Of a stretch of DNA of 52,304 nucleotides, positions 1-52,304 are shown piece by piece. The notes below the pieces were generated by a model, which was not told where the DNA came from, searched no databases, and saw nothing but the letters and a program-made list of their open reading frames with translations. The stretch lies in assembly GCA_022826005.1 (NCBI GenBank), contig JAJDVT010000024.1, positions 1 to 52,304 on the forward strand, read 5' to 3'. The stretch is from Gemmatimonadota bacterium. Lineage in GTDB: Bacteria > Gemmatimonadota > Gemmatimonadetes > Longimicrobiales > Gaopeijiaceae. Each line of letters opens with the position of its first letter. Position 1 is the stretch's first letter. The position numbers and the translations under genes are program-made.

Positions 1-320
1 GCGCGCAGCGCCACCGCATCCTCCCGGCGCGACCACTCCAGGATCAGCGTGCTGGCAAAGGGCGCGGCCTCGCGAGACGGCTCCACCCCGATGTCGAACT
101 CCACGCGCGCATAGGAACCGTCGGGAGCGTGCGGACCGATCCGCGAGACCATCCAGTACCAGTCGTCCAGCTCCCGGCGCTCGCCGTCCGGCGTCACGAA
201 GGCGAGCCTCAGGCCGACCCCGTCATCCGGGCCGGCGGCGAGGACCAGGCCGGCCCAGCGGCGGGCTTCGAGGGCACCGACGAGCATCGGAGGGACCGAT
301 TGCAAGGATTTGCGTGACAT
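1..320 (-). CDS. Hypothetical protein, 3'-truncated by the window edge
   Basis: Reading the minus strand from an ATG at 318-320 gives an open frame of about 106 codons with no stop before the window edge. Third codon positions are almost all G or C, as in the real genes here, so I take it as coding. The product begins MSRKSLQSVPPMLVGALEAR and continues with alternating hydrophobic and charged stretches suggesting beta structure. There is no signal peptide or membrane segment in the visible part. I do not recognise the family. No clear ribosome binding site precedes the ATG; an alternative in-frame ATG lies at 285-287. The C-terminus is outside the window. Confidence 0.6.
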   Translation of the reverse strand, partial: MSRKSLQSVPPMLVGALEARRWAGLVLAAGPDDGVGLRLAFVTPDGERRELDDWYWMVSRIGPHAPDGSYARVEFDIGVEPSREAAPFASTLILEWSRREDAVALR

Positions 321-619
321 TGTGTGACCAAGTGTACGGCGAACTTCCCGGCAGCGTCGACCCCGAACTCGGACGAGCGCAGGCGCGATCGTCCTGGGAG
401 AGTGGTAGTCGAGCCTGGTGAGGTGTGTTGGAGGCGACCGGATGCGATCATCGAAGCGGGTGCTGGCCCGCGTGCAGCCCGAATGAAGTGGGGTTTTCCC
501 ATCCGAATTGATGTGATTCCTCGCTACCCTCCGCGGTCTCGGCAAGGCAATATTGTACCCTGCGGTCGCCTGACCGCGTTCACAGTGATCTTCACGAACC
601 CTTGAAGAGGAGATATACG
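321..619. other. Intergenic stretch without a supported gene
   Basis: This is the upstream region between the divergent partial gene on the left and the small cysteine-rich gene on the right. The short ORFs crossing it lack the third-position GC bias and any recognisable protein character. The part nearest the right-hand gene is relatively AT-rich and contains the palindrome CAATATTG near 548-555. It probably holds promoters for both directions, but I see no convincing -35/-10 pair. Confidence 0.4.
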
Positions 620-961
620 ATGCAACCGAATCAGAAGAGTAGGAGTTGGCTTTCCCCGCTGGTGATCCGCTCGCTTGGCGTCCTGGCGATTTCGCTCATG
701 GCCACCACGACCCCAGTGGCGGGCAGTGCCGAAGTCCCAACCTGTGAGCGGGTATGCGACAGGGTCGCCGAGACGGACTGTCGACCGGATTGCAGCGACC
801 GACAAGGCGTTCTGTGCATTCCATGGAACACCAACGGATGGTGCTTCGAGAATTGCCACTATGAGTGGGAGTGCGTAGATGGCGGGAGGGACTGCAGAGG
901 ACGGCGTGGAGAAGGTCAGCGCCTGGAGTGCACACTTCAGGGCGAAATGGCACTGTGGTAG
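620..961 (+). CDS. Small secreted cysteine-rich protein (ten cysteines), unknown family
   Basis: The product is 113 residues. A start at 620 is preferred over the upstream in-frame ATG at 602 because AGGAG at 608-612 sits seven bases before it. Residues 1-40 form a Sec-type signal peptide: basic start, hydrophobic stretch LGVLAISLMA, then a small-residue cleavage region near PVAGSA. The mature part has ten cysteines in patterns such as CERVC, CRPDC, WCFENC and WEC, which suggests a disulfide-stabilised mini-protein. Its stop lies a few bases before the downstream propeller lipoprotein gene, so the two are probably cotranscribed, and a DsbA-like oxidoreductase gene follows. I know no family name. 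A secreted structural peptide or a ligand of the propeller protein are possibilities. Confidence 0.75.
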   Translation: MQPNQKSRSWLSPLVIRSLGVLAISLMATTTPVAGSAEVPTCERVCDRVAETDCRPDCSDRQGVLCIPWNTNGWCFENCHYEWECVDGGRDCRGRRGEGQRLECTLQGEMALW

Positions 962-969
962 AGGCAGCT

Positions 970-2253
970 TTGAGCTCTCGCGTCCAGACTCTGCTTCTCG
1001 CCTGGTTGATCGCCGCAACGGCGTGTGACCGCCCGGCCGACACCGGCGCTGGCCTGCCCGAAGGGGTACCCTTTCTGGAGCGGGACAGCGCCGGTGTGCT
1101 GGTGGCTACGACGCTTGGCACCCGGGCGCGAGCCCCGATTGGATGGGTAGTGGATCCCGTCCCGGAGCACCAGATAGGGGAGGTGGACGGAGAGGACCCG
1201 TATCTCTTTTCGAGGATCGAGGGCGTGCAGCAGCTCTCGGATGGGCGGATTGTGGTACTGGACCGGGCTGACTGTGAGCTGCGCTTCTTCGACACGGACG
1301 GAGTCTTCCTGGAACACAAGGGGGGAAGAGGCGAAGGTCCCGGGGAGTTTCAGCCCAACTCTCGGTGCGATCTGGAACCGTCACCCGGTAACGACTCGTT
1401 GTACGTCCATAGTTCCCGTATCGGGTCGACAGTGAGTTTTTTCGACGACCACGGCCGGTTCAGCCATCGCGTGGTGGCAACGTGGGATGGCCAACCGTTG
1501 GGTGGCCGATATGTGTGGCGCGTTCATGGCGTCGCTGGTGGGAGGTTCCTGGCGGAGAATCGGACCGCGCCCCTGTTCAATGAGAATCCCGCCGCTCGTA
1601 CCGATGGACTGGCTCCTGAGCCGGGCATGGCCTACTACGCCCTGTTCGATGTCGATACCGGGATACCGGTGTGGGAAGGGTCCTTCCAGGGGGCCCACGA
1701 GTACAGGGCACCGCTGGGTGGCCTGTACGATCTGCCCTTCGACATCTTGCCCGCCGGGTTCCTGGGCAGGAATAGCCTCTTTCTGACGCTGGGTGAGAAC
1801 CGGGGACCCGAGATCCTGGAGTATGACATGTCGGGCAGCCTGCGCCGGATCATCCGTCTCGCCGAGGCGGTTGTGGAGCCCTCGCGGGAGGATATCGACA
1901 AGTTGGTGGAGTTTCAATTGGCTCCCTGGGACATGACCCCGGAAGATGTAGAGCATTTTACCGAGGTTCAGTTGAGCGACTACGCAGAGATGCCGCTGCC
2001 GGAGATCATGCCCGCCTTTTCGCGGCTTCTGGTCGACGAAGTCGGCTGGCTGTGGGCGGAACTCTACCGGTTCGATGTTCGGGCACCGATGACCTGGCTG
2101 GTCTTCGGCCCGAACGGCGAGGGTCGAGGGAGCGTGGATATGCCGCCGGATCTGGATGTCCGGCAGATCGGCCGCGACTTCGTATTGGGAGTGTGGCACG
2201 ACGAACTCGAGGTGGAGTACGTCCGGCGCCACGCTCTCATTGGGCGAGGATAG
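970..2253 (+). CDS. Six-bladed beta-propeller lipoprotein
   Basis: The product is about 427 residues. With a TTG start at 970 (AGAGG at 960-964) the protein begins with a short signal peptide ending in the lipobox ATAC, lipidated Cys at residue 19. A GTG at 955, overlapping the upstream stop, is the alternative; the longer open frame from 865 is out of place with the signal peptide. The rest reads as a beta-propeller: repeated blades ending in DSDG- or DDHG-like turns, and GGRGEGPGEF near residue 118, a motif typical of the six-bladed beta-propeller lipoprotein family. Expected location is the periplasmic face of a membrane or the cell surface. A paralogue with the same motif lies at 9789-11168. 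The ligand is unknown. Confidence 0.85.
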   Translation: MSSRVQTLLLAWLIAATACDRPADTGAGLPEGVPFLERDSAGVLVATTLGTRARAPIGWVVDPVPEHQIGEVDGEDPYLFSRIEGVQQLSDGRIVVLDRADCELRFFDTDGVFLEHKGGRGEGPGEFQPNSRCDLEPSPGNDSLYVHSSRIGSTVSFFDDHGRFSHRVVATWDGQPLGGRYVWRVHGVAGGRFLAENRTAPLFNENPAARTDGLAPEPGMAYYALFDVDTGIPVWEGSFQGAHEYRAPLGGLYDLPFDILPAGFLGRNSLFLTLGENRGPEILEYDMSGSLRRIIRLAEAVVEPSREDIDKLVEFQLAPWDMTPEDVEHFTEVQLSDYAEMPLPEIMPAFSRLLVDEVGWLWAELYRFDVRAPMTWLVFGPNGEGRGSVDMPPDLDVRQIGRDFVLGVWHDELEVEYVRRHALIGRG

Positions 2254-2267
2254 AGGAGGTTCCGGTA

Positions 2268-2309
2268 ATGACGTTCCGAATTGCAACCCCGGTCCCGGCC
2301 GGAGGATGA
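2268..2309 (+). CDS. Putative 13-codon leader ORF before the DsbA-like gene
   Basis: The sequence encodes MTFRIATPVPAGG followed by TGA. It has a very strong ribosome binding site, GAGGAGG at 2253-2259, eight bases before the ATG and overlapping the stop of the propeller gene. Its own end lies within the GGAGGATGATGAG segment that provides the ribosome binding site for the next gene (ATG 2314). The arrangement suggests translational coupling, or simply a short spacer ORF. There is no independent evidence of expression. Confidence 0.35.
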   Translation: MTFRIATPVPAGG

Positions 2310-2313
2310 TGAG

Positions 2314-2988
2314 ATGAGCAAATCACGAACGGTGTTGGAAACGGCGGCCACGGTCCTGCTCACGGCGGCTGCCGTGGCCGTCGCTTCATTCTATGTATAC
2401 GGACAGATTGCGGGCGGGCCCGGTTCTGGACGGCAAGTGGCGGAGAACAGCGAAATCGAGAACTGGGAGGACGATACCGCCCTGGGCATTCGGATCGGTC
2501 CGGCCGATGCGCGCATGGTGGTCACCGAGTTCATGGATTTCACGTGCCCCTTCTGTGCGATGGTGAGTCCGGTGGTCGACTCGCTTCTCTCTCGCCACCC
2601 CTCTGAAGTCGCGCTGGTCTTTCAGCACTTCCCGCTGAATGGGCGTTCCCTGTCACTGCCCAGCGCCGTGGCGGCCGAATGCGCCGAGCGGCAGAACAGG
2701 TTCCAGCCGATGTACCAACTCCTCTTTGCGCAACAGGACTCGCTCGGGACCAGGGATTGGGTGAGCTTTGCGAGGGAGGCGGGGGTCCCGGATCTCGCGG
2801 CCTTCGAAGAGTGTGTGAAGCTGCCGGCGGACTCGTTTGTCAGAATCGGCGCAGGACGCGAACTCGGCCTGCGGCGGAACGTCACCGGGACACCCACCAT
2901 CTTCGTCAACGGCCGCCGTTTCGGCGGGCGCAGTCTTGAGGAGTTCGCGGAGGTTGCGGAGAGGCTGGGAATCGAGCGACGGAATTGA
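2314..2988 (+). CDS. Membrane-anchored DsbA-like thiol oxidoreductase
   Basis: The product is 224 residues. An N-terminal anchor (residues 8-30, LLTAAAVAVASFYVYG) is followed by a linker and a DsbA/thioredoxin_4-type fold. The redox motif CPFC is at residues 78-81, after the beta strand VVTEFMDFT. The cis-proline loop GTPTIFVNG lies near the C-terminus, and FQHFPLNG is typical of this family. Two further cysteines occur in the helical insert (AECAE and FEECV). ATG 2314 is chosen because GGAGGA at 2301-2306 precedes it. The predicted role is disulfide formation or isomerisation of exported proteins. Its position behind a ten-cysteine secreted protein suggests that protein as a dedicated substrate, which is inference. 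Confidence 0.9.
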   Translation: MSKSRTVLETAATVLLTAAAVAVASFYVYGQIAGGPGSGRQVAENSEIENWEDDTALGIRIGPADARMVVTEFMDFTCPFCAMVSPVVDSLLSRHPSEVALVFQHFPLNGRSLSLPSAVAAECAERQNRFQPMYQLLFAQQDSLGTRDWVSFAREAGVPDLAAFEECVKLPADSFVRIGAGRELGLRRNVTGTPTIFVNGRRFGGRSLEEFAEVAERLGIERRN

Positions 2989-3047
2989 CACGAGATTGAT
3001 CCGGCATCCCGCAGCGGGCTGCCCTGGGAGTCGGTCGCGAACGTAAC

Positions 3048-3212
3048 TCAGCCCCGCGCCTGCTCTTTCGCAATTCGATCGAGCTTGGCATCGAGAGCAA
3101 GTACCAGGGCTTCCAGCTTGTCGAGTCGCGCCTCGACGTTTTGGACCTTCTTGCTGATCGCCTCGATCACGTCGTCCTGCTCCATGTCGCGTAGCAGATC
3201 AAAGACACCCAT
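3048..3212 (-). CDS. Small coiled-coil protein
   Basis: The product is 54 residues from ATG 3210-3212, preceded by a purine-rich GAGGAAGGG. An in-frame extension upstream adds residues that look non-coding. The sequence is a single charged heptad helix (isoleucine, valine and leucine spaced 3-4 apart through EAISKKVQNVEARLDKLEAL), so it should form a coiled coil. There is no signal peptide, membrane segment or enzyme motif. It converges with the DsbA-like gene and lies just downstream of the large glycosidase on the same strand, about 80 bases after that gene ends. The function is unknown. Confidence 0.6.
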   Translation of the reverse strand: MGVFDLLRDMEQDDVIEAISKKVQNVEARLDKLEALVLALDAKLDRIAKEQARG

Positions 3213-3293
3213 CGCCTGGTCCCTTCCTCGGATCCCATGGTTTCGTCTTGAGAGCATGTGCTGCCCGCCCGTCGCCGGCAACTGTCGAGCCCC

Positions 3294-6095
3294 TCATGGC
3301 CCCGCCGACACCAGCCTCAGCGTTACCGTCCGCCTGCCCTCGCCGCCCATCCTCTCGCCCCCCGCGAACGCGACCATGAACCTGCCGCCGCCCATCCCGG
3401 CCCGCGCAGCGTCGGCAGCGCCTCCATCCTCCACCGGCGCGGGTCCCACCGTGACCCCGTCCTCCACAGGCATCGCCTGCACCGCAGTCCCGTACAGGTC
3501 GACCAGGTACTCGTGGCCCGCGGTGCCCTCGATCGTCAGCAGCCAGCCCTCCCCGTCGCGCTCGAAATCGATGACGCGCAGGCCGGCGCTGCGCTGCCCC
3601 GGTTCGAGATCGATCCTGGGCGGGGCCACCGCCAGCCCTCCCTGCCACAGGGTGGTGACAACGGCGGTCTCGCCTTCGGCTAGCCGGACCCTGGGGGGCG
3701 GCATTGCCGCGCCGGGTGCTCCCGGCTCCTGCGGCGCGCCCACCCACTCGGCACCGGCAATCGACACGTCCACGACTGCCGCGCCCAACGGCACATCCGC
3801 CAGGTAGTCGACCGTGACCGGCGGTCCTGTGCTGTTGCGGATGCGGGCGTGCCGCTCGCCGCCTGCCGCGGTCCAGCCGCCGGTGATCTCGACGTCGAGG
3901 GTCGTTTCGCCGACCTTGAGGCCCCGCACCGACGCCTCCTGCCAGTCCGCCGGCAACTGGGGCGCGATGCGGGCGCGGTCGTTCGGCGCGTCCGGCTCCC
4001 AGCCGAAGACGCCGCGGAGCAGCGGGTTCGGCAGCATCGATGAGGCGAAGAACTGGTGCGGGACGGTCTGGTCGAGCGGCTGGTAGAAGTCGCCCGAGAA
4101 GAGCTCGCCGTGGCGGCCGAGGCTCCAGTCGAAGGTCATCTGCTTGACGGCGTCCATCAGGTGGTATCCGGCCCACGGACGCCGGTAGCGATACTGCGCC
4201 CACGACGCGAAGCCGGTTACGAAGGGCCACACGGTTCCCATGTTGTACTGGAGCGGGTCGTACAGTTCACTCTCGGTGGAGAGCATGTGCGCGCCCCAGT
4301 CCGACGAGATGCGGTCGCCGGCGATTCTGCGCAGCGTTCCGCGGGCCCGCTCCCCGTCGAACAGGCCGAACGCGCCGGCCGCCGCCGGCCAGACCGTGAG
4401 GTTGTCGTTGGTGGTGCCGTCCGAGAGGATGCCGAAGGCGTGGTGGCCCTCCGGCTCGCTCCAGTAGGCGCTGTTCAGGGTCTCGTTCGCCACGGGCCCG
4501 AGTGCGGTGGCCGCGTCCAGGACCTCGCCGTCGTTCATGTGCTCGGCCATCGCGACGGTGCCTTGCAGCGCCACCGTCCAGACCCCCGCCAGGTAGATGT
4601 CCTGGTGGAGCGCCGCGCCGAGCCCGCCGACCTCGACCGCGCCGAGCCCGCCGACCGTGTTCTCGATGATGCCGTCGCCGTCGGTCTCGGCGCTGAGGCA
4701 CCACTCCCAGGCGCGGCGGTAGGCGGGCCAGAGCTCGCGCAGCAGATCGTCGTCGCCGCTCGCGCGCCAGTACAGGTAGACCGCGTACATCCAGTGCGGG
4801 GTCGTGTCGGCGTGGTAGTAGGCGTAGGGGTAGGTGTCGAACCAGTCGATGTGGGCGGCGGCCTGCGAAATCTCGTGGGTGATCTTGCCGTCGTCGCGCT
4901 GGTACTTCGCGAGGAAGCGCAGCTCCTCGGCGACGAGCTCCCACTGGCCGAGCGCGTCCATGGCCCAGGTGTTGATCATCGCGTCGCCGCCGAAGAACCA
5001 GCCGAAGCCGGGGCGCCCGCCGTTGCGCGACAGCCCCCAGCCGGCGACGAAGCCGCAGCCGAGGTCGGGGTTGCAGACGCGCTGCTCCTCCAGGTTGATC
5101 TTGGCCCACTCGAGAGCGAGGTCGAGGGAGGGATCGGGGGTGGTGACGGAGGCGGTCGACGCGAGGGCGTGGTCGGCCCAGGCGCGGGCGTCCCGGTAGA
5201 GCATCTCGGCGCCCGCGATCAGGCGCGCGTAGCGGGCGAAGACGGTGTCGCGCGGCACGGTCCCGGCCGCCACCGCGATCGGGATGAATTCGGCCCGTGC
5301 GCGCTCCGGATCCACCGGGATGACCATCGTGCGGGGCGCCTCGCCGAGCTGGTGTGCGGGGTGCTCGACCGAGTTCGACGCCCATGGCGAGCCCACCACC
5401 GCGTTGCGCTGCTGCAGGCTCTCGGACAGCACGAAGACGCGCCGCCCCCCGTCCCAATACGCGTACTGCCCGCCCAGCGACGCCGGCCACATGTAGTTCA
5501 GCACCGGGTGGAACTCGGCGATGATCTCCATCGGGTCCGGGCTGTCGACCTCCAGGAGGACGAGGATCCCCGACGCGGCGGTGTCCCGGGGCGCGAGGAT
5601 GTGCTGGCGCACCTGGAAGGCGGCGTGGCTGTAGGTGATGGTGGTCAGCTCGGGGCGGACGTGGATCGTGCGCGCGACCACGTCGCCGGGGATCGGGGCG
5701 CCGTAGCGGGGCGTCGAAAAGGAGAGGCGGAACCCGGTGCCGACCTTGAGCGGATGCACCCACAGCTCGGCCTCGCCGGTCTCGACGCCGAGCCAGGCCG
5801 CGCGCGGGCCGGTGACGCCCAGGTACTCGCCCGGCCGTACGGGGCCGGTGAGCTCGATGGGCGACGGGTCGATCGCGAAGCGGGGGACGGAGAGCGCGGT
5901 GAGGTCGCCGGCGGGGGGGTCGGGGAGGCGCTGGGGGTGGGCGGGGAGGGGGAGGGCGAGGAGGAGGATGGGCGCGAGGATGGTGGCCGTGCCGAAGGGG
6001 GTGCGGGCGAGGATGGTGGCCGTGCGGTGGAAGGGCCGGGGGGCGGGGGTTGTCGCGGTCCGGGGTGCTCGGCGTTCAGTCGGCCGGATGCTCAT
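3294..6095 (-). CDS. Secreted (alpha/alpha)6-barrel glycoside hydrolase, amylo-alpha-1,6-glucosidase/six-hairpin type
   Basis: The product is about 933 residues from ATG 6093-6095, with GGGAG upstream. An N-terminal signal sequence (ILAPILLLALPLPAHPQ near residues 40-57) is followed by a beta-sandwich domain to about residue 300. The central six-hairpin barrel includes GWFFGGDAMINTWAMDALG, the position of the catalytic acid region in glycogen-debranching-type enzymes, then AKYQRDDGKITHEISQ, DTTPHWMYAVYLYWR and YNMGTVWPFVTGF. A C-terminal beta domain completes it. The protein should be exported and act on an oligo- or polysaccharide; I cannot name the substrate. The stretch ahead of the signal peptide holds a direct DNA repeat, so the exact start is uncertain. 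Confidence 0.85.
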   Translation of the reverse strand: MSIRPTERRAPRTATTPAPRPFHRTATILARTPFGTATILAPILLLALPLPAHPQRLPDPPAGDLTALSVPRFAIDPSPIELTGPVRPGEYLGVTGPRAAWLGVETGEAELWVHPLKVGTGFRLSFSTPRYGAPIPGDVVARTIHVRPELTTITYSHAAFQVRQHILAPRDTAASGILVLLEVDSPDPMEIIAEFHPVLNYMWPASLGGQYAYWDGGRRVFVLSESLQQRNAVVGSPWASNSVEHPAHQLGEAPRTMVIPVDPERARAEFIPIAVAAGTVPRDTVFARYARLIAGAEMLYRDARAWADHALASTASVTTPDPSLDLALEWAKINLEEQRVCNPDLGCGFVAGWGLSRNGGRPGFGWFFGGDAMINTWAMDALGQWELVAEELRFLAKYQRDDGKITHEISQAAAHIDWFDTYPYAYYHADTTPHWMYAVYLYWRASGDDDLLRELWPAYRRAWEWCLSAETDGDGIIENTVGGLGAVEVGGLGAALHQDIYLAGVWTVALQGTVAMAEHMNDGEVLDAATALGPVANETLNSAYWSEPEGHHAFGILSDGTTNDNLTVWPAAAGAFGLFDGERARGTLRRIAGDRISSDWGAHMLSTESELYDPLQYNMGTVWPFVTGFASWAQYRYRRPWAGYHLMDAVKQMTFDWSLGRHGELFSGDFYQPLDQTVPHQFFASSMLPNPLLRGVFGWEPDAPNDRARIAPQLPADWQEASVRGLKVGETTLDVEITGGWTAAGGERHARIRNSTGPPVTVDYLADVPLGAAVVDVSIAGAEWVGAPQEPGAPGAAMPPPRVRLAEGETAVVTTLWQGGLAVAPPRIDLEPGQRSAGLRVIDFERDGEGWLLTIEGTAGHEYLVDLYGTAVQAMPVEDGVTVGPAPVEDGGAADAARAGMGGGRFMVAFAGGERMGGEGRRTVTLRLVSAGP
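5974..6025. repeat. Two exact 19-bp direct repeats inside the glycosidase 5' end
   Basis: GCGAGGATGGTGGCCGTGC occurs at 5974-5992 and again at 6007-6025, a 33-base period (11 codons). In the minus-strand protein this gives the repeated peptide RTATILA/GTATILA just before the signal-peptide core. A third, shorter echo (TATT) lies further upstream. It is probably a recent in-frame duplication. Confidence 0.8.
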
Positions 6096-6155
6096 CTGCG
6101 GGATCTCCCGGTTCGGAGATGGATGTCTGCGAAGGTGCCAGCGGTGGGAATCAAC

Positions 6156-6422
6156 CTATTGCGGAGACGAGCACCTGCGCACGGCGCGGACCTCGAACCC
6201 CAGCGCTGCGGCGACCTCGGCCTGCCTCTGATCCGCCGTCACGAACGCGATCGCAGCGGGCTCGGGCGCGACGTACAGGGCCGTGGCGATGTGCCACAGG
6301 TCGGCGCCGTGAAGATGGCCGGTGCCAAGGGCGGTTTCCATTTCCATCGAGAGAGCGCGGTGCGTGAGCACCCAACTGATCCGCGCCAAAGTTCCAACCG
6401 GTCTGACTGGTGCGTCAAGCAA
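6156..6422 (-). pseudogene. Truncated PIN-domain (VapC-like) toxin remnant
   Basis: The C-terminal half of a PIN-domain ribonuclease is readable: GADLWHIATALYV followed by AIAFVTADQRQAEVAAALGF, matching the usual adjacent acidic residue, helix and TxD strand. The N-terminal half, with the first two catalytic acids, is absent; the residues before about 6360 do not resemble a PIN fold. The open frame is 88 codons against roughly 130-140 for a full VapC. The remnant faces away from the intact vapBC pair on the other strand. It is either a decayed toxin or a leftover of insertion or recombination at a toxin-antitoxin hotspot. Confidence 0.6.
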
Positions 6423-6432
6423 TGGGAGAATC

Positions 6433-6460
6433 TGATATTATTATGATATAGAAAAGATAT
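6433..6460 (+). promoter_or_regulatory. Phased GATAT operator/promoter region of vapBC
   Basis: This is one of the few AT-rich patches in the window. TGATAT at 6433-6438, TGATAT at 6444-6449 and AGATAT at 6455-6460 repeat at exactly 11 bp, about one helical turn. TATTAT/TATGAT could serve as the -10. AAGGAG at 6468-6473 gives the ribosome binding site of the antitoxin gene. Autoregulation by the ribbon-helix-helix antitoxin is the usual mechanism for such operons, and phased repeats fit that. Confidence 0.45.
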
Positions 6461-6480
6461 CGTACTCAAGGAGACTCTCC

Positions 6481-6792
6481 ATGCCCGACCTGGCGGTCCG
6501 CGGACTGTCCGAGCAGCTGCACCGGGAACTCAAAGCGGCGGCGAGGCGCAACCACCGCAGCCTCAACGGCGAGATCCTGGCCCGGCTGACCGCGTCGGTA
6601 CGCCCGGGACCGGTCGACCCGGAGGCGCTGCTGGAACGTATCCGGCGCCGTCACGCGGGGCTGGGTCCCGTCGACCTGGACGAGGCAACGCTGCGGGGAC
6701 TGCGGGACAAGGGGCGCCGCGAAGAAAGGGAGCGGCGGCGAGAAGGCGGGCGGCCACCGCGAGCGCAAGGGCAATGGACGCCCGACGAATGA
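6481..6792 (+). CDS. vapB: FitA/VapB-like ribbon-helix-helix antitoxin
   Basis: The product is 103 residues. The N-terminal 40 residues show the ribbon-helix-helix pattern of FitA/VapB antitoxins: strand MPDLAVRGL, helix SEQLHRELKAAARRN, then HRSLNGEILARL. The remainder is a charged tail that would wrap the toxin. AAGGAG lies seven bases before the ATG. The toxin gene starts 13 bases after the stop, so the two form an operon. Expected role: neutralise the PIN toxin and repress the operon through the GATAT repeats upstream. The C-terminus is unusually rich in arginine and glutamate. Confidence 0.85.
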   Translation: MPDLAVRGLSEQLHRELKAAARRNHRSLNGEILARLTASVRPGPVDPEALLERIRRRHAGLGPVDLDEATLRGLRDKGRREERERRREGGRPPRAQGQWTPDE

Positions 6793-6805
6793 GCCCGGAC
6801 GGCAG

Positions 6806-7201
6806 ATGATCGTCGTCGACACGAACGTCATGGTGCGGCTCGTTGTGGGAGGGCGCGACGGTGCGGATGCTGCGCGACTCTTCCTTGGGAACCCCGAATG
6901 GGCGGCGCCCGCGCTCCTCATGAGCGAGTTGAGGAACGTGCTGGTGGGCTTCGTGCGCCGAGGTTCGATCACCTTGGAGCAGGCCGGGGCCATGTGCCGC
7001 GATGCGACCGCCGTGCTTGGCCCCCGGGTCGTGAGGGTGTCGGGTGACCACGTGCTGGATGCCGCGCTCGAGTGCGGTTTGAGCGCCTACGATGCGGAGT
7101 TCGTCGTGGCCGCGCGGGAGCTGGGGGTGCGGCTGGCCACGGAGGACAGGGCGGTCTTGAGGGGGGCAGAGGACGTGGCCGTGCGGACAGCCGGGTGCTG
7201 A
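6806..7201 (+). CDS. vapC: VapC-like PIN-domain ribonuclease toxin
   Basis: The product is 131 residues, full length for VapC. The acidic catalytic set is present: D5 in MIVVDTNV, E41 in LLMSELRNV, D96 in SAYDAEFV and D114 in LATEDR. The fold should coordinate a divalent cation and cut structured RNA, typically tRNA or rRNA in this family. It directly follows the ribbon-helix-helix antitoxin gene. The protein appears intact, unlike the PIN remnant at 6156-6422, so this locus may still act as a toxin-antitoxin module. Confidence 0.9.
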   Translation: MIVVDTNVMVRLVVGGRDGADAARLFLGNPEWAAPALLMSELRNVLVGFVRRGSITLEQAGAMCRDATAVLGPRVVRVSGDHVLDAALECGLSAYDAEFVVAARELGVRLATEDRAVLRGAEDVAVRTAGC

Positions 7202-7609
7202 GGGCTGCGACCCTATCGCTTGGGATCGCCAATCTGTAAGACGTCCACCGCCATGCAGGCTTCGCCAAGCCATGTCCTCCTCGATGCCGACCGGTCGGCA
7301 CCTCCGGGGGCCGGCTCACGGTGTACACGGCTCGGCCCGGATGTTCCCGGTACTGGCGGGCGTCCGGCCAGCTCCATACCCCATCACCCGTCTTCACGGC
7401 CTCGATTCCGGCAGCGGGCCCGTCCATGTACAGGAGGCCGGCCCGTGCCAGTGGCCACGGTTCGCCGTCACCGGGTGAGCGAATCCTGGTGTCATCAATC
7501 TACGGAGGCCCCGCGGCACCTTGTCCGGGCGCCTGCCCCACCGGCAAGCTCCACCCTGAACTCCGCAACCCAACCCCTCGCCGCAACCAGCAACCCGGGA
7601 GGAATCCCA
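7202..7609. other. 408-base gap without a supported gene
   Basis: The open frame running into the potassium channel from 7220 has random-looking third positions and no protein character. On the minus strand the start of an ORF near 7427 reads GDGVWSWPDARQY, faintly like a MORN repeat, but it has no domain context and runs into noncoding sequence. I treat the stretch as intergenic, possibly scar sequence beside the toxin-antitoxin locus. The channel's ribosome binding site GGGAGGA is at 7597-7603. Confidence 0.4.
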
Positions 7610-8293
7610 ATGCGACACGCTTCTCCATTCTCGGAACGAATCGAACGTGTGGTCCTCGCCGTCATCGGCATCGATCTGTTCCTCCAGACAGCCGAGACCC
7701 AGGGCGCACTGGCTCACCTGGCCACCCTCTTCTTCTGGGCCGGCGTGGGCATCTGGTTCGTCTACACGGTGGAGTGGTGCGTCCGCATTCGCCGGGCGGA
7801 GGACTGGAGGAAGTACGCGTTCAGCTTCATCGGGATCGTGGACTTCCTGGCGATCCTGCCGCTGTGGGCGTTCACGGGATTCGACCTGCGGGTGCTGCGG
7901 GCCTTTCGCCTCTTCCGCCTCTTCGTCACGACGGCGAAGCTCGCCACGCGCACCAGCGCCGTGGCCAAGCTCGCTCGCGCGTTTCGGTTCGCCATGGATG
8001 AAGCCGGTGCGCTGTTCGTCGGCACCAGCATCATTGTGATCACGGCCGGGTTCGGCATGTACCACCTTGAGAACGGGGTTCAGCCGGAGGTCTTCAGCTC
8101 GGTGTACGACGGGCTGTGGTGGGCGGTGGTCACCCTCACGACGGTGGGATATGGCGACATTCAGCCCGTGACGGCGGGTGGACGGATTCTGGCCACCGTG
8201 GCCATGTTCGCCGGCATCGGAGTCATCGGATCCGCATGCGGAATCATGGCGGATGCGCTGCGGGAGGCAGCTGCTGCCGAGAAGGCAGGGTAA
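7610..8293 (+). CDS. Six-TM voltage-gated-type potassium channel
   Basis: The product is 227 residues. ATG 7610 follows GGGAGGA by six bases. Segments in order: a short S1 around 13-27, S2 37-60, S3 73-88, an arginine-bearing S4 (DLRVLRAFRLFRLF, 92-105), S5 132-153, the pore with selectivity filter TVGYGD at 178-183, and S6 near 190-215. The filter is the K+-selective sequence. Four subunits would form a channel in the inner membrane. There is no RCK/TrkA-N regulatory domain, so the protein is near the minimal size for a six-TM channel. The voltage-sensor arginines occur every third residue, as needed for gating. Confidence 0.93.
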   Translation: MRHASPFSERIERVVLAVIGIDLFLQTAETQGALAHLATLFFWAGVGIWFVYTVEWCVRIRRAEDWRKYAFSFIGIVDFLAILPLWAFTGFDLRVLRAFRLFRLFVTTAKLATRTSAVAKLARAFRFAMDEAGALFVGTSIIVITAGFGMYHLENGVQPEVFSSVYDGLWWAVVTLTTVGYGDIQPVTAGGRILATVAMFAGIGVIGSACGIMADALREAAAAEKAG

Positions 8294-8322
8294 CCGAAGG
8301 GCAGCCGCTCCCGGTGCGGCCG

Positions 8323-8526
8323 CTACCCCGGAAGCTGGTCCCGCCGTTGCCGCTCCTCCTCCAGCTTGTACTCCAGGAGCTCCACCTTGTCCTGCAGATC
8401 TTCCAGCTGCTCGGCGTCCCTGGGACCGCGGAGCAGCCGTCTGCCCACGAACCGGAAGACGACGATCCCGAACCCGAGAGAGAGCAGCAGCAGGATGAGT
8501 TCCATGGGTCCAAGGTTGAGCGGCAT
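8323..8526 (-). CDS. Small membrane protein with TatA-like N-terminus and coiled-coil tail
   Basis: The product is 67 residues from ATG 8524-8526. Residues 1-15, MPLNLGPMELILLLL, closely match the start of the TatA encoded at 49911 (MPFNLGPLEMILVLL). The rest departs from TatA: the membrane helix continues with SLGFGIVVFRFVG, the FGxxRLPE hinge is missing, and the tail (about 36-67) is an EQLEDLQDKVELLEYKL coiled coil. It is probably a single-pass inner-membrane protein with a cytoplasmic coiled coil, in general layout like PspB. It is divergently placed from the alpha/beta hydrolase. The function is unknown. Confidence 0.65.
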   Translation of the reverse strand: MPLNLGPMELILLLLSLGFGIVVFRFVGRRLLRGPRDAEQLEDLQDKVELLEYKLEEERQRRDQLPG

Positions 8527-8552
8527 GATCCTGTCCCTGGCAAGTGTGTCAA

Positions 8553-8582
8553 TTGACGATCGGCCTGTCCCAGAGGTAGCAT
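8553..8582 (+). promoter_or_regulatory. Putative promoter for the alpha/beta hydrolase
   Basis: TTGACG at 8553-8558 and TAGCAT at 8577-8582 are separated by 18 bases. This is among the best sigma-70-like matches in the window. The -35 is part of the palindrome GTCAATTGAC. Transcription would start near 8590, about 100 bases ahead of the chosen start codon. Confidence 0.5.
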
Positions 8583-8690
8583 GGCCACGGGTTCGCCGCA
8601 ATCCGCGCCTCGCGGAAGCGCGCCCCGGGACAGGTCCCATACAGGATGGGTCCCGAGCAGACAAGTCCCCGGCAGAAAGGTCCGTCCGAG

Positions 8691-9752
8691 ATGTCCATGC
8701 GTTCCGCGCCGTCCGTGCCCTACCCGGTTCCCCTCGTTGCCGTCGTGCTCGTTGCGGCCGCCCCGCTCGGCGTCGCCGTCCCGCGCGCGCAAGCCGCCCA
8801 GGAGGAGCCGCCCTCGACGCCGCCCCCGGGCTGGGAGGCGACGGCGATCGACTATTCCAACGTCCCGTATCCGCATCCCGTCAGCTACCTCAACGTGCGG
8901 CTGATGGGGCAGGACCACCGCATGGCCTACATGGACGTGGCGCCGGTGGGGGAGGCTAACGGCCGGACGGCGGTCCTCTTCCACGGGATGAACTTCTTCG
9001 CGGCGGCGTTCGCGCCGACGATTCAAGCTCTCACCGGGGCCGGCTTTCGGGTGATCGCGGTAGACCGCCTGGGGTATGGCCGGTCGTCCAAGCCGCTGAT
9101 CCACTACAACCTGCACATCCCGGCGCGCAACACGAAGGCGCTCCTGGACGAGCTGGGCATCGAGCGGGTGGCCGTGGTGGGTCACTCGATGGGCGGTATG
9201 GTCGCGACACGATTCACTTCGACCTACCCGGAGGTGGTCACGCATGTGGCGATGGTCAACCAGATCGGCCTGAGTGATACGCGGCCGGGACGGCCCTGGT
9301 CAGACCCGGAGGACGCTTACCGGTCCGTGCTCGAGCGAACCAGCTACCGGTCGGTTCTCGCGGGACACCGGCGCTACTATCCCAACGGTTGGCGGGACGA
9401 ATACATGCCCTGGGTGATGTACCAGTACGGCCTCACGCTGGGCGGCGACTGGCCCCGCATGGCCCGGGTGCGCGCGTCCCAGCAGCGGATCCTGTTCGAG
9501 GACCCGGTCGTGCACGAATGGCAGAACATCGAGGTCAAGGCCCTGGTGATCGGCGGCGCGGACGACCCGTTGACGCGCGACTACGCGGGCCGGGCACGCA
9601 ACGTGGCCGAGACGTTGCGCAACGCGGCACTGGTCCTCTTTCCGGGGGCCGGCCACAACCCCCACTTCGAGATCCCCGAGCGCTATCACGCGGAGCTGAT
9701 CCGCTTTCTGCGGTCGGATCCGGAAGAGCCGGCGGATCAGAGTTGGCGGTAG
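8691..9752 (+). CDS. Secreted alpha/beta-fold hydrolase
   Basis: The product is 353 residues. ATG 8691 is preferred because the signal peptide (PLVAVVLVAAAPLGVAV, cleavage near ARA QA) then lies at the N-terminus; an ATG at 8646 is an alternative. The oxyanion strand is VLFHGMNF. The nucleophile elbow GHSMGG places Ser at about residue 166. The acid is in VIGGADDPLT and the histidine in GAGHNPHFE. The arrangement is that of the epoxide hydrolase/dehalogenase-like branch. It should act in the periplasm or outside the cell on an ester or similar small molecule; the substrate cannot be told. It ends 36 bases from the convergent propeller gene. Confidence 0.9.
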   Translation: MSMRSAPSVPYPVPLVAVVLVAAAPLGVAVPRAQAAQEEPPSTPPPGWEATAIDYSNVPYPHPVSYLNVRLMGQDHRMAYMDVAPVGEANGRTAVLFHGMNFFAAAFAPTIQALTGAGFRVIAVDRLGYGRSSKPLIHYNLHIPARNTKALLDELGIERVAVVGHSMGGMVATRFTSTYPEVVTHVAMVNQIGLSDTRPGRPWSDPEDAYRSVLERTSYRSVLAGHRRYYPNGWRDEYMPWVMYQYGLTLGGDWPRMARVRASQQRILFEDPVVHEWQNIEVKALVIGGADDPLTRDYAGRARNVAETLRNAALVLFPGAGHNPHFEIPERYHAELIRFLRSDPEEPADQSWR

Positions 9753-9788
9753 GGGCGGCCGAAAGCGATCGTGGCTGACTCGGTCCCG

Positions 9789-11168
9789 CTACCCGCCTTC
9801 CCGGGTCAGCCGCAGTATCTGCGGATGCTCGACATCCATCTCGTCTGACCGGACCCCGAGGATTTCGTCGCTTCCGATGTTCAGGATTCTGAACCCCGGG
9901 GCCAGTTCAACATCTCCGAGCCACTCGCCGCTGGCGGCGAACACCAGCCAGGCTTCGGGACGGCGGGTGGCATCGGGGCGGCCTGTTTCATCCGAGCGGA
10001 CGCTCTCGTCCGGGAAACCGATGCCACTTCGGAGGGCGCTGGCATCCGGGAGGGCGCTGGAACCGGGCTCACCACTCTCGCCGATGCCTTCCCTCTCGCT
10101 CTCGGCGACGAAGTGCCGCAGCCACACGGCCCCTGTAGGGTCCACGATCATCCGGTCATAGGCCGGGCGGGTTGTGGGTGACGGCATGTCTTCGATGGCC
10201 TGGCGCAGCGGCGGCGGGAGGGTCATGCCCAGGGGCAGGGGGACGTTGAGGCGGGCCTCCCTTTCGGCCTCGACCTGGGCTTCGGTGAGGTCCAGCGGGT
10301 AGCCGGGGATCCTAAGAATCCGGATGGTGTCGCCGACGGCGGACAGCACTTCGACCTGCATGAAGTCGGCGCTGCCGGTGAAGAGGTGGCCGCCGTGCGT
10401 GTCGACCACCGATCGCTTCGGGAAGAGAGGCCTGCCGCTGAGGGCTTCGGCGACGTACTCCTCGGCGCCGGCGATCTGGCCGATGCTGTCGCCGAGCGTG
10501 CCCTGCAGGTCGTAGAGAAGCAGCGCCTCCGGGTCGCGGATCTGGCCATGGGTCTCCGACCAGGTGAGCAGGGTGGGGACTACCAGGGTGCCGCCGCCCA
10601 GGAAGTGCACCGCGTGGCTGAAGTGGCGCATGCGCAGCACCCGGACGAGCCGCGGACCGGGAGCGAAGAGCGCGACGGTCTCGTCGAAGTCGAGTGCGAG
10701 GACCGTGTCGCCGGCCATTTCAATCTGCTGGAGGTTGTCGAATTCGCCGGGGCCCTCGCCGTGCCCGCCAACTTCGCCGATGAGGCGCCCGCCGGGCGAG
10801 AACCAGCGGATCTCCTGCGAGCCCCTGTTGGCGACGACGATCGTGCCGTCGGAGAGCCGTGCCATCCCGTCGACACCGTGGAAGAGGTGTTCGGGGACGT
10901 CGCCGGACCGGGCGAGGTCGAGGAGCGGTTCCGGGTGGATCCGCCAGCGCGCCGAATCGCCCCAGGCCGGGCGGAATGACTCCACGATCGCGATGCCTGC
11001 GCTGTCGCGCCGGATGGTGGGGGGTGAGGGGTGGTCGGGGGCGGTGCAGGCGGGGAGGAGGGGGAGGAGTGCGAGGGAGACGGCCGCCGCCAGTCCCGGC
11101 TTCACGATTACGTTGCCAGGGCCGGCGTTCGGTCCAGCATTGCCGGGGCGCGGAAACGCGATCTTCAC
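9789..11168 (-). CDS. Six-bladed beta-propeller lipoprotein, last gene of the paralogue chain
   Basis: The product is 459 residues. A GTG start at 11166-11168 overlaps the stop of the preceding gene as GTGA, implying coupled translation. The signal peptide ends in a lipobox (LLPLLPAC, Cys near residue 41). Blades follow, with the family motif GGHGEGPGEF, as in the propeller at 970-2253. Near the C-terminus, about 40 residues of low complexity (around 10015-10110; peptides SGEPGSSALPDASALRSG and DETGRPDATRRPEA) look like an in-frame expansion between blades. It is probably anchored to the periplasmic face of a membrane. Position in the chain suggests it works with the cysteine-rich paralogues, but their function is unknown. 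Confidence 0.87.
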   Translation of the reverse strand: MKIAFPRPGNAGPNAGPGNVIVKPGLAAAVSLALLPLLPACTAPDHPSPPTIRRDSAGIAIVESFRPAWGDSARWRIHPEPLLDLARSGDVPEHLFHGVDGMARLSDGTIVVANRGSQEIRWFSPGGRLIGEVGGHGEGPGEFDNLQQIEMAGDTVLALDFDETVALFAPGPRLVRVLRMRHFSHAVHFLGGGTLVVPTLLTWSETHGQIRDPEALLLYDLQGTLGDSIGQIAGAEEYVAEALSGRPLFPKRSVVDTHGGHLFTGSADFMQVEVLSAVGDTIRILRIPGYPLDLTEAQVEAEREARLNVPLPLGMTLPPPLRQAIEDMPSPTTRPAYDRMIVDPTGAVWLRHFVAESEREGIGESGEPGSSALPDASALRSGIGFPDESVRSDETGRPDATRRPEAWLVFAASGEWLGDVELAPGFRILNIGSDEILGVRSDEMDVEHPQILRLTREGG

Positions 11169-12874
11169 CGCCCCCCGACCGCAAAGCGGCGGACCGTGTT
11201 CGCCACGGCGCCGCCCGGGCCGCTCACTTCGATCTTCAGGTCGTAGTTCCCGTCCTCGAGCGCCTCGACATCCAGGGACAGGGCCATCGGGTGGGTGGGC
11301 CCCGACGCCGGCTCGGTCCACGCGACCCTCGGGGCACGCGTGTCCGAGCGGCCGCCGAGAGACCGGAGGACGCGGGTCAGCATTCCCTCCCCCTCGCGTT
11401 CAAGAGCCAGCGAGACCCGCATTGTCTGCCCTTCCTCCAGCCCGTAGACCTCGAAGTACGCGATCATTTCGTTCGTGGAGCCTATCCGTGTCTGCGGGAG
11501 CATCGCGTCCACCGCCTCCTGGCGGCTCTCCGGCAGCTCGCGGAGCAGGGGATCGACCAGGAGCGGGTCGGACAGCACCAGGCCTCCCGGCGCCAGTGGC
11601 GTCACCCCCTGCCGCATGCGGGCAACGGCGCGGCGGCGGCCGTATGCCTCGATCGCAACCAGAAGGGGCACGCTCGGGACCCCGGCGGCGAAGGACGGGC
11701 TCAGATCCGCGGTGGGCACTCCGAGGTTGGCGAAAAACCCGTTGGGGCCTCCGCTGGCGACAAACCGGGTCGCGGGCGAACCGAAGGGAACCGCGTCCAG
11801 ATCGGCGGAGACCGCCAGCACCAGCGAATCCCCGTCCAGGAGCCGCGCGACCTGGCCGGGCACCTCGAAAACGGTACCGTATTGGGTGGGCGTGAACCCC
11901 TCGTCCCACCTGGATGCTTCAAGTTCGTAGCGGAGGGCCTCGATTCCGTCTCCCACCAGGGATGCGGGAGTAAAGCGGTAGCGCGCCCCTCCTTCGCTCT
12001 TCCAGGTCTCAAGCTCTCTTCCGCGCGGCCTCCAGGAATCCGGGTGCCCCCTGCGGGTCACGTCGATGTGGTATTGGGGCGGGACGCGGCGGTTGTAGAC
12101 CGTCCGCCACAGGCGCTCGTGCAGCAGGAGTTCGAACCTCCGGGTCAGATGCTCGGTCCGGCGATCGTTCCCGGGCCTCGAGAGCAGGGGGTCCGACAGC
12201 CACCAGAACCGCTCCTCGTATGCCGTCCGCTCCGGGCCGGGACAGGGCAGCCGCCGGTAGGAAGCCGCGTCGCTCCCGTCCAGGAGTTCCCGGATGTCGG
12301 TCAGCCGGCAGGCCAGCTCGGGGTCCGCGCCCTCCAGCGCCGAACGGTAGCGGACGCCGGCCGCGGCCGAGCGCCCCGCCCGGTGGAGCGCAAGACCCAT
12401 CACGAGGTCGCACCACCAGGCAGCCGCCCGGCACCGGCGCGCCTGGTCGACCGCGTGCAGTGTGCGTCCGACTCGCGCGAGCCCGTAGACCGCGTGGGCG
12501 ATCACATGCGGATCGTCCGGCCGGTCGTCCACCGCCCCGATCAGCTCCATCACGAACTGAAGCCGGACCGCGGGAGTGCGGCAGTCGAAGACGCGCAGGC
12601 AGTACCAGTCCTCGTGGTCGCCGCCGAAACAGTTGTCGCCCCTGGCGGCCAGGCAGTCGCTGCTGCGGGTGTCGGAACTCAGGCCGCGGTGGTAGTGGTT
12701 CCGCAGGACGTTGCGGATGTTGCCCCGCAACTCCTCCTGCCACGCGACTTCCTGGGCACCGGCTGGCCTGGTCGGGATCGGCGCCATGAATGGCGGCGTG
12801 GTTGTCGTGGGGACGAAGAACTGCGGCGCGGTTGCGGCGAGCGCAAGAAACAATTGCCTTCGTACCCGTGTCAT
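11165..12874 (-). CDS. Cysteine-rich TPR-like/GWxTD-like secreted protein, paralogue A
   Basis: The product is 569 residues and the most divergent full-length member of the tandem family. It has a signal peptide ending near RPAGAQ, then the cysteine motif RGDNCFGGDHEDWYC. A helical repeat region follows (AHAVYGLARV, WWCDLVMGLALHRAG), then ERFWWLSDPLLSRPGND and RRFELLLHERL, like the FW-xxRDP and NE-helix signature of GWxTD proteins. A linker with TRRGHPDSW leads to a beta-rich C-terminal half containing VPGQVARLLDGDSLVLAVSA and ending YDLKIEVSG. It starts ATGA-coupled to paralogue B and ends GTGA-coupled to the propeller. No catalytic motif is evident, so a structural or binding role is likeliest. 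Confidence 0.85.
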   Translation of the reverse strand: MTRVRRQLFLALAATAPQFFVPTTTTPPFMAPIPTRPAGAQEVAWQEELRGNIRNVLRNHYHRGLSSDTRSSDCLAARGDNCFGGDHEDWYCLRVFDCRTPAVRLQFVMELIGAVDDRPDDPHVIAHAVYGLARVGRTLHAVDQARRCRAAAWWCDLVMGLALHRAGRSAAAGVRYRSALEGADPELACRLTDIRELLDGSDAASYRRLPCPGPERTAYEERFWWLSDPLLSRPGNDRRTEHLTRRFELLLHERLWRTVYNRRVPPQYHIDVTRRGHPDSWRPRGRELETWKSEGGARYRFTPASLVGDGIEALRYELEASRWDEGFTPTQYGTVFEVPGQVARLLDGDSLVLAVSADLDAVPFGSPATRFVASGGPNGFFANLGVPTADLSPSFAAGVPSVPLLVAIEAYGRRRAVARMRQGVTPLAPGGLVLSDPLLVDPLLRELPESRQEAVDAMLPQTRIGSTNEMIAYFEVYGLEEGQTMRVSLALEREGEGMLTRVLRSLGGRSDTRAPRVAWTEPASGPTHPMALSLDVEALEDGNYDLKIEVSGPGGAVANTVRRFAVGGR

Positions 12875-14601
12875 CGGCGTCCCACCTTGAAGCGGCGCGT
12901 GGCCGTGGCCACCGAGCCGTCCGGCCCCGTCACCTCGATATTGAGGTCGTAGTTTGCGTCACGCAGCGCCTTCACGTCCACCATCAGGGACATCGGGTGG
13001 ACCGGGCCGCCGGCCTCTTCCGTCCAGGAAACGGTTGGCACCGCAGGTCCCGACCGACCGCTCAGGAAGCGCAGAACGCGGGTCCCCATGCCGGCGCCCT
13101 CCCGTGCGACGCCGACCGAGATCTGCAACGGCTCCCCCTCTTCCAGCCCGTAGACCTCCCAGTAGGCGATGAGCTCGTTCATCGACCCAACCCATGGCTG
13201 TGGCAGCATCGAATCGATCGCCTCCTGGCGGGTTGTGGGCAGATCCCCGATCAGCGGACTTACCAGAAGCGGATCCGAGAGCATGAGCGCTCCCGGCTCC
13301 AGCGGCATCACCCCCTGCCGCATCCTGGCCACGGGGCCGTCCGGGTCCATTGCTTCGACCGCGACGACCATGGGCACGGCCTGGACCGTCGCGTTGAACG
13401 ACGGCCCCTGATCCATCCCTGTTGTCCCCAGACGCACGAAGGGGCCGGCCGGCCCCCCGCTGGCCACGAACCTGCTCTCCCGCGAGTAGACCGGAGAGGC
13501 GTCAAGGTCGGCGGAGACCGCCAGGACCAGCGAATCCCCGTCCAGGAACCGGGCGATCTGGCCGGGAACCTCGAAAACCGGGCCGTATGCGACAGGGGTG
13601 TAGCCCTCGTCCCACCGGGTCGCCGCAAGGTTGTAGCGCAGGGCCTGGATCCCGTCCCCGACAAGGGAAGCGGGGGAGAAGCGGTAGCGGGACGCCTGCT
13701 CGGATCTCCAGGTATCGACGATTCTCCCGGCCGGCTCCCATGAGTCGGGCGGTCCCCGGCGGGTCACCACGTTCATGTAGACGAGATTGTCCGCGATGCC
13801 GGCGGCGTTCAGCAGGTAGCCGGGGCGGGTCACCTCCCACAGGCGCTCGTGAAGCAGCAGCTCGAACCGCCTGGCTATGTGCTCGGTCCAGCGGTCGTTG
13901 CCGGGTATCGCCATCAGGGGATCGGTGAGCCACCAGAAGCGCTCTTCGAACTCCAGGCGCTGCGGGTCGTGGCAGGGGAGATCCGCATAGGTCGAGCCGT
14001 CCCGTCCGTCGAGGAGGTACTCGATGTCCCTAAGCCGGCACTCCAGTTCCGGGTCCGCGCCGAGCAATCCATTACGCACATGGCCTTCCGCTTCCACCGG
14101 TCGCCCGGCCCGGTGGTAGGCCATGCCGAGGACCAGGTCGCACCACCAGCGCGCCGCCTCGCACCCCCGGGCGACTTCGAGTGCGCGGCCGACCACCCCG
14201 ACTCTCGCCAGTCCGTAGACCGCCTGGGCCACCGTGTAGGGATCCGTGGGACGGCGCCGCGCGGCCCATTCCAGTTGGTCCATGAACTGGTACATAGCCG
14301 CTTCCGTGCGGCACGGCGAGATGTTAAGGCATCTATAGTCCTCGTGATCGCCTCCGAAACAGATGTCTCCCTTTCTGGCGAGGCAGTGGAGGCTGCGCTC
14401 GGTATTCAATGCGCGCCAATAGTGGTTCTGGACGACGAACCGGATCGGGTTCCGCATCGGGCCCTGCCACTCGACTTCCTGTGCGTCGGCGGGGGCGGTC
14501 GCGCCGGGGGCCAGGAAGGTCGTCGCGAGCGCGGCGGTGGCGAAGAACAGCAGCGCGGCCGGGCCGAGCGCAGGGACCGGAGTCCCCCGTCCCCGCCTCA
14601 T
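12871..14601 (-). CDS. Cysteine-rich TPR-like/GWxTD-like secreted protein, paralogue B
   Basis: The product is 576 residues. ATG 14599-14601 forms ATGA with the stop of paralogue C; the longer open frame upstream is the antisense-free tail of C and not part of this gene. The signal peptide ends near ADAQ. The motifs match the family: KGDICFGGDHEDYRC, WWCDLVLGMAYHRAG, ERFWWLTDPLM, RRFELLLHERL, VPGQIARFLDGDSL and a C-terminal YDLNIEVTG. B and C are nearly identical over long stretches, including at DNA level near their 3' ends (12890-12950 against 14612-14670), so they look like the most recent duplication. The product is predicted exported; no lipobox is seen. Confidence 0.87.
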   Translation of the reverse strand: MRRGRGTPVPALGPAALLFFATAALATTFLAPGATAPADAQEVEWQGPMRNPIRFVVQNHYWRALNTERSLHCLARKGDICFGGDHEDYRCLNISPCRTEAAMYQFMDQLEWAARRRPTDPYTVAQAVYGLARVGVVGRALEVARGCEAARWWCDLVLGMAYHRAGRPVEAEGHVRNGLLGADPELECRLRDIEYLLDGRDGSTYADLPCHDPQRLEFEERFWWLTDPLMAIPGNDRWTEHIARRFELLLHERLWEVTRPGYLLNAAGIADNLVYMNVVTRRGPPDSWEPAGRIVDTWRSEQASRYRFSPASLVGDGIQALRYNLAATRWDEGYTPVAYGPVFEVPGQIARFLDGDSLVLAVSADLDASPVYSRESRFVASGGPAGPFVRLGTTGMDQGPSFNATVQAVPMVVAVEAMDPDGPVARMRQGVMPLEPGALMLSDPLLVSPLIGDLPTTRQEAIDSMLPQPWVGSMNELIAYWEVYGLEEGEPLQISVGVAREGAGMGTRVLRFLSGRSGPAVPTVSWTEEAGGPVHPMSLMVDVKALRDANYDLNIEVTGPDGSVATATRRFKVGRR

Positions 14602-16277
14602 CGGCGTCCAACCTTGAAGCGACGCGTGGCCGTGGCCACCGAGCCGTCCGGGCCGGTCACCTCGATGCTGAAGTCGTAGTCCCCGTCGCGCAGTGCGTCC
14701 AAGTCCACCATCAGGGACATCGGGTGGACCGGCCCGCCCGCTTCTTCCGTCCAGGAGACGACCGGCGCCGGCGGTTCCGACCTCCCGCTCAGCGTGCGGA
14801 GAACGCGCGTGACCATCCCGGCGCCCTCCCGCGCCAGCGCGACCGAGATCTGCATCGGCTGCCCGTCCTGCAACCCGTAGACCTCCCAGTAGGCGACCAT
14901 TTCGTTTGCTGAGCCGATCCACGGCTGCGGAAGCATCGCGTCCACCGCCTCCTGCCGGGTCGTGGGCAGCTCGGGAATCAGGCGGTTCACGAGGAGGGGG
15001 TCGGAGAGCACCAAAGCTCCCGGCTCCAGCGGCATCACCCCCTCGCGCATCCGCCCCACGGGCCCCTCCGGGTCGAACGCTTCGATGGCGACCACCATCG
15101 GCACCGCTTCGACGGATGCCGTGACGGACGGGCCCGGATCCCGTGCCGGCAGTCCGAAGCCGACGAAGGGGCCGGTGGGCCCGCCACTGGCCACGAACCG
15201 GCTTTCACGGGAATAGATCGGGGCGGCGTCGAGGTCGGCGGAGACCGCAAGGACCAGTGAATCCCCGTCCAGGAAGCGGGCGATCTGGCCGGGAACCTCG
15301 AAGACCGGCCCGTACTCGACGGGGGTGTATCCTTCGTCCCACCGTGTCGCTTCCAGCTCGTAGTGGAGCGCCTGGATCCCGTCTCCCACGAGGGATGCGG
15401 GGGAAAAGCGGTAGCGGGACGCCTCCAGGCTCCTGAACCTTCCAATGTTGTCCTGCGAGTCGGGAGCCCCGCGGCGGGTCACCACGTTCATGTAGACGAG
15501 ATTGTGGCCGAGGCCACCGGCACTGAGCAGGTAGTTGGGCCGAATGACCTCCCAGAGGCGCTCGTGTAGCAACAGCTCGAACCGGCGGGTGACGTGTTCG
15601 GTCCAGCGGTCGTTGCCGGGCCTGGTGAGAAGGGGATCGGAGAGCCACCAGAAACGCTCTTCGAATTCACCGCGCTCACGGCTGGGGCAGGGCAGGACCG
15701 AATAGGTGGCTCCGTCCCTCCCGTCCAGGAGGTACTCGATGTCGGTCAGTCTGCAGGCGAGTTCCTGGTCGGCGCCGAGCAGCCCCATCTGCAGGTTACC
15801 CTCCGCGTCGACCGAGCGCTCCGCCCGCTGATAGGCCATGCCGAGGACCAAGTCGCACCACCAGCGCACCGCCTCACACCCTTGCGCGACTTCCAGCGCG
15901 CGGTCGGTGTACCGGAGCCTCGCCAGTCCGTAGACTGCCTGCGCGATCGTGTGCGGGTCGTCGGGCCGGCGCCTCGCGGCCCGCTCGAGTTCATCCATGA
16001 ACTGGAACATCGCCGCTTCCGTGCGGCACGGCGCGATGCTCATGCAGCGGTAGTCCTCGTGGTCACCTCCGAAACAGATGTCGCCCTTTCTCCCCAGGCA
16101 GTCGATACCCCCGGAACTGTTGATCAGGGCACGCCCGTAGTGGTTCTGCACGACGGCGCGGATCGGGTTCCGCATCTGTTCCTGCCACTCGACTTCCTGC
16201 CCGTCGGCGGGGGTGGCGGCGCCAGGGGCGAAAGGGACACCCGCGCCCAGCACCATCAACAGCGGGAGCCGCCTCAT
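14598..16277 (-). CDS. Cysteine-rich TPR-like/GWxTD-like secreted protein, paralogue C
   Basis: The product is 559 residues from ATG 16275-16277, which overlaps the stop of paralogue D as ATGA. A short signal peptide (MRRLPLLMVLGAGVPFAPG) is followed by the family layout: KGDICFGGDHEDYRC, helical repeats with WWCDLVLGMAYQRA, ERFWWLSDPLLTRPGND, VTRRGAPDS, VPGQIARFLDGDSL, then LSDPLLV and AYWEVYGLQ ending YDFSIEVTG. The cysteines of the N-terminal half are conserved with B and D, suggesting structural disulfides. It is very similar to B. The function is unknown. Confidence 0.87.
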   Translation of the reverse strand: MRRLPLLMVLGAGVPFAPGAATPADGQEVEWQEQMRNPIRAVVQNHYGRALINSSGGIDCLGRKGDICFGGDHEDYRCMSIAPCRTEAAMFQFMDELERAARRRPDDPHTIAQAVYGLARLRYTDRALEVAQGCEAVRWWCDLVLGMAYQRAERSVDAEGNLQMGLLGADQELACRLTDIEYLLDGRDGATYSVLPCPSRERGEFEERFWWLSDPLLTRPGNDRWTEHVTRRFELLLHERLWEVIRPNYLLSAGGLGHNLVYMNVVTRRGAPDSQDNIGRFRSLEASRYRFSPASLVGDGIQALHYELEATRWDEGYTPVEYGPVFEVPGQIARFLDGDSLVLAVSADLDAAPIYSRESRFVASGGPTGPFVGFGLPARDPGPSVTASVEAVPMVVAIEAFDPEGPVGRMREGVMPLEPGALVLSDPLLVNRLIPELPTTRQEAVDAMLPQPWIGSANEMVAYWEVYGLQDGQPMQISVALAREGAGMVTRVLRTLSGRSEPPAPVVSWTEEAGGPVHPMSLMVDLDALRDGDYDFSIEVTGPDGSVATATRRFKVGRR

Positions 16278-17971
16278 CGTTCGCCCACTCGAAAGGCGCG
16301 GGTTGTGCCGGCCGTGCTGCCATCCGGCCCCGCTACTTCGATCGTCAGCTCGTAGCTGCCCTCGTCCAGTGCCCCGATGTCCAGCGTGAGCGACATCGCA
16401 TGGGTTGATCCCGACGCCTCCTCGGTCCACATGACCACGGGGGCCGGCGCGTCCGAACGCCCGGCCAGCGTGCGGAGCACACGCGTGACCACGCCGGCGC
16501 CCTCCCGTGCCATCGCGACCGAGACCTGCATCGGTTGTCCTTCCTGGAGTCCGTATACCTCCCAGTAGGCGATCACCTGGTTCGCGGACGCGATCCACGG
16601 CTGTGGAAGCATCGAATCCACCGCCTCCTGGCGGGTGGCGGGCAGCTCGGTGACCCGGGGATCGACCAGCAGCGGATCGGAGAGCATGACCGGCCCCGCC
16701 TCCAGCGGCAGCACACCCTCGCGCAGCCGGGAAACGCCATCGTATCCATCGAAGGCCTCGATCGCGACGACCAGCGGCGCGGCCTCGAAGCTTGTCGTGA
16801 AGACGGGGGTCAGGTCGCCTCCCGGCAGCCCCAGTCCGGTGAAGTTGCCGGCCGGCCCGCTGCCGGCGACGAAGCGGATCTGCAACGGATTGATGGGCGC
16901 GGCCCTCAGATCGGCGGAGACCGCCAGGACCAGCGAATCCCCGTCCATGAAGCGGGCGACCTGCCCGGGAACGGCGTAGAAGGCGTCGTAATCGGTCGGC
17001 GTGTAGCCTTCATCCCAACGTTCGGCTTCGAGCTCGTAGCGCAGCGCCTGCACCCCGTCCCCGATCAGCGACGCGGGGGTGAAGCGGTATCGTGCCGCCT
17101 TGTCGCTCCTCCAGCGTCCGGTATGGTCGAAGGAGTCGGGGAATCCCCGCCGGGTGACCTCATCCACGTAGCGCAGGATGCTGTCAAGGGCTCCGGGCTC
17201 GAACCAGCGGCCGGGTTCGACCGCGTCCCGAAGCCGCTCGTGCAGCAGCAGCTCGAAACGCCGGGTCAGGTGCGCGCTCCAGCGATCGTTGCCCGGCGCC
17301 GTCAGCAGGGGATCGGACAGCCACCAGAAGCGATCCTCGAATTCCGTCCGGTCGGGGCCGGGGCAGGGCAGGCGCTCGTACGTTTCCTCGTCTCGCCCGT
17401 CCAGCAGGTAGGTGATGTCGGTCAGCCTGCATGCAAGCTCCGGGTCGGCCCCCGGCAATCCGATCCGGAAGTGGCCCTCCGCGTCGAGCGGCTGCTCCGC
17501 GCGGTGGTAGGCCATGCCGAGAACCAGGTCGCACCACCAGCCGGCCGCCTCGCACACCCGGGCGACCTCCAGCGCCCGGTCCGGATCACCGAGCCTCGCC
17601 AGGCCGTACACCGCCTGGGCGACAGCAAAGGGATCGCGTGGGCGGCGCCTTGCAGCCCGTTCCAGCTCGTCCATGAACTGGTACATCTGGGCGGGGTTGC
17701 GGCAGGGGACCGCGCGCAGGCAATCCTCGTCCTCGTAGTCGCCGCCGAAGCAGATGTCGCCCTTGTCCGCCAGGCAGTAGACGCTCACCGTGGTCTCGGT
17801 GCTGAAATCCCGGTTGTAGTGGAAGTCGAGGATGGCGCGGATCGGGTTACGCAGATCTCGCTTCCAGTCGACCTCCTGGGCGGTGCCGGCGGACGGACCG
17901 GGAGCGCACAGAACCAACGCGAATAGCGGTGCCGTGAAAAGGCCGCGTCGGACGTGCCCGGCAAGCCTCAT
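16274..17971 (-). CDS. Cysteine-rich TPR-like/GWxTD-like secreted protein, paralogue D
   Basis: The product is 565 residues from ATG 17969-17971, ATGA-coupled to the short gene E. The signal peptide runs to about residue 32. Cysteines are at C66, C74, C84 and C90 in a CLADKGDICFGGDYEDEDC region, followed by helical repeats 110-190 (C141, C147, C181). FWWLSDPL at 215-222 and RRFELLLHERL near 237-247 resemble the GWxTD signature. TRRGFPDS lies near 273-280 and VPGQVARFMDGDSL at 334-347, with a beta module to the end. The C-terminal module aligns with the whole of gene E. No enzyme motif is found. Confidence 0.87.
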   Translation of the reverse strand: MRLAGHVRRGLFTAPLFALVLCAPGPSAGTAQEVDWKRDLRNPIRAILDFHYNRDFSTETTVSVYCLADKGDICFGGDYEDEDCLRAVPCRNPAQMYQFMDELERAARRRPRDPFAVAQAVYGLARLGDPDRALEVARVCEAAGWWCDLVLGMAYHRAEQPLDAEGHFRIGLPGADPELACRLTDITYLLDGRDEETYERLPCPGPDRTEFEDRFWWLSDPLLTAPGNDRWSAHLTRRFELLLHERLRDAVEPGRWFEPGALDSILRYVDEVTRRGFPDSFDHTGRWRSDKAARYRFTPASLIGDGVQALRYELEAERWDEGYTPTDYDAFYAVPGQVARFMDGDSLVLAVSADLRAAPINPLQIRFVAGSGPAGNFTGLGLPGGDLTPVFTTSFEAAPLVVAIEAFDGYDGVSRLREGVLPLEAGPVMLSDPLLVDPRVTELPATRQEAVDSMLPQPWIASANQVIAYWEVYGLQEGQPMQVSVAMAREGAGVVTRVLRTLAGRSDAPAPVVMWTEEASGSTHAMSLTLDIGALDEGSYELTIEVAGPDGSTAGTTRAFRVGER

Positions 17972-18783
17972 CGCCGTCTCACGCTGAAACGACGGACGGC
18001 CGCAGCCACCGACCCATCCGGCCCCGCCACCGCGATCTTCAGGTCGTAGTTCCCGTCCGTCAGTTCGGCTACGCCCAGGGCGAGGGCCATCCCGTGTACC
18101 GGTCCCGACGCCGTTTCCGTCCAGGATACAACCGGCGCCGAGGGGACCTGCCTGCCCCTCAGCGAGCGAACCATGCGTGTGAGCACACCCGCCTTCTCCC
18201 GTTCCAGCGCGACCGAGATCTCCATCGTCGCCCCGGCCTCCAGTCCGTAGACCTCCCAGTATGCGGCCATCTCGCTCTCGGACCCGATCCGGAGCCGCGG
18301 CAGCATTCCATCCAGTGCTTCCTGCCGGGTTTCCGGCAGCGCCGCGATCCCGGGATCGAGGAGAAGCGGGTCGGAGACGACCAGATCGTCGCTCGCAAGC
18401 GGCGTCACTTTCTGCCCAAAGATCCGGGTACCGTCACCGCGCTCGTTTCTGTCTACATGGATGGCCACGAACTCCGGCGCCGCCGCGAACCTTTCCGAGA
18501 CTACTGGCCGCGGCTCCCGATAATGGAAAAAGCGGGCAAAGACCGTACCGCTACCGCTCCTCCCGAGGAACGCCAACAAACTGGCTTCCACGACGACAAA
18601 GGGAGCCTTGTCGAGATCCACCGCGACCGCGAGCAACAGCGAATCCCCATCCAGGAAGCGCGCAACCTGCCCGGGCACGGGCCGGTATTGGGCGTCCAGA
18701 GGTGCGCCGGGCGATGGCAGGGCGCCGAGGGCAACCCCGAGCAGAGGCGCCAGCAGCGCCGGGGCGACAGGACGACTGGTCAT
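17968..18783 (-). CDS. Short paralogue E: C-terminal module of the family with its own signal peptide
   Basis: The product is 271 residues. After a signal peptide (ALLAPLLGVALGALPSPGAPLDAQ) it goes directly to PVPGQVARFLDGDSLLLAV, a motif found near residue 334 of paralogue D. It continues through VVSDPLLLDPG, AAYWEVYGLEAG and YDLKIAVAG to the same C-terminus. The cysteine-rich, TPR-like and GWxTD-like parts are absent, and the mature part has no cysteine. The open frame is intact and codon use is normal, so this is a separate single-module gene, not a pseudogene. It is the first gene of the chain and probably sits at the 5' end of the mRNA. Its stop overlaps the start of D. Confidence 0.83.
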   Translation of the reverse strand: MTSRPVAPALLAPLLGVALGALPSPGAPLDAQYRPVPGQVARFLDGDSLLLAVAVDLDKAPFVVVEASLLAFLGRSGSGTVFARFFHYREPRPVVSERFAAAPEFVAIHVDRNERGDGTRIFGQKVTPLASDDLVVSDPLLLDPGIAALPETRQEALDGMLPRLRIGSESEMAAYWEVYGLEAGATMEISVALEREKAGVLTRMVRSLRGRQVPSAPVVSWTETASGPVHGMALALGVAELTDGNYDLKIAVAGPDGSVAAAVRRFSVRRR

Positions 18784-18789
18784 GGGTCA

Positions 18790-18819
18790 AGTCTAGAGAA
18801 CCCGCGCGAAGTGGTGCAA
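18790..18819 (-). promoter_or_regulatory. Putative promoter giving a leaderless mRNA for the paralogue chain
   Basis: On the minus strand TTGCAC (18819-18814) and TAGACT (18795-18790) are 18 bases apart. The -10 ends six bases before the ATG of gene E (18783), so transcription would begin at or next to the start codon. No ribosome binding site fits in the remaining space. A TANNNT box just ahead of the start codon is the known layout of leaderless genes in several phyla. Confidence 0.45.
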
Positions 18820-18894
18820 CCGGGCCGCGGCCGTGCCGGAAGCCCGCAAGACCGGCCTGCGCACGCTTTGCCGGCGGCATGACCCCCCTCGCGC

Positions 18895-19809
18895 CTACCG
18901 GATCCCCTCCAGCTGGATTCCGCGCACGAAATACCGCTGGGTGAAGAGGAAGAGGATCGCGATCGGCAGCACCGCCACGACGCCGGCTGCCATCTGGTAC
19001 GGCCAGTTGATCTCGTAGGTGGAGTGGAAGGCGGCGATTCCGACTTCGACGACCCGCATCTCCATCGAGCGGGTGACCAGAAGTGGCCAGAGGAAGTTCT
19101 TCCAGGCGTCGATGAAGGCGAACAGCGCGAGGGTGGCCACGGCGGGCTTCGCCAGCGGCAGGCCGACGCTCCAGAAGATTCGCCAGGGGCCCGCGCCATC
19201 CACCCGCGCGGCGTCCTCCAACTCGCGGGGAAGCGTGCGGAAGTACTGCCGCATGAGGAAGATGCCCCACACGGAGACGAGTTCGGTGGAGATGAGCCCC
19301 TGGTAGCTGTCGATCCAGCCCAGCGCGTCGATCATCAGGAAGCGGGGGATGAGGACGATGACGGCCGGCACCATCATGGTGGCCAGGAACAGCATGAAGA
19401 CGCGGTCCCGGCCGGGGAAGTCGAAGCGGGCGAAGGCGTAGCCGGCGGTGGTGGCGGTCGCGACCTGGCCGGCGACCACCGCGGCCGCGAAGATCAGCGA
19501 GTTGACGAAATAGCGCGCGAACGGCTGGGCGGTGAGGGCGTCCGGGTAGTTCGACCAGAGCGGTGTCTGCGGGAGCAGGCGGCCGGAGGAGAAGACCTCG
19601 AGCTGGCTCATCAGGCTGGTGGCGGCCATCCAGAGGAAGGGCGCGGCCATGGCCAGACAGGCCGCGGCAAGGAGGAGGACGCGGCCGTTGGCGGCCAGGC
19701 GGCTGGCGGCGCGCGAGCCGGGGCCCCGGGGTGGTCCAGCGGTCGAACGGCCCCAATCCCCCACGGCTGGAGCCGACCGCCTGGTCGCGCCCTTCCCGGA
19801 ATCACGCAT
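18895..19809 (-). CDS. ABC sugar transporter permease, MalG type
   Basis: The product is 304 residues with six predicted membrane helices; the first is around 44-60. The EAA loop that contacts the ATPase reads EDAARVDGAGPWRIFWSVGLP near residue 205, and GIQLEGIR is a typical MalG-type C-terminus. It starts eight bases inside the end of the MalF-type gene, so the two are translationally coupled. It is the last gene of the carbohydrate operon. The basic, flexible N-terminal ~40 residues are longer than usual, so a later start is possible. Confidence 0.92.
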   Translation of the reverse strand: MRDSGKGATRRSAPAVGDWGRSTAGPPRGPGSRAASRLAANGRVLLLAAACLAMAAPFLWMAATSLMSQLEVFSSGRLLPQTPLWSNYPDALTAQPFARYFVNSLIFAAAVVAGQVATATTAGYAFARFDFPGRDRVFMLFLATMMVPAVIVLIPRFLMIDALGWIDSYQGLISTELVSVWGIFLMRQYFRTLPRELEDAARVDGAGPWRIFWSVGLPLAKPAVATLALFAFIDAWKNFLWPLLVTRSMEMRVVEVGIAAFHSTYEINWPYQMAAGVVAVLPIAILFLFTQRYFVRGIQLEGIR

Positions 19810-21778
19810 GCGCCCGCCTCCCCTCCAGGAAGCGGAAGTGGAGCCAGGTGGCGGCGAATACGACCGCGAAGAGGATCCAGCTCATCGCGGCGGCGTTTCC
19901 GAAGCGCAGAAACTCCCACGCTTCGCGGTAGATGTGGTAGACGGCCACATCGGTCGCGCCCAGCGGTCCGCCCTCGGTCATGACGTAGACGAGACCGAAA
20001 ACCTGGAAGGACCCGATCACCGAGGTGACCAGGACGAAGAAGAGGGTGTGGCGGAGGCCGGGCAGGGTGATGTGACGGAAGCGCTGCAGCGGTCCGGCGC
20101 CGTCCACCCGGGCCGCGTCGTACCAGTCGCGCGGGATCGCCGCCAGCCCCGCCTGGAAGACGACCATCTGGTAGCCGACGACCATCCACACGCTGATCGC
20201 CATCAGGCTGGCGAGCGCGGTGTCCGGCGAAGTCAGCCACGGCACGGAATCCAGCCCCACGCCTTCGAGCGCGCGGTTCACCAGGCCGTAGCCGTCGTTC
20301 AGCAGCCACTTCCAGACCACCGCGATGGCGACCACGCTGGTGATGCCCGGCAGGAACAGCGCGAGGCGGACCCAGCGCACGGCGCGTCTGGATCCGCGGG
20401 TGAGGAGCGCCAGGGCGAGCGCGAGCGCCATCGCGAACGGGACGTGCAGGGTGAAGACCACGGTGTTGCGGATCGCCGACCACCAGGAGCCGTCGGCGAG
20501 GAGGCCGCGGTAGTTGGCCAGCCCGGTGAAGGGGTGCGCGGGGTCGACGAGGTGCCACTCGTGCAGCGAGATCCAGAGCGAGAAGAGCAGGGGCCCGAAG
20601 GTGAAGAGGAGGAGGAGGGCCGTGGCCGGCGCGAGGAACCCCCAGGCGGCGAGGGTCCTGCGCAGCGCGCGGGGCCGGGTGGAGAGGGGAAGGAGGAAGA
20701 GGACGAGGGAGACGAGCAGCGCCGAGCCGAGCGCGGAGGCGGCGAGGGGGATGGTGGGGGAGGCGGTTTCCTCGTAGCCGAGGAAGACGAGGTGGAGGGT
20801 GTCGGGGGTGGGGGGCGGGGGGGGAGGGGCGACTGCGGTGTCGGGGCGAGCCGCGTCCGCCGTGACGGCCCGAGGTGCGAGCCGCGTGCTGCCGCCGTGG
20901 TAGGTGGCGCCGCCCGCCGCGATGGTGTAGGCGGGGGCGGAGCGGAGGCCGGGGGTGGCCGCTATGGCTGCGCCGACCTCGCGGGGCATCGTCCAGAGCT
21001 GTTCGGGGGTGTCGAGCGCGGTGGTTGTGGCCCAGGGAAGGCCGGTGACGCGGGCGGCGCGGTCTGGATCGGCGCCGGCCGCCAGCGCGATCTCGGCCGC
21101 GCGGAGGCCGCGGGCGAGGTGGGCGCCGCTGAGGTCTTCCAGTTCGTGGTGGGCCCACTGCCGGGCGGTGGCTGCTACCAGTGAGAGGAGGGCGGCCGAG
21201 AGGAGGGCGACGGTGGCCGGGTAGCGGGCGGGCGGGGGGGAGGGGCGCCGCGCGAGGGCCCAGGCGGAGATGAGCAGCAGACCCAGCAGGGCGAGGATGG
21301 TGGGGGTCCACGGCCAGCCCCGGCCCCGGTTGTCGGGTGTGACCGAGATCCAGGCCGATGGTTCAAGCGAGCCGGCTTCGTAGGCGTACGCGCCCGGACC
21401 CGACTCGCTCGCCGGGGAAATCCGACCTTCGGGCGCCGCCGGGTCCCCCCGCACGGCCAGGATCTCCACGCGCCCATCAAGGAGACGCGCAACATCCGCG
21501 TCCGAAACCTCTTGTACCTCATACAGCGAAGCCGCCACGCGCGCATCGTTTTCCGTTGCGCGCTCCCCCGCCCCCCCCACCGCCCCCACGGCCACCATCA
21601 TGATCAGCCCGGCTCCGCCGGCAAATGCGGCGGCGGCCCACCCCCTCACGCCCGGCGCCCCCCTCACGCGGCCCGCCCCCTCACGGCCCGCCCCCCTCAC
21701 GGCCCGCCCTCCCACCCCGCCCGGCCCTCCTCGCGCGGCCCGGCGCCTCCGGCCCCCGCCACCCCCTTCGCCCCTCAC
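19802..21778 (-). CDS. ABC sugar transporter permease, MalF type, with a large extra N-terminal region
   Basis: The product is 658 residues, roughly twice a plain MalF-type permease. The canonical permease begins near residue 370 (RRTLAAWGFLAPATALLLLF) and has its EAA loop at DAARVDGAGPLQRFRHITLP. Before it lies an unusual section: a helix near 46-68, an extracytoplasmic segment to about 155 (LYEVQEVSDADVARLLDG), two helices (156-210), a second soluble segment with a proline run, and another helix near 340-365. The permease part should transport a sugar with the neighbouring components. The N-terminal part could sense the substrate or the membrane, which is inference. The start overlaps the solute-binding gene by ATGA. 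Confidence 0.88.
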   Translation of the reverse strand: MRGEGGGGGRRRRAARGGPGGVGGRAVRGAGREGAGRVRGAPGVRGWAAAAFAGGAGLIMMVAVGAVGGAGERATENDARVAASLYEVQEVSDADVARLLDGRVEILAVRGDPAAPEGRISPASESGPGAYAYEAGSLEPSAWISVTPDNRGRGWPWTPTILALLGLLLISAWALARRPSPPPARYPATVALLSAALLSLVAATARQWAHHELEDLSGAHLARGLRAAEIALAAGADPDRAARVTGLPWATTTALDTPEQLWTMPREVGAAIAATPGLRSAPAYTIAAGGATYHGGSTRLAPRAVTADAARPDTAVAPPPPPPTPDTLHLVFLGYEETASPTIPLAASALGSALLVSLVLFLLPLSTRPRALRRTLAAWGFLAPATALLLLFTFGPLLFSLWISLHEWHLVDPAHPFTGLANYRGLLADGSWWSAIRNTVVFTLHVPFAMALALALALLTRGSRRAVRWVRLALFLPGITSVVAIAVVWKWLLNDGYGLVNRALEGVGLDSVPWLTSPDTALASLMAISVWMVVGYQMVVFQAGLAAIPRDWYDAARVDGAGPLQRFRHITLPGLRHTLFFVLVTSVIGSFQVFGLVYVMTEGGPLGATDVAVYHIYREAWEFLRFGNAAAMSWILFAVVFAATWLHFRFLEGRRAHA

Positions 21779-23298
21779 CGCCGCAGCACCTCGTCAACGC
21801 GGCGCGCCACATCCCCCGCGCTCGCCTCCAGCGCCTCCCCGTTCAGCAGCCGCCGGTCCATGATCTCCACCGCCAGGGCCTCGACCAGGGAGAAGTCGCG
21901 CACGTAGGCGCCCCACGTTACGCGGGCCCCATCAACCAGCGCGATGAACGCATCCTCCACCCCCGTGGTGTCCGCGGCCGCGATCTCGGCCGCGACATCG
22001 GCGCGCGAAGGGATGGCCAGCCCGGACCCCGCCCGGATGCGCTGCGCTTCCGGCGACGCGAGAAAGCCGGCCAGGTCGATCGCCCGGCGCAGATTCGCGG
22101 CGTTGGGCGGAACGGCCCACCCCGACGCGTAGATCACGCTTGTCGCCCGCCCCTGCGACGGGTCATGCGGAATCGGCAGGATCTCCAGCTCCAGCGCACC
22201 CGACTGCACCAGATCGCGGAAGACGGGCAGCGTCCAGTGTCCCGAAAGGAGGAATGCCTGCCCGCCCGATGCGAACCGCGCCTCGCGCGCCGGGTCTCCC
22301 CGCTGCACGAACTGCGCGCCGGGTGTGAGACCCTCCTCGGCCAGCCCCGTCAGGAAGTCGTACGCCGCAAGTGCCTCGGGCCCATCCATGAAACCGCTGG
22401 CGCTCGCGCCGTCCGGCCCCAGAATGTCGCCCCCGGCGGACCACACGAACGGCACCCACTGGTAGAGGTTGCGCGGGAAGTCGAAGCCGAAGACATCCAG
22501 GCGGCCGTCGCCGTCGGTGTGCCGGGTCACCGCGCGGGCTGCGCGCCGGAAGTCGGCCCAGGTCCAGCCGTTTGGCCGGGCGGCCCCGAAGGCGGCCGGG
22601 TCAGCGCCGGCGTCCGCATTCCCGCCTGCACTCCCGTCCGCGTCCTGCACGCTCGCGCGCTCCGCGAGACGGCCCGCCTCCACTCCCGCACCGGCGCCCG
22701 GGTTCGCAAACCGTCCCGCGCCCGCATCCGCGAGCCGGCCCACCCCCGCGCCCTCCAGCACCCCCCGGTTCGCGTAGATGACCATTGGCGTGAAGTCCTT
22801 GGGCAGCGCGAAGATCGCCCCCCCGCGCGTGAAGCCTTCCAGCACCTGCGGGAAGACGCTGTCCGCGCGAAAGCCCAGCGCCTCCTGGTAGGGCGCGAAG
22901 TCCACCGCCAGCCCCCGGTCCACGAAGGTGGGGATGTCGGGCGAGTCCAGCAGGTAGACATCGGGGGGGTGGCCCGCCGCGATCGAGGTGAGGAGACGTT
23001 CCTCGTACCCGTTCGGGGCCGATTCGAGGACCACTCTTGTCCCGGGCCGCAGCGCCTCGTAGCGCGCCGCCACCTGCTGCTCGATCTGGAGTTCGTACCC
23101 GCCCGCCCACAGCGCAACGCGCAGGGTGGCGGTGCCGGGTGGGGCGGGGGAGCAGGCGGTGGCCAGCGAGCAGGCGATGGCCATGCCGTGAGCGGCCGCG
23201 ACCGAGATACGGCCCGGCAGCGCACCGGAGCGAGCGGAGGCGGTCCGGACGCCGGCCGGACCGATGCCGGCTTTCAGGCGGTCGCCGAGCCTCGTCAC
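21775..23298 (-). CDS. Extracellular solute-binding lipoprotein of a sugar ABC transporter
   Basis: The product is 507 residues of the family 1 (MalE/UgpB-like) solute-binding type. The N-terminus has a hydrophobic stretch ending CSLATAC, a lipobox near residue 49. ALWAGGYELQIEQQVAARYEA and FALPKDFTPMVIYANRGVLE are typical of the fold, as is the C-terminal ASPEAQRIRAGSGLAIPSR. About 45 residues of Gly/Ala-rich repeat (around 22600-22745; GVGRLADAGAGRFANPGAGA) are inserted where the canonical protein is continuous. The gene overlaps its neighbours on both sides by ATGA. It delivers a carbohydrate to the two permeases; the specificity is unknown. Confidence 0.9.
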   Translation of the reverse strand: MTRLGDRLKAGIGPAGVRTASARSGALPGRISVAAAHGMAIACSLATACSPAPPGTATLRVALWAGGYELQIEQQVAARYEALRPGTRVVLESAPNGYEERLLTSIAAGHPPDVYLLDSPDIPTFVDRGLAVDFAPYQEALGFRADSVFPQVLEGFTRGGAIFALPKDFTPMVIYANRGVLEGAGVGRLADAGAGRFANPGAGAGVEAGRLAERASVQDADGSAGGNADAGADPAAFGAARPNGWTWADFRRAARAVTRHTDGDGRLDVFGFDFPRNLYQWVPFVWSAGGDILGPDGASASGFMDGPEALAAYDFLTGLAEEGLTPGAQFVQRGDPAREARFASGGQAFLLSGHWTLPVFRDLVQSGALELEILPIPHDPSQGRATSVIYASGWAVPPNAANLRRAIDLAGFLASPEAQRIRAGSGLAIPSRADVAAEIAAADTTGVEDAFIALVDGARVTWGAYVRDFSLVEALAVEIMDRRLLNGEALEASAGDVARRVDEVLRR

Positions 23299-24494
23299 GA
23301 TACCGCCCCGCCCGGCCCGGGCGCCGCCCCCACCCGGCTGCCATCCGGTCCAAAGAGGTGCGTCCTCTCCCAGGCGACCGACACGCCCACCCGGTCTCCT
23401 GCGGCGACCTGCAACGCCGGCGGCACGCGCGCCACCCAGCCCGCCTCGCCCGGCCCGTCCAGGTGTACGCGCTGCTCGCTCCCCAGCGCCTCCACGCGCA
23501 GCACGGTGGCCTCGAAGTCGCTCCGCCCGCGTGCGCGCGCCAAACGTCCCCGCCGCCCGGCGCCTCCGTCCCGCGTGCCCGCTGCACCGTCCCGCGCCCC
23601 CGCTGCAACGTCCCGCGTCCCATCCGCGCCCCCGGCTACACCCCCCAGCGCGAGGTCCTCCGGCCGCACGCCGAGCGTCGCCGCGCCGAACTCCCGGTCC
23701 TCCGCGAATTGGAACGGCCCGCCCGCGAGGCGTCCCTCGCGGTCGCGCGCAAGTTCCAGCCGGTTGATCGGGGGCGATCCCACGAAGCCCGCGACGAAGA
23801 GGTTGCCTGGCAGGCGGTAGATCTCGTCCGGTGTCCCGACCTGCTGGAGCCGGCCCCGGTCCATCACCGCGACGCGCTGGCCGAGCGAGAGCGCCTCGAC
23901 CTGGTCGTGCGTGACGAAGATCATGGTCGTGCCGAGGCGCTGGTGCAGCGCCGCGATCTCGTCGCGCGTCCGCAGCCGCAGTCCCGCGTCCAGGTTCGAC
24001 AGCGGCTCGTCGAAGAGGAAGACCCCGGGATCGCGTGCCATCGCCCGTCCCAGCGCCACCCGCTGCTGCTGGCCGCCCGAAAGCTGGCCAGGGCGGCGCG
24101 ACAACAGCTCCTCCAGCCCCAGCAAGTCCGCGGTACGCCCCACGCGCTCAGCGATCTCCTCCCGGCCCGCGCCCCGCACCCGTAGACCGAAGCCCAGGTT
24201 CTGCGCGACGGTCATGTGCGGGTAGAGGGCGTAGCTCTGGAAGACCATCGCCACGTCGCGGTCCCCCGGCGCGACCTCATCGACGCACCGCCCCCCGATC
24301 CACACCTCCCCCGCAGTCGGCTCCTCGAGCCCCGCGATCAGGCGCAGCATCGTGCTCTTCCCGCACCCGGACGGCCCCACCAGCACCATGAGCTCGCCCG
24401 CGCGGACCTCAAGGTCGACCGCGTCCACGGCGGTCACGTCCCCGAAGCGCTTCTCGACGCCCCGCAGGACGACGCCTTGCGCCGCGCGGCTCAC
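23295..24494 (-). CDS. Sugar ABC transporter ATP-binding protein (MalK/UgpC/MsmX type)
   Basis: The product is 399 residues from GTG 24492-24494, supported by GGGAGG nine bases upstream; a GTG at 24563 would add 23 doubtful residues. Walker A GPSGCGKS is at 40-47, the Q-loop at FQSYALYPHM, signature LSGGQ at 138-142, Walker B FLFDEP at 159-164 and the H-loop at FVTHDQ. A C-terminal TOBE-type region (LGVRPEDLAL, GDRVGVSVAWERTHLF) is interrupted by an Ala/Gly/Arg repeat of about 40 residues encoded near 23525-23640 (units GTRDVAAGARDGAAGTRDG). It powers the MalF/MalG-type pair downstream. ATGA overlap with the solute-binding gene. Confidence 0.93.
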   Translation of the reverse strand: MSRAAQGVVLRGVEKRFGDVTAVDAVDLEVRAGELMVLVGPSGCGKSTMLRLIAGLEEPTAGEVWIGGRCVDEVAPGDRDVAMVFQSYALYPHMTVAQNLGFGLRVRGAGREEIAERVGRTADLLGLEELLSRRPGQLSGGQQQRVALGRAMARDPGVFLFDEPLSNLDAGLRLRTRDEIAALHQRLGTTMIFVTHDQVEALSLGQRVAVMDRGRLQQVGTPDEIYRLPGNLFVAGFVGSPPINRLELARDREGRLAGGPFQFAEDREFGAATLGVRPEDLALGGVAGGADGTRDVAAGARDGAAGTRDGGAGRRGRLARARGRSDFEATVLRVEALGSEQRVHLDGPGEAGWVARVPPALQVAAGDRVGVSVAWERTHLFGPDGSRVGAAPGPGGAVS

Positions 24495-24567
24495 AAAGCC
24501 TGCCTCCCGGCGTCCCCACCGCACGAAGCGGGCCGCGCCAAAGCGGCGGAATCCGCCACCCACCCGC

Positions 24568-26937
24568 TCACGACCCCGCCTCCCCCCAACCCACCCGTAC
24601 CCCGCGCTCCCGCGTCCCGCTGAACCTTTTCCCGTCCACCATCAAGCCCACCCGGTCCCCGTCCAATTCCACCGACACCAACCGCCGGCGCGCCGTCACC
24701 GGTCCCAGCGAGACACGCTCGAGCCCATGCGGCAACGGCCGCACTTCGACCCCATCTCCATCGACATGCAGCCCGGCGATCCCCCGCGCCAGCAAGTCGA
24801 GGACCCACGAGTGCTGATAGTCGTCGATTCCGCGAAAATGACACGCCCGCCCGGTGAACGGGTTGTAGTGCTCGAAGCAGTTCGGCCGGTCCACGTCGCC
24901 GCCCGTGAACATCATCCGCACGAAACGGGTGAGCATGTCCGCCGCCAGTACACCCGCCCGCCCGCTGCCACCCCGCCAGCACCTGAGCAGCCCCTCCATC
25001 ACATGGCTGGTCGTCATCGGCCAGACCCGCCCGTTCCAGGGACAGTTGCGCCGCTTCCCCCTCCAGATCCCCTCGGCCGAGAAGCGGGGGTCGTCCACAC
25101 TCGACGACGGCAGCGGGAACGGCGTGCCGAAGGTGGACGGGTTCTCCAGATGATCCAGCATCGCGTCGAGCCGCTCCCCGTCCACGAGCCCCGTCAGCAG
25201 CGGATAGAACCCGACCGCGGCCTTGACCCCGGTGCGCTCCCCGGTGCGCCCGTTCACGTCGGTGAAAAGTTGTGCATCCGGACACCACATGCACCATATG
25301 ATTGCACTTGCGCAACGATCTTGCACCACTTTCCAGTCCGATGCGTCGCCGTTCCGCCCCAGCCGGCCCGCAAGCGCGCCCAGGGCCCGGAAGAGCTGGT
25401 GCGCATACACCGTCACATCGATCCCCTTCAGCCGCAGCCGCGGGCGCCAGCCGCTCACGTCGGCTGCCTCGTCCACCGCCATGTAGCGCGACATGTACTC
25501 CTGGCCGGTCTCGAAGTGGTTCACGACGGTGAACATCCCCGACTCCTCGGGGTCGCGCTCGGCGATCAGCCAGCGGGCGTACCGTGCCAGCCCGTCGTAG
25601 CACCGCGTCAGCGTGCGGCGGCCGGGACTCGTATCGGGCTGCATGTCTTCGACCGCGAGCAGCGCGTCGCCCCAGTTCGCGTGGTAGAAGTCGGTCCCCT
25701 CGAGGTGATGGGGGTAGAGCCGCCCGTGCAGCGATCCGTCCTCCTTCTGGTTGTCGAGGAAGTTGAGGAGGGATCCCCACGCCTCCCTTCCGCCCGCGTG
25801 CCAGCGCATCTCCATCATGTGGCACTGGGCGCTGTAGGTGATCGGGACGTGGAAATAACCTGGGCCTTCGGCGATGCACGGGTGGCGCACATTGCCCCAA
25901 TCCCCCGCGATGCGGTTCAGGCCGAGGCCATGGACGCGGTAGTCGAAGTAGCGGTCGAGGTGCGCGTCGCCGCACGCGAAGGCGGGGAATCCGGCGAAGA
26001 AGGATGCCCAGTCGACAGCAAGGTCTCCGGTGGCATCGGCGGGAGTGCGCGCGCCAGGTCGGGCCGCCCCCGGCCGAACCTGCTCCGGCAGATGCGGGGT
26101 GAGCCTCATTCGCAGCGCCAGCGGCCCTCCGTCCCCAGCGGGAACCCGGAACGCCACGGCCACCCAGACCCACCCGATGTCGTCGGACGGGAGCGAGTCC
26201 GGCACTCCATCGCATCCCCCCTCCGCGAAGGGCGACAGCGCCCACATCGGTGTCGCCGCCCCCTCCGAGGGAACGGCCCTCCGCCAGTCGGGTTCGCCCG
26301 ACCCGCCGATCTCCATTTCGACCGCCAGTTCCCGGCCTGCCGTGTCGGCGACCGTGCGCACCCACCGCATTCCGCCAGCGGAGGGCTGCAAGCCGTCGAC
26401 GGTGCCGGCAGGCTGAGCGGTGAAGGCGACGAGGAAGCGGGGGGCGGTTTCAAGGCCGAAAGTGTCCGCGGTGCCTGCCTGAACTCCGCTCCTCAGCGCA
26501 GCGACTGTGCCGGCCGCGGTTTCGGTGTCGGCCACAGTGCCGGTGCCGGCCGCGGCCGAAGCACCAGCCAGCTTCCACGTGGATTCCAGAACCCCCCCTG
26601 GGCGGACCTGCCGTTCCTCCACCGCCATCGCACCACCCGGCGTCTGCCAATTCACGGTGAGAGCACCCGGGCGCCAGCGGGACTCGGCCGCCGACAGGGG
26701 TATCTCCCGCCCCTCCCCATCCAGCAGCCCCACCGCGAAGCAGGGTTCGACGGCCTGGTTCAGCAGGTGGGCCGCGTCCCAGAACCCGGGCCTATCGAGC
26801 CAGCGGGGGAACGGCGGGGCCCAGACCACCCCGTCCAATCCGCCCAGAAACCACTTGCCGGGGCGGCGTTGCGCCTCGAAACGGCATCCTTCGCGCGGAC
26901 CCTGGCCGTCGGTCGTTTTCCAGCCCTGCGGAATCAT
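24568..26937 (-). CDS. Cytoplasmic six-hairpin glycosidase, MGH1 (mannosylglycerate hydrolase)-like
   Basis: The product is 789 residues from ATG 26935-26937 with AAGGGG just upstream; earlier in-frame codons run into the rel promoter region and look noncoding. There is no signal peptide. The N-terminal beta region includes KWFLGGLDGVVWAPPFPRWL; the (alpha/alpha)6 barrel has FDYRVHGLGLNRI, CIAEGPGYFHVPITYSAQ, HANWGDALLAV, NHFETGQEYMSRY, CPWNGRVWPMTTSHVMEG and CFEHYNPFTG, the pattern of MGH1/GH63-type enzymes. As first gene of the transporter operon it probably hydrolyses the imported saccharide. A threonine/alanine-rich insert (near 26460-26575, GTGTVADTETAAGTVAALR) resembles inserts in the next two genes. 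Confidence 0.87.
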   Translation of the reverse strand: MIPQGWKTTDGQGPREGCRFEAQRRPGKWFLGGLDGVVWAPPFPRWLDRPGFWDAAHLLNQAVEPCFAVGLLDGEGREIPLSAAESRWRPGALTVNWQTPGGAMAVEERQVRPGGVLESTWKLAGASAAAGTGTVADTETAAGTVAALRSGVQAGTADTFGLETAPRFLVAFTAQPAGTVDGLQPSAGGMRWVRTVADTAGRELAVEMEIGGSGEPDWRRAVPSEGAATPMWALSPFAEGGCDGVPDSLPSDDIGWVWVAVAFRVPAGDGGPLALRMRLTPHLPEQVRPGAARPGARTPADATGDLAVDWASFFAGFPAFACGDAHLDRYFDYRVHGLGLNRIAGDWGNVRHPCIAEGPGYFHVPITYSAQCHMMEMRWHAGGREAWGSLLNFLDNQKEDGSLHGRLYPHHLEGTDFYHANWGDALLAVEDMQPDTSPGRRTLTRCYDGLARYARWLIAERDPEESGMFTVVNHFETGQEYMSRYMAVDEAADVSGWRPRLRLKGIDVTVYAHQLFRALGALAGRLGRNGDASDWKVVQDRCASAIIWCMWCPDAQLFTDVNGRTGERTGVKAAVGFYPLLTGLVDGERLDAMLDHLENPSTFGTPFPLPSSSVDDPRFSAEGIWRGKRRNCPWNGRVWPMTTSHVMEGLLRCWRGGSGRAGVLAADMLTRFVRMMFTGGDVDRPNCFEHYNPFTGRACHFRGIDDYQHSWVLDLLARGIAGLHVDGDGVEVRPLPHGLERVSLGPVTARRRLVSVELDGDRVGLMVDGKRFSGTRERGVRVGWGEAGS

Positions 26938-27109
26938 GGGGACCCCTTGCGTGGCCGTGGCTGCGGTGCCGGGAAACTCGAAGAATTCTCCCGGCGTTCG
27001 CCGATTGTCAATCCGGCTGGCCGGGCGCGGGCGCCCACCACTAACCCCCCCGGCCGCCAACCACATAGATTGTAGCAGGCACGGCGGACCGGGATTGTGG
27101 TGAGCTAGC

Positions 27110-29323
27110 ATGGCGACGACAGCGACGGCAGAGCGGGTCATCACGATCCGCGGGTTTCCCAGGCCCCTGGCGCGGGCGATGGAAGCGTACGCCGAGCGCC
27201 TCGACGTGGACGCGATCCGGGCGGCCTACGAACTCGCCGCGGAGGCCCACTCCGAGCAGCGCCGGGCGTCGGGCGAGCCGTACATCAACCATGCGGTGGA
27301 GGTGGCCACGATCGTCACCTCGCTGCAGCTCGACACGGCCTCGGTGGTCGCGGCGCTGGTGCACGATGTGGTCGAGGACACGGTCGTCTCCCTGCAGGGG
27401 ATCCGCGAGATCTTCGGGGACGAGGTCGCGTCGATCGTCGACGGGGTCACCAAGATCGGTAAGGTGCGCTTCCGCTCCAGCACCGAGCGCCAGGTGGAGA
27501 ACTACCGCAAGCTGCTGCTGTCGATGGCCAACGACGCTCGGGTGATCCTGGTCAAGCTCGCCGACCGCCTGCACAACATGCGGACGCTGGAATACCTGCC
27601 TGTCGGAAAGCAGAAGCCCATCGCGCGGGAGACGCGGGAGATCTACGCGCCGCTCGCCCACCGGCTCGGGATGGCGGCGATCAAGTGGGAGCTGGAGGAC
27701 CTGTCGTTCAAGTTCCTCGACCGCAGGGCCTACGACGACCTGCGCAAGCTCGTGCGGCAGCGGCGGCGGGCCCGGGAGCGGCACATCCAGGAGATGCAGC
27801 GGCCGCTGGAGGACGCGCTCAAGGCCGCCGGCGTGACGGCGGAGGTCACCGGCCGGCCGAAGCACCTCTGGTCCATCCATCGCAAGATGGTGACGCAGGA
27901 CCGCAGCTACGACGACATCTACGACCTCATGGCGCTGCGGGTGATCACCGACTCGGTGCAGGGCTGCTACGCGGCGCTGGGGATCATCCACGGGCGGTGG
28001 ACGCCGATCCCGGAGCGCTTCCACGACTACGTGGCCACGCCCAAGTCGAACATGTACCAGTCGATCCACACGACCGTGCTGGGCCCGAGCGGCCGCCGCT
28101 ACGAGGTGCAGATCCGCACCGGGGAGATGCACCGCACCGCCGAGTTCGGGATCGCCGCGCACTGGCGCTACAAGGACGAGGGCGGGGACAGCGGGGTCGA
28201 CGACGCGCTGACGTGGTTCCGGCAGGTGCTCGAGTGGCAGAAGGAAGCCAGCGAGCCGGAGGAGTTCATGGAGTTCCTGCGGATGGACCTCTTCCAGGGC
28301 GAGATCTTCGTCTTCACGCCGAAGGGCGAGGTCAAGCAGCTGCCGGTGGACTCGTCGCCGATCGACTTCGCCTTCTCGGTGCACACGGAGGTGGGGCTGC
28401 ACTGCGCGGGCGCCAAGGTGAACGGCCGGATCGCGCCGCTGTCGCGGAAGCTCAAGAGCGGGGACTCGGTCGAGATCATGACCAACCCGCGCCAGTGGCC
28501 CAACCGCGACTGGCTGGGCTTCGTGAAGACATCGCGCGCCCGGCAGAGGATCCGGCAGTGGATCCGCAGGGAGGAGTACGACCGCGCCCTGCGCATCGGC
28601 CAGGACTTCTTTCAGCGGGAGCTGCGCAAGGCGCGGCGCCCGAAGCCGAGCAACGACGAGATGCGGAAGGGGGCCCGGCGGCTCAACTACAGGACCTTCG
28701 ACGAGGTGCTCGCGGCGCTGGCCCGGGGGGACATCGGCCCGGCGGCGGTGATCCGCGGCCTGTACCCGGACGAGGATCCGTCCGACGTGGTGAAGCGCTC
28801 GCCGTCGGCGCTGGAGCGGATCGCCGAGAAGATCCGCAAGTCGAACCGGGGCGTGGCCATCGGGGGCGTGGACAACCTGATGGTGCGCTACTCGCAGTGC
28901 TGCCAGCCGGTGCCGGGCGACGAGGTGATCGGCTACATCACACGGGGCCGGGGCATCTCGGTGCACCGGACCGACTGCCCCAACGTCCTCAACCTCGACG
29001 AGGACCCCGGGCGCCGGGTCGACATCGAGTGGAAGACCGAGCGGGACGACCGCTTCTTCGTCCACCTCTACATGGAGGGGACCGACCGGCGCGGACTGCT
29101 CGGCGACGTCGCCCGCACCATCAGCGAGACCGCCACCGACATCCAGCACGCCGACATGCGCGGCACGGACGGGGGCATGACCGCCGCGTTCGTGGTGGAG
29201 GTGCAGGACCTGAACCACCTGAAGCGCGTCATCGACGCGGTCAACCGCGTGAAGGGGGTCACCTCGGTGATACGGCGCGAGAGCTTCGGCGAGAGCGACC
29301 TCCTCGACGGTCGCGGAAACTGA
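27110..29323 (+). CDS. rel: Bifunctional (p)ppGpp synthetase/hydrolase, RelA/SpoT family
   Basis: The product is 737 residues, the full Rel length. The HD hydrolase domain is intact: H61 in INHAVE, H85-D86 in HDVVEDT, and DRLHNMRT near 152. The synthetase domain follows: [13 protein letters not shown] at 248-260 and [13 protein letters not shown] at 267-279. TGS is near 395-460, a conserved-cysteine region has [15 protein letters not shown], and ACT is near 655-730. With both catalytic halves present it should make and degrade the stringent-response alarmone. It is transcribed divergently from the carbohydrate operon. TAGATT near 27066 may be part of its promoter. uvrB follows 19 bases downstream. 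Confidence 0.97.
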
Positions 29324-29342
29324 GTGGGGGTTCCGCGCCCGG

Positions 29343-31328
29343 ATGCCTGACTTCGAAATCCGTGCACCCTTCGAACCCAAGGGCGACCAGCCCGGGGCGA
29401 TCGAGGAGCTTGTCGCCGGAGTCCGCAGCGGCGCGCGCTTCCAGACGCTGCTCGGCGCCACCGGGACCGGCAAGACCCTCACCATGGCGCACGTCATCGC
29501 GCAGTGCGGGCGGCCCGCCCTGGTCATGTCCCACAACAAGACGCTTGCCGCGCAACTCTACGGCGAGCTCAAGTCGCTGCTGCCCGCCAACGCGGTCGAG
29601 TATTTCATCTCCTACTACGACTACTACCAGCCCGAGGCCTACGTCCCCGCGACCGACACCTACATCGAGAAGGACGCCTCGATCAACGAGGACATCGAGC
29701 GGCTTCGGCTGCGCGCCACCTCCTCGCTGATCGAGCGCCACGACGTGGTGGTCGTGGCCTCGGTCTCGTGCATCTACGGGCTCGGCAACCCGGCCGACTA
29801 CCGGGGCCTGATGCTGCACCTCGCGGCCGGCGAGGAGGTCCCCCGGCAGGAGATCCTGCGGGGGCTGGTCGAAATCCTCTACAAGCGCAACGACATCTCC
29901 TTCGAGCGCGGCACTTTCCGGGTGCGCGGCGACACCGTGGAGGTCTTCCCGGCGTACGACGAGCAGGCCGTGCGGATCGAGCTCTGGGGCGACGAGATCG
30001 AGCGCATCACGCGGTTCGATCCCCTGACCGGCGAGACGATCGCCGCTCTTGAGCGCACCGCCATCTACCCCGCGTCGCACTACGTCACTCGCCGCCGCAC
30101 CATCGAGGAGATGGAGCCGCACGTGCGCGAGGAGCTCGCCGCGCAGGTGGCCCGGTTCAGGGACGCGGGCATGCTCCTGGAGGCGCAGCGGATCGAGTCG
30201 CGCACCAACTTCGACCTGGAGATGATGCTGGAGATGGGGACCTGTCCCGGCATCGAGAACTACAGCCGCTACACGAGCGGGCGCCGGGAGGGGGAGCGGC
30301 CGGCCTGTCTCCTGGATTACTTCCCCGAGGACTTCCTGCTCATCGTCGACGAGTCCCACGTGTCGGTGCCGCAGATCCACGGGATGTCGCGCGGCGACCG
30401 GTCGCGCAAGGAAACGCTGGTCGCGCACGGCTTCCGGCTCCCTTCCGCGATCGACAACCGCCCGCTCCGCTTCGACGAATGGGAGGGGCTGCTGCCCCAG
30501 GTCGTTTTCGTGTCGGCCACGCCCGGCGACTACGAGCTGGAGCGCACCGGCGGGGTGATCACCGAGCAGATCATCCGCCCCACCGGGCTCGTCGACCCCT
30601 CGATCGACGTGCGTCCCGTGCGCGGCCAGGTGGACGACCTGCTCGCCGAGATTCACGAACGCTCCGCGCGCGACGAAAGGGTGCTCGTGACGACGCTGAC
30701 GAAGCGCATGGCGGAGGACCTGTCCGAGTACTTCCAGTCGATCGGGATCCGGGTGCGCTACATGCATGCCGACATCGACGCGATCGAGCGGATGGAGATC
30801 CTGCGCACGCTGCGCCTCGGTCGGATCGATGTGCTGGTGGGCATCAACCTGCTGCGCGAGGGGCTAGACCTGCCCGAGGTGTCCCTGGTCGCGATCCTCG
30901 ACGCGGACAAGGAGGGGTTCCTGCGCAACGCCCGCTCCCTCATCCAGACGGTGGGGCGCGCGGCCCGCAACGTGAACGGCAAGGCGATCCTCTACGCGGA
31001 CCGCATCACCGAATCGATGCGGGTCTGCCTCGACGAGACCGAGCGCCGCCGCACGGTCCAGCTCGCGCACAACGAGCGCCACGGGATCGAGCCGCGCACC
31101 ATCCGCAAGAGCGTCGAGGAGATCGAGTTCTCCACCCGCGTGGCGGACGCCCGCGTCAAGCCGGTGGCGAAGGTGGCGGAGCCCGGGCGGGAGTACGCCG
31201 ACGAGGTCAACGCCGAGGAGTTCATCAAGATCGTCGAAGAGGAGATGGGGAAGGCGGCCGAAGCGCTCGACTTCGAGCGCGCGGCGGCGTTGCGCGACCA
31301 GCTGTTCGAGCTGAAGGCGGCGCGGTGA
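29343..31328 (+). CDS. uvrB: Excinuclease ABC subunit B
   Basis: The product is 661 residues, standard for UvrB. Walker A GATGTGKT is at 38-45. The damage-verifying beta-hairpin [12 protein letters not shown] is near 91-102. The helicase DE motif is in [10 protein letters not shown], motif V/VI in [14 protein letters not shown] and [11 protein letters not shown]-terminal UVR helix pair ([20 protein letters not shown]) binds UvrC. It loads DNA at lesions after UvrA in nucleotide excision repair. The gene lies 19 bases after rel on the same strand, so cotranscription is likely. Nothing is odd about the sequence. Confidence 0.98.
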
Positions 31329-31395
31329 AGGCGAGGCGCGCGATGAATGGAAGCTGGCCGGATGCACGTGGCTGCCGCGGGTGCGGACGAGCCGG

Positions 31396-31872
31396 ATGAA
31401 CGTGACCGAGGCGGAGCTCGTGGCGTGGGGCCGCCGGGTCGGGAGGGAGGTGCGTCCGCCCGTCTTCATCGGGCTCAGGGGGCCGCTGGGGGCCGGGAAG
31501 TCGGTGCTTGCAAGGGCTGTTGCGGAGGGCGCGGGGGTGTGCGAATACATGCCTTCGCCGACCTTCAACCTCGTTTTCCGCTATGAGGTCGGAGGCGATG
31601 AGTCCGGAGGCCACAGCGCAGTGATCCACGCCGATCTCTACCGCCTGCGGTCGCCGGAGGAGCTGGCGGGGATCGGCTGGGACGACGTGGCGGGCGACGA
31701 GGAGGCGATCGTCCTGGTGGAGTGGCCGGAGCGGGCGGGGAGGCATCTTCCCCAGGAGCGCTGGGAGGTGCATCTGCGCTGCGCGGGCGGGGGAGGGGGC
31801 CGCCGGGAGATCGAGGTCAAGCCGTTCGGCGGTCCGCCGCCTCTTCCGGGTTTCCCGGCGAGGGCACGGTGA
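31396..31872 (+). CDS. tsaE: tRNA t6A biosynthesis ATPase TsaE
   Basis: The product is 158 residues. ATG 31396 gives the normal start MNVTEAELVAWGRRVG; a GTG at 31381 would add five residues. Walker A GPLGAGKS is at 29-36, SPTFNLVFRY is the switch region, and LVEWPERAG is the conserved C-terminal TsaE motif. It supports the TsaB-TsaD complex that forms N6-threonylcarbamoyladenosine in tRNA. Its stop overlaps the GTG of tsaB. The tail is longer and glycine-rich compared with usual TsaE. tsaD is not in the window. Confidence 0.95.
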   Translation: MNVTEAELVAWGRRVGREVRPPVFIGLRGPLGAGKSVLARAVAEGAGVCEYMPSPTFNLVFRYEVGGDESGGHSAVIHADLYRLRSPEELAGIGWDDVAGDEEAIVLVEWPERAGRHLPQERWEVHLRCAGGGGGRREIEVKPFGGPPPLPGFPARAR

Positions 31873-32609
31873 AGGGCGAGCGCGATGCGGCGGGGCAGCC
31901 GGAGGCGGAAGGGCGCCGGCCCGGGGACAGGGCGCGCCGGCCCGCTGGAGCCCTGCTGGCCATCGAGACCTCCGGCGGCAGGGGCTCGGTGGCGCTGGCC
32001 GTGGACGGGACGGTGGTGGCGCAGCGCCTGCTCGCCGAGCCTTCCGGGCACGCCGCGGCGCTGATCCCCGCAACGCGCGATGTGCTGGCCGCGGCCGGAA
32101 AGAAGGTGAGCGACATCTCCGGTGTCGTGGTTGGCGCCGGGCCCGGCTCCTTCACGGGCGTCCGGATCGCGGCGGCCGCGGCCAAGGCGCTGGCCGCGAG
32201 CCTGGAGGTTCCGCTCTACCCGGTGTCGAGCCTGCGGGCGGGGGCGGTCGCCGGGCAGGCGGACCCCCCGGGCGGGGAGCGCGAGGTGCGTTACGTGGTC
32301 TTTGACGCGCGGCGCGGCCGGGTGTACGGGGCCGCGTACGATGTCGGGTCCGGCAGGGTGGTGCGCGTGATCGCGCCCCACGGCGGCACGATCGTGGACG
32401 TGATCAGCGGCCGCCCGCCGGTGGGCACGGTCTTCATGGGCGACGGCGCCACCGCGCACGAGGGCCTGATCGGCGCGGCGGGGTTCCCGGTGCGACCCGC
32501 CCCCGCGGGCGTTCCCCGGGCCGACGCGCTGGTCGGTTGCTGCACCTGGATGGCGGTGGATCCCGCAGCCTGGGAGCCCGGGTACGTGCGGGAATGGAAG
32601 CCGGGATGA
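31869..32609 (+). CDS. tsaB: tRNA t6A biosynthesis protein TsaB
   Basis: The product is 246 residues from GTG 31869, which overlaps the tsaE stop as GTGA; the in-frame sequence further upstream belongs to tsaE in another frame. The ASKHA-type N-terminal lobe shows LLAIETSGGRGSVAL, HAAALIPATRDVL and VVVGAGPGSFTGVRIAAAAAK, the diagnostic TsaB/YeaZ motif. About 28 extra basic residues precede the first strand. It forms the scaffold of the TsaBDE complex. rimI follows with an ATGA overlap. Confidence 0.95.
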   Translation: MKGERDAAGQPEAEGRRPGDRARRPAGALLAIETSGGRGSVALAVDGTVVAQRLLAEPSGHAAALIPATRDVLAAAGKKVSDISGVVVGAGPGSFTGVRIAAAAAKALAASLEVPLYPVSSLRAGAVAGQADPPGGEREVRYVVFDARRGRVYGAAYDVGSGRVVRVIAPHGGTIVDVISGRPPVGTVFMGDGATAHEGLIGAAGFPVRPAPAGVPRADALVGCCTWMAVDPAAWEPGYVREWKPG

Positions 32610-33055
32610 GGGGGGTGGCGGTACGCCGGGCCCGCGAGGACGACCTCGCCGCCATCGTCGCGATCGAGGCGGCGACGTTCGCCGAGGCGTGGAGCCCCGA
32701 GACGTTCGCGTCGCTGCTCGGCCGCGAGGAGACGGTGGTGCTGGTCGCGACAGAGGAGGAGGCGGTGATCGGGTACGGGGTGGTGGTCATTGCCGGGGGG
32801 GAGGCCGAACTCGCGAATCTGGCGGTCAGCGCGGCGCGGCGCGGGAGAGGTGCTGGAGAGGCGCTGCTGAGGCGTGCCCTGGGCATCCTGCGCGAGCTGG
32901 AAATCGGCCTGGTCTGCCTGGCGGTCCGGCCGTCCAACACCGGGGCCACGGAGCTGTACCGCCGCTTCGGTTTCCGGGAGATCGGCCGCCACCGGTCGTA
33001 CTACGCGGAGCCGCCGGAAGACGCCCTGGTGCTGGCTTTGGAAGTTACGGACTGA
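32606..33055 (+). CDS. rimI: Ribosomal-protein-alanine N-acetyltransferase RimI-type GNAT
   Basis: The product is 149 residues. ATG 32606 overlaps the tsaB stop (ATGA). The GNAT fold is clear: VAVRRAREDDLAAIVAIEAATF at the start, VVVIAGGEAELANLAVSAARRGRGAGEALL for the strand plus acetyl-CoA loop, and RPSNTGATELYRRFGF at the C-terminus. Adjacent to tsaE-tsaB, RimI is the usual assignment; the family acetylates the N-terminus of ribosomal protein S18. The last 11 bases overlap the convergent unknown gene at 33045. Confidence 0.93.
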   Translation: MRGVAVRRAREDDLAAIVAIEAATFAEAWSPETFASLLGREETVVLVATEEEAVIGYGVVVIAGGEAELANLAVSAARRGRGAGEALLRRALGILRELEIGLVCLAVRPSNTGATELYRRFGFREIGRHRSYYAEPPEDALVLALEVTD

Positions 33056-33878
33056 CGCCGGTTGCCAGCCTGTTCAGAAGGGTGTTCTGATGCCTGAGCA
33101 TACGCTTCAGGGTCGGCGAACCGGGTGCCCGGACGGCGTCGCGGCCCAGATCCGATAGCTGTAGCGCCCCGGCGCCCACCTTGAAGAAGTCCCGAAACTC
33201 GTGTTCGGCGGCGCTGGCCAGCACCCTGGTGACTCCCGTTTGCATCTTGCGGCGTGCCGACGCCGTGGAAACGCTCCACACCGGGTGTTCGGCGCAGACC
33301 TCCGAGATGGCCACCCGCCGGTTCCCCGCGGTTGCGTGCGCCACCACCTTCGGGATGACGGCCCGGGCGATCTCCGCGGGGTGGGATCCGTGATCGTAGG
33401 GGATCCAGCCCAGCGGGGCCGAATCCCAGTCCAGCGCCAGGACCGGCCGGAACAGGTTCGCCAGTCCCACCTTCGGGAACGGGTTGGTGTCTATCACAAG
33501 CCCTTCGGCGGTCCGCAGCAGCAGAGTGGGTCTGATCCTGCTCTCGGCAATGCTGTTCCGCAGGCTCTCACGGTGTTCTTCGAGTCCGAAAACCGCAACG
33601 CTGTAGAGTTCGGTCTGATCCTGAGTGAGGAGCGTGTGCTCACGAAGGTGCACCGCGCTGACCTTCGAGTATCGGTCGAGATCAGACAAATCAACTTCTT
33701 CCCCTGGATACACTTGCACAAATACAGTGTGTCGCGATTCGGTGGACGCGAGGACCAGGACCGGATCCGCGGCCGCTCCCTTGCTTCCCAGCGATGACCC
33801 CGCGATCCAGCGGTCGCGATACCCCATCTGCCGGATGGTCCGGGGAAGTCCCGGCGAGCCCCGGCACATCCCGATCAT
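33045..33878 (-). CDS. Unknown protein, second gene of a lower-GC two-gene cassette
   Basis: The product is about 277 residues from ATG 33876-33878; two GTG codons at 33885-33890 are alternatives. I do not recognise the family. The N-terminal two-thirds is mixed alpha/beta (PVLVLASTESRHTVFVQVYP, RPTLLLRTAEGLVIDTNPFP). The last ~100 residues (IPKVVAHATAGNRRVAISEV, SARRKMQTGVTRVL) look like a helical, possibly winged-helix, DNA-binding region, which is a guess from the pattern. There is no signal peptide or membrane helix. Base composition is less GC-rich than the core genes around it. It starts 19 bases or less after the partner gene and converges with rimI with an 11-bp overlap. Confidence 0.7.
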   Translation of the reverse strand: MIGMCRGSPGLPRTIRQMGYRDRWIAGSSLGSKGAAADPVLVLASTESRHTVFVQVYPGEEVDLSDLDRYSKVSAVHLREHTLLTQDQTELYSVAVFGLEEHRESLRNSIAESRIRPTLLLRTAEGLVIDTNPFPKVGLANLFRPVLALDWDSAPLGWIPYDHGSHPAEIARAVIPKVVAHATAGNRRVAISEVCAEHPVWSVSTASARRKMQTGVTRVLASAAEHEFRDFFKVGAGALQLSDLGRDAVRAPGSPTLKRMLRHQNTLLNRLATGVSP

Positions 33879-33897
33879 GAGATTCACCACCGCGAGT

Positions 33898-35055
33898 CTA
33901 TAACTGGAATACTTCACGCTCGTCCTGGTCAAGTAGACGCACCCTGGGATCCAGGTGGTGCTGAATGGTGGTATAGAAGCGCACGACGGTCCCGCCGGAG
34001 GTCTCCCCGGGCAGGAACACCCGGACGAACTCCGGTGTGAACTCGAAGGCAAGCCTCTGGCCGAAGTTCAGGTCGACCGCGGCGACGCTCACGCTGTCGG
34101 GACCCCGCGCGACCGGCAGTCCCCAAAGCAGAAACGGATTGGCGGACGAGAATACCATGCGGCAGAAGCGCTCCAGATGCCGGATCGGGCGTGCAAGGTG
34201 CAGGGTCAGTGATCTGCCGCGCAGGATTCCGTCACGTCCCTGCATTCGAATCGCGTGTACCGATTCGATCCTGGCGACCTGGCACGCATAGCACCTCTGC
34301 AGCGAGGCGGTGAGCTCGAGATGGGCACCGAAGGAGGTGCCGCGTGCGATGATTCTTCCATCCCACCTCATGTCGCTCAGGCAGAACAACCCGTCGTCCC
34401 CGCCGTTCGGCTGGTGCCTCACCTGGACGGTCGAGACAGCGACCCCTTCGGCGAATGCCCCGGGAGCGCGCACCAGCGACAACAGCGCGCTGGCCCGGGT
34501 GCCCCAGACGCGGGCCTTCACGAAGTCCGAGGCCCTGCCGGCCCCGGGTTCGAAGACATGGCGCTGCTGACCGAGGGCTACGGCGACGGTGGATCCCATC
34601 GCGGCGGCCCTCTCCAGGAACTCTCCGGGGAGGGCGGAGCGCCCTACGCCACGCCGGGCGGCGGCGAGTCTGGACACGAAGAGGTCGGCCAGCCTGCTTA
34701 CCGCGAAGGTGTGGAGGAGCCAGTGCCGGGAATCCGACCAGTCGACGTACACGAATTCGCGGACGCCGCCATTTTGAGCGATTTCGATCGTGGCCAGATC
34801 CGGATCTTCCGCGCGATGCACCCGGGTCGAATACGTCTCGCGCAACACCGGGTCCGTGACCATCTCCGCCAGCGTCACGAGCGGATCCTGATGCTTGCCG
34901 GACTTCGGCGGAACCGGGCCGTGCCCCTCCATCAGATAGGTCTTGATCGGTACGGCCTCCGCGTGCCGGCGGTCCCCGTCGACGCCCTCCGCGGGAGTGC
35001 CCCCGATGTGGCTCTCCAGGATCGAGCTGAGATGGCTGCGGCTTTGTGCGATCAT
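33898..35055 (-). CDS. Unknown protein, first gene of a lower-GC two-gene cassette
   Basis: The product is 385 residues from ATG 35053-35055. An in-frame ATG at 35184 would add 43 residues, but that stretch contains a TATACT box and direct repeats and looks like promoter DNA. I do not recognise the family. Visible features are a histidine-rich N-terminal part (MEGHGPVPP), the helical segment HTFAVSRLADLFVSRLAAARR, a cysteine pair in RCYACQVARIESVH, and a beta-rich C-terminus (FEFTPEFVRVFLPG). There is no export signal. It is followed closely by the second unknown gene, so the two probably act together. The pair sits between rimI and the epimerase-tol operon, like an inserted accessory cassette. 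Confidence 0.7.
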   Translation of the reverse strand: MIAQSRSHLSSILESHIGGTPAEGVDGDRRHAEAVPIKTYLMEGHGPVPPKSGKHQDPLVTLAEMVTDPVLRETYSTRVHRAEDPDLATIEIAQNGGVREFVYVDWSDSRHWLLHTFAVSRLADLFVSRLAAARRGVGRSALPGEFLERAAAMGSTVAVALGQQRHVFEPGAGRASDFVKARVWGTRASALLSLVRAPGAFAEGVAVSTVQVRHQPNGGDDGLFCLSDMRWDGRIIARGTSFGAHLELTASLQRCYACQVARIESVHAIRMQGRDGILRGRSLTLHLARPIRHLERFCRMVFSSANPFLLWGLPVARGPDSVSVAAVDLNFGQRLAFEFTPEFVRVFLPGETSGGTVVRFYTTIQHHLDPRVRLLDQDEREVFQL

Positions 35056-35136
35056 GTTGCGGCGAACACCCTTGTTCCGTTGTCTGCTGCGCAAATCGTC
35101 CAGGGAATCCGTTGCGCTCCCGGATACCCAACGCGG

Positions 35137-35166
35137 TGTAGTGTGGGCTGTAGTGTAGGCAGTATA
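35137..35166 (-). promoter_or_regulatory. TATACT box with two 8-bp direct repeats ahead of the unknown cassette
   Basis: On the minus strand TATACT (35166-35161) lies within the palindrome GTATATAC. It is followed by ACACTACA at 35156-35149 and again at 35144-35137, a 12-base period. The repeats sit where a repressor would cover the transcription start. No good -35 is seen. The leader to the chosen start codon at 35055 would be about 100 bases. Confidence 0.4.
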
Positions 35167-35213
35167 TACCTTTACGGGAATCATCGCACCTGGATGCTAG
35201 CGGCGGTCTCCTT

Positions 35214-35250
35214 CGCGGATGCGTCGCCGCTCGAATGCCGCGGTTTTTTT
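35214..35250 (+). terminator. Weak intrinsic-terminator-like hairpin with T7 tract
   Basis: CGCGG at 35214-35218 can pair with CCGCG at 35238-35242, with a second possible stem inside the loop, followed directly by G and seven T residues (35244-35250). This is the only long T run in the right part of the window. On the plus strand it would block transcription entering the epimerase-tol operon from the left. Read on the minus strand it is an A tract about 80 bases upstream of the cassette's TATACT box. Confidence 0.3.
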
Positions 35251-35317
35251 GTCCACGGGCTGCAGCAGTTCCGGCGCGACCCGCCCGCCCTGATCCGCTA
35301 CCCCGGCCGCCGGTTTT

Positions 35318-35326
35318 CGTTAGCAT
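35318..35326 (+). promoter_or_regulatory. CGTTAGCAT element, probable -10 region of the epimerase-tol operon
   Basis: CGTTAGCAT contains TAGCAT, a TANNNT box, and lies 40 bases before the proposed CTG start of the epimerase gene. Near-identical CGTTAGCTT elements precede tatA and the peptidyl-prolyl isomerase gene. No matching -35 is evident. Confidence 0.4.
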
Positions 35327-35365
35327 ATACCATACGGAGGCAGACCACGGCGAAAGGGGAAGGGT

Positions 35366-36346
35366 CTGAAGACCAATTCCGGCGATACCCGCAAGATCCT
35401 CGTCACCGGCGGCGCAGGCTTCGTCGGGAGCCACGTGGCCGGCGCGCACATCGCACGGGGCGATCGGGTGTGGGTGATGGACGACCTCTCCTCGGGGCGA
35501 GTCGAGAATATCCCCCGCGGCGCCGAGTTCGTGGAGATGGACATCGCGAAGGCGCGCGCCGCCCGGCTGATCCGGGATGTCGGCTTCGACCTGATCAACC
35601 ACCACGCGGCCCAGATCGATGTACGCGCCTCCGTGTGCGATCCGGTCGCCGACGCAAGGGTGAACATCGCGGGTCTCCTCAACGTCCTCGAGGCCGCGCG
35701 CACGGCCGGAACCCGGCGCGTCGTGTTCGTTTCCAGCGGCGGCGTGGTATATGGTGAGCCGGAGGCGTACCCCACGCCGGAGTGCGCCCCCAAGCAACCG
35801 GTTTCGCCCTACGGGGTGTCCAAGCTCGCCGGTGAATGCTACCTGAACTGCTATCGTGAGGTACATGGCCTCGAGTACGTGGCTCTGCGCTACAGCAACG
35901 TCTATGGTCCCCGGCAGGACCCGCACGGAGAAGCCGGAGTTGTGGCCATCTTCTGCAACCGCCTGATCGAGGGCAAGCCATTGACCATCTACGGCGACGG
36001 GGAACAGGTCAGGGACTACGTCTATGTGGAAGACGTGGCCGGCGCCAACCTCATGGCATCGGAGATGGCGCTCGAGGACCGGCCCGGGATCGACGCCAGG
36101 GCGTACAATGTGGGGACGCAGGAGGCGACGAGCGTCAACACGCTGGCCACCCTCCTGGAAGAGATTGCGGGCGTCCATCGCGGCCGCGTCCACCGTGACG
36201 CGCGCCCCGGCGACGTCCGCCGCAACACCCTGGATACGGCCCGGATTCGCGCCCTGGGGTGGGTGCCCGCCCGCAGCTTGCGCGAAGGACTTGCCTCGAC
36301 CTTCCATCACATACGGTCGGGCAGGGCGAAGGCGGGCGCGGCGTGA
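35366..36346 (+). CDS. NAD-dependent epimerase/dehydratase (extended SDR), apparent CTG start
   Basis: The product is 326 residues if begun at CTG 35366. The Rossmann start KILVTGGAGFVGSH is encoded from 35393. The only conventional start downstream, GTG 35435, would cut this NAD-binding motif off. Upstream to the in-frame TAG at 35321 there is no ATG, GTG or TTG. GGGGA at 35356-35360 sits five bases before the CTG. Catalytic residues are in VFVSSGGVVYG and YGVSKLAGE (Tyr and Lys of YxxxK). RYSNVYGPRQDP and GDGEQVRDYVYVEDVA mark the UDP-sugar 4-epimerase-like group. It likely makes a nucleotide sugar for envelope glycans. The stop overlaps tolQ. Confidence 0.88.
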   Translation: MKTNSGDTRKILVTGGAGFVGSHVAGAHIARGDRVWVMDDLSSGRVENIPRGAEFVEMDIAKARAARLIRDVGFDLINHHAAQIDVRASVCDPVADARVNIAGLLNVLEAARTAGTRRVVFVSSGGVVYGEPEAYPTPECAPKQPVSPYGVSKLAGECYLNCYREVHGLEYVALRYSNVYGPRQDPHGEAGVVAIFCNRLIEGKPLTIYGDGEQVRDYVYVEDVAGANLMASEMALEDRPGIDARAYNVGTQEATSVNTLATLLEEIAGVHRGRVHRDARPGDVRRNTLDTARIRALGWVPARSLREGLASTFHHIRSGRAKAGAA

Positions 36347-37107
36347 ACGCTCCGGTTCCCCTGCACGTATCGGCCCTGATCGATGCCCCCGCCCTCCTGA
36401 GCGCGCTTCCCCGGCAGGCAGGTCCGGTGGGCGACATCCTCGACATGATCGTCGGGGCCAGTCCGCCCACACACGTCGTGCTGGGTGTGCTGGGTCTCTT
36501 CTCGGTGGTGTCGCTCTGGGTGATCATCGCCAAGGTGCGCCACTTCCGCCGCGTGCGGGCCGAGGGAGACCGCTTCGTGGCGCATCTCGGGTCGGTGGCC
36601 AACCTCGGCGAGGCCTACCAGGCCGTACAACAGCTGCCTGCTTCTCCCTATACGCGCCTCTTCCAGGGCGGACTCGGCTTCTTCGACGACCTGCGCCCGG
36701 GCGCACTGGGGGGCTTCAGCCCGGCTACGGGGCTGTCGCTCACGCAGCTTGAGGCTCTCCGCATGGTGATCGACAAGATCGAGGCCGAGGAGATCGACGA
36801 CCTTGCGCACGGGCTGAACTGGCTCGCGGTCATCGGCTCGGTCTCGCCGCTGCTCGGGCTGATGGGGACGGTGATCGGCGTGATGAACACCTTCATCGGG
36901 ATCACCCGGGCGGGCTCCGCCAACATCGGGGCGGTCGCGCCCGGGGTGGCCGAGGCGCTGGTCACCACGGTGGTCGGTCTCGCCGTGGCCATCCCGTCGG
37001 TGATCGCGTACAACCACTTCGCGTCCCGCCTGAATCTGGTCCTGGGTGAGTTCGAGGGATTCGCCAGCGAGTTCATCGGCAGCCTCGCAAAGGACGGTCA
37101 CGTATGA
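36343..37107 (+). CDS. tolQ: TolQ/ExbB-type proton channel subunit
   Basis: The product is 254 residues from GTG 36343, overlapping the epimerase stop as GTGA. Three membrane segments are seen: VVLGVLGLFSVVSLWVIIA near 46-64, LNWLAVIGSVSPLLGLMGTVIG near 164-185, and AEALVTTVVGLAVAIPSV near 204-221. These carry the conserved ExbB/TolQ helices that surround TolR. A cytoplasmic loop separates the first two. With TolR it forms the proton-driven motor of the Tol-Pal system, linking the inner membrane to outer-membrane constriction. The tol gene context makes TolQ likelier than ExbB. Confidence 0.95.
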   Translation: MNAPVPLHVSALIDAPALLSALPRQAGPVGDILDMIVGASPPTHVVLGVLGLFSVVSLWVIIAKVRHFRRVRAEGDRFVAHLGSVANLGEAYQAVQQLPASPYTRLFQGGLGFFDDLRPGALGGFSPATGLSLTQLEALRMVIDKIEAEEIDDLAHGLNWLAVIGSVSPLLGLMGTVIGVMNTFIGITRAGSANIGAVAPGVAEALVTTVVGLAVAIPSVIAYNHFASRLNLVLGEFEGFASEFIGSLAKDGHV

Positions 37108-37532
37108 ACCTGCCGAACCAGCGCCGCCGCGGCCGCAATCCTCACGAGGTGCGGGCGGAAATCAACGTCACCAGCCTGGTGGACGTGGCCTTCACCCTGC
37201 TGGTGATCTTCATCATCACGGCGCCCGTGCTGCAGGGGGGGATCGAGGTGAACCTGCCTCGCGGAGAGGCGGGTTACATCGAGGCATCCGAAAGGGTGAT
37301 CACCGTGACCATCGACGCGAACAGCACAATCTACGTCGGCACCACCCCGTTGCCGCGCGAGGAAGCGCATACGGCCCTCCGTCAGCTGATTCGCGCGGGC
37401 GGCGTGGACGCCGTGCACGTCAGGGGCGACTCTCTCGCGCTTTACGGTCCGGTCGTCTCCATGATCAGCGTCGTGGTGGGCGAGGAGGGGACGGAACTCA
37501 TCCTGTTCACGGAGGAGGATCTGATCCGATGA
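37104..37532 (+). CDS. tolR: TolR/ExbD-type motor subunit
   Basis: The product is 142 residues. Its ATG overlaps the tolQ stop (ATGA). There is a short cytoplasmic N-terminus (RAEINVTSLVDVAFTLLVIF), a single membrane helix around 22-41 with the essential aspartate at D27, then a periplasmic domain ending LILFTEEDLIR. The D27 side chain is the proton carrier in this family. The length is typical. The tonB-like gene follows, again with an ATGA overlap. Confidence 0.95.
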   Translation: MNLPNQRRRGRNPHEVRAEINVTSLVDVAFTLLVIFIITAPVLQGGIEVNLPRGEAGYIEASERVITVTIDANSTIYVGTTPLPREEAHTALRQLIRAGGVDAVHVRGDSLALYGPVVSMISVVVGEEGTELILFTEEDLIR

Positions 37533-38341
37533 CCTCAAGACCGAATCCGGGCGCGGCTTCGGACTTCGGGCGCCGGCCGCTCGGCAGCGGTTCTCTGACC
37601 CTCTCGATCGCCATCCACGCCATCGCCCTCGTGGTCGCGTTCTGGGTTCCGTCGCTTCAGCCTGACCCACTGTTCTACCCGACGGTCGAACTTCGCGTCA
37701 TGTCGACGCCGCCGCCCGAGGCGCCGCTGCCGGAGGAACCGGAGCCCCTGGCGCCCGAGGACGAGCTGGTGGTCGAAACTCCCGAACAGCCGGCACCGCC
37801 GGAGGTGGCGGAGGAGGATCCGGAGCCGGAGCCGATGATCGAGGAGGATCCCGAGCCGGAGCCGGAACCCGAGCCGGACTCCGCCGAGACCCCCGAGCCC
37901 GAGCTGGAGGAAATCCCGCCCCCGGAGGAGGTGCCCGTGCCCGCCGAGTCCCAGGAGGAGGAGGACGAGGGGGTTGCGGAACTCCTGGTCCGCCAGGAGG
38001 GCTTCAAGGCCGACTACCCGGAGTACTACGCGAGGATGCTGGCACAGGTCAACCGCTGTCTGCAGCGCACCTCCCAGGGCCGGACGGCGCAGAGTCTGGA
38101 GGCGACGGTCCGCTTCGTGGTCGAGCGTGACGGCTCCACCGCCGACTTCGGCGTCGAGCGCTCCTCCGGCACCACTCCCTTCGATATCGCCGTGCTGGGT
38201 GCAATCGAGTGTGCGGGCATGGCGGGCCGCCTGGGGCCGCTCCCGGACGACTATCCCTACGAGGTGCTGCGCATCACTCTGGTGGTCAGCCCCAAGGGAG
38301 GCGAACCCGTGTTGCACGCGGAGCAGGAGGAGGAAGGTTGA
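37529..38341 (+). CDS. TonB/TolA-like energy transducer with acidic proline-rich linker
   Basis: The product is 270 residues. A membrane anchor lies near 23-45 (SIAIHAIALVVAFWVPSL). Residues 58-150 are a Pro/Glu linker (PEPEP repeats), acidic where typical TonB or TolA linkers are basic or Ala/Lys-rich. The C-terminal ~100 residues (YYARMLAQVNRCLQRTS, EATVRFVVERDGSTADFGVE) form a TonB-type C-terminal domain. It lies between tolR and tolB, so it probably takes the TolA place, bridging the TolQR motor to TolB/Pal. The gene overlaps tolR by ATGA and shares one base with tolB (TGATG). Confidence 0.88.
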   Translation: MTSRPNPGAASDFGRRPLGSGSLTLSIAIHAIALVVAFWVPSLQPDPLFYPTVELRVMSTPPPEAPLPEEPEPLAPEDELVVETPEQPAPPEVAEEDPEPEPMIEEDPEPEPEPEPDSAETPEPELEEIPPPEEVPVPAESQEEEDEGVAELLVRQEGFKADYPEYYARMLAQVNRCLQRTSQGRTAQSLEATVRFVVERDGSTADFGVERSSGTTPFDIAVLGAIECAGMAGRLGPLPDDYPYEVLRITLVVSPKGGEPVLHAEQEEEG

Positions 38342-39756
38342 TGAGCTGCCGCTCGACGTTGATCCCTGCGCTGATGGCCTGCGCCGCCCTGCCCGCCGGC
38401 CTGTCCGCCCAGGAACGGGAAGGAGAGATCCCCGGCGTCGCCCTCACCCTCCTCTACGAGAACCTCTACATCCCCCCGCTTGCCATCCTCCCCTTCCGCG
38501 CCACCGGGGACAGCCCCGAAACCGGGGCGCTGGTGCACGGCATCGTGGCCCGGGATCTGGACTACAGCGACCGCTTCCGGATCATCGACTCCCTGCCCGC
38601 GCTCTGGAACGACCAGCAGGGCGTGCAGTACGGCTTCTGGGACCAGTACGGAGTGGACTGGCTCGTCATCGGCACGTTGGAGCGGGTCGCGGGGGCCCGG
38701 TTTCTCTCGGTCGAGCTGCACGACATCGTCACCGCCACGATGCGCGCACGCGGGCGCTTCCCGCTCCCCGCGCCCGGCGACCCCGCCTTCCGCATGGCGG
38801 TCCACCAGGCCTCCGACGAGATCGTGATGTGGGCGACCGGCGAGCGCGGCATCGCCGCCACGCAGATCGCCTTCAGGATGCCCGCCCTCGGCGACCCCGG
38901 CAGCGAAGAGATCTACGTTGTCGATTCGGACGGGGCGAACCGGAGAAGGCTGACCTGGGATGCCGACCTCGCCATTACCCCTGCGTGGTCGCCCGATGGC
39001 TCACAGCTTGCCTACACATCCTACAAGTCCGGCGTGCCCAAGATCTACGAAATCGAACTGGCCACGGGCAACGAACGCATGATCGGCCCGGGCGGGAGCG
39101 GCCAGCAGTACTCCCCCGCCTACCACCCTCTGGGCGGTGAGATATCGTTCACCCTGACGGACCGCGGGAGCCAGCGCGTTGTCAGCTACAACATCCGGGA
39201 CGCCTGTTGCCTGCGCCAGATCGTCGGCGGCCGCTCCCAGAACGGCCAGCCGGCGTATTCGCACGACGGACGCACCATGGCGTTCGTTTCCGGCCGCCTC
39301 GGCTCCGCTACGCCACAGATCTACGTGATCCCGTCCGATGGCGGCACCCCGGAGCTCCTGTCTCCCTACCGTTTCGGCCAGGGTGGATGGTTCGCCGATC
39401 CCGACTGGTCGCCGGTCGCCAACCAGGTGGCCTTCGCGGGCGGGATCGCGGACCGCAGGACGCCCGGCCGCTACCACATCTTCATCGCGGACCTGGACGA
39501 GGGCGACAATCGCCTGATCCAGCTGACCCGGGAGGGGAACAACGAGGATCCGAGCTGGGCTCCCGACGGGCGCCACCTGGTCTTCAAGGGTGAACGAAGG
39601 AATGGTCTCGGGATCTTCATCGTCGACGCCGCCACGGGCCGCCAACGGGTCCTGGTCCCGAATGTGGACGCCGAAGACACGGACTGGTCCCCCTGGCTCG
39701 GAGGGGCCGGGACCACCACGCAGCCGCCCGGCAACCCCCCGCGCGGAGGCCGCTGA
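38341..39756 (+). CDS. tolB: Tol-Pal system beta-propeller protein TolB
   Basis: The product is 471 residues from ATG 38341, whose A is the last base of the previous stop. A signal peptide ends near LSAQ. The N-terminal alpha/beta domain (residues 40-165; PPLAILPFRATGD, IVARDLDYSDRF) is followed by a WD40-like propeller with the repeated motif PAWSPDGSQLAY, PAYHPLGGE, PDWSPVANQVAF and PSWAPDGRHLVF. It is periplasmic and exchanges between Pal and the TolA-type protein. The C-terminus is a disordered Pro/Gly tail. pal follows after a 114-base gap with its own promoter. Confidence 0.95.
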   Translation: MSCRSTLIPALMACAALPAGLSAQEREGEIPGVALTLLYENLYIPPLAILPFRATGDSPETGALVHGIVARDLDYSDRFRIIDSLPALWNDQQGVQYGFWDQYGVDWLVIGTLERVAGARFLSVELHDIVTATMRARGRFPLPAPGDPAFRMAVHQASDEIVMWATGERGIAATQIAFRMPALGDPGSEEIYVVDSDGANRRRLTWDADLAITPAWSPDGSQLAYTSYKSGVPKIYEIELATGNERMIGPGGSGQQYSPAYHPLGGEISFTLTDRGSQRVVSYNIRDACCLRQIVGGRSQNGQPAYSHDGRTMAFVSGRLGSATPQIYVIPSDGGTPELLSPYRFGQGGWFADPDWSPVANQVAFAGGIADRRTPGRYHIFIADLDEGDNRLIQLTREGNNEDPSWAPDGRHLVFKGERRNGLGIFIVDAATGRQRVLVPNVDAEDTDWSPWLGGAGTTTQPPGNPPRGGR

Positions 39757-39776
39757 CCGGATGCACGGGCAGTTAC

Positions 39777-39805
39777 TTGCGTCTCCCGGGTCGATCGCCT
39801 ATATA
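39777..39805 (+). promoter_or_regulatory. Putative promoter for pal-cpoB
   Basis: TTGCGT (39777-39782) and TATATA (39800-39805) are separated by exactly 17 bases in the tolB-pal gap. The predicted start near 39812 leaves a leader of about 58 bases before the pal ATG. A separate promoter would let the abundant lipoprotein Pal be made in excess of the motor proteins. Confidence 0.55.
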
Positions 39806-39870
39806 ACAGTGTCCTGCGGCCACGAAATCCGCGCATCGCATCGCTCACCTGTACAGGATCGGGAGTAGGT

Positions 39871-40464
39871 ATGTGTAACGCTCGTTTCGTTCTTGGCGCC
39901 TTTGCGGCGTCGTTGCTGATCGCCGGTTGCGGCAGAGGGCAGCCGGATCCGACGCCGCCCCCTCCCCGGATCGAGCAGCCGCCCGGCCGGACGCCCCAGG
40001 AGATCGCCGACTCGATCGCAACTGAACGCGCCAGGCAGGACAGCATCCAGGCCGCGTTGCTCGCACAGCAGCAGGCCGCGGCACAAGCCGCCGCCGCCGC
40101 GAGCCAAACGCTCCGGCAGGCCGTCTACTTCGGCTACGACGAATCGACGATCACGACCTCCACGGAGGCCGCGCTCCGCGCCAAGGTCGAGATATTGCGC
40201 GCCAACCCCGGGGTCAGGCTGCGCATGGAGGGCCACGCGGACGAGCGCGGCACCTCCGAATACAACATCGCTCTCGGCAACGAGCGCGCGGAGTCGGTGA
40301 TCCGGTTCCTGACCAACTTCGGGCTGAGCGGCGATCGCTTCACCTCGGTGTCCTATGGTGAGGAACAGCCGGCGATGCAGGGGTCCAACGAGGAAGCCTG
40401 GGCCCTCAACCGGCGGGTCGAGTTCGTGATCACCGCGGGTGGCGACTCGATCGTCGGCAGCTAG
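39871..40464 (+). CDS. pal: Peptidoglycan-associated lipoprotein Pal
   Basis: The product is 197 residues. The signal peptide ends in the lipobox LIAGC (Cys at residue 20). A proline-rich tether and an Ala/Gln coiled segment lead to the OmpA-like domain (from about 85): VYFGYDESTITT, MEGHADERGTSEYNIALGNERAE and AWALNRRVEFVI, the residues that bind diaminopimelate of peptidoglycan. It anchors the outer membrane to the wall and is the partner of TolB. A strong ribosome binding region GGGAG lies at 39860-39864. cpoB follows by 19 bases. Confidence 0.96.
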   Translation: MCNARFVLGAFAASLLIAGCGRGQPDPTPPPPRIEQPPGRTPQEIADSIATERARQDSIQAALLAQQQAAAQAAAAASQTLRQAVYFGYDESTITTSTEAALRAKVEILRANPGVRLRMEGHADERGTSEYNIALGNERAESVIRFLTNFGLSGDRFTSVSYGEEQPAMQGSNEEAWALNRRVEFVITAGGDSIVGS

Positions 40465-40483
40465 GGCCTTCCCGGCCGGTCCC

Positions 40484-41290
40484 ATGTATCGACGGATCGG
40501 TGCCCTCGTCCTGGCGGTGGTCCTCGGGGCCTGCGCGACCAAGCGCGACCTCCTCGACCTGCAGGCCGAGATACGTGAAAGCGACGCACGCCAGCAGGCG
40601 CGCATCAACGCGCTGGCGGGCGCCATACAGCAGGGCAACCGCCAGGCGCTGGACTCGGTCGCCGCCGCGTCCGAACTGGTGTTCGACTTCCGCGGGGACC
40701 TGGTCAACGCCATCCGCGACATCGAACGCGACCTTATGCTGACCCGCGAGGTCGTCGGGGCGAACCAGAGCAGCCTCACGCAGGTCCGCGAGGGGCTGTC
40801 GGGGCTGGAGCGCGCGGTCCGCGATCTCACCAGGGTCGTGGACCGCCTCCAGCGGGACTCGGTCGATGTCGGGGACGAGGGTGTGGACCCCCTTCGGGTC
40901 GCCGCCATGCCCGCCGACCCGGACGAGGAGTTCGCGGCGATCGTCCAGGCGTTCGAGAACGGCAGCTTCACCGTCGCCCGCATGCAGTTCGAGCGCTTCG
41001 TGACCGAGTACCCGGACAGCGAACTGGCCCCGGCCGCCCATCTCTACCTGGGCGAGCTCCTGGCCGTCGAACAGCGGTTCCAGGAGGCCATCGACACCTA
41101 CCTGCAAATCCCGCAGCTCGACCCGGACGCCGACGAGGCGCCCCAGGCGCTCTACCGCTCCGCGGTGATCTACCTCGATGAGCTGGAGGACACCGACCGG
41201 GCCCGCGCCCTACTCGAGACCGTGGTGGAGTCGTACCCCGACCACAGCGTCGCCGAGCTTGCCCGCGCAAGGCTCGCGGAGATTCCCTGA
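40484..41290 (+). CDS. cpoB: CpoB/YbgF-like Tol-Pal coordinator
   Basis: The product is 268 residues from ATG 40484. A signal peptide with lipobox VLGAC (Cys near 16) makes it a lipoprotein, unlike E. coli CpoB. A coiled-coil segment (residues 25-140, DLQAEIRESDARQQARINAL) is followed by TPR repeats (AAHLYLGELLAVEQRFQEA, RALLETVVESYPDHSVAEL). In the family it trimerises and links Tol-Pal activity to cell-wall synthesis at division. It is the last gene of the tol-pal set. The ribosome binding site is weak, so the start could differ. Confidence 0.9.
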   Translation: MYRRIGALVLAVVLGACATKRDLLDLQAEIRESDARQQARINALAGAIQQGNRQALDSVAAASELVFDFRGDLVNAIRDIERDLMLTREVVGANQSSLTQVREGLSGLERAVRDLTRVVDRLQRDSVDVGDEGVDPLRVAAMPADPDEEFAAIVQAFENGSFTVARMQFERFVTEYPDSELAPAAHLYLGELLAVEQRFQEAIDTYLQIPQLDPDADEAPQALYRSAVIYLDELEDTDRARALLETVVESYPDHSVAELARARLAEIP

Positions 41291-41359
41291 CCGGGGCACC
41301 GCGAGCGGTGAACCGGCTCGCCTCGCCCGAGGGCGCCACGGCGCGCTGAAGGGTCGGCG

Positions 41360-41884
41360 ATGCGTTGTACGCGCTGCGATTCCGGATCGAGCAAGGTGGT
41401 GGACACCCGTTCGGCCAGGGGCGGGCGTGCGGTGCGCAGGCGGCGCGAATGCCTGGGGTGCGGCGAGCGCTTCACCACCTACGAGCACATCGAGAAGCGC
41501 CCCCTGCAGGTGGCCAAGCGGGACGGCAGCGCGGAGGTGTTCAGGCGGGACAAGGTACGCGCGGGAATCGCAGCCGCCTGCACCAAGCGGCCGGTTTCGC
41601 CGGCCGAGATCGAAGCCCTGGTCGACCGGGTCGAGGACCGCGTCACGCAGTCCGCGGGCGTCGAGATCCCGTCGTCGGTGATCGGCGAAGCCGTGATGGA
41701 GGAGCTGAAGCCTCTGGACCGCGTCGCCTACATCCGCTATGCCTCCGTGTACCGCAACTTCCAGCGCATCGACGAGTTTCAGGAAGCGGTGGACGAACTG
41801 ATCGTCAGAGAACAGCGTGAGGCCCGGGCGAGGGCCCAGCGCGAATTTGCCCTGGAGGAGGGCGGAAGCGGAGGAGGAGACTGA
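41360..41884 (+). CDS. nrdR: Transcriptional repressor NrdR
   Basis: The product is 174 residues. A zinc ribbon is formed by C3, C6, C31 and C34 (MRCTRC and ECLGCGERFTTYE). The ATP-cone follows (KRDGSAEVFRRDKVRAGIAAAC) and RVAYIRYASVYRNF is the family's C-terminal signature. NrdR senses ATP/dATP and represses ribonucleotide reductase genes through NrdR boxes; none is visible in this window. The second half of the first knuckle (TRCDSGSSKVVDTR) differs slightly from the common PFCG form. The acidic tail is longer than usual. The stop shares one base with the tatC ATG. Confidence 0.96.
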   Translation: MRCTRCDSGSSKVVDTRSARGGRAVRRRRECLGCGERFTTYEHIEKRPLQVAKRDGSAEVFRRDKVRAGIAAACTKRPVSPAEIEALVDRVEDRVTQSAGVEIPSSVIGEAVMEELKPLDRVAYIRYASVYRNFQRIDEFQEAVDELIVREQREARARAQREFALEEGGSGGGD

Positions 41885-42804
41885 TGGATCGCCTGCGTGA
41901 CGGCCTGCTCGCGCGATTGCGGAGCAACCCCAAAGCCGAGATGCCCTTCCTGGACCACCTGGAGGAGCTGCGCTGGCGGATCCTCAAGAGCCTCGCGGCA
42001 CTGGTTGTCGGCACAGGCGTCGCGGTCTTTCTGATTCTGTATTACGACGTGGCCGCGCTGCTGATCAGGCCGGCCCACCTGGTCCTCGGGGAAGATTTCA
42101 AGCTCATCAACCTTTCGCCACCAGACACCTTCTTCGTCTTGCTGCAGATGTCGCTGATCCTGGGATTCGTGTTCGCTTCCCCGATCGTCTTCTATCACGT
42201 CTGGGTGTTTCTCGCGCCGGCCCTGGAGAAGCATGAGCGGCGCGCCATCGTGCCCGCGCTCTGGATGGGACTGGTCCTTTTCGCGGGGGGCGTGTTGGTC
42301 GGCTACTACGCCCTTCCCTACGCGATACGCTTCTTCAGCGGGATCCTCGCGGACCAGATCGAAGCCTCGTATACGGCATCCTTTTATCTGGGCTTCGTCG
42401 TCAAAGTGCTGTTGGGTTTCGGGGTCGTCTTCGAATTGCCGGTCGTAGTCCTGGTTCTGAGCGTGCTCGGACTGGTGAGTCCGTCGTTCCTCAGAAGCAA
42501 GCGGCGCTATGCGATTGTGGTCCTGCTCCTGATCGCGTGCCTCTTTTCTCCCGGCGACTTCAGCGTAGTCACCATCCTGCTGCTTGGATCCATGATTGTC
42601 CTGTACGAGTTCAGCATCCTCCTTTCGGGCCTGGTCTGGCGTGGCCGGCTCCGCAGGGAGCGTGAAGGCGAACAGGCGTCGCCGCCGCCGGAGGGTTCGG
42701 AGCCCGCCGACGAGCCCGGCGACGCGCCGCCGGAGCCGACTCCGTACGACCACGGGGATCCGGCGGGGGGCAGCGCGCCGGCCGGGCCGGAGGATGAGGA
42801 GTAG
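41884..42804 (+). CDS. tatC: Sec-independent translocase subunit TatC
   Basis: The product is 306 residues with six membrane helices. The family start AEMPFLDHLEELRWRILKSL contains the conserved glutamates that bind the twin-arginine signal. SPPDTFFVLLQMSLILGF, SPIVFYHVWVFLAPAL and FGVVFELPVVVLVLSVLGLV are typical TatC helices. A Pro/Glu-rich cytoplasmic tail of about 50 residues is added at the C-terminus. It works with TatA encoded at 49911, not adjacent here. The gene is coupled to nrdR by a one-base overlap; lptD follows after six bases. Confidence 0.96.
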   Translation: MDRLRDGLLARLRSNPKAEMPFLDHLEELRWRILKSLAALVVGTGVAVFLILYYDVAALLIRPAHLVLGEDFKLINLSPPDTFFVLLQMSLILGFVFASPIVFYHVWVFLAPALEKHERRAIVPALWMGLVLFAGGVLVGYYALPYAIRFFSGILADQIEASYTASFYLGFVVKVLLGFGVVFELPVVVLVLSVLGLVSPSFLRSKRRYAIVVLLLIACLFSPGDFSVVTILLLGSMIVLYEFSILLSGLVWRGRLRREREGEQASPPPEGSEPADEPGDAPPEPTPYDHGDPAGGSAPAGPEDEE

Positions 42805-42810
42805 CCGCCG

Positions 42811-45800
42811 GTGGACAGATCCCGCGACGTGCCTGGAGCGATCGGCCTCGCCGGACCGAGCCGGTTCGGTTGGGCGGCTCGCCGGTACGTCCGTGGGGCG
42901 CTGCTGGCCGCGGCGGTGCTGCTGGCGGCCGTCCCGGAACCCCTCGCGGCCCAGGAGGTGAGCGATTCCCTGCGCCAGGTCATTCAGGAGCGCCTGGAGC
43001 GCCTCGAGCGGCGCGTCGGCGACTCCACCGGCCTCCGCCCCGACACCCTCGCGGACCAGCGCGACGAGGCCGCCGAGAGCGAAGACTCGACGCTGATCGC
43101 CCTGCTCGATCTGCCCGGCTACGGCCTCACCCGCTACCGCAGCGCCGGCGCGAGCTTCGACCCCCGGCTGCGGATATGGGAACTCCTCGCCACCGAGAGC
43201 ACGGGTGCGGTGCTCATCAGGGAGGGGCGCGAACTGACCGCCGACTCCGCGCTCATCTTCGACGACAACATCGGCAGGCTGGTGACGGTCGGCGACGAAG
43301 CCACCTACCAGCCCGAGGACGGGAACGAGATCGTGGCCGCCCGCCTGATCTTCGACCTGAACGAGGATCGCGGCACGGCGGAGGGGGCGAGTACCGAAAT
43401 GGGTGCCCTGTCGGGGAACTGGAAGGTCCGCGGGGACTTCCCCTGGGTGGGTGAGGACCTTTCCTACGGCCGGGGGCTGACGTTCACGAGCTGTCCTGAC
43501 AGCGTGCCGCACTATCACTTTGTCGCCACCCGGGCCAAACTCTCGCCCAGCGGGATGCTGATCGCCAGAAACGTGTTCCTCCACTTCGGCGACGTTCCCG
43601 TCTTCTGGCTTCCCTTCATGGCGCAGAGCACGGAGCAGGGACGCCGCTCGGGGCTCCTGCCCGTGCGGTTCTCGGTCAACGACATCGTGCGCACCTCGGA
43701 CAGCTATTCGCGGCGCGTCTCCAATATCGGCTACTACTGGGCGATCAACGACTACGCCGACGCCCAGGTGGGGCTCGACTGGTGGAGCGGCAACTACACC
43801 GGGATCAACGGCGCCCTCCAGTATCGGTGGCAGCGCATGTTCCAGACCGGGCGGGCCGAGTTCCGGCAGTTCTGGCGGGAGAACGGCGGGTCCGAACTCG
43901 CCTTCAACGCCAACTACAACTGGGAGCTCTCCGAGCGCACCCGCATGCGCCTGAGGGCGAGCTACGCATCGAGTTCGTCCTTCGTGCGGCAGAACTCCTT
44001 CGATCCGCGCGAAGTCACCCAGTCGATCGACTCGGACGGGGGCTTCGACCGGCGTTTCGACTGGGGACAGCTCTCGCTCGGCGGCAACCGCCGGCAGTTC
44101 CTGTCGGACGACCGGGTGGAAATGACGCTGCCCACCGTCAGCCTGTCGCTCTCGACGATCACCCTCTTCCGGGCCCCGGCGAACCGCGCCCGGTTCTACA
44201 ACAACATGACGGTCTCCGCGTCCGCGCGCGGCTCCCGGGCCATCCGCGACCTTCCGGCCCAGAACCTGGCCGAGAACCGTTTCAGCCTCGGATTGGCCGA
44301 CACCGAAAACTGGGAGGGCACGTTCTCGGGCAGCGTGTCTGCCGGGGCCCTTTCGGTCTCCCAGAGTGTGAACCTGCGCCGGAACACGACCCACGATATC
44401 CCGGCCGGTTTCTTCGATCCGGAGGCGGAGATCCCGATGGCCGGAATCGGAAGCGTGGCGGACCTGCAGCGCCCGGCCTTCCTTCCGTACGCGGCTCAGG
44501 AAGGCGAGGCCTTCAACGCCGACGAACTGACCTGGTCCACGACCATCAACTATCAGCAGAATCTGATCGGATCCACGACCATCACGCCCCATGTGTCGCT
44601 GTCCGGAAGGTCCGTGAAGTCGGACACGCTTTCGGTTGGCAGCGGCTTCGTCGGGGCTCCCAGCCGCGTGGCCTTCGGGGCGCAGCTCAAGTCGGACGTG
44701 TACGGGTTCTACGCGGGCGGGAACGTCCGCCACAAGTTCTCCCCCAACTTCGACTACGCGTTCACGCCCCGGAGCGACCCGACCGACATTCAGGCGGCAC
44801 TCTTCGGACCGCGCGGCGCACAGCCCCGCAACGAGGTGAGGATCGGGCTGAACCAGACCATCGAAGCGCGGGTGGGGGATCCCCGCGCGGACTCGGCGGA
44901 GGCCGCGCGGGAGTCGGAGAGCCGCGATGGCGGGCCGCGCCGTCTGCCGCAGTCGCGCAAGATCATGGTGCTGGCGTGGCGCACGAGCGCCCTGACCTAC
45001 GACTTCGAGCAGGCCAGCGAACTGGGCCACTACACGCGGGGCTTCGCCGACAACCTGAAGATCCAGAACCAGTTGAGTTCGGACCTGGTCAGGGGTCTGA
45101 GCGTGTCGTTCGATACGGACGTATTCGACGATTCGGAGGTTACATCGACGGGGGGGCAGCGCAAGTTCTCGCCGTTTGTTTCGAGCATGAACCTGTCCTT
45201 CAGCCTGAACAACCGGTCGGGTCTGGTCACCTGGCTGGGCGGGCTGGGACGCGGACGCCGGGCGGAGGCCCCGGATTCGGCGGAGGCCGGCGGAGAGGCC
45301 GGGGCCGGGGAAGCTGGAACCGCGGAGGAGACGGGGGAGGGGCAGCAGGCGGAGGAACCGGAAGTCGACGTCTCCGGCTCGGAAGACGATCCCTACGCAT
45401 CGGAGGAGGACCCGTTCGCGGATCCGACCGGCTTCGAAACCGAGGACATGGGTGAGGCCACCGTCGTTCCCGGGCGTGGGCGTGCCGACGGGGGAAGGCA
45501 GCAGAGCCGCCGCCGGGGCGGCGCGGGGAACTGGAACGCCTCCATTTCATACTCGCTCGCTCGCACCCGGGGCGTGGACTTCGGCGGCAGCCAGATGCTG
45601 CAGACCTCGCTCGCCTTCGACCCATCGGAGAAGTGGTCGATGCGCTGGCGCAGCTCCTACGATGTCCAGGCCGGGGTCTTCAACGACCACACCATCAGCC
45701 TCGAGCGTGACCTGCACCGCTGGGACGCCACCTTCTCCTTCCGGCAGACACCCACCGGCAACTGGAGTTTCGTCTTCGAGGTGGCCCTGTCGGACAACCG

Positions 45801-45855
45801 CGACCTGCACTTCGACTACGAGCAGCGGACCGCGCTGGATCGTCAGCGGCGCTGA
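42811..45855 (+). CDS. lptD: LPS-assembly outer-membrane protein LptD
   Basis: The product is 1014 residues from GTG 42811. The signal peptide ends near EPLAAQ. An OstA-like N-terminal domain (about 100-230: RIWELLATESTGAVLIREGRE and GRGLTFTSC) precedes the LptD beta-barrel (from VFWLPFMAQSTEQGRRSGLL on), rich in alternating strands ending in aromatic residues. The barrel places lipopolysaccharide or a related glycolipid in the outer leaflet. Between late strands an acidic disordered insert of about 90 residues (about 810-900; GGEAGAGEAGTAEETGEG, EDDPYASEEDPFADP) is unusual. It is likely transcribed with nrdR-tatC. Confidence 0.9.
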   Translation: MDRSRDVPGAIGLAGPSRFGWAARRYVRGALLAAAVLLAAVPEPLAAQEVSDSLRQVIQERLERLERRVGDSTGLRPDTLADQRDEAAESEDSTLIALLDLPGYGLTRYRSAGASFDPRLRIWELLATESTGAVLIREGRELTADSALIFDDNIGRLVTVGDEATYQPEDGNEIVAARLIFDLNEDRGTAEGASTEMGALSGNWKVRGDFPWVGEDLSYGRGLTFTSCPDSVPHYHFVATRAKLSPSGMLIARNVFLHFGDVPVFWLPFMAQSTEQGRRSGLLPVRFSVNDIVRTSDSYSRRVSNIGYYWAINDYADAQVGLDWWSGNYTGINGALQYRWQRMFQTGRAEFRQFWRENGGSELAFNANYNWELSERTRMRLRASYASSSSFVRQNSFDPREVTQSIDSDGGFDRRFDWGQLSLGGNRRQFLSDDRVEMTLPTVSLSLSTITLFRAPANRARFYNNMTVSASARGSRAIRDLPAQNLAENRFSLGLADTENWEGTFSGSVSAGALSVSQSVNLRRNTTHDIPAGFFDPEAEIPMAGIGSVADLQRPAFLPYAAQEGEAFNADELTWSTTINYQQNLIGSTTITPHVSLSGRSVKSDTLSVGSGFVGAPSRVAFGAQLKSDVYGFYAGGNVRHKFSPNFDYAFTPRSDPTDIQAALFGPRGAQPRNEVRIGLNQTIEARVGDPRADSAEAARESESRDGGPRRLPQSRKIMVLAWRTSALTYDFEQASELGHYTRGFADNLKIQNQLSSDLVRGLSVSFDTDVFDDSEVTSTGGQRKFSPFVSSMNLSFSLNNRSGLVTWLGGLGRGRRAEAPDSAEAGGEAGAGEAGTAEETGEGQQAEEPEVDVSGSEDDPYASEEDPFADPTGFETEDMGEATVVPGRGRADGGRQQSRRRGGAGNWNASISYSLARTRGVDFGGSQMLQTSLAFDPSEKWSMRWRSSYDVQAGVFNDHTISLERDLHRWDATFSFRQTPTGNWSFVFEVALSDNRDLHFDYEQRTALDRQRR

Positions 45856-46000
45856 CGGCAGGCTCGCGGCAGGCCCGGCGCGAGAGCGCCCATCCGGTGC
45901 TTGCGCAGGGCATCGGCCTGGCACTTCGGACCGCCCGCGCCGGACGCCGGGGGTGGCACCGGGAAGCTCCCGGCACGTCCCCCGGGTGGGACATCGCGTG

Positions 46001-46025
46001 ATCGCTTGCCAAGCGATAAGTATCG
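46001..46025. promoter_or_regulatory. Overlapping palindromes upstream of the Fn3 lipoprotein gene
   Basis: ATCGCTTGCCAAGCGAT (46001-46017) is a perfect inverted repeat with 8-base arms and one central base. It overlaps a second one, CGATAAGTATCG (46014-46025). No T tract follows, so it is not a standard terminator of lptD. Lying about 120 bases before the next start codon, it could be an operator. The rest of the 286-base lptD-to-lipoprotein gap (45856-46141) shows no gene. Confidence 0.4.
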
Positions 46026-46141
46026 GTACTGCAACGGTATGGGGTTTTGGTACGCCTCGTGCATCCGTGGGGTTCCAGGGATGGCACGGCCGTGTTCCGC
46101 CGCGGCCAGCACGGGAAACAACCGGAACCGAGGAAATCAGA

Positions 46142-47281
46142 ATGCGATACGGTATCAGACGCTTGATGGTGGTGGTTGTGGCTACCCTGGCTCTTGCCGG
46201 GTGCGACAGCGAGTTGCTGGTGGTGGTGGACGAACCCGCCGCTCCGAGGGACCTTGACGCCTACTACTACGGCGAAGCCGTCGACATCCATTGGAGTACC
46301 GGTGCCGGCTGGAACGGAGAGACGTTTCTGGTCTACGGGAAGAGGGCCAGTGATTCCGAGTACTTTTTCATCGCCGAGGTGACCAGTTGCATTGACGGCT
46401 ACTGCGTATACCGCGACTTGAACGTCTTGCCGAGGGTCACCTACGAGTACTACGTCTCCGCGTACGACGAGGAGACGGGGCTGGAGACGGCGAGCGCGTA
46501 CTCGGTCGAGGTGTACGTCCCGGACCCGATACCGCCCGCGGTTCCGGAGGGTGTGACGTCGGTGGCGCTGGACAACTCCGCCTACATACACTGGGACAAC
46601 TCGGCGGCGCGCGAGCCGGACTTCGCGGCATACCGCGTCTATCTGGTGGATACCGACGGCGACCTGTTCCTGGGAGAGACGGATTCGCCCGGCTTCATCG
46701 ACCTCGTCGCCGAGAACGGCCTGAGCTACATCTACTACGTGACCTCGGTGGATGACCAGGGACACGAGAGCGACCCCAGCGAAGTGGTGACCTGCACTCC
46801 GAGGCCGGACTACACGGGCGAGGTGATCTATGCGCATCGCGACTTGCCGGAGAAATCGGGATTCCGCTTCCAGGATGCCGACGACCTCGAAGCGATTATG
46901 CACGGTGACCGGCGCGACCGGCACTTGCGGATCGAGTCCGGCCAGGACGCCGTCTGGGTCGTGCCCGGCTCCGGGGTGCGGGTCTACCCGGAAGCCCGCT
47001 GGACCACGAGCCTGAAGTGCGGGCCCGCCGCCGACGCGGACTGCGAATCGTGGGAGGAGGCGCCGAGAACCGGGTATTCGTCGAGCCGGGCGACTCTCCT
47101 TGCCGGGTACACATACATGTTCCGGGTGTCCGGCGACGACGGCGAGGTCCGATTTGGATCGATCCGTCCGAGCATCATGGGATTCGATCAGGATGGCAGG
47201 GAGCTGGTCGTGTTCGACTGGGCCTACCAGACGCAGGCGGGCAATCCGAGCCTGAGCCCCGTGCGGGGGACGGGCCGGTGA
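46142..47281 (+). CDS. Fibronectin type III-like lipoprotein
   Basis: The product is 379 residues. ATG 46142 follows GAGGA (46130-46134) by seven bases; the open frame upstream overlaps lptD and is not used. The signal peptide ends in LALAGC, lipidated Cys at 21. Two Fn3-type domains follow: about 33-125 (APRDLDAYYYGEAVDIHWS, VTYEYYVSAYDEE) and about 130-225 (VPEGVTSVALDNSAYIHWD, LSYIYYVTSVDDQGHESDPS). The last ~150 residues are a further beta-rich region that I do not recognise. It is probably surface- or periplasm-facing and involved in binding. The formiminotransferase-like gene follows by 34 bases, but no functional link is evident. Confidence 0.85.
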   Translation: MRYGIRRLMVVVVATLALAGCDSELLVVVDEPAAPRDLDAYYYGEAVDIHWSTGAGWNGETFLVYGKRASDSEYFFIAEVTSCIDGYCVYRDLNVLPRVTYEYYVSAYDEETGLETASAYSVEVYVPDPIPPAVPEGVTSVALDNSAYIHWDNSAAREPDFAAYRVYLVDTDGDLFLGETDSPGFIDLVAENGLSYIYYVTSVDDQGHESDPSEVVTCTPRPDYTGEVIYAHRDLPEKSGFRFQDADDLEAIMHGDRRDRHLRIESGQDAVWVVPGSGVRVYPEARWTTSLKCGPAADADCESWEEAPRTGYSSSRATLLAGYTYMFRVSGDDGEVRFGSIRPSIMGFDQDGRELVVFDWAYQTQAGNPSLSPVRGTGR

Positions 47282-47315
47282 TCCGCGACCCCCTCCGCCG
47301 GGACGGCCGCCCGGC

Positions 47316-48248
47316 ATGATCCCGGTTCTGGAGACCGTCCCCAACTTCAGTGAAGGACGGGATCCGGACTTCGTGGCTGCCGTCCGCGACGCGTTCCTGA
47401 GCGCCGGCTGCGACGTTCTTCATGCGACGATGGACCCGGACCACCATCGGTCCGTGGTCACGGTCGTCGGGGAACCCGGCCCGGTGGAGGATGGGGCGGT
47501 GGCCGCGGCGCGGCTGGCGCTGGAGCACATCGACCTGCGTGGGCACCGCGGCGTGCATCCCCGGGTCGGCGCCCTGGACGTCCTGCCCTTCGTGCCGCTC
47601 CGCGGGATGGGCATGGACGATGCCGTGCGATCCGCGCGCCGGACCGGCGCGCGGATCGCGTCCCTGGGCCTCCCGGTGTACTTCTACGCCCAGGCCTCGA
47701 AGCCGCCCCGGCGCACCCGGGCCAGCGGGCGCGGGGGCGGCTTCGAGGCTCTGCGGGAGGGACGCGGCGGCTGCGGCGAGGCCGATCTTCCCGGTCGGGA
47801 GGCGGACTGCCCCACTGTGCACCGTGTCGCGCACCCGTCGGCGGGAGCGGTGTGCGTGGGAGCGCGCAGGATCCTGCTCGCCTGGAACGTCGATGTCGAG
47901 GGCATCGCGTTCGCGGCGGCCAGGCGCATCGCGGCGGCCATTCGCGAGACCGGCGGCGGCTTTCCGGGGCTTCGCGCGCTTGCCTTCCACCTGCCCGGAC
48001 AGCGCCGCACGCAAATCTCGATGAATCTCGAGGACCCGGGCGGGACCGATCCGGTCGAGGTGTTCGCCGCGATCGAGCGGGCGGCGACCCGGCTCGGCGG
48101 CCAGGTGAGCGGCACCGAGGTCATCGGCATGGGTCCCGACGCGCTCGCGTCTTCCACGTCCGTGCGGACGCTGCGCATTCGTGATTGGTCGGACGAGCGT
48201 CTTCTCGGTCCCAGGGTGGACGCGTGGCTCGCCGCCCGGGGCGGCTGA
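47316..48248 (+). CDS. Glutamate formiminotransferase-like protein
   Basis: The product is 310 residues. MIPVLETVPNFSEGRDPDFV is the hallmark start of the formiminotransferase N-terminal subdomain; DPDHHRSVVTVVG supplies the catalytic histidine region. HRGVHPRVGALDVLPFVPL, LPVYFYAQAS, HPSAGAVCVGARRILLAWNV and QISMNLEDP follow the family. The family transfers the formimino group from formiminoglutamate to tetrahydrofolate in histidine breakdown. There is no cyclodeaminase domain and no hut genes nearby. The loop after VYFYAQAS is Gly/Arg-rich and longer than usual. Isolated copies like this are common, and the true substrate may differ. Confidence 0.9.
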   Translation: MIPVLETVPNFSEGRDPDFVAAVRDAFLSAGCDVLHATMDPDHHRSVVTVVGEPGPVEDGAVAAARLALEHIDLRGHRGVHPRVGALDVLPFVPLRGMGMDDAVRSARRTGARIASLGLPVYFYAQASKPPRRTRASGRGGGFEALREGRGGCGEADLPGREADCPTVHRVAHPSAGAVCVGARRILLAWNVDVEGIAFAAARRIAAAIRETGGGFPGLRALAFHLPGQRRTQISMNLEDPGGTDPVEVFAAIERAATRLGGQVSGTEVIGMGPDALASSTSVRTLRIRDWSDERLLGPRVDAWLAARGG

Positions 48249-48413
48249 ATGTGTTCTCGCGGCGCTCAGGCGCTACCTTATCTTCCTTGGTTTCGCGGCG
48301 GTCGCCAGTGTCGCTGTACCCGCGCCGCGTGGACGTTCCTCCATATCCCGCGATGAAGAATCGCGGAAGGTCCCGGGGTGGCGCGTTTGCCCCCCCGGGC
48401 CGGCAGATGGCCG

Positions 48414-49418
48414 ATGACGAACCAGACGACAGCCGCACAGCGGGCTCCGGTCGGTCTCCACACCGTGAGGGCTCCGGTACAGGACCGTCTGGAGCGGGTC
48501 ATGGAAGAGCTCGGCCGCATAGCCGTCGCCGACTTCTCCATGGTCAACGAGGTGAACGACTACCTCATGAAGGTGCCGGGGAAACTTTTTCGGCCCACGC
48601 TCGTTCTCCTGGCCAGCGACATCGAAGGAGAGTCGCCGCGCGCCGCGCTGACGCTCGCCGCGGTAGTCGAACTGGTTCACATCGCGACCCTGGTGCACGA
48701 CGACGCGGTCGACCACTCGGTGCTCCGCCGCGGCATGCCGACGGTCAACTCGGTGTGGTCGCACCAGATCGCGATCATCCTGGGCGACTACCTGTACAGC
48801 CGTGCCGTCACCGAGCTGGCCGGTCTGGGCGACCTCGAAGCGGTGCGGGTGCTGGCGTCGGCGGCGAACCGCATGAGCGTGGGGGAGATGCGCCAACTCC
48901 TCGCCTATGACGATGTCACCTATTCCGAAGCCGAGTACTTCCGGCTGATCGACGCCAAGACGGCCTCGCTCATGTCGGCCGCCTGCGAGCTGGGCGCGCT
49001 CGCGGGCAGCCCGTCCCACCGAGTGCCGCTCAGGCGCTACGGACACGCGCTGGGCATGGCCTTTCAGATCACCGACGACATGCTCGACTACGAGGGGACC
49101 GAGAGCGTCACGGGGAAGCCGGCGGGGCTCGATCTGCGGGGCAGAAAGGTCACTCTCCCTCTGGTGGGGGCGCTGCGCGAAATGACGGCGGCGGAGGTCG
49201 ACCGGGTCCGACACCTCTTCACGCTGGTCGAACCGGGGGACGAGGAGATCGAGGACGTGATCGAACTCGTGAGACGAAACGGCGGGCTGCAGTACGCGCG
49301 CCACAAGGCAATGGGGTACGCGAATGCGGCGAACGCCGCAACCCGCGGCCTGACGCCGGGGCCGGCGCTCGACGCCCTGCGAGAGGCCGTGCTGCACGTG
49401 ATGGATCGGTCGAGGTAG
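48414..49418 (+). CDS. Trans-polyprenyl diphosphate synthase (octaprenyl-type)
   Basis: The product is 334 residues from ATG 48414. KLFRP near 57-61, the first aspartate-rich motif DDAVD at 96-100, RRGMPTVN following it, and the second motif DDMLD at 221-225 (FQITDDMLDYEG) are those of all-trans polyprenyl synthases. GKPAGLDLRGRKVTLPL is the usual stretch after the second motif. The enzyme condenses isopentenyl diphosphate units to the side chain of a quinone. Chain length cannot be read safely. The start is uncertain, as no strong ribosome binding site is seen. The DUF4321-like gene follows by seven bases. Confidence 0.93.
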   Translation: MTNQTTAAQRAPVGLHTVRAPVQDRLERVMEELGRIAVADFSMVNEVNDYLMKVPGKLFRPTLVLLASDIEGESPRAALTLAAVVELVHIATLVHDDAVDHSVLRRGMPTVNSVWSHQIAIILGDYLYSRAVTELAGLGDLEAVRVLASAANRMSVGEMRQLLAYDDVTYSEAEYFRLIDAKTASLMSAACELGALAGSPSHRVPLRRYGHALGMAFQITDDMLDYEGTESVTGKPAGLDLRGRKVTLPLVGALREMTAAEVDRVRHLFTLVEPGDEEIEDVIELVRRNGGLQYARHKAMGYANAANAATRGLTPGPALDALREAVLHVMDRSR

Positions 49419-49425
49419 TCGGAAA

Positions 49426-49701
49426 ATGCAACCAGTCAAGAAACGCGGAATTGCGCGAGGGTTCGTCGCGCTCGCGGTGGGGATGTTCCTGGGAGGACTC
49501 CTCACGAGGCTTGCCGAGCACTTCCTCCCGCAGAGCCCGGCTCGCTCCTTCCTCACCAGCTCGGTGTCTTCGATGATCGGCCCGTTCTATGTGGACCTGG
49601 TCGCGGTGACCTTCACCCTGGGACCGATCTCGTTCGTTCTCAACGTCCTGACGCTGGTCGGAATCGTCATCGTAGCCGTGATCCTGCGCTCCTGGTTGTA
49701 G
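49426..49701 (+). CDS. Small membrane protein, DUF4321-like
   Basis: The product is 91 residues with two or three hydrophobic segments: GFVALAVGMFLGGLLTRLAEHFLP near 12-35 and ISFVLNVLTLVGIVIVAVILRSWL at the C-terminus, with DLVAVTFTLG between. The pattern (N-terminal glycine-rich helix, DLxxxTFxLGxxxxLN loop, final helix ending in a basic residue) fits DUF4321, known from small proteins near Tat or cell-shape genes. It starts seven bases after the polyprenyl synthase stop and 200 bases before tatA. The function is unknown. Confidence 0.75.
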   Translation: MQPVKKRGIARGFVALAVGMFLGGLLTRLAEHFLPQSPARSFLTSSVSSMIGPFYVDLVAVTFTLGPISFVLNVLTLVGIVIVAVILRSWL

Positions 49702-49771
49702 GCCGCCTGCGGCGCCGCCGCGGCGTCCGCCCGCGTTGCGACCGGGCCCGGGGTGGAGGGCAACACCGCGA

Positions 49772-49797
49772 GTGCATTTCGGCGGTGCACTTCGGCG
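49772..49797. repeat. Tandem 13-bp repeat in the tatA upstream region
   Basis: GTGCATTTCGGCG (49772-49784) is followed directly by GTGCACTTCGGCG (49785-49797), one mismatch. The pair ends about 30 bases before the putative -10 element of tatA, a suitable place for an activator. Confidence 0.6.
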
Positions 49798-49823
49798 GCT
49801 CCTTTCGCCTCGGCGCCGGTTTG

Positions 49824-49832
49824 CGTTAGCTT
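49824..49832 (+). promoter_or_regulatory. CGTTAGCTT element, probable -10 region of tatA
   Basis: CGTTAGCTT contains TAGCTT, a TANNNT box, about 80 bases upstream of the tatA start. The same nine bases occur upstream of the isomerase gene (52041-52049, minus) and, with one change, upstream of the epimerase gene (35318-35326). Confidence 0.4.
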
Positions 49833-49850
49833 GTCCCTTCATACCGGGGC

Positions 49851-49893
49851 GTGCCTGCGGTCAGGGGGAGAGTCCCGCCGCGGTCTCGGGCAC
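49851..49893 (+). promoter_or_regulatory. Foldable leader just upstream of the tatA ribosome binding site
   Basis: Nested inverted repeats are present: GTGCC (49851-49855) with GGCAC (49889-49893), GCGG (49857-49860) with CCGC (49878-49881), and a GGG/CCC pair inside. The ribosome binding site GGAGG (49896-49900) begins three bases after the outer stem. Such a structure could modulate translation. It matches no riboswitch class that I can recognise. Confidence 0.35.
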
Positions 49894-49910
49894 ACGGAGG
49901 TGAATACGAC

Positions 49911-50165
49911 ATGCCATTCAATCTTGGCCCATTGGAGATGATCCTGGTGCTGCTGGTGGTGTTGCTTCTCTTCGGCGCGAAGCGGCTCCCCGAGATCGGG
50001 ACCTCTCTCGGCAAGGGAATCAGGGAGTTCAAGTCGTCGATCCGCGAAGTCGAATCTTCGGTGCGCGTCGACAACGAAATCGCTGCGCCCCGCAAGGAAG
50101 CGCCGCTCCCCAGCGAACCCGAAGCGCAGGACGAGGGTACGCCCCGCCGGCTGACGACCGGCTGA
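49911..50165 (+). CDS. tatA: Twin-arginine translocase subunit TatA
   Basis: The product is 84 residues. MPFNLGPLEMILVLLVVLLLFGAKRLPEIG shows the short membrane helix, the FGAKRLPE hinge and the amphipathic helix start (GTSLGKGIREFKSSI) that define TatA/TatE. A charged, disordered tail follows. It assembles into the translocation pore with TatC (41884). ATG 49911 follows GGAGG (49896-49900) by ten bases. It has its own promoter-like element and a possibly structured leader. The isomerase gene converges with it, 15 bases away. Confidence 0.96.
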   Translation: MPFNLGPLEMILVLLVVLLLFGAKRLPEIGTSLGKGIREFKSSIREVESSVRVDNEIAAPRKEAPLPSEPEAQDEGTPRRLTTG

Positions 50166-50180
50166 AACGGCCCCGCCGGT

Positions 50181-52010
50181 CTACCGCAGCAGCCCGGCCG
50201 TCTCCTGCTCGTCCGCGGGACGCAATACCTGCTCGCGCCGGTCTACGATGTTGGCCGACTTGCGCAACGCCTCGATCCAGAGGTTCAGCCTGGTCTGACG
50301 GGTGATGAGGAGTTCCTGCTGGCGCTGAAGGTCGATTTGCGCCACCCAGGCCAGGCTGTCGGCGGGCTGTGAAGCCGTTCGTTCGATCACGAATACGTTC
50401 TGGTTCGCCACGACCACATCCGAGATCTCTCCGACCTCGAGCCCGAACGCAGCACCCACCGCCGCGTTGCTGCGGCCGAGGCCGAAGACGAACTGGTTCC
50501 GGGTGAAGGGGCCGGCGTCACGCACTTCCAGCGCGAACTCGCCCGCGACTTCCAGGAGTGAGCGGCCTGTTCGCAACTCTTCCACGAACTCCCGCGCCTC
50601 CTCGGCCGCGGCCTCGATCCGCTTCTCGACGCCGATATTCCCGCGGATCGCCGACTCGGCCTCCGCTTCGGTCTGGTAGCGTTCCGGATCGGAAGACACC
50701 AGTTCGAGGGCGTAGAACGCCAGCCTGTTTTCGAAGACCGGACTCACATCGCCCAGCGACGTTACCGGGTCGAAGATCCACTCTCCGCCCTCGGCGACAT
50801 CGCCGGCCCCGGGGACGAAGGGCCGGGTCTCGAGGATGTCCGACGTGTCGGCTTCGAGGCCGAGGATCGTGGCCGCTTCCGCCAGCGGCATGGATTCACC
50901 GAGGACCTCCAGCGAATCCGCCATATCGAAGAGCTCGAACTCGGAGTCTTCCGTGCGCGCAATGTCCAGCACGATCTGGTGCACGTGGGCGGAGTCCTGG
51001 CTCCACCGCTCGGACACCTCGAGAAGGTGAACGCCGAACGAAGTCAGGATCGGCTCCGTCACACGACCGGTGCGCGCACTGAACACGGCGGAGTCGAGGC
51101 GGGGTACCATCGCTCCCCTGGCGACCACGCCCAGGTCGCCGCCGCCGCCGGCCGCGGGTCCGATCGATTCGCGCATCGCCACCTCGGCGAAGTCCTCCCC
51201 ATCGAGGATCGACTGCCGGAGTTCTCCAGCCGTGGCCAGCACCGCGGCAGTGTCGGCCGGGGTGGGAGCCTTGGTCAGGTACGCCGACACGACCCTCGCG
51301 CTGGCCGGCATGAAGAAGGATTCCCGGTTCTCCCGGTAGTAGTCGGAGATCTCCCTGCCGGTGATCTCGATCTGGTCGTCGGCCACGCGGGTCAGCGGCT
51401 CGAAGGAGACGAAGCTGACGCTGGCACTGTCGTACTCCTGCCGGTAGAGGTCCCACAGTTCGCTGTCCGACACGTGGACGCCCGTGCCCACCTGGCGCGC
51501 GAGCTTGCCGCGGGGGATGAGTTCCCGGTACATGGCCTCCAGCCCGAGCAGCGTGTTGCGATCCGCACCGGCAACCCAGTCCTGGTACCTGGCGAGGTCG
51601 AACTGGCCGTCGGTCTGGAAGACCGGGTTCTGCACGAGTTCCGGCGGCGGGCTGAAGAGGGCTGCGCTGCGGATCTCTTCGTCGGTCACGACGATCCCGC
51701 GGCGCTCCAGCTCCTGCTCGATGAGGATTGTCCTCACGATTTCGTCCCAGGCCTGATCCTCGATCTGCGAGTTCTGTGCGTTCGTGATGGGGTCCTCCTG
51801 AAAGGACGCCGTCTGCTCGTAGAGGTTGCGGTACGCGGCCTGGTAGTCCTCGTAGATGACGGGCGTCCCGTTCACACGTCCGATCTCGCCCAGGGACCCG
51901 GCCGAGCGGCCGGAGATGTCCATCCCCCATTCGAAGACCATGAGCCCCACGAAGGCCACGGCGACCAGGATCATGATCCACTTCGTGCTGTTCCTCAGTT
52001 GCTGCATCAT
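50181..52010 (-). CDS. SurA/PpiD-type peptidyl-prolyl cis-trans isomerase, membrane-anchored
   Basis: The product is 609 residues. ATG 52008-52010 is used: the full anti-SD match AAGGAGGTGA lies eight bases upstream; the GTG at 52020-52022 is inside that site. An N-terminal anchor (KWIMILVAVAFVGLMVFEWGM, near 10-30) resembles PpiD. A SurA-N-like chaperone region follows (VNGTPVIYEDYQAAYRNLYE, ELERRGIVVTDEEI), then a parvulin domain near 235-340 (DGEDFAEVAMRESIGPAAGG, EPILTSFGVHLLEV) and a second, less conserved C-terminal half. It should assist folding of exported envelope proteins, fitting the neighbouring export genes. Confidence 0.92.
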   Translation of the reverse strand: MMQQLRNSTKWIMILVAVAFVGLMVFEWGMDISGRSAGSLGEIGRVNGTPVIYEDYQAAYRNLYEQTASFQEDPITNAQNSQIEDQAWDEIVRTILIEQELERRGIVVTDEEIRSAALFSPPPELVQNPVFQTDGQFDLARYQDWVAGADRNTLLGLEAMYRELIPRGKLARQVGTGVHVSDSELWDLYRQEYDSASVSFVSFEPLTRVADDQIEITGREISDYYRENRESFFMPASARVVSAYLTKAPTPADTAAVLATAGELRQSILDGEDFAEVAMRESIGPAAGGGGDLGVVARGAMVPRLDSAVFSARTGRVTEPILTSFGVHLLEVSERWSQDSAHVHQIVLDIARTEDSEFELFDMADSLEVLGESMPLAEAATILGLEADTSDILETRPFVPGAGDVAEGGEWIFDPVTSLGDVSPVFENRLAFYALELVSSDPERYQTEAEAESAIRGNIGVEKRIEAAAEEAREFVEELRTGRSLLEVAGEFALEVRDAGPFTRNQFVFGLGRSNAAVGAAFGLEVGEISDVVVANQNVFVIERTASQPADSLAWVAQIDLQRQQELLITRQTRLNLWIEALRKSANIVDRREQVLRPADEQETAGLLR

Positions 52011-52040
52011 GGCAGACTTCACCTCCTTGCAGGGAGAGGG

Positions 52041-52049
52041 AAGCTAACG
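52041..52049 (-). promoter_or_regulatory. CGTTAGCTT element, probable -10 region of the isomerase gene
   Basis: On the minus strand CGTTAGCTT lies 30 bases before the isomerase ATG, leaving a leader of about 25 bases that carries the strong ribosome binding site. It is identical to the element upstream of tatA. Confidence 0.4.
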
Positions 52050-52244
52050 ATTCGAGGCCGTGGACGGGATACCCCTCGACATTCCCGGTCGTAATCCCGG
52101 GAGGCTTCCCCGAACCGCGGCGTCTACGGTTGGCGGCGGCCAGAGGGTGATGGCGCTCGCTCCGAGTCTTTTCCAATACGGAGATGAGCCTGAACCGGGG
52201 GAGGTGCGAGAAGTGAGGCCGGAGCCCGGAGCAGGTGGCAGTTG

Positions 52245-52304
52245 ATGGAGTTTGATTATCTCCCTGGACGTGGGAGAGAGGCAACCGGCGAGCCGGAGGA
52301 TGGC
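52245..52304 (+). CDS. Possible start of a gene cut by the right edge
   Basis: ATG 52245 opens a frame that stays open to the window end (20 codons: MEFDYLPGRGREATGEPEDG). GGAGCAGGTGG upstream could serve as ribosome binding site. Too little is visible to name a product. The preceding stretch 52050-52244 shows no other gene and may hold divergent promoters for this gene and the isomerase gene. Confidence 0.3.
   Translation, partial: MEFDYLPGRGREATGEPEDG

Follow-up and report, generated by a model that had tools for sequence, protein, structure and literature searches.

A conserved tandem array of predicted exported proteins of an undescribed, GWxTD-related family in Gemmatimonadota

The closest relatives of the proteins considered here are GWxTD proteins, a name of which no mention was found in the literature searched. 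Genuine GWxTD proteins, collected from other Gemmatimonadota with the Pfam model PF20094, are of two kinds: (i) canonical proteins of ~470 aa, with an intact motif and with the domain located C-terminally, behind beta domains (alignment A3), and (ii) long proteins of ~770 aa, in which TPRs are followed by a GWxTD-type half and then by beta domains (alignment A4; P0009 encoded at L073:495-2801, further representatives at L072 and L074-L076). The long proteins match PF20094 (cut-off 26.9 bits), the best score being 31.7 bits, and one of them exceeds the cut-off. Two further protein types have to be considered, i.e., TPR proteins (PF13428, PF07721 and others, with the periplasmic proteins NlpI and LpoP among the structural neighbours) and 6-bladed beta-propeller lipoproteins (DUF5128/PF17170-like). 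The term "6-bladed beta-propeller" in combination with Gemmatimonadota was not found in the literature searched.

The stretch of DNA analysed here (the window) is an entire contig of 52,304 nucleotides (C99) from a Gemmatimonadota genome of 4.85 Mb on 143 contigs. It harbours a chain of five family genes, which is preceded by a complete glycoside-type ABC operon (hydrolase, ATPase, solute-binding lipoprotein and two permeases) and followed by a gene for a propeller-type lipoprotein:

24568..26838, minus strand: MGH1-like glycoside hydrolase, with which the ABC operon begins
23295..24563, minus strand: MalK-like ABC ATPase with TOBE domain, neighbour
21775..23184, minus strand: extracellular solute-binding lipoprotein (SBP_bac_1/8), neighbour
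19802..21649, minus strand: MalF-like ABC transporter permease, neighbour
18895..19764, minus strand: MalG-like ABC transporter permease, upstream neighbour of the chain
18784..18821, minus strand: conserved promoter-like block GGTTGCACCA...CTCTAGACTTGACCC, ending at the chain ATG (five-species alignment)
17968..18783, minus strand: chain gene 1 (P0001, 271 aa), signal peptide and C-terminal beta half only
16274..17971, minus strand: chain gene 2 (P0002, 565 aa), position A, full length
14598..16277, minus strand: chain gene 3 (P0003, 559 aa), position B1, full length
12871..14601, minus strand: chain gene 4 (P0004, 576 aa), position B2, full length
11165..12874, minus strand: chain gene 5 (P0005, 569 aa), position C, full length
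9789..11105, minus strand: propeller-type lipoprotein (P0006), likely start at 11105, lipobox LPAC

The initial annotation had described five minus-strand paralogues in tandem. Their coordinates proved exact throughout, and mutual homology was confirmed by alignment, the paralogues sharing 52-76% identity with the copy at 14598-16277 (reference). The motifs ascribed to the full copies were likewise recovered, namely a signal peptide ending in AQ, FWWLSDPLL, RRFELLLHERL, a beta-rich C-terminus and, with variation, the cysteine-rich motif KGDICFGGDHED. Gene 1 had been taken for a single-module gene; its 271-aa product is not a bare module but consists of the signal peptide and the C-terminal half, and is devoid of the TPR and GWxTD-type parts. 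Its leader peptide (MTsRPV.PALLA.LL) is the same as that on the first chain gene of two relatives (G053 and G064). From the signal peptides follows predicted export of the chain proteins by the general pathway and thus a location outside the cytoplasm.

When the window proteins were scanned with Pfam and NCBIfam, no model identified the chain family at its cut-off, in agreement with the claim of an unnamed family. In a sample of the phylum, relatives (counted at E <= 1e-5) were found in 231 of 298 Gemmatimonadota genomes and in 92 of 119 genera; a single-protein scan of genome contigs gave matches in three Gemmatimonadetes MAGs. Further family members are encoded on contigs C80, C100 and C108 of the same genome as the window. 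An alignment of 26 diverse members (A2) revealed two cysteine pairs, C60/C68 being nearly invariant and C134/C141 invariant, as well as the conserved motifs FWWLADP....GNDR.TEH..R, R.G.P, SD and YWEVYG. The paired conserved cysteines likely form disulfides.

The copy on C100 (L008:1333-3048, plus strand) is a divergent full-length member located between ispE and prs, an order that was not seen among the sampled distant loci. On C108 (52892-53158; L007:1369-2331, minus strand), a propeller-like protein ends in a beta-domain fragment of the chain family, joined at ..AYWEVYG.., and looks like a fusion of the propeller and chain families. Tandem pairs of family genes also occur in other Gemmatimonadota families and in different gene contexts (L112:7438-10825 in G104 and L113:6481-9894 in G157), indicating that tandem duplication is a recurrent habit of the chain family.

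The AlphaFold2 model of the 14598-16277 protein (pLDDT 86.9, pTM 0.86) places helices at residues 39-269 and beta domains at about 322-420 and 421-559; the helical half modelled separately reached a pLDDT of 86.1. As predicted from these single-protein models, which had been suggested as a check, the full copies would comprise TPR-like helices, a degenerate GWxTD helical half and two Ig-like beta domains. The TPR-like helices had already been proposed from the sequence, and besides the models they agree with weak TPR matches of several family members (best E 1.7e-4; P0004 vs TPR_4 E 4.9e-4, below the cut-off) and with the TPR-GWxTD profile match described below. The hairpins at residues ~85-180 of the window copies resemble TPR proteins but stay below the TPR cut-offs, and the fold search with the helical half yielded weak matches, nearly all of them TPR proteins, the best Z of 6.4 lying within the chance range for helical repeats. 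Residues 322-559 yielded Ig/Fn3-type matches. For the last beta domain, the top rows include the carbohydrate-binding domain of Wzt (Z 10.4, 2.8 A, 108 residues), a match that is not distinctive, since many unrelated Ig-like proteins score nearly as high. A sequence search against solved structures returned KIAA0319-like PKD domains as the sole match (E 2e-5); it covers the last ~57 profile columns and was rejected as an identification, being a short match to a generic Ig-like region. The Ig/Fn3 and TPR fold matches were likewise discarded as clues to function, since they are generic and support the fold class only.

The relationship to GWxTD proteins emerged from profile comparison. Alignment A2 matches the long proteins (A4) with a probability of 99.9 and E 4e-37 across 474 of 576 columns, i.e., from the TPRs to the C-terminus, and the helical half compared with A4 still gives E 1.6e-20. 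With the canonical GWxTD domain (A3), the helical half aligns in register over 102 columns (E 5e-5, probability 67). Window proteins and long proteins share the same domain order, with helical repeats, a GWxTD-type half and beta domains containing SD and YWEIYNL-type motifs. The long proteins differ in being ~200 aa longer, in having more TPR repeats and in keeping GWeTDRG..YIRYGxP, whereas in the window proteins the GWxTD motif is lost (MNVVTRRGAPDS) and conserved cysteine pairs are present that are absent from P0009. The GWxTDRG and Y/I-LGxPD motif can be followed in a series from GWeTDRGviYIRYGpP (A4) via W..DLRELLVRYGWP in distant family members to NLVYMNVVTRRGAPDS at this site in the window copies. 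Unlike the canonical proteins, neither the window proteins nor the 26 family members, nor any protein of the entire genome, matched PF20094 above 26.9 bits, and no PF20094 match or long GWxTD protein was detected in this genome or in four congeners sampled. Judged from these alignments, the window proteins are descendants of GWxTD proteins; since the motif is eroded and PF20094 unmatched despite homology, they are placed outside the definition of that family. The GWxTD resemblance noticed initially therefore holds as ancestry, but not as strict membership. Thus, the profile searches that had been proposed gave no direct Pfam or NCBIfam identity, yet they uncovered homology to GWxTD proteins, and since these are themselves uncharacterised, a confident match to a characterised family was obtained only in part.

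The four junctions between chain genes are exact ATGA stop/start overlaps (at 17968, 16274, 14598 and 12871). Across nine genomes, NTGA starts are present at 14 of 15 family junctions (window 4; G053, G064 and G299 2 each; G017, G098, G153 and G240 1 each; G152 none), with an alternative in-frame start 42 nt further upstream being possible for the junctions in G017 and G098. The family junctions are of the translational-coupling type. Among 139 further pairs of same-strand neighbours in the loci examined, up to 38 can be read as NTGA overlaps, so that this overlap represents an ordinary operon junction in these genomes; moreover, the family overlaps were inherited with the tandem unit and are therefore to be regarded as a single ancestral arrangement that persisted in many lineages rather than as independent events. 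An overlap had been reported for every junction, including a GTGA at 11165 in front of the propeller gene. The latter is probably not the propeller start, since the start of the signal peptide with the lipobox (VKPGLAAAVSLALLPLLPAC) is at 11105, 60 nt further downstream, and since in G299 the corresponding chain gene terminates with a non-overlapping TAA, the corresponding GTG being the propeller start there. Hence the array, the paralogy and the four ATGA junctions stand as initially observed, and the propeller junction probably does not.

P0006 resembles the 6-bladed beta-propeller lipoproteins by weak propeller-type matches (Pfam and NCBIfam scans) and by its lipobox; these lipoproteins are unrelated to the chain proteins and an inconstant neighbour of them. 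The P0006 family is largely expanded in the genus (24-85 matches per genome). A low-complexity insertion (GESGEPGSSALPDASALRSGIGFPDESVRSDETGRPDATRRP) is present in the propeller protein (window ~9950-10090, minus strand). Among chains with a readable downstream side, a propeller gene directly follows only in the window and in G299; the chains of G064 and of the second species group (G017, G098, G153, G240) lack it at this place, and the contig of G053 ends too early. G152 has two full family copies on another contig, apart from the ABC operon and near propeller and hydrolase genes, its propeller gene being adjacent to that of the hydrolase and encoded on the opposite strand. P0006 is therefore best treated as a neighbour, not as a fixed chain member.

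The number of copies per chain varies among close relatives, with 4 full and 1 short (window), 3 and 3 (G053, G064), 2 and 1 fragment (G299), 2, 2, 2 and 2 (second species group), and 1 and 1. In G299, copy A is cut to a 133-aa frame (L106:11121-11522, minus strand), in which the GWxTD-type helices and the last strands are kept and which retains an ATGA overlap. A hetero-oligomeric extracytoplasmic assembly of fixed stoichiometry with the propeller lipoprotein as its membrane anchor, as envisaged in the initial annotation, appears highly improbable on these grounds: copy numbers of 1-5 do not support a fixed stoichiometry, the subunit set being inconstant, and anchoring by a lipoprotein from a family of this size, which is absent after most of the readable chains and in G152 is encoded on the opposite strand, is not supported either. 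The prevalence of NTGA starts at conserved family junctions and the propeller orthologue adjoining the chain in G299 would agree with such an assembly, but overlaps are common in these genomes and the GTGA junction is not conserved. As far as genome comparison can indicate, a fixed-ratio hetero-oligomer finds no support. The undescribed family, the conserved tandem and the GWxTD link are thus retained from the earlier interpretation, while fixed stoichiometry and the lipoprotein-held assembly are not.

In a maximum-likelihood tree, positions A (P0002 and the first full copies of G053 and G064), B (P0003, P0004, G053, G064) and C (P0005, G053, G064) each form a group with full support, and the two-gene chains of the second species group represent two further orthologous sets (D and E). 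Since positions are orthologous across species, they are old and their order has been kept. A recent, window-only duplication of gene 3 as the origin of gene 4 was dismissed, since gene 3 groups more closely with the G064 copy in the tree (98/95), so that the duplication probably dates further back and was followed by loss elsewhere. The B copy of G299 appears chimeric, its 5' part being nearer to B2 and its 3' part nearer to B1, which is suggestive of gene conversion. The chain is an undescribed, real and conserved array, while its mode of origin, tandem duplication, is ordinary.

A lineage-specific expansion for dosage or by drift, in which the copies share one task and diverge neutrally and in which gene 1 and the fragment in G299 arose by deletion, is a possibility that we regard as somewhat unlikely. 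The variation from 1 to 5 copies among congeners, the absence of a close full-length copy from 12 of 23 congeners and the copy A remnant of G299 are compatible with it, as are the internal shortening and relaxed constraint of gene 1 (dN/dS between orthologues 0.58). However, dN/dS of the full copies is 0.14-0.33 between orthologues, so that by this measure they are under purifying selection, and A, B and C as well as D and E each represent an orthologous lineage of their own, well supported and with the order fixed; distinct copies in such an order would be compatible with their not being exchangeable. Gene 1 is not fresh debris either, since an intact orthologue (79% identical, full-length relative to gene 1) is located downstream of malG in G152. 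Nevertheless, its weaker constraint means that not every chain member need be functional.

A malG orthologue was found in 19 of 23 genomes of the genus. In nine of the 19 congeners with the operon (window counted; further G053, G064, G299, G017, G098, G153, G240 and G152), family genes are located just downstream of malG on the same strand at 78-745 bp distance, as chains of 2-5 genes in eight genomes and as the lone gene-1 orthologue in G152. The tandem organisation is thus conserved in related genomes, as had been anticipated. This proximity, the MGH1-like glycoside hydrolase at the operon start and the resemblance of the last beta domain to that of Wzt could be taken to mean that the chain is an accessory to the neighbouring glycoside ABC uptake operon, e.g., for periplasmic substrate capture or delivery. 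We consider this quite improbable, since operon and chain occur without each other: ten congeners possess the operon without the chain (five neighbourhoods inspected, five more without P0001 match), a single family gene but no malG match was found in each of G198 and G234, and relatives elsewhere in the phylum, such as the G157 pair, reside in other contexts. Similar Z values are obtained for Ig-like folds with many unrelated proteins, and a conserved block of its own precedes the chain. This block (CCGGTTGCACCA...CTCTAGAC...CCATG) is conserved in five species, while most other intergenic sequence has diverged. It can be read as -35 TTGCAC, an 18-nt spacer and -10 TAGACT, a weak promoter resemblance; so read, it would give rise to a nearly leaderless transcript starting at the chain. 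Terminator and promoter pattern scans were uninformative, and since a simple sigma-70 pattern scan did not report the block, it represents a conserved candidate only.

Taken together, the chain is probably a genus-level tandem expansion of exported binding or scaffold proteins from a phylum-wide family derived from TPR-GWxTD-beta proteins. A promoter immediately ahead of gene 1 may drive transcription of the chain as a separate unit. The chain products would serve for extracytoplasmic binding or scaffolding without enzymatic activity, their helices and beta domains making contact with proteins or glycans, and the A, B and C paralogues may have come to differ in their partners or ligands. In-frame deletion and duplication among paralogues would account for the changes in copy number, so that the product would be a variable set rather than a fixed-ratio complex. 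Since no catalytic or ligand-binding residue was identified and no relative is characterised, "binding or scaffold" is deduced from the fold type only. One may further speculate, at low likelihood, that non-equivalent exported subunits (A, B, C and gene 1) form a new, variable and GWxTD-derived extracytoplasmic adaptor or scaffold, whose range of partners or ligands would be set by the paralogues of the respective species.

GWxTD proteins are widespread in Gemmatimonadota and unexplained, and the chain family adds to them a motif-less branch that extends across the phylum. In an exported family for which Pfam and NCBIfam hold no model, it illustrates that a domain can outlast the loss of its signature motif. 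The orthologous chain positions open the experimental question of whether the paralogues have split functions.
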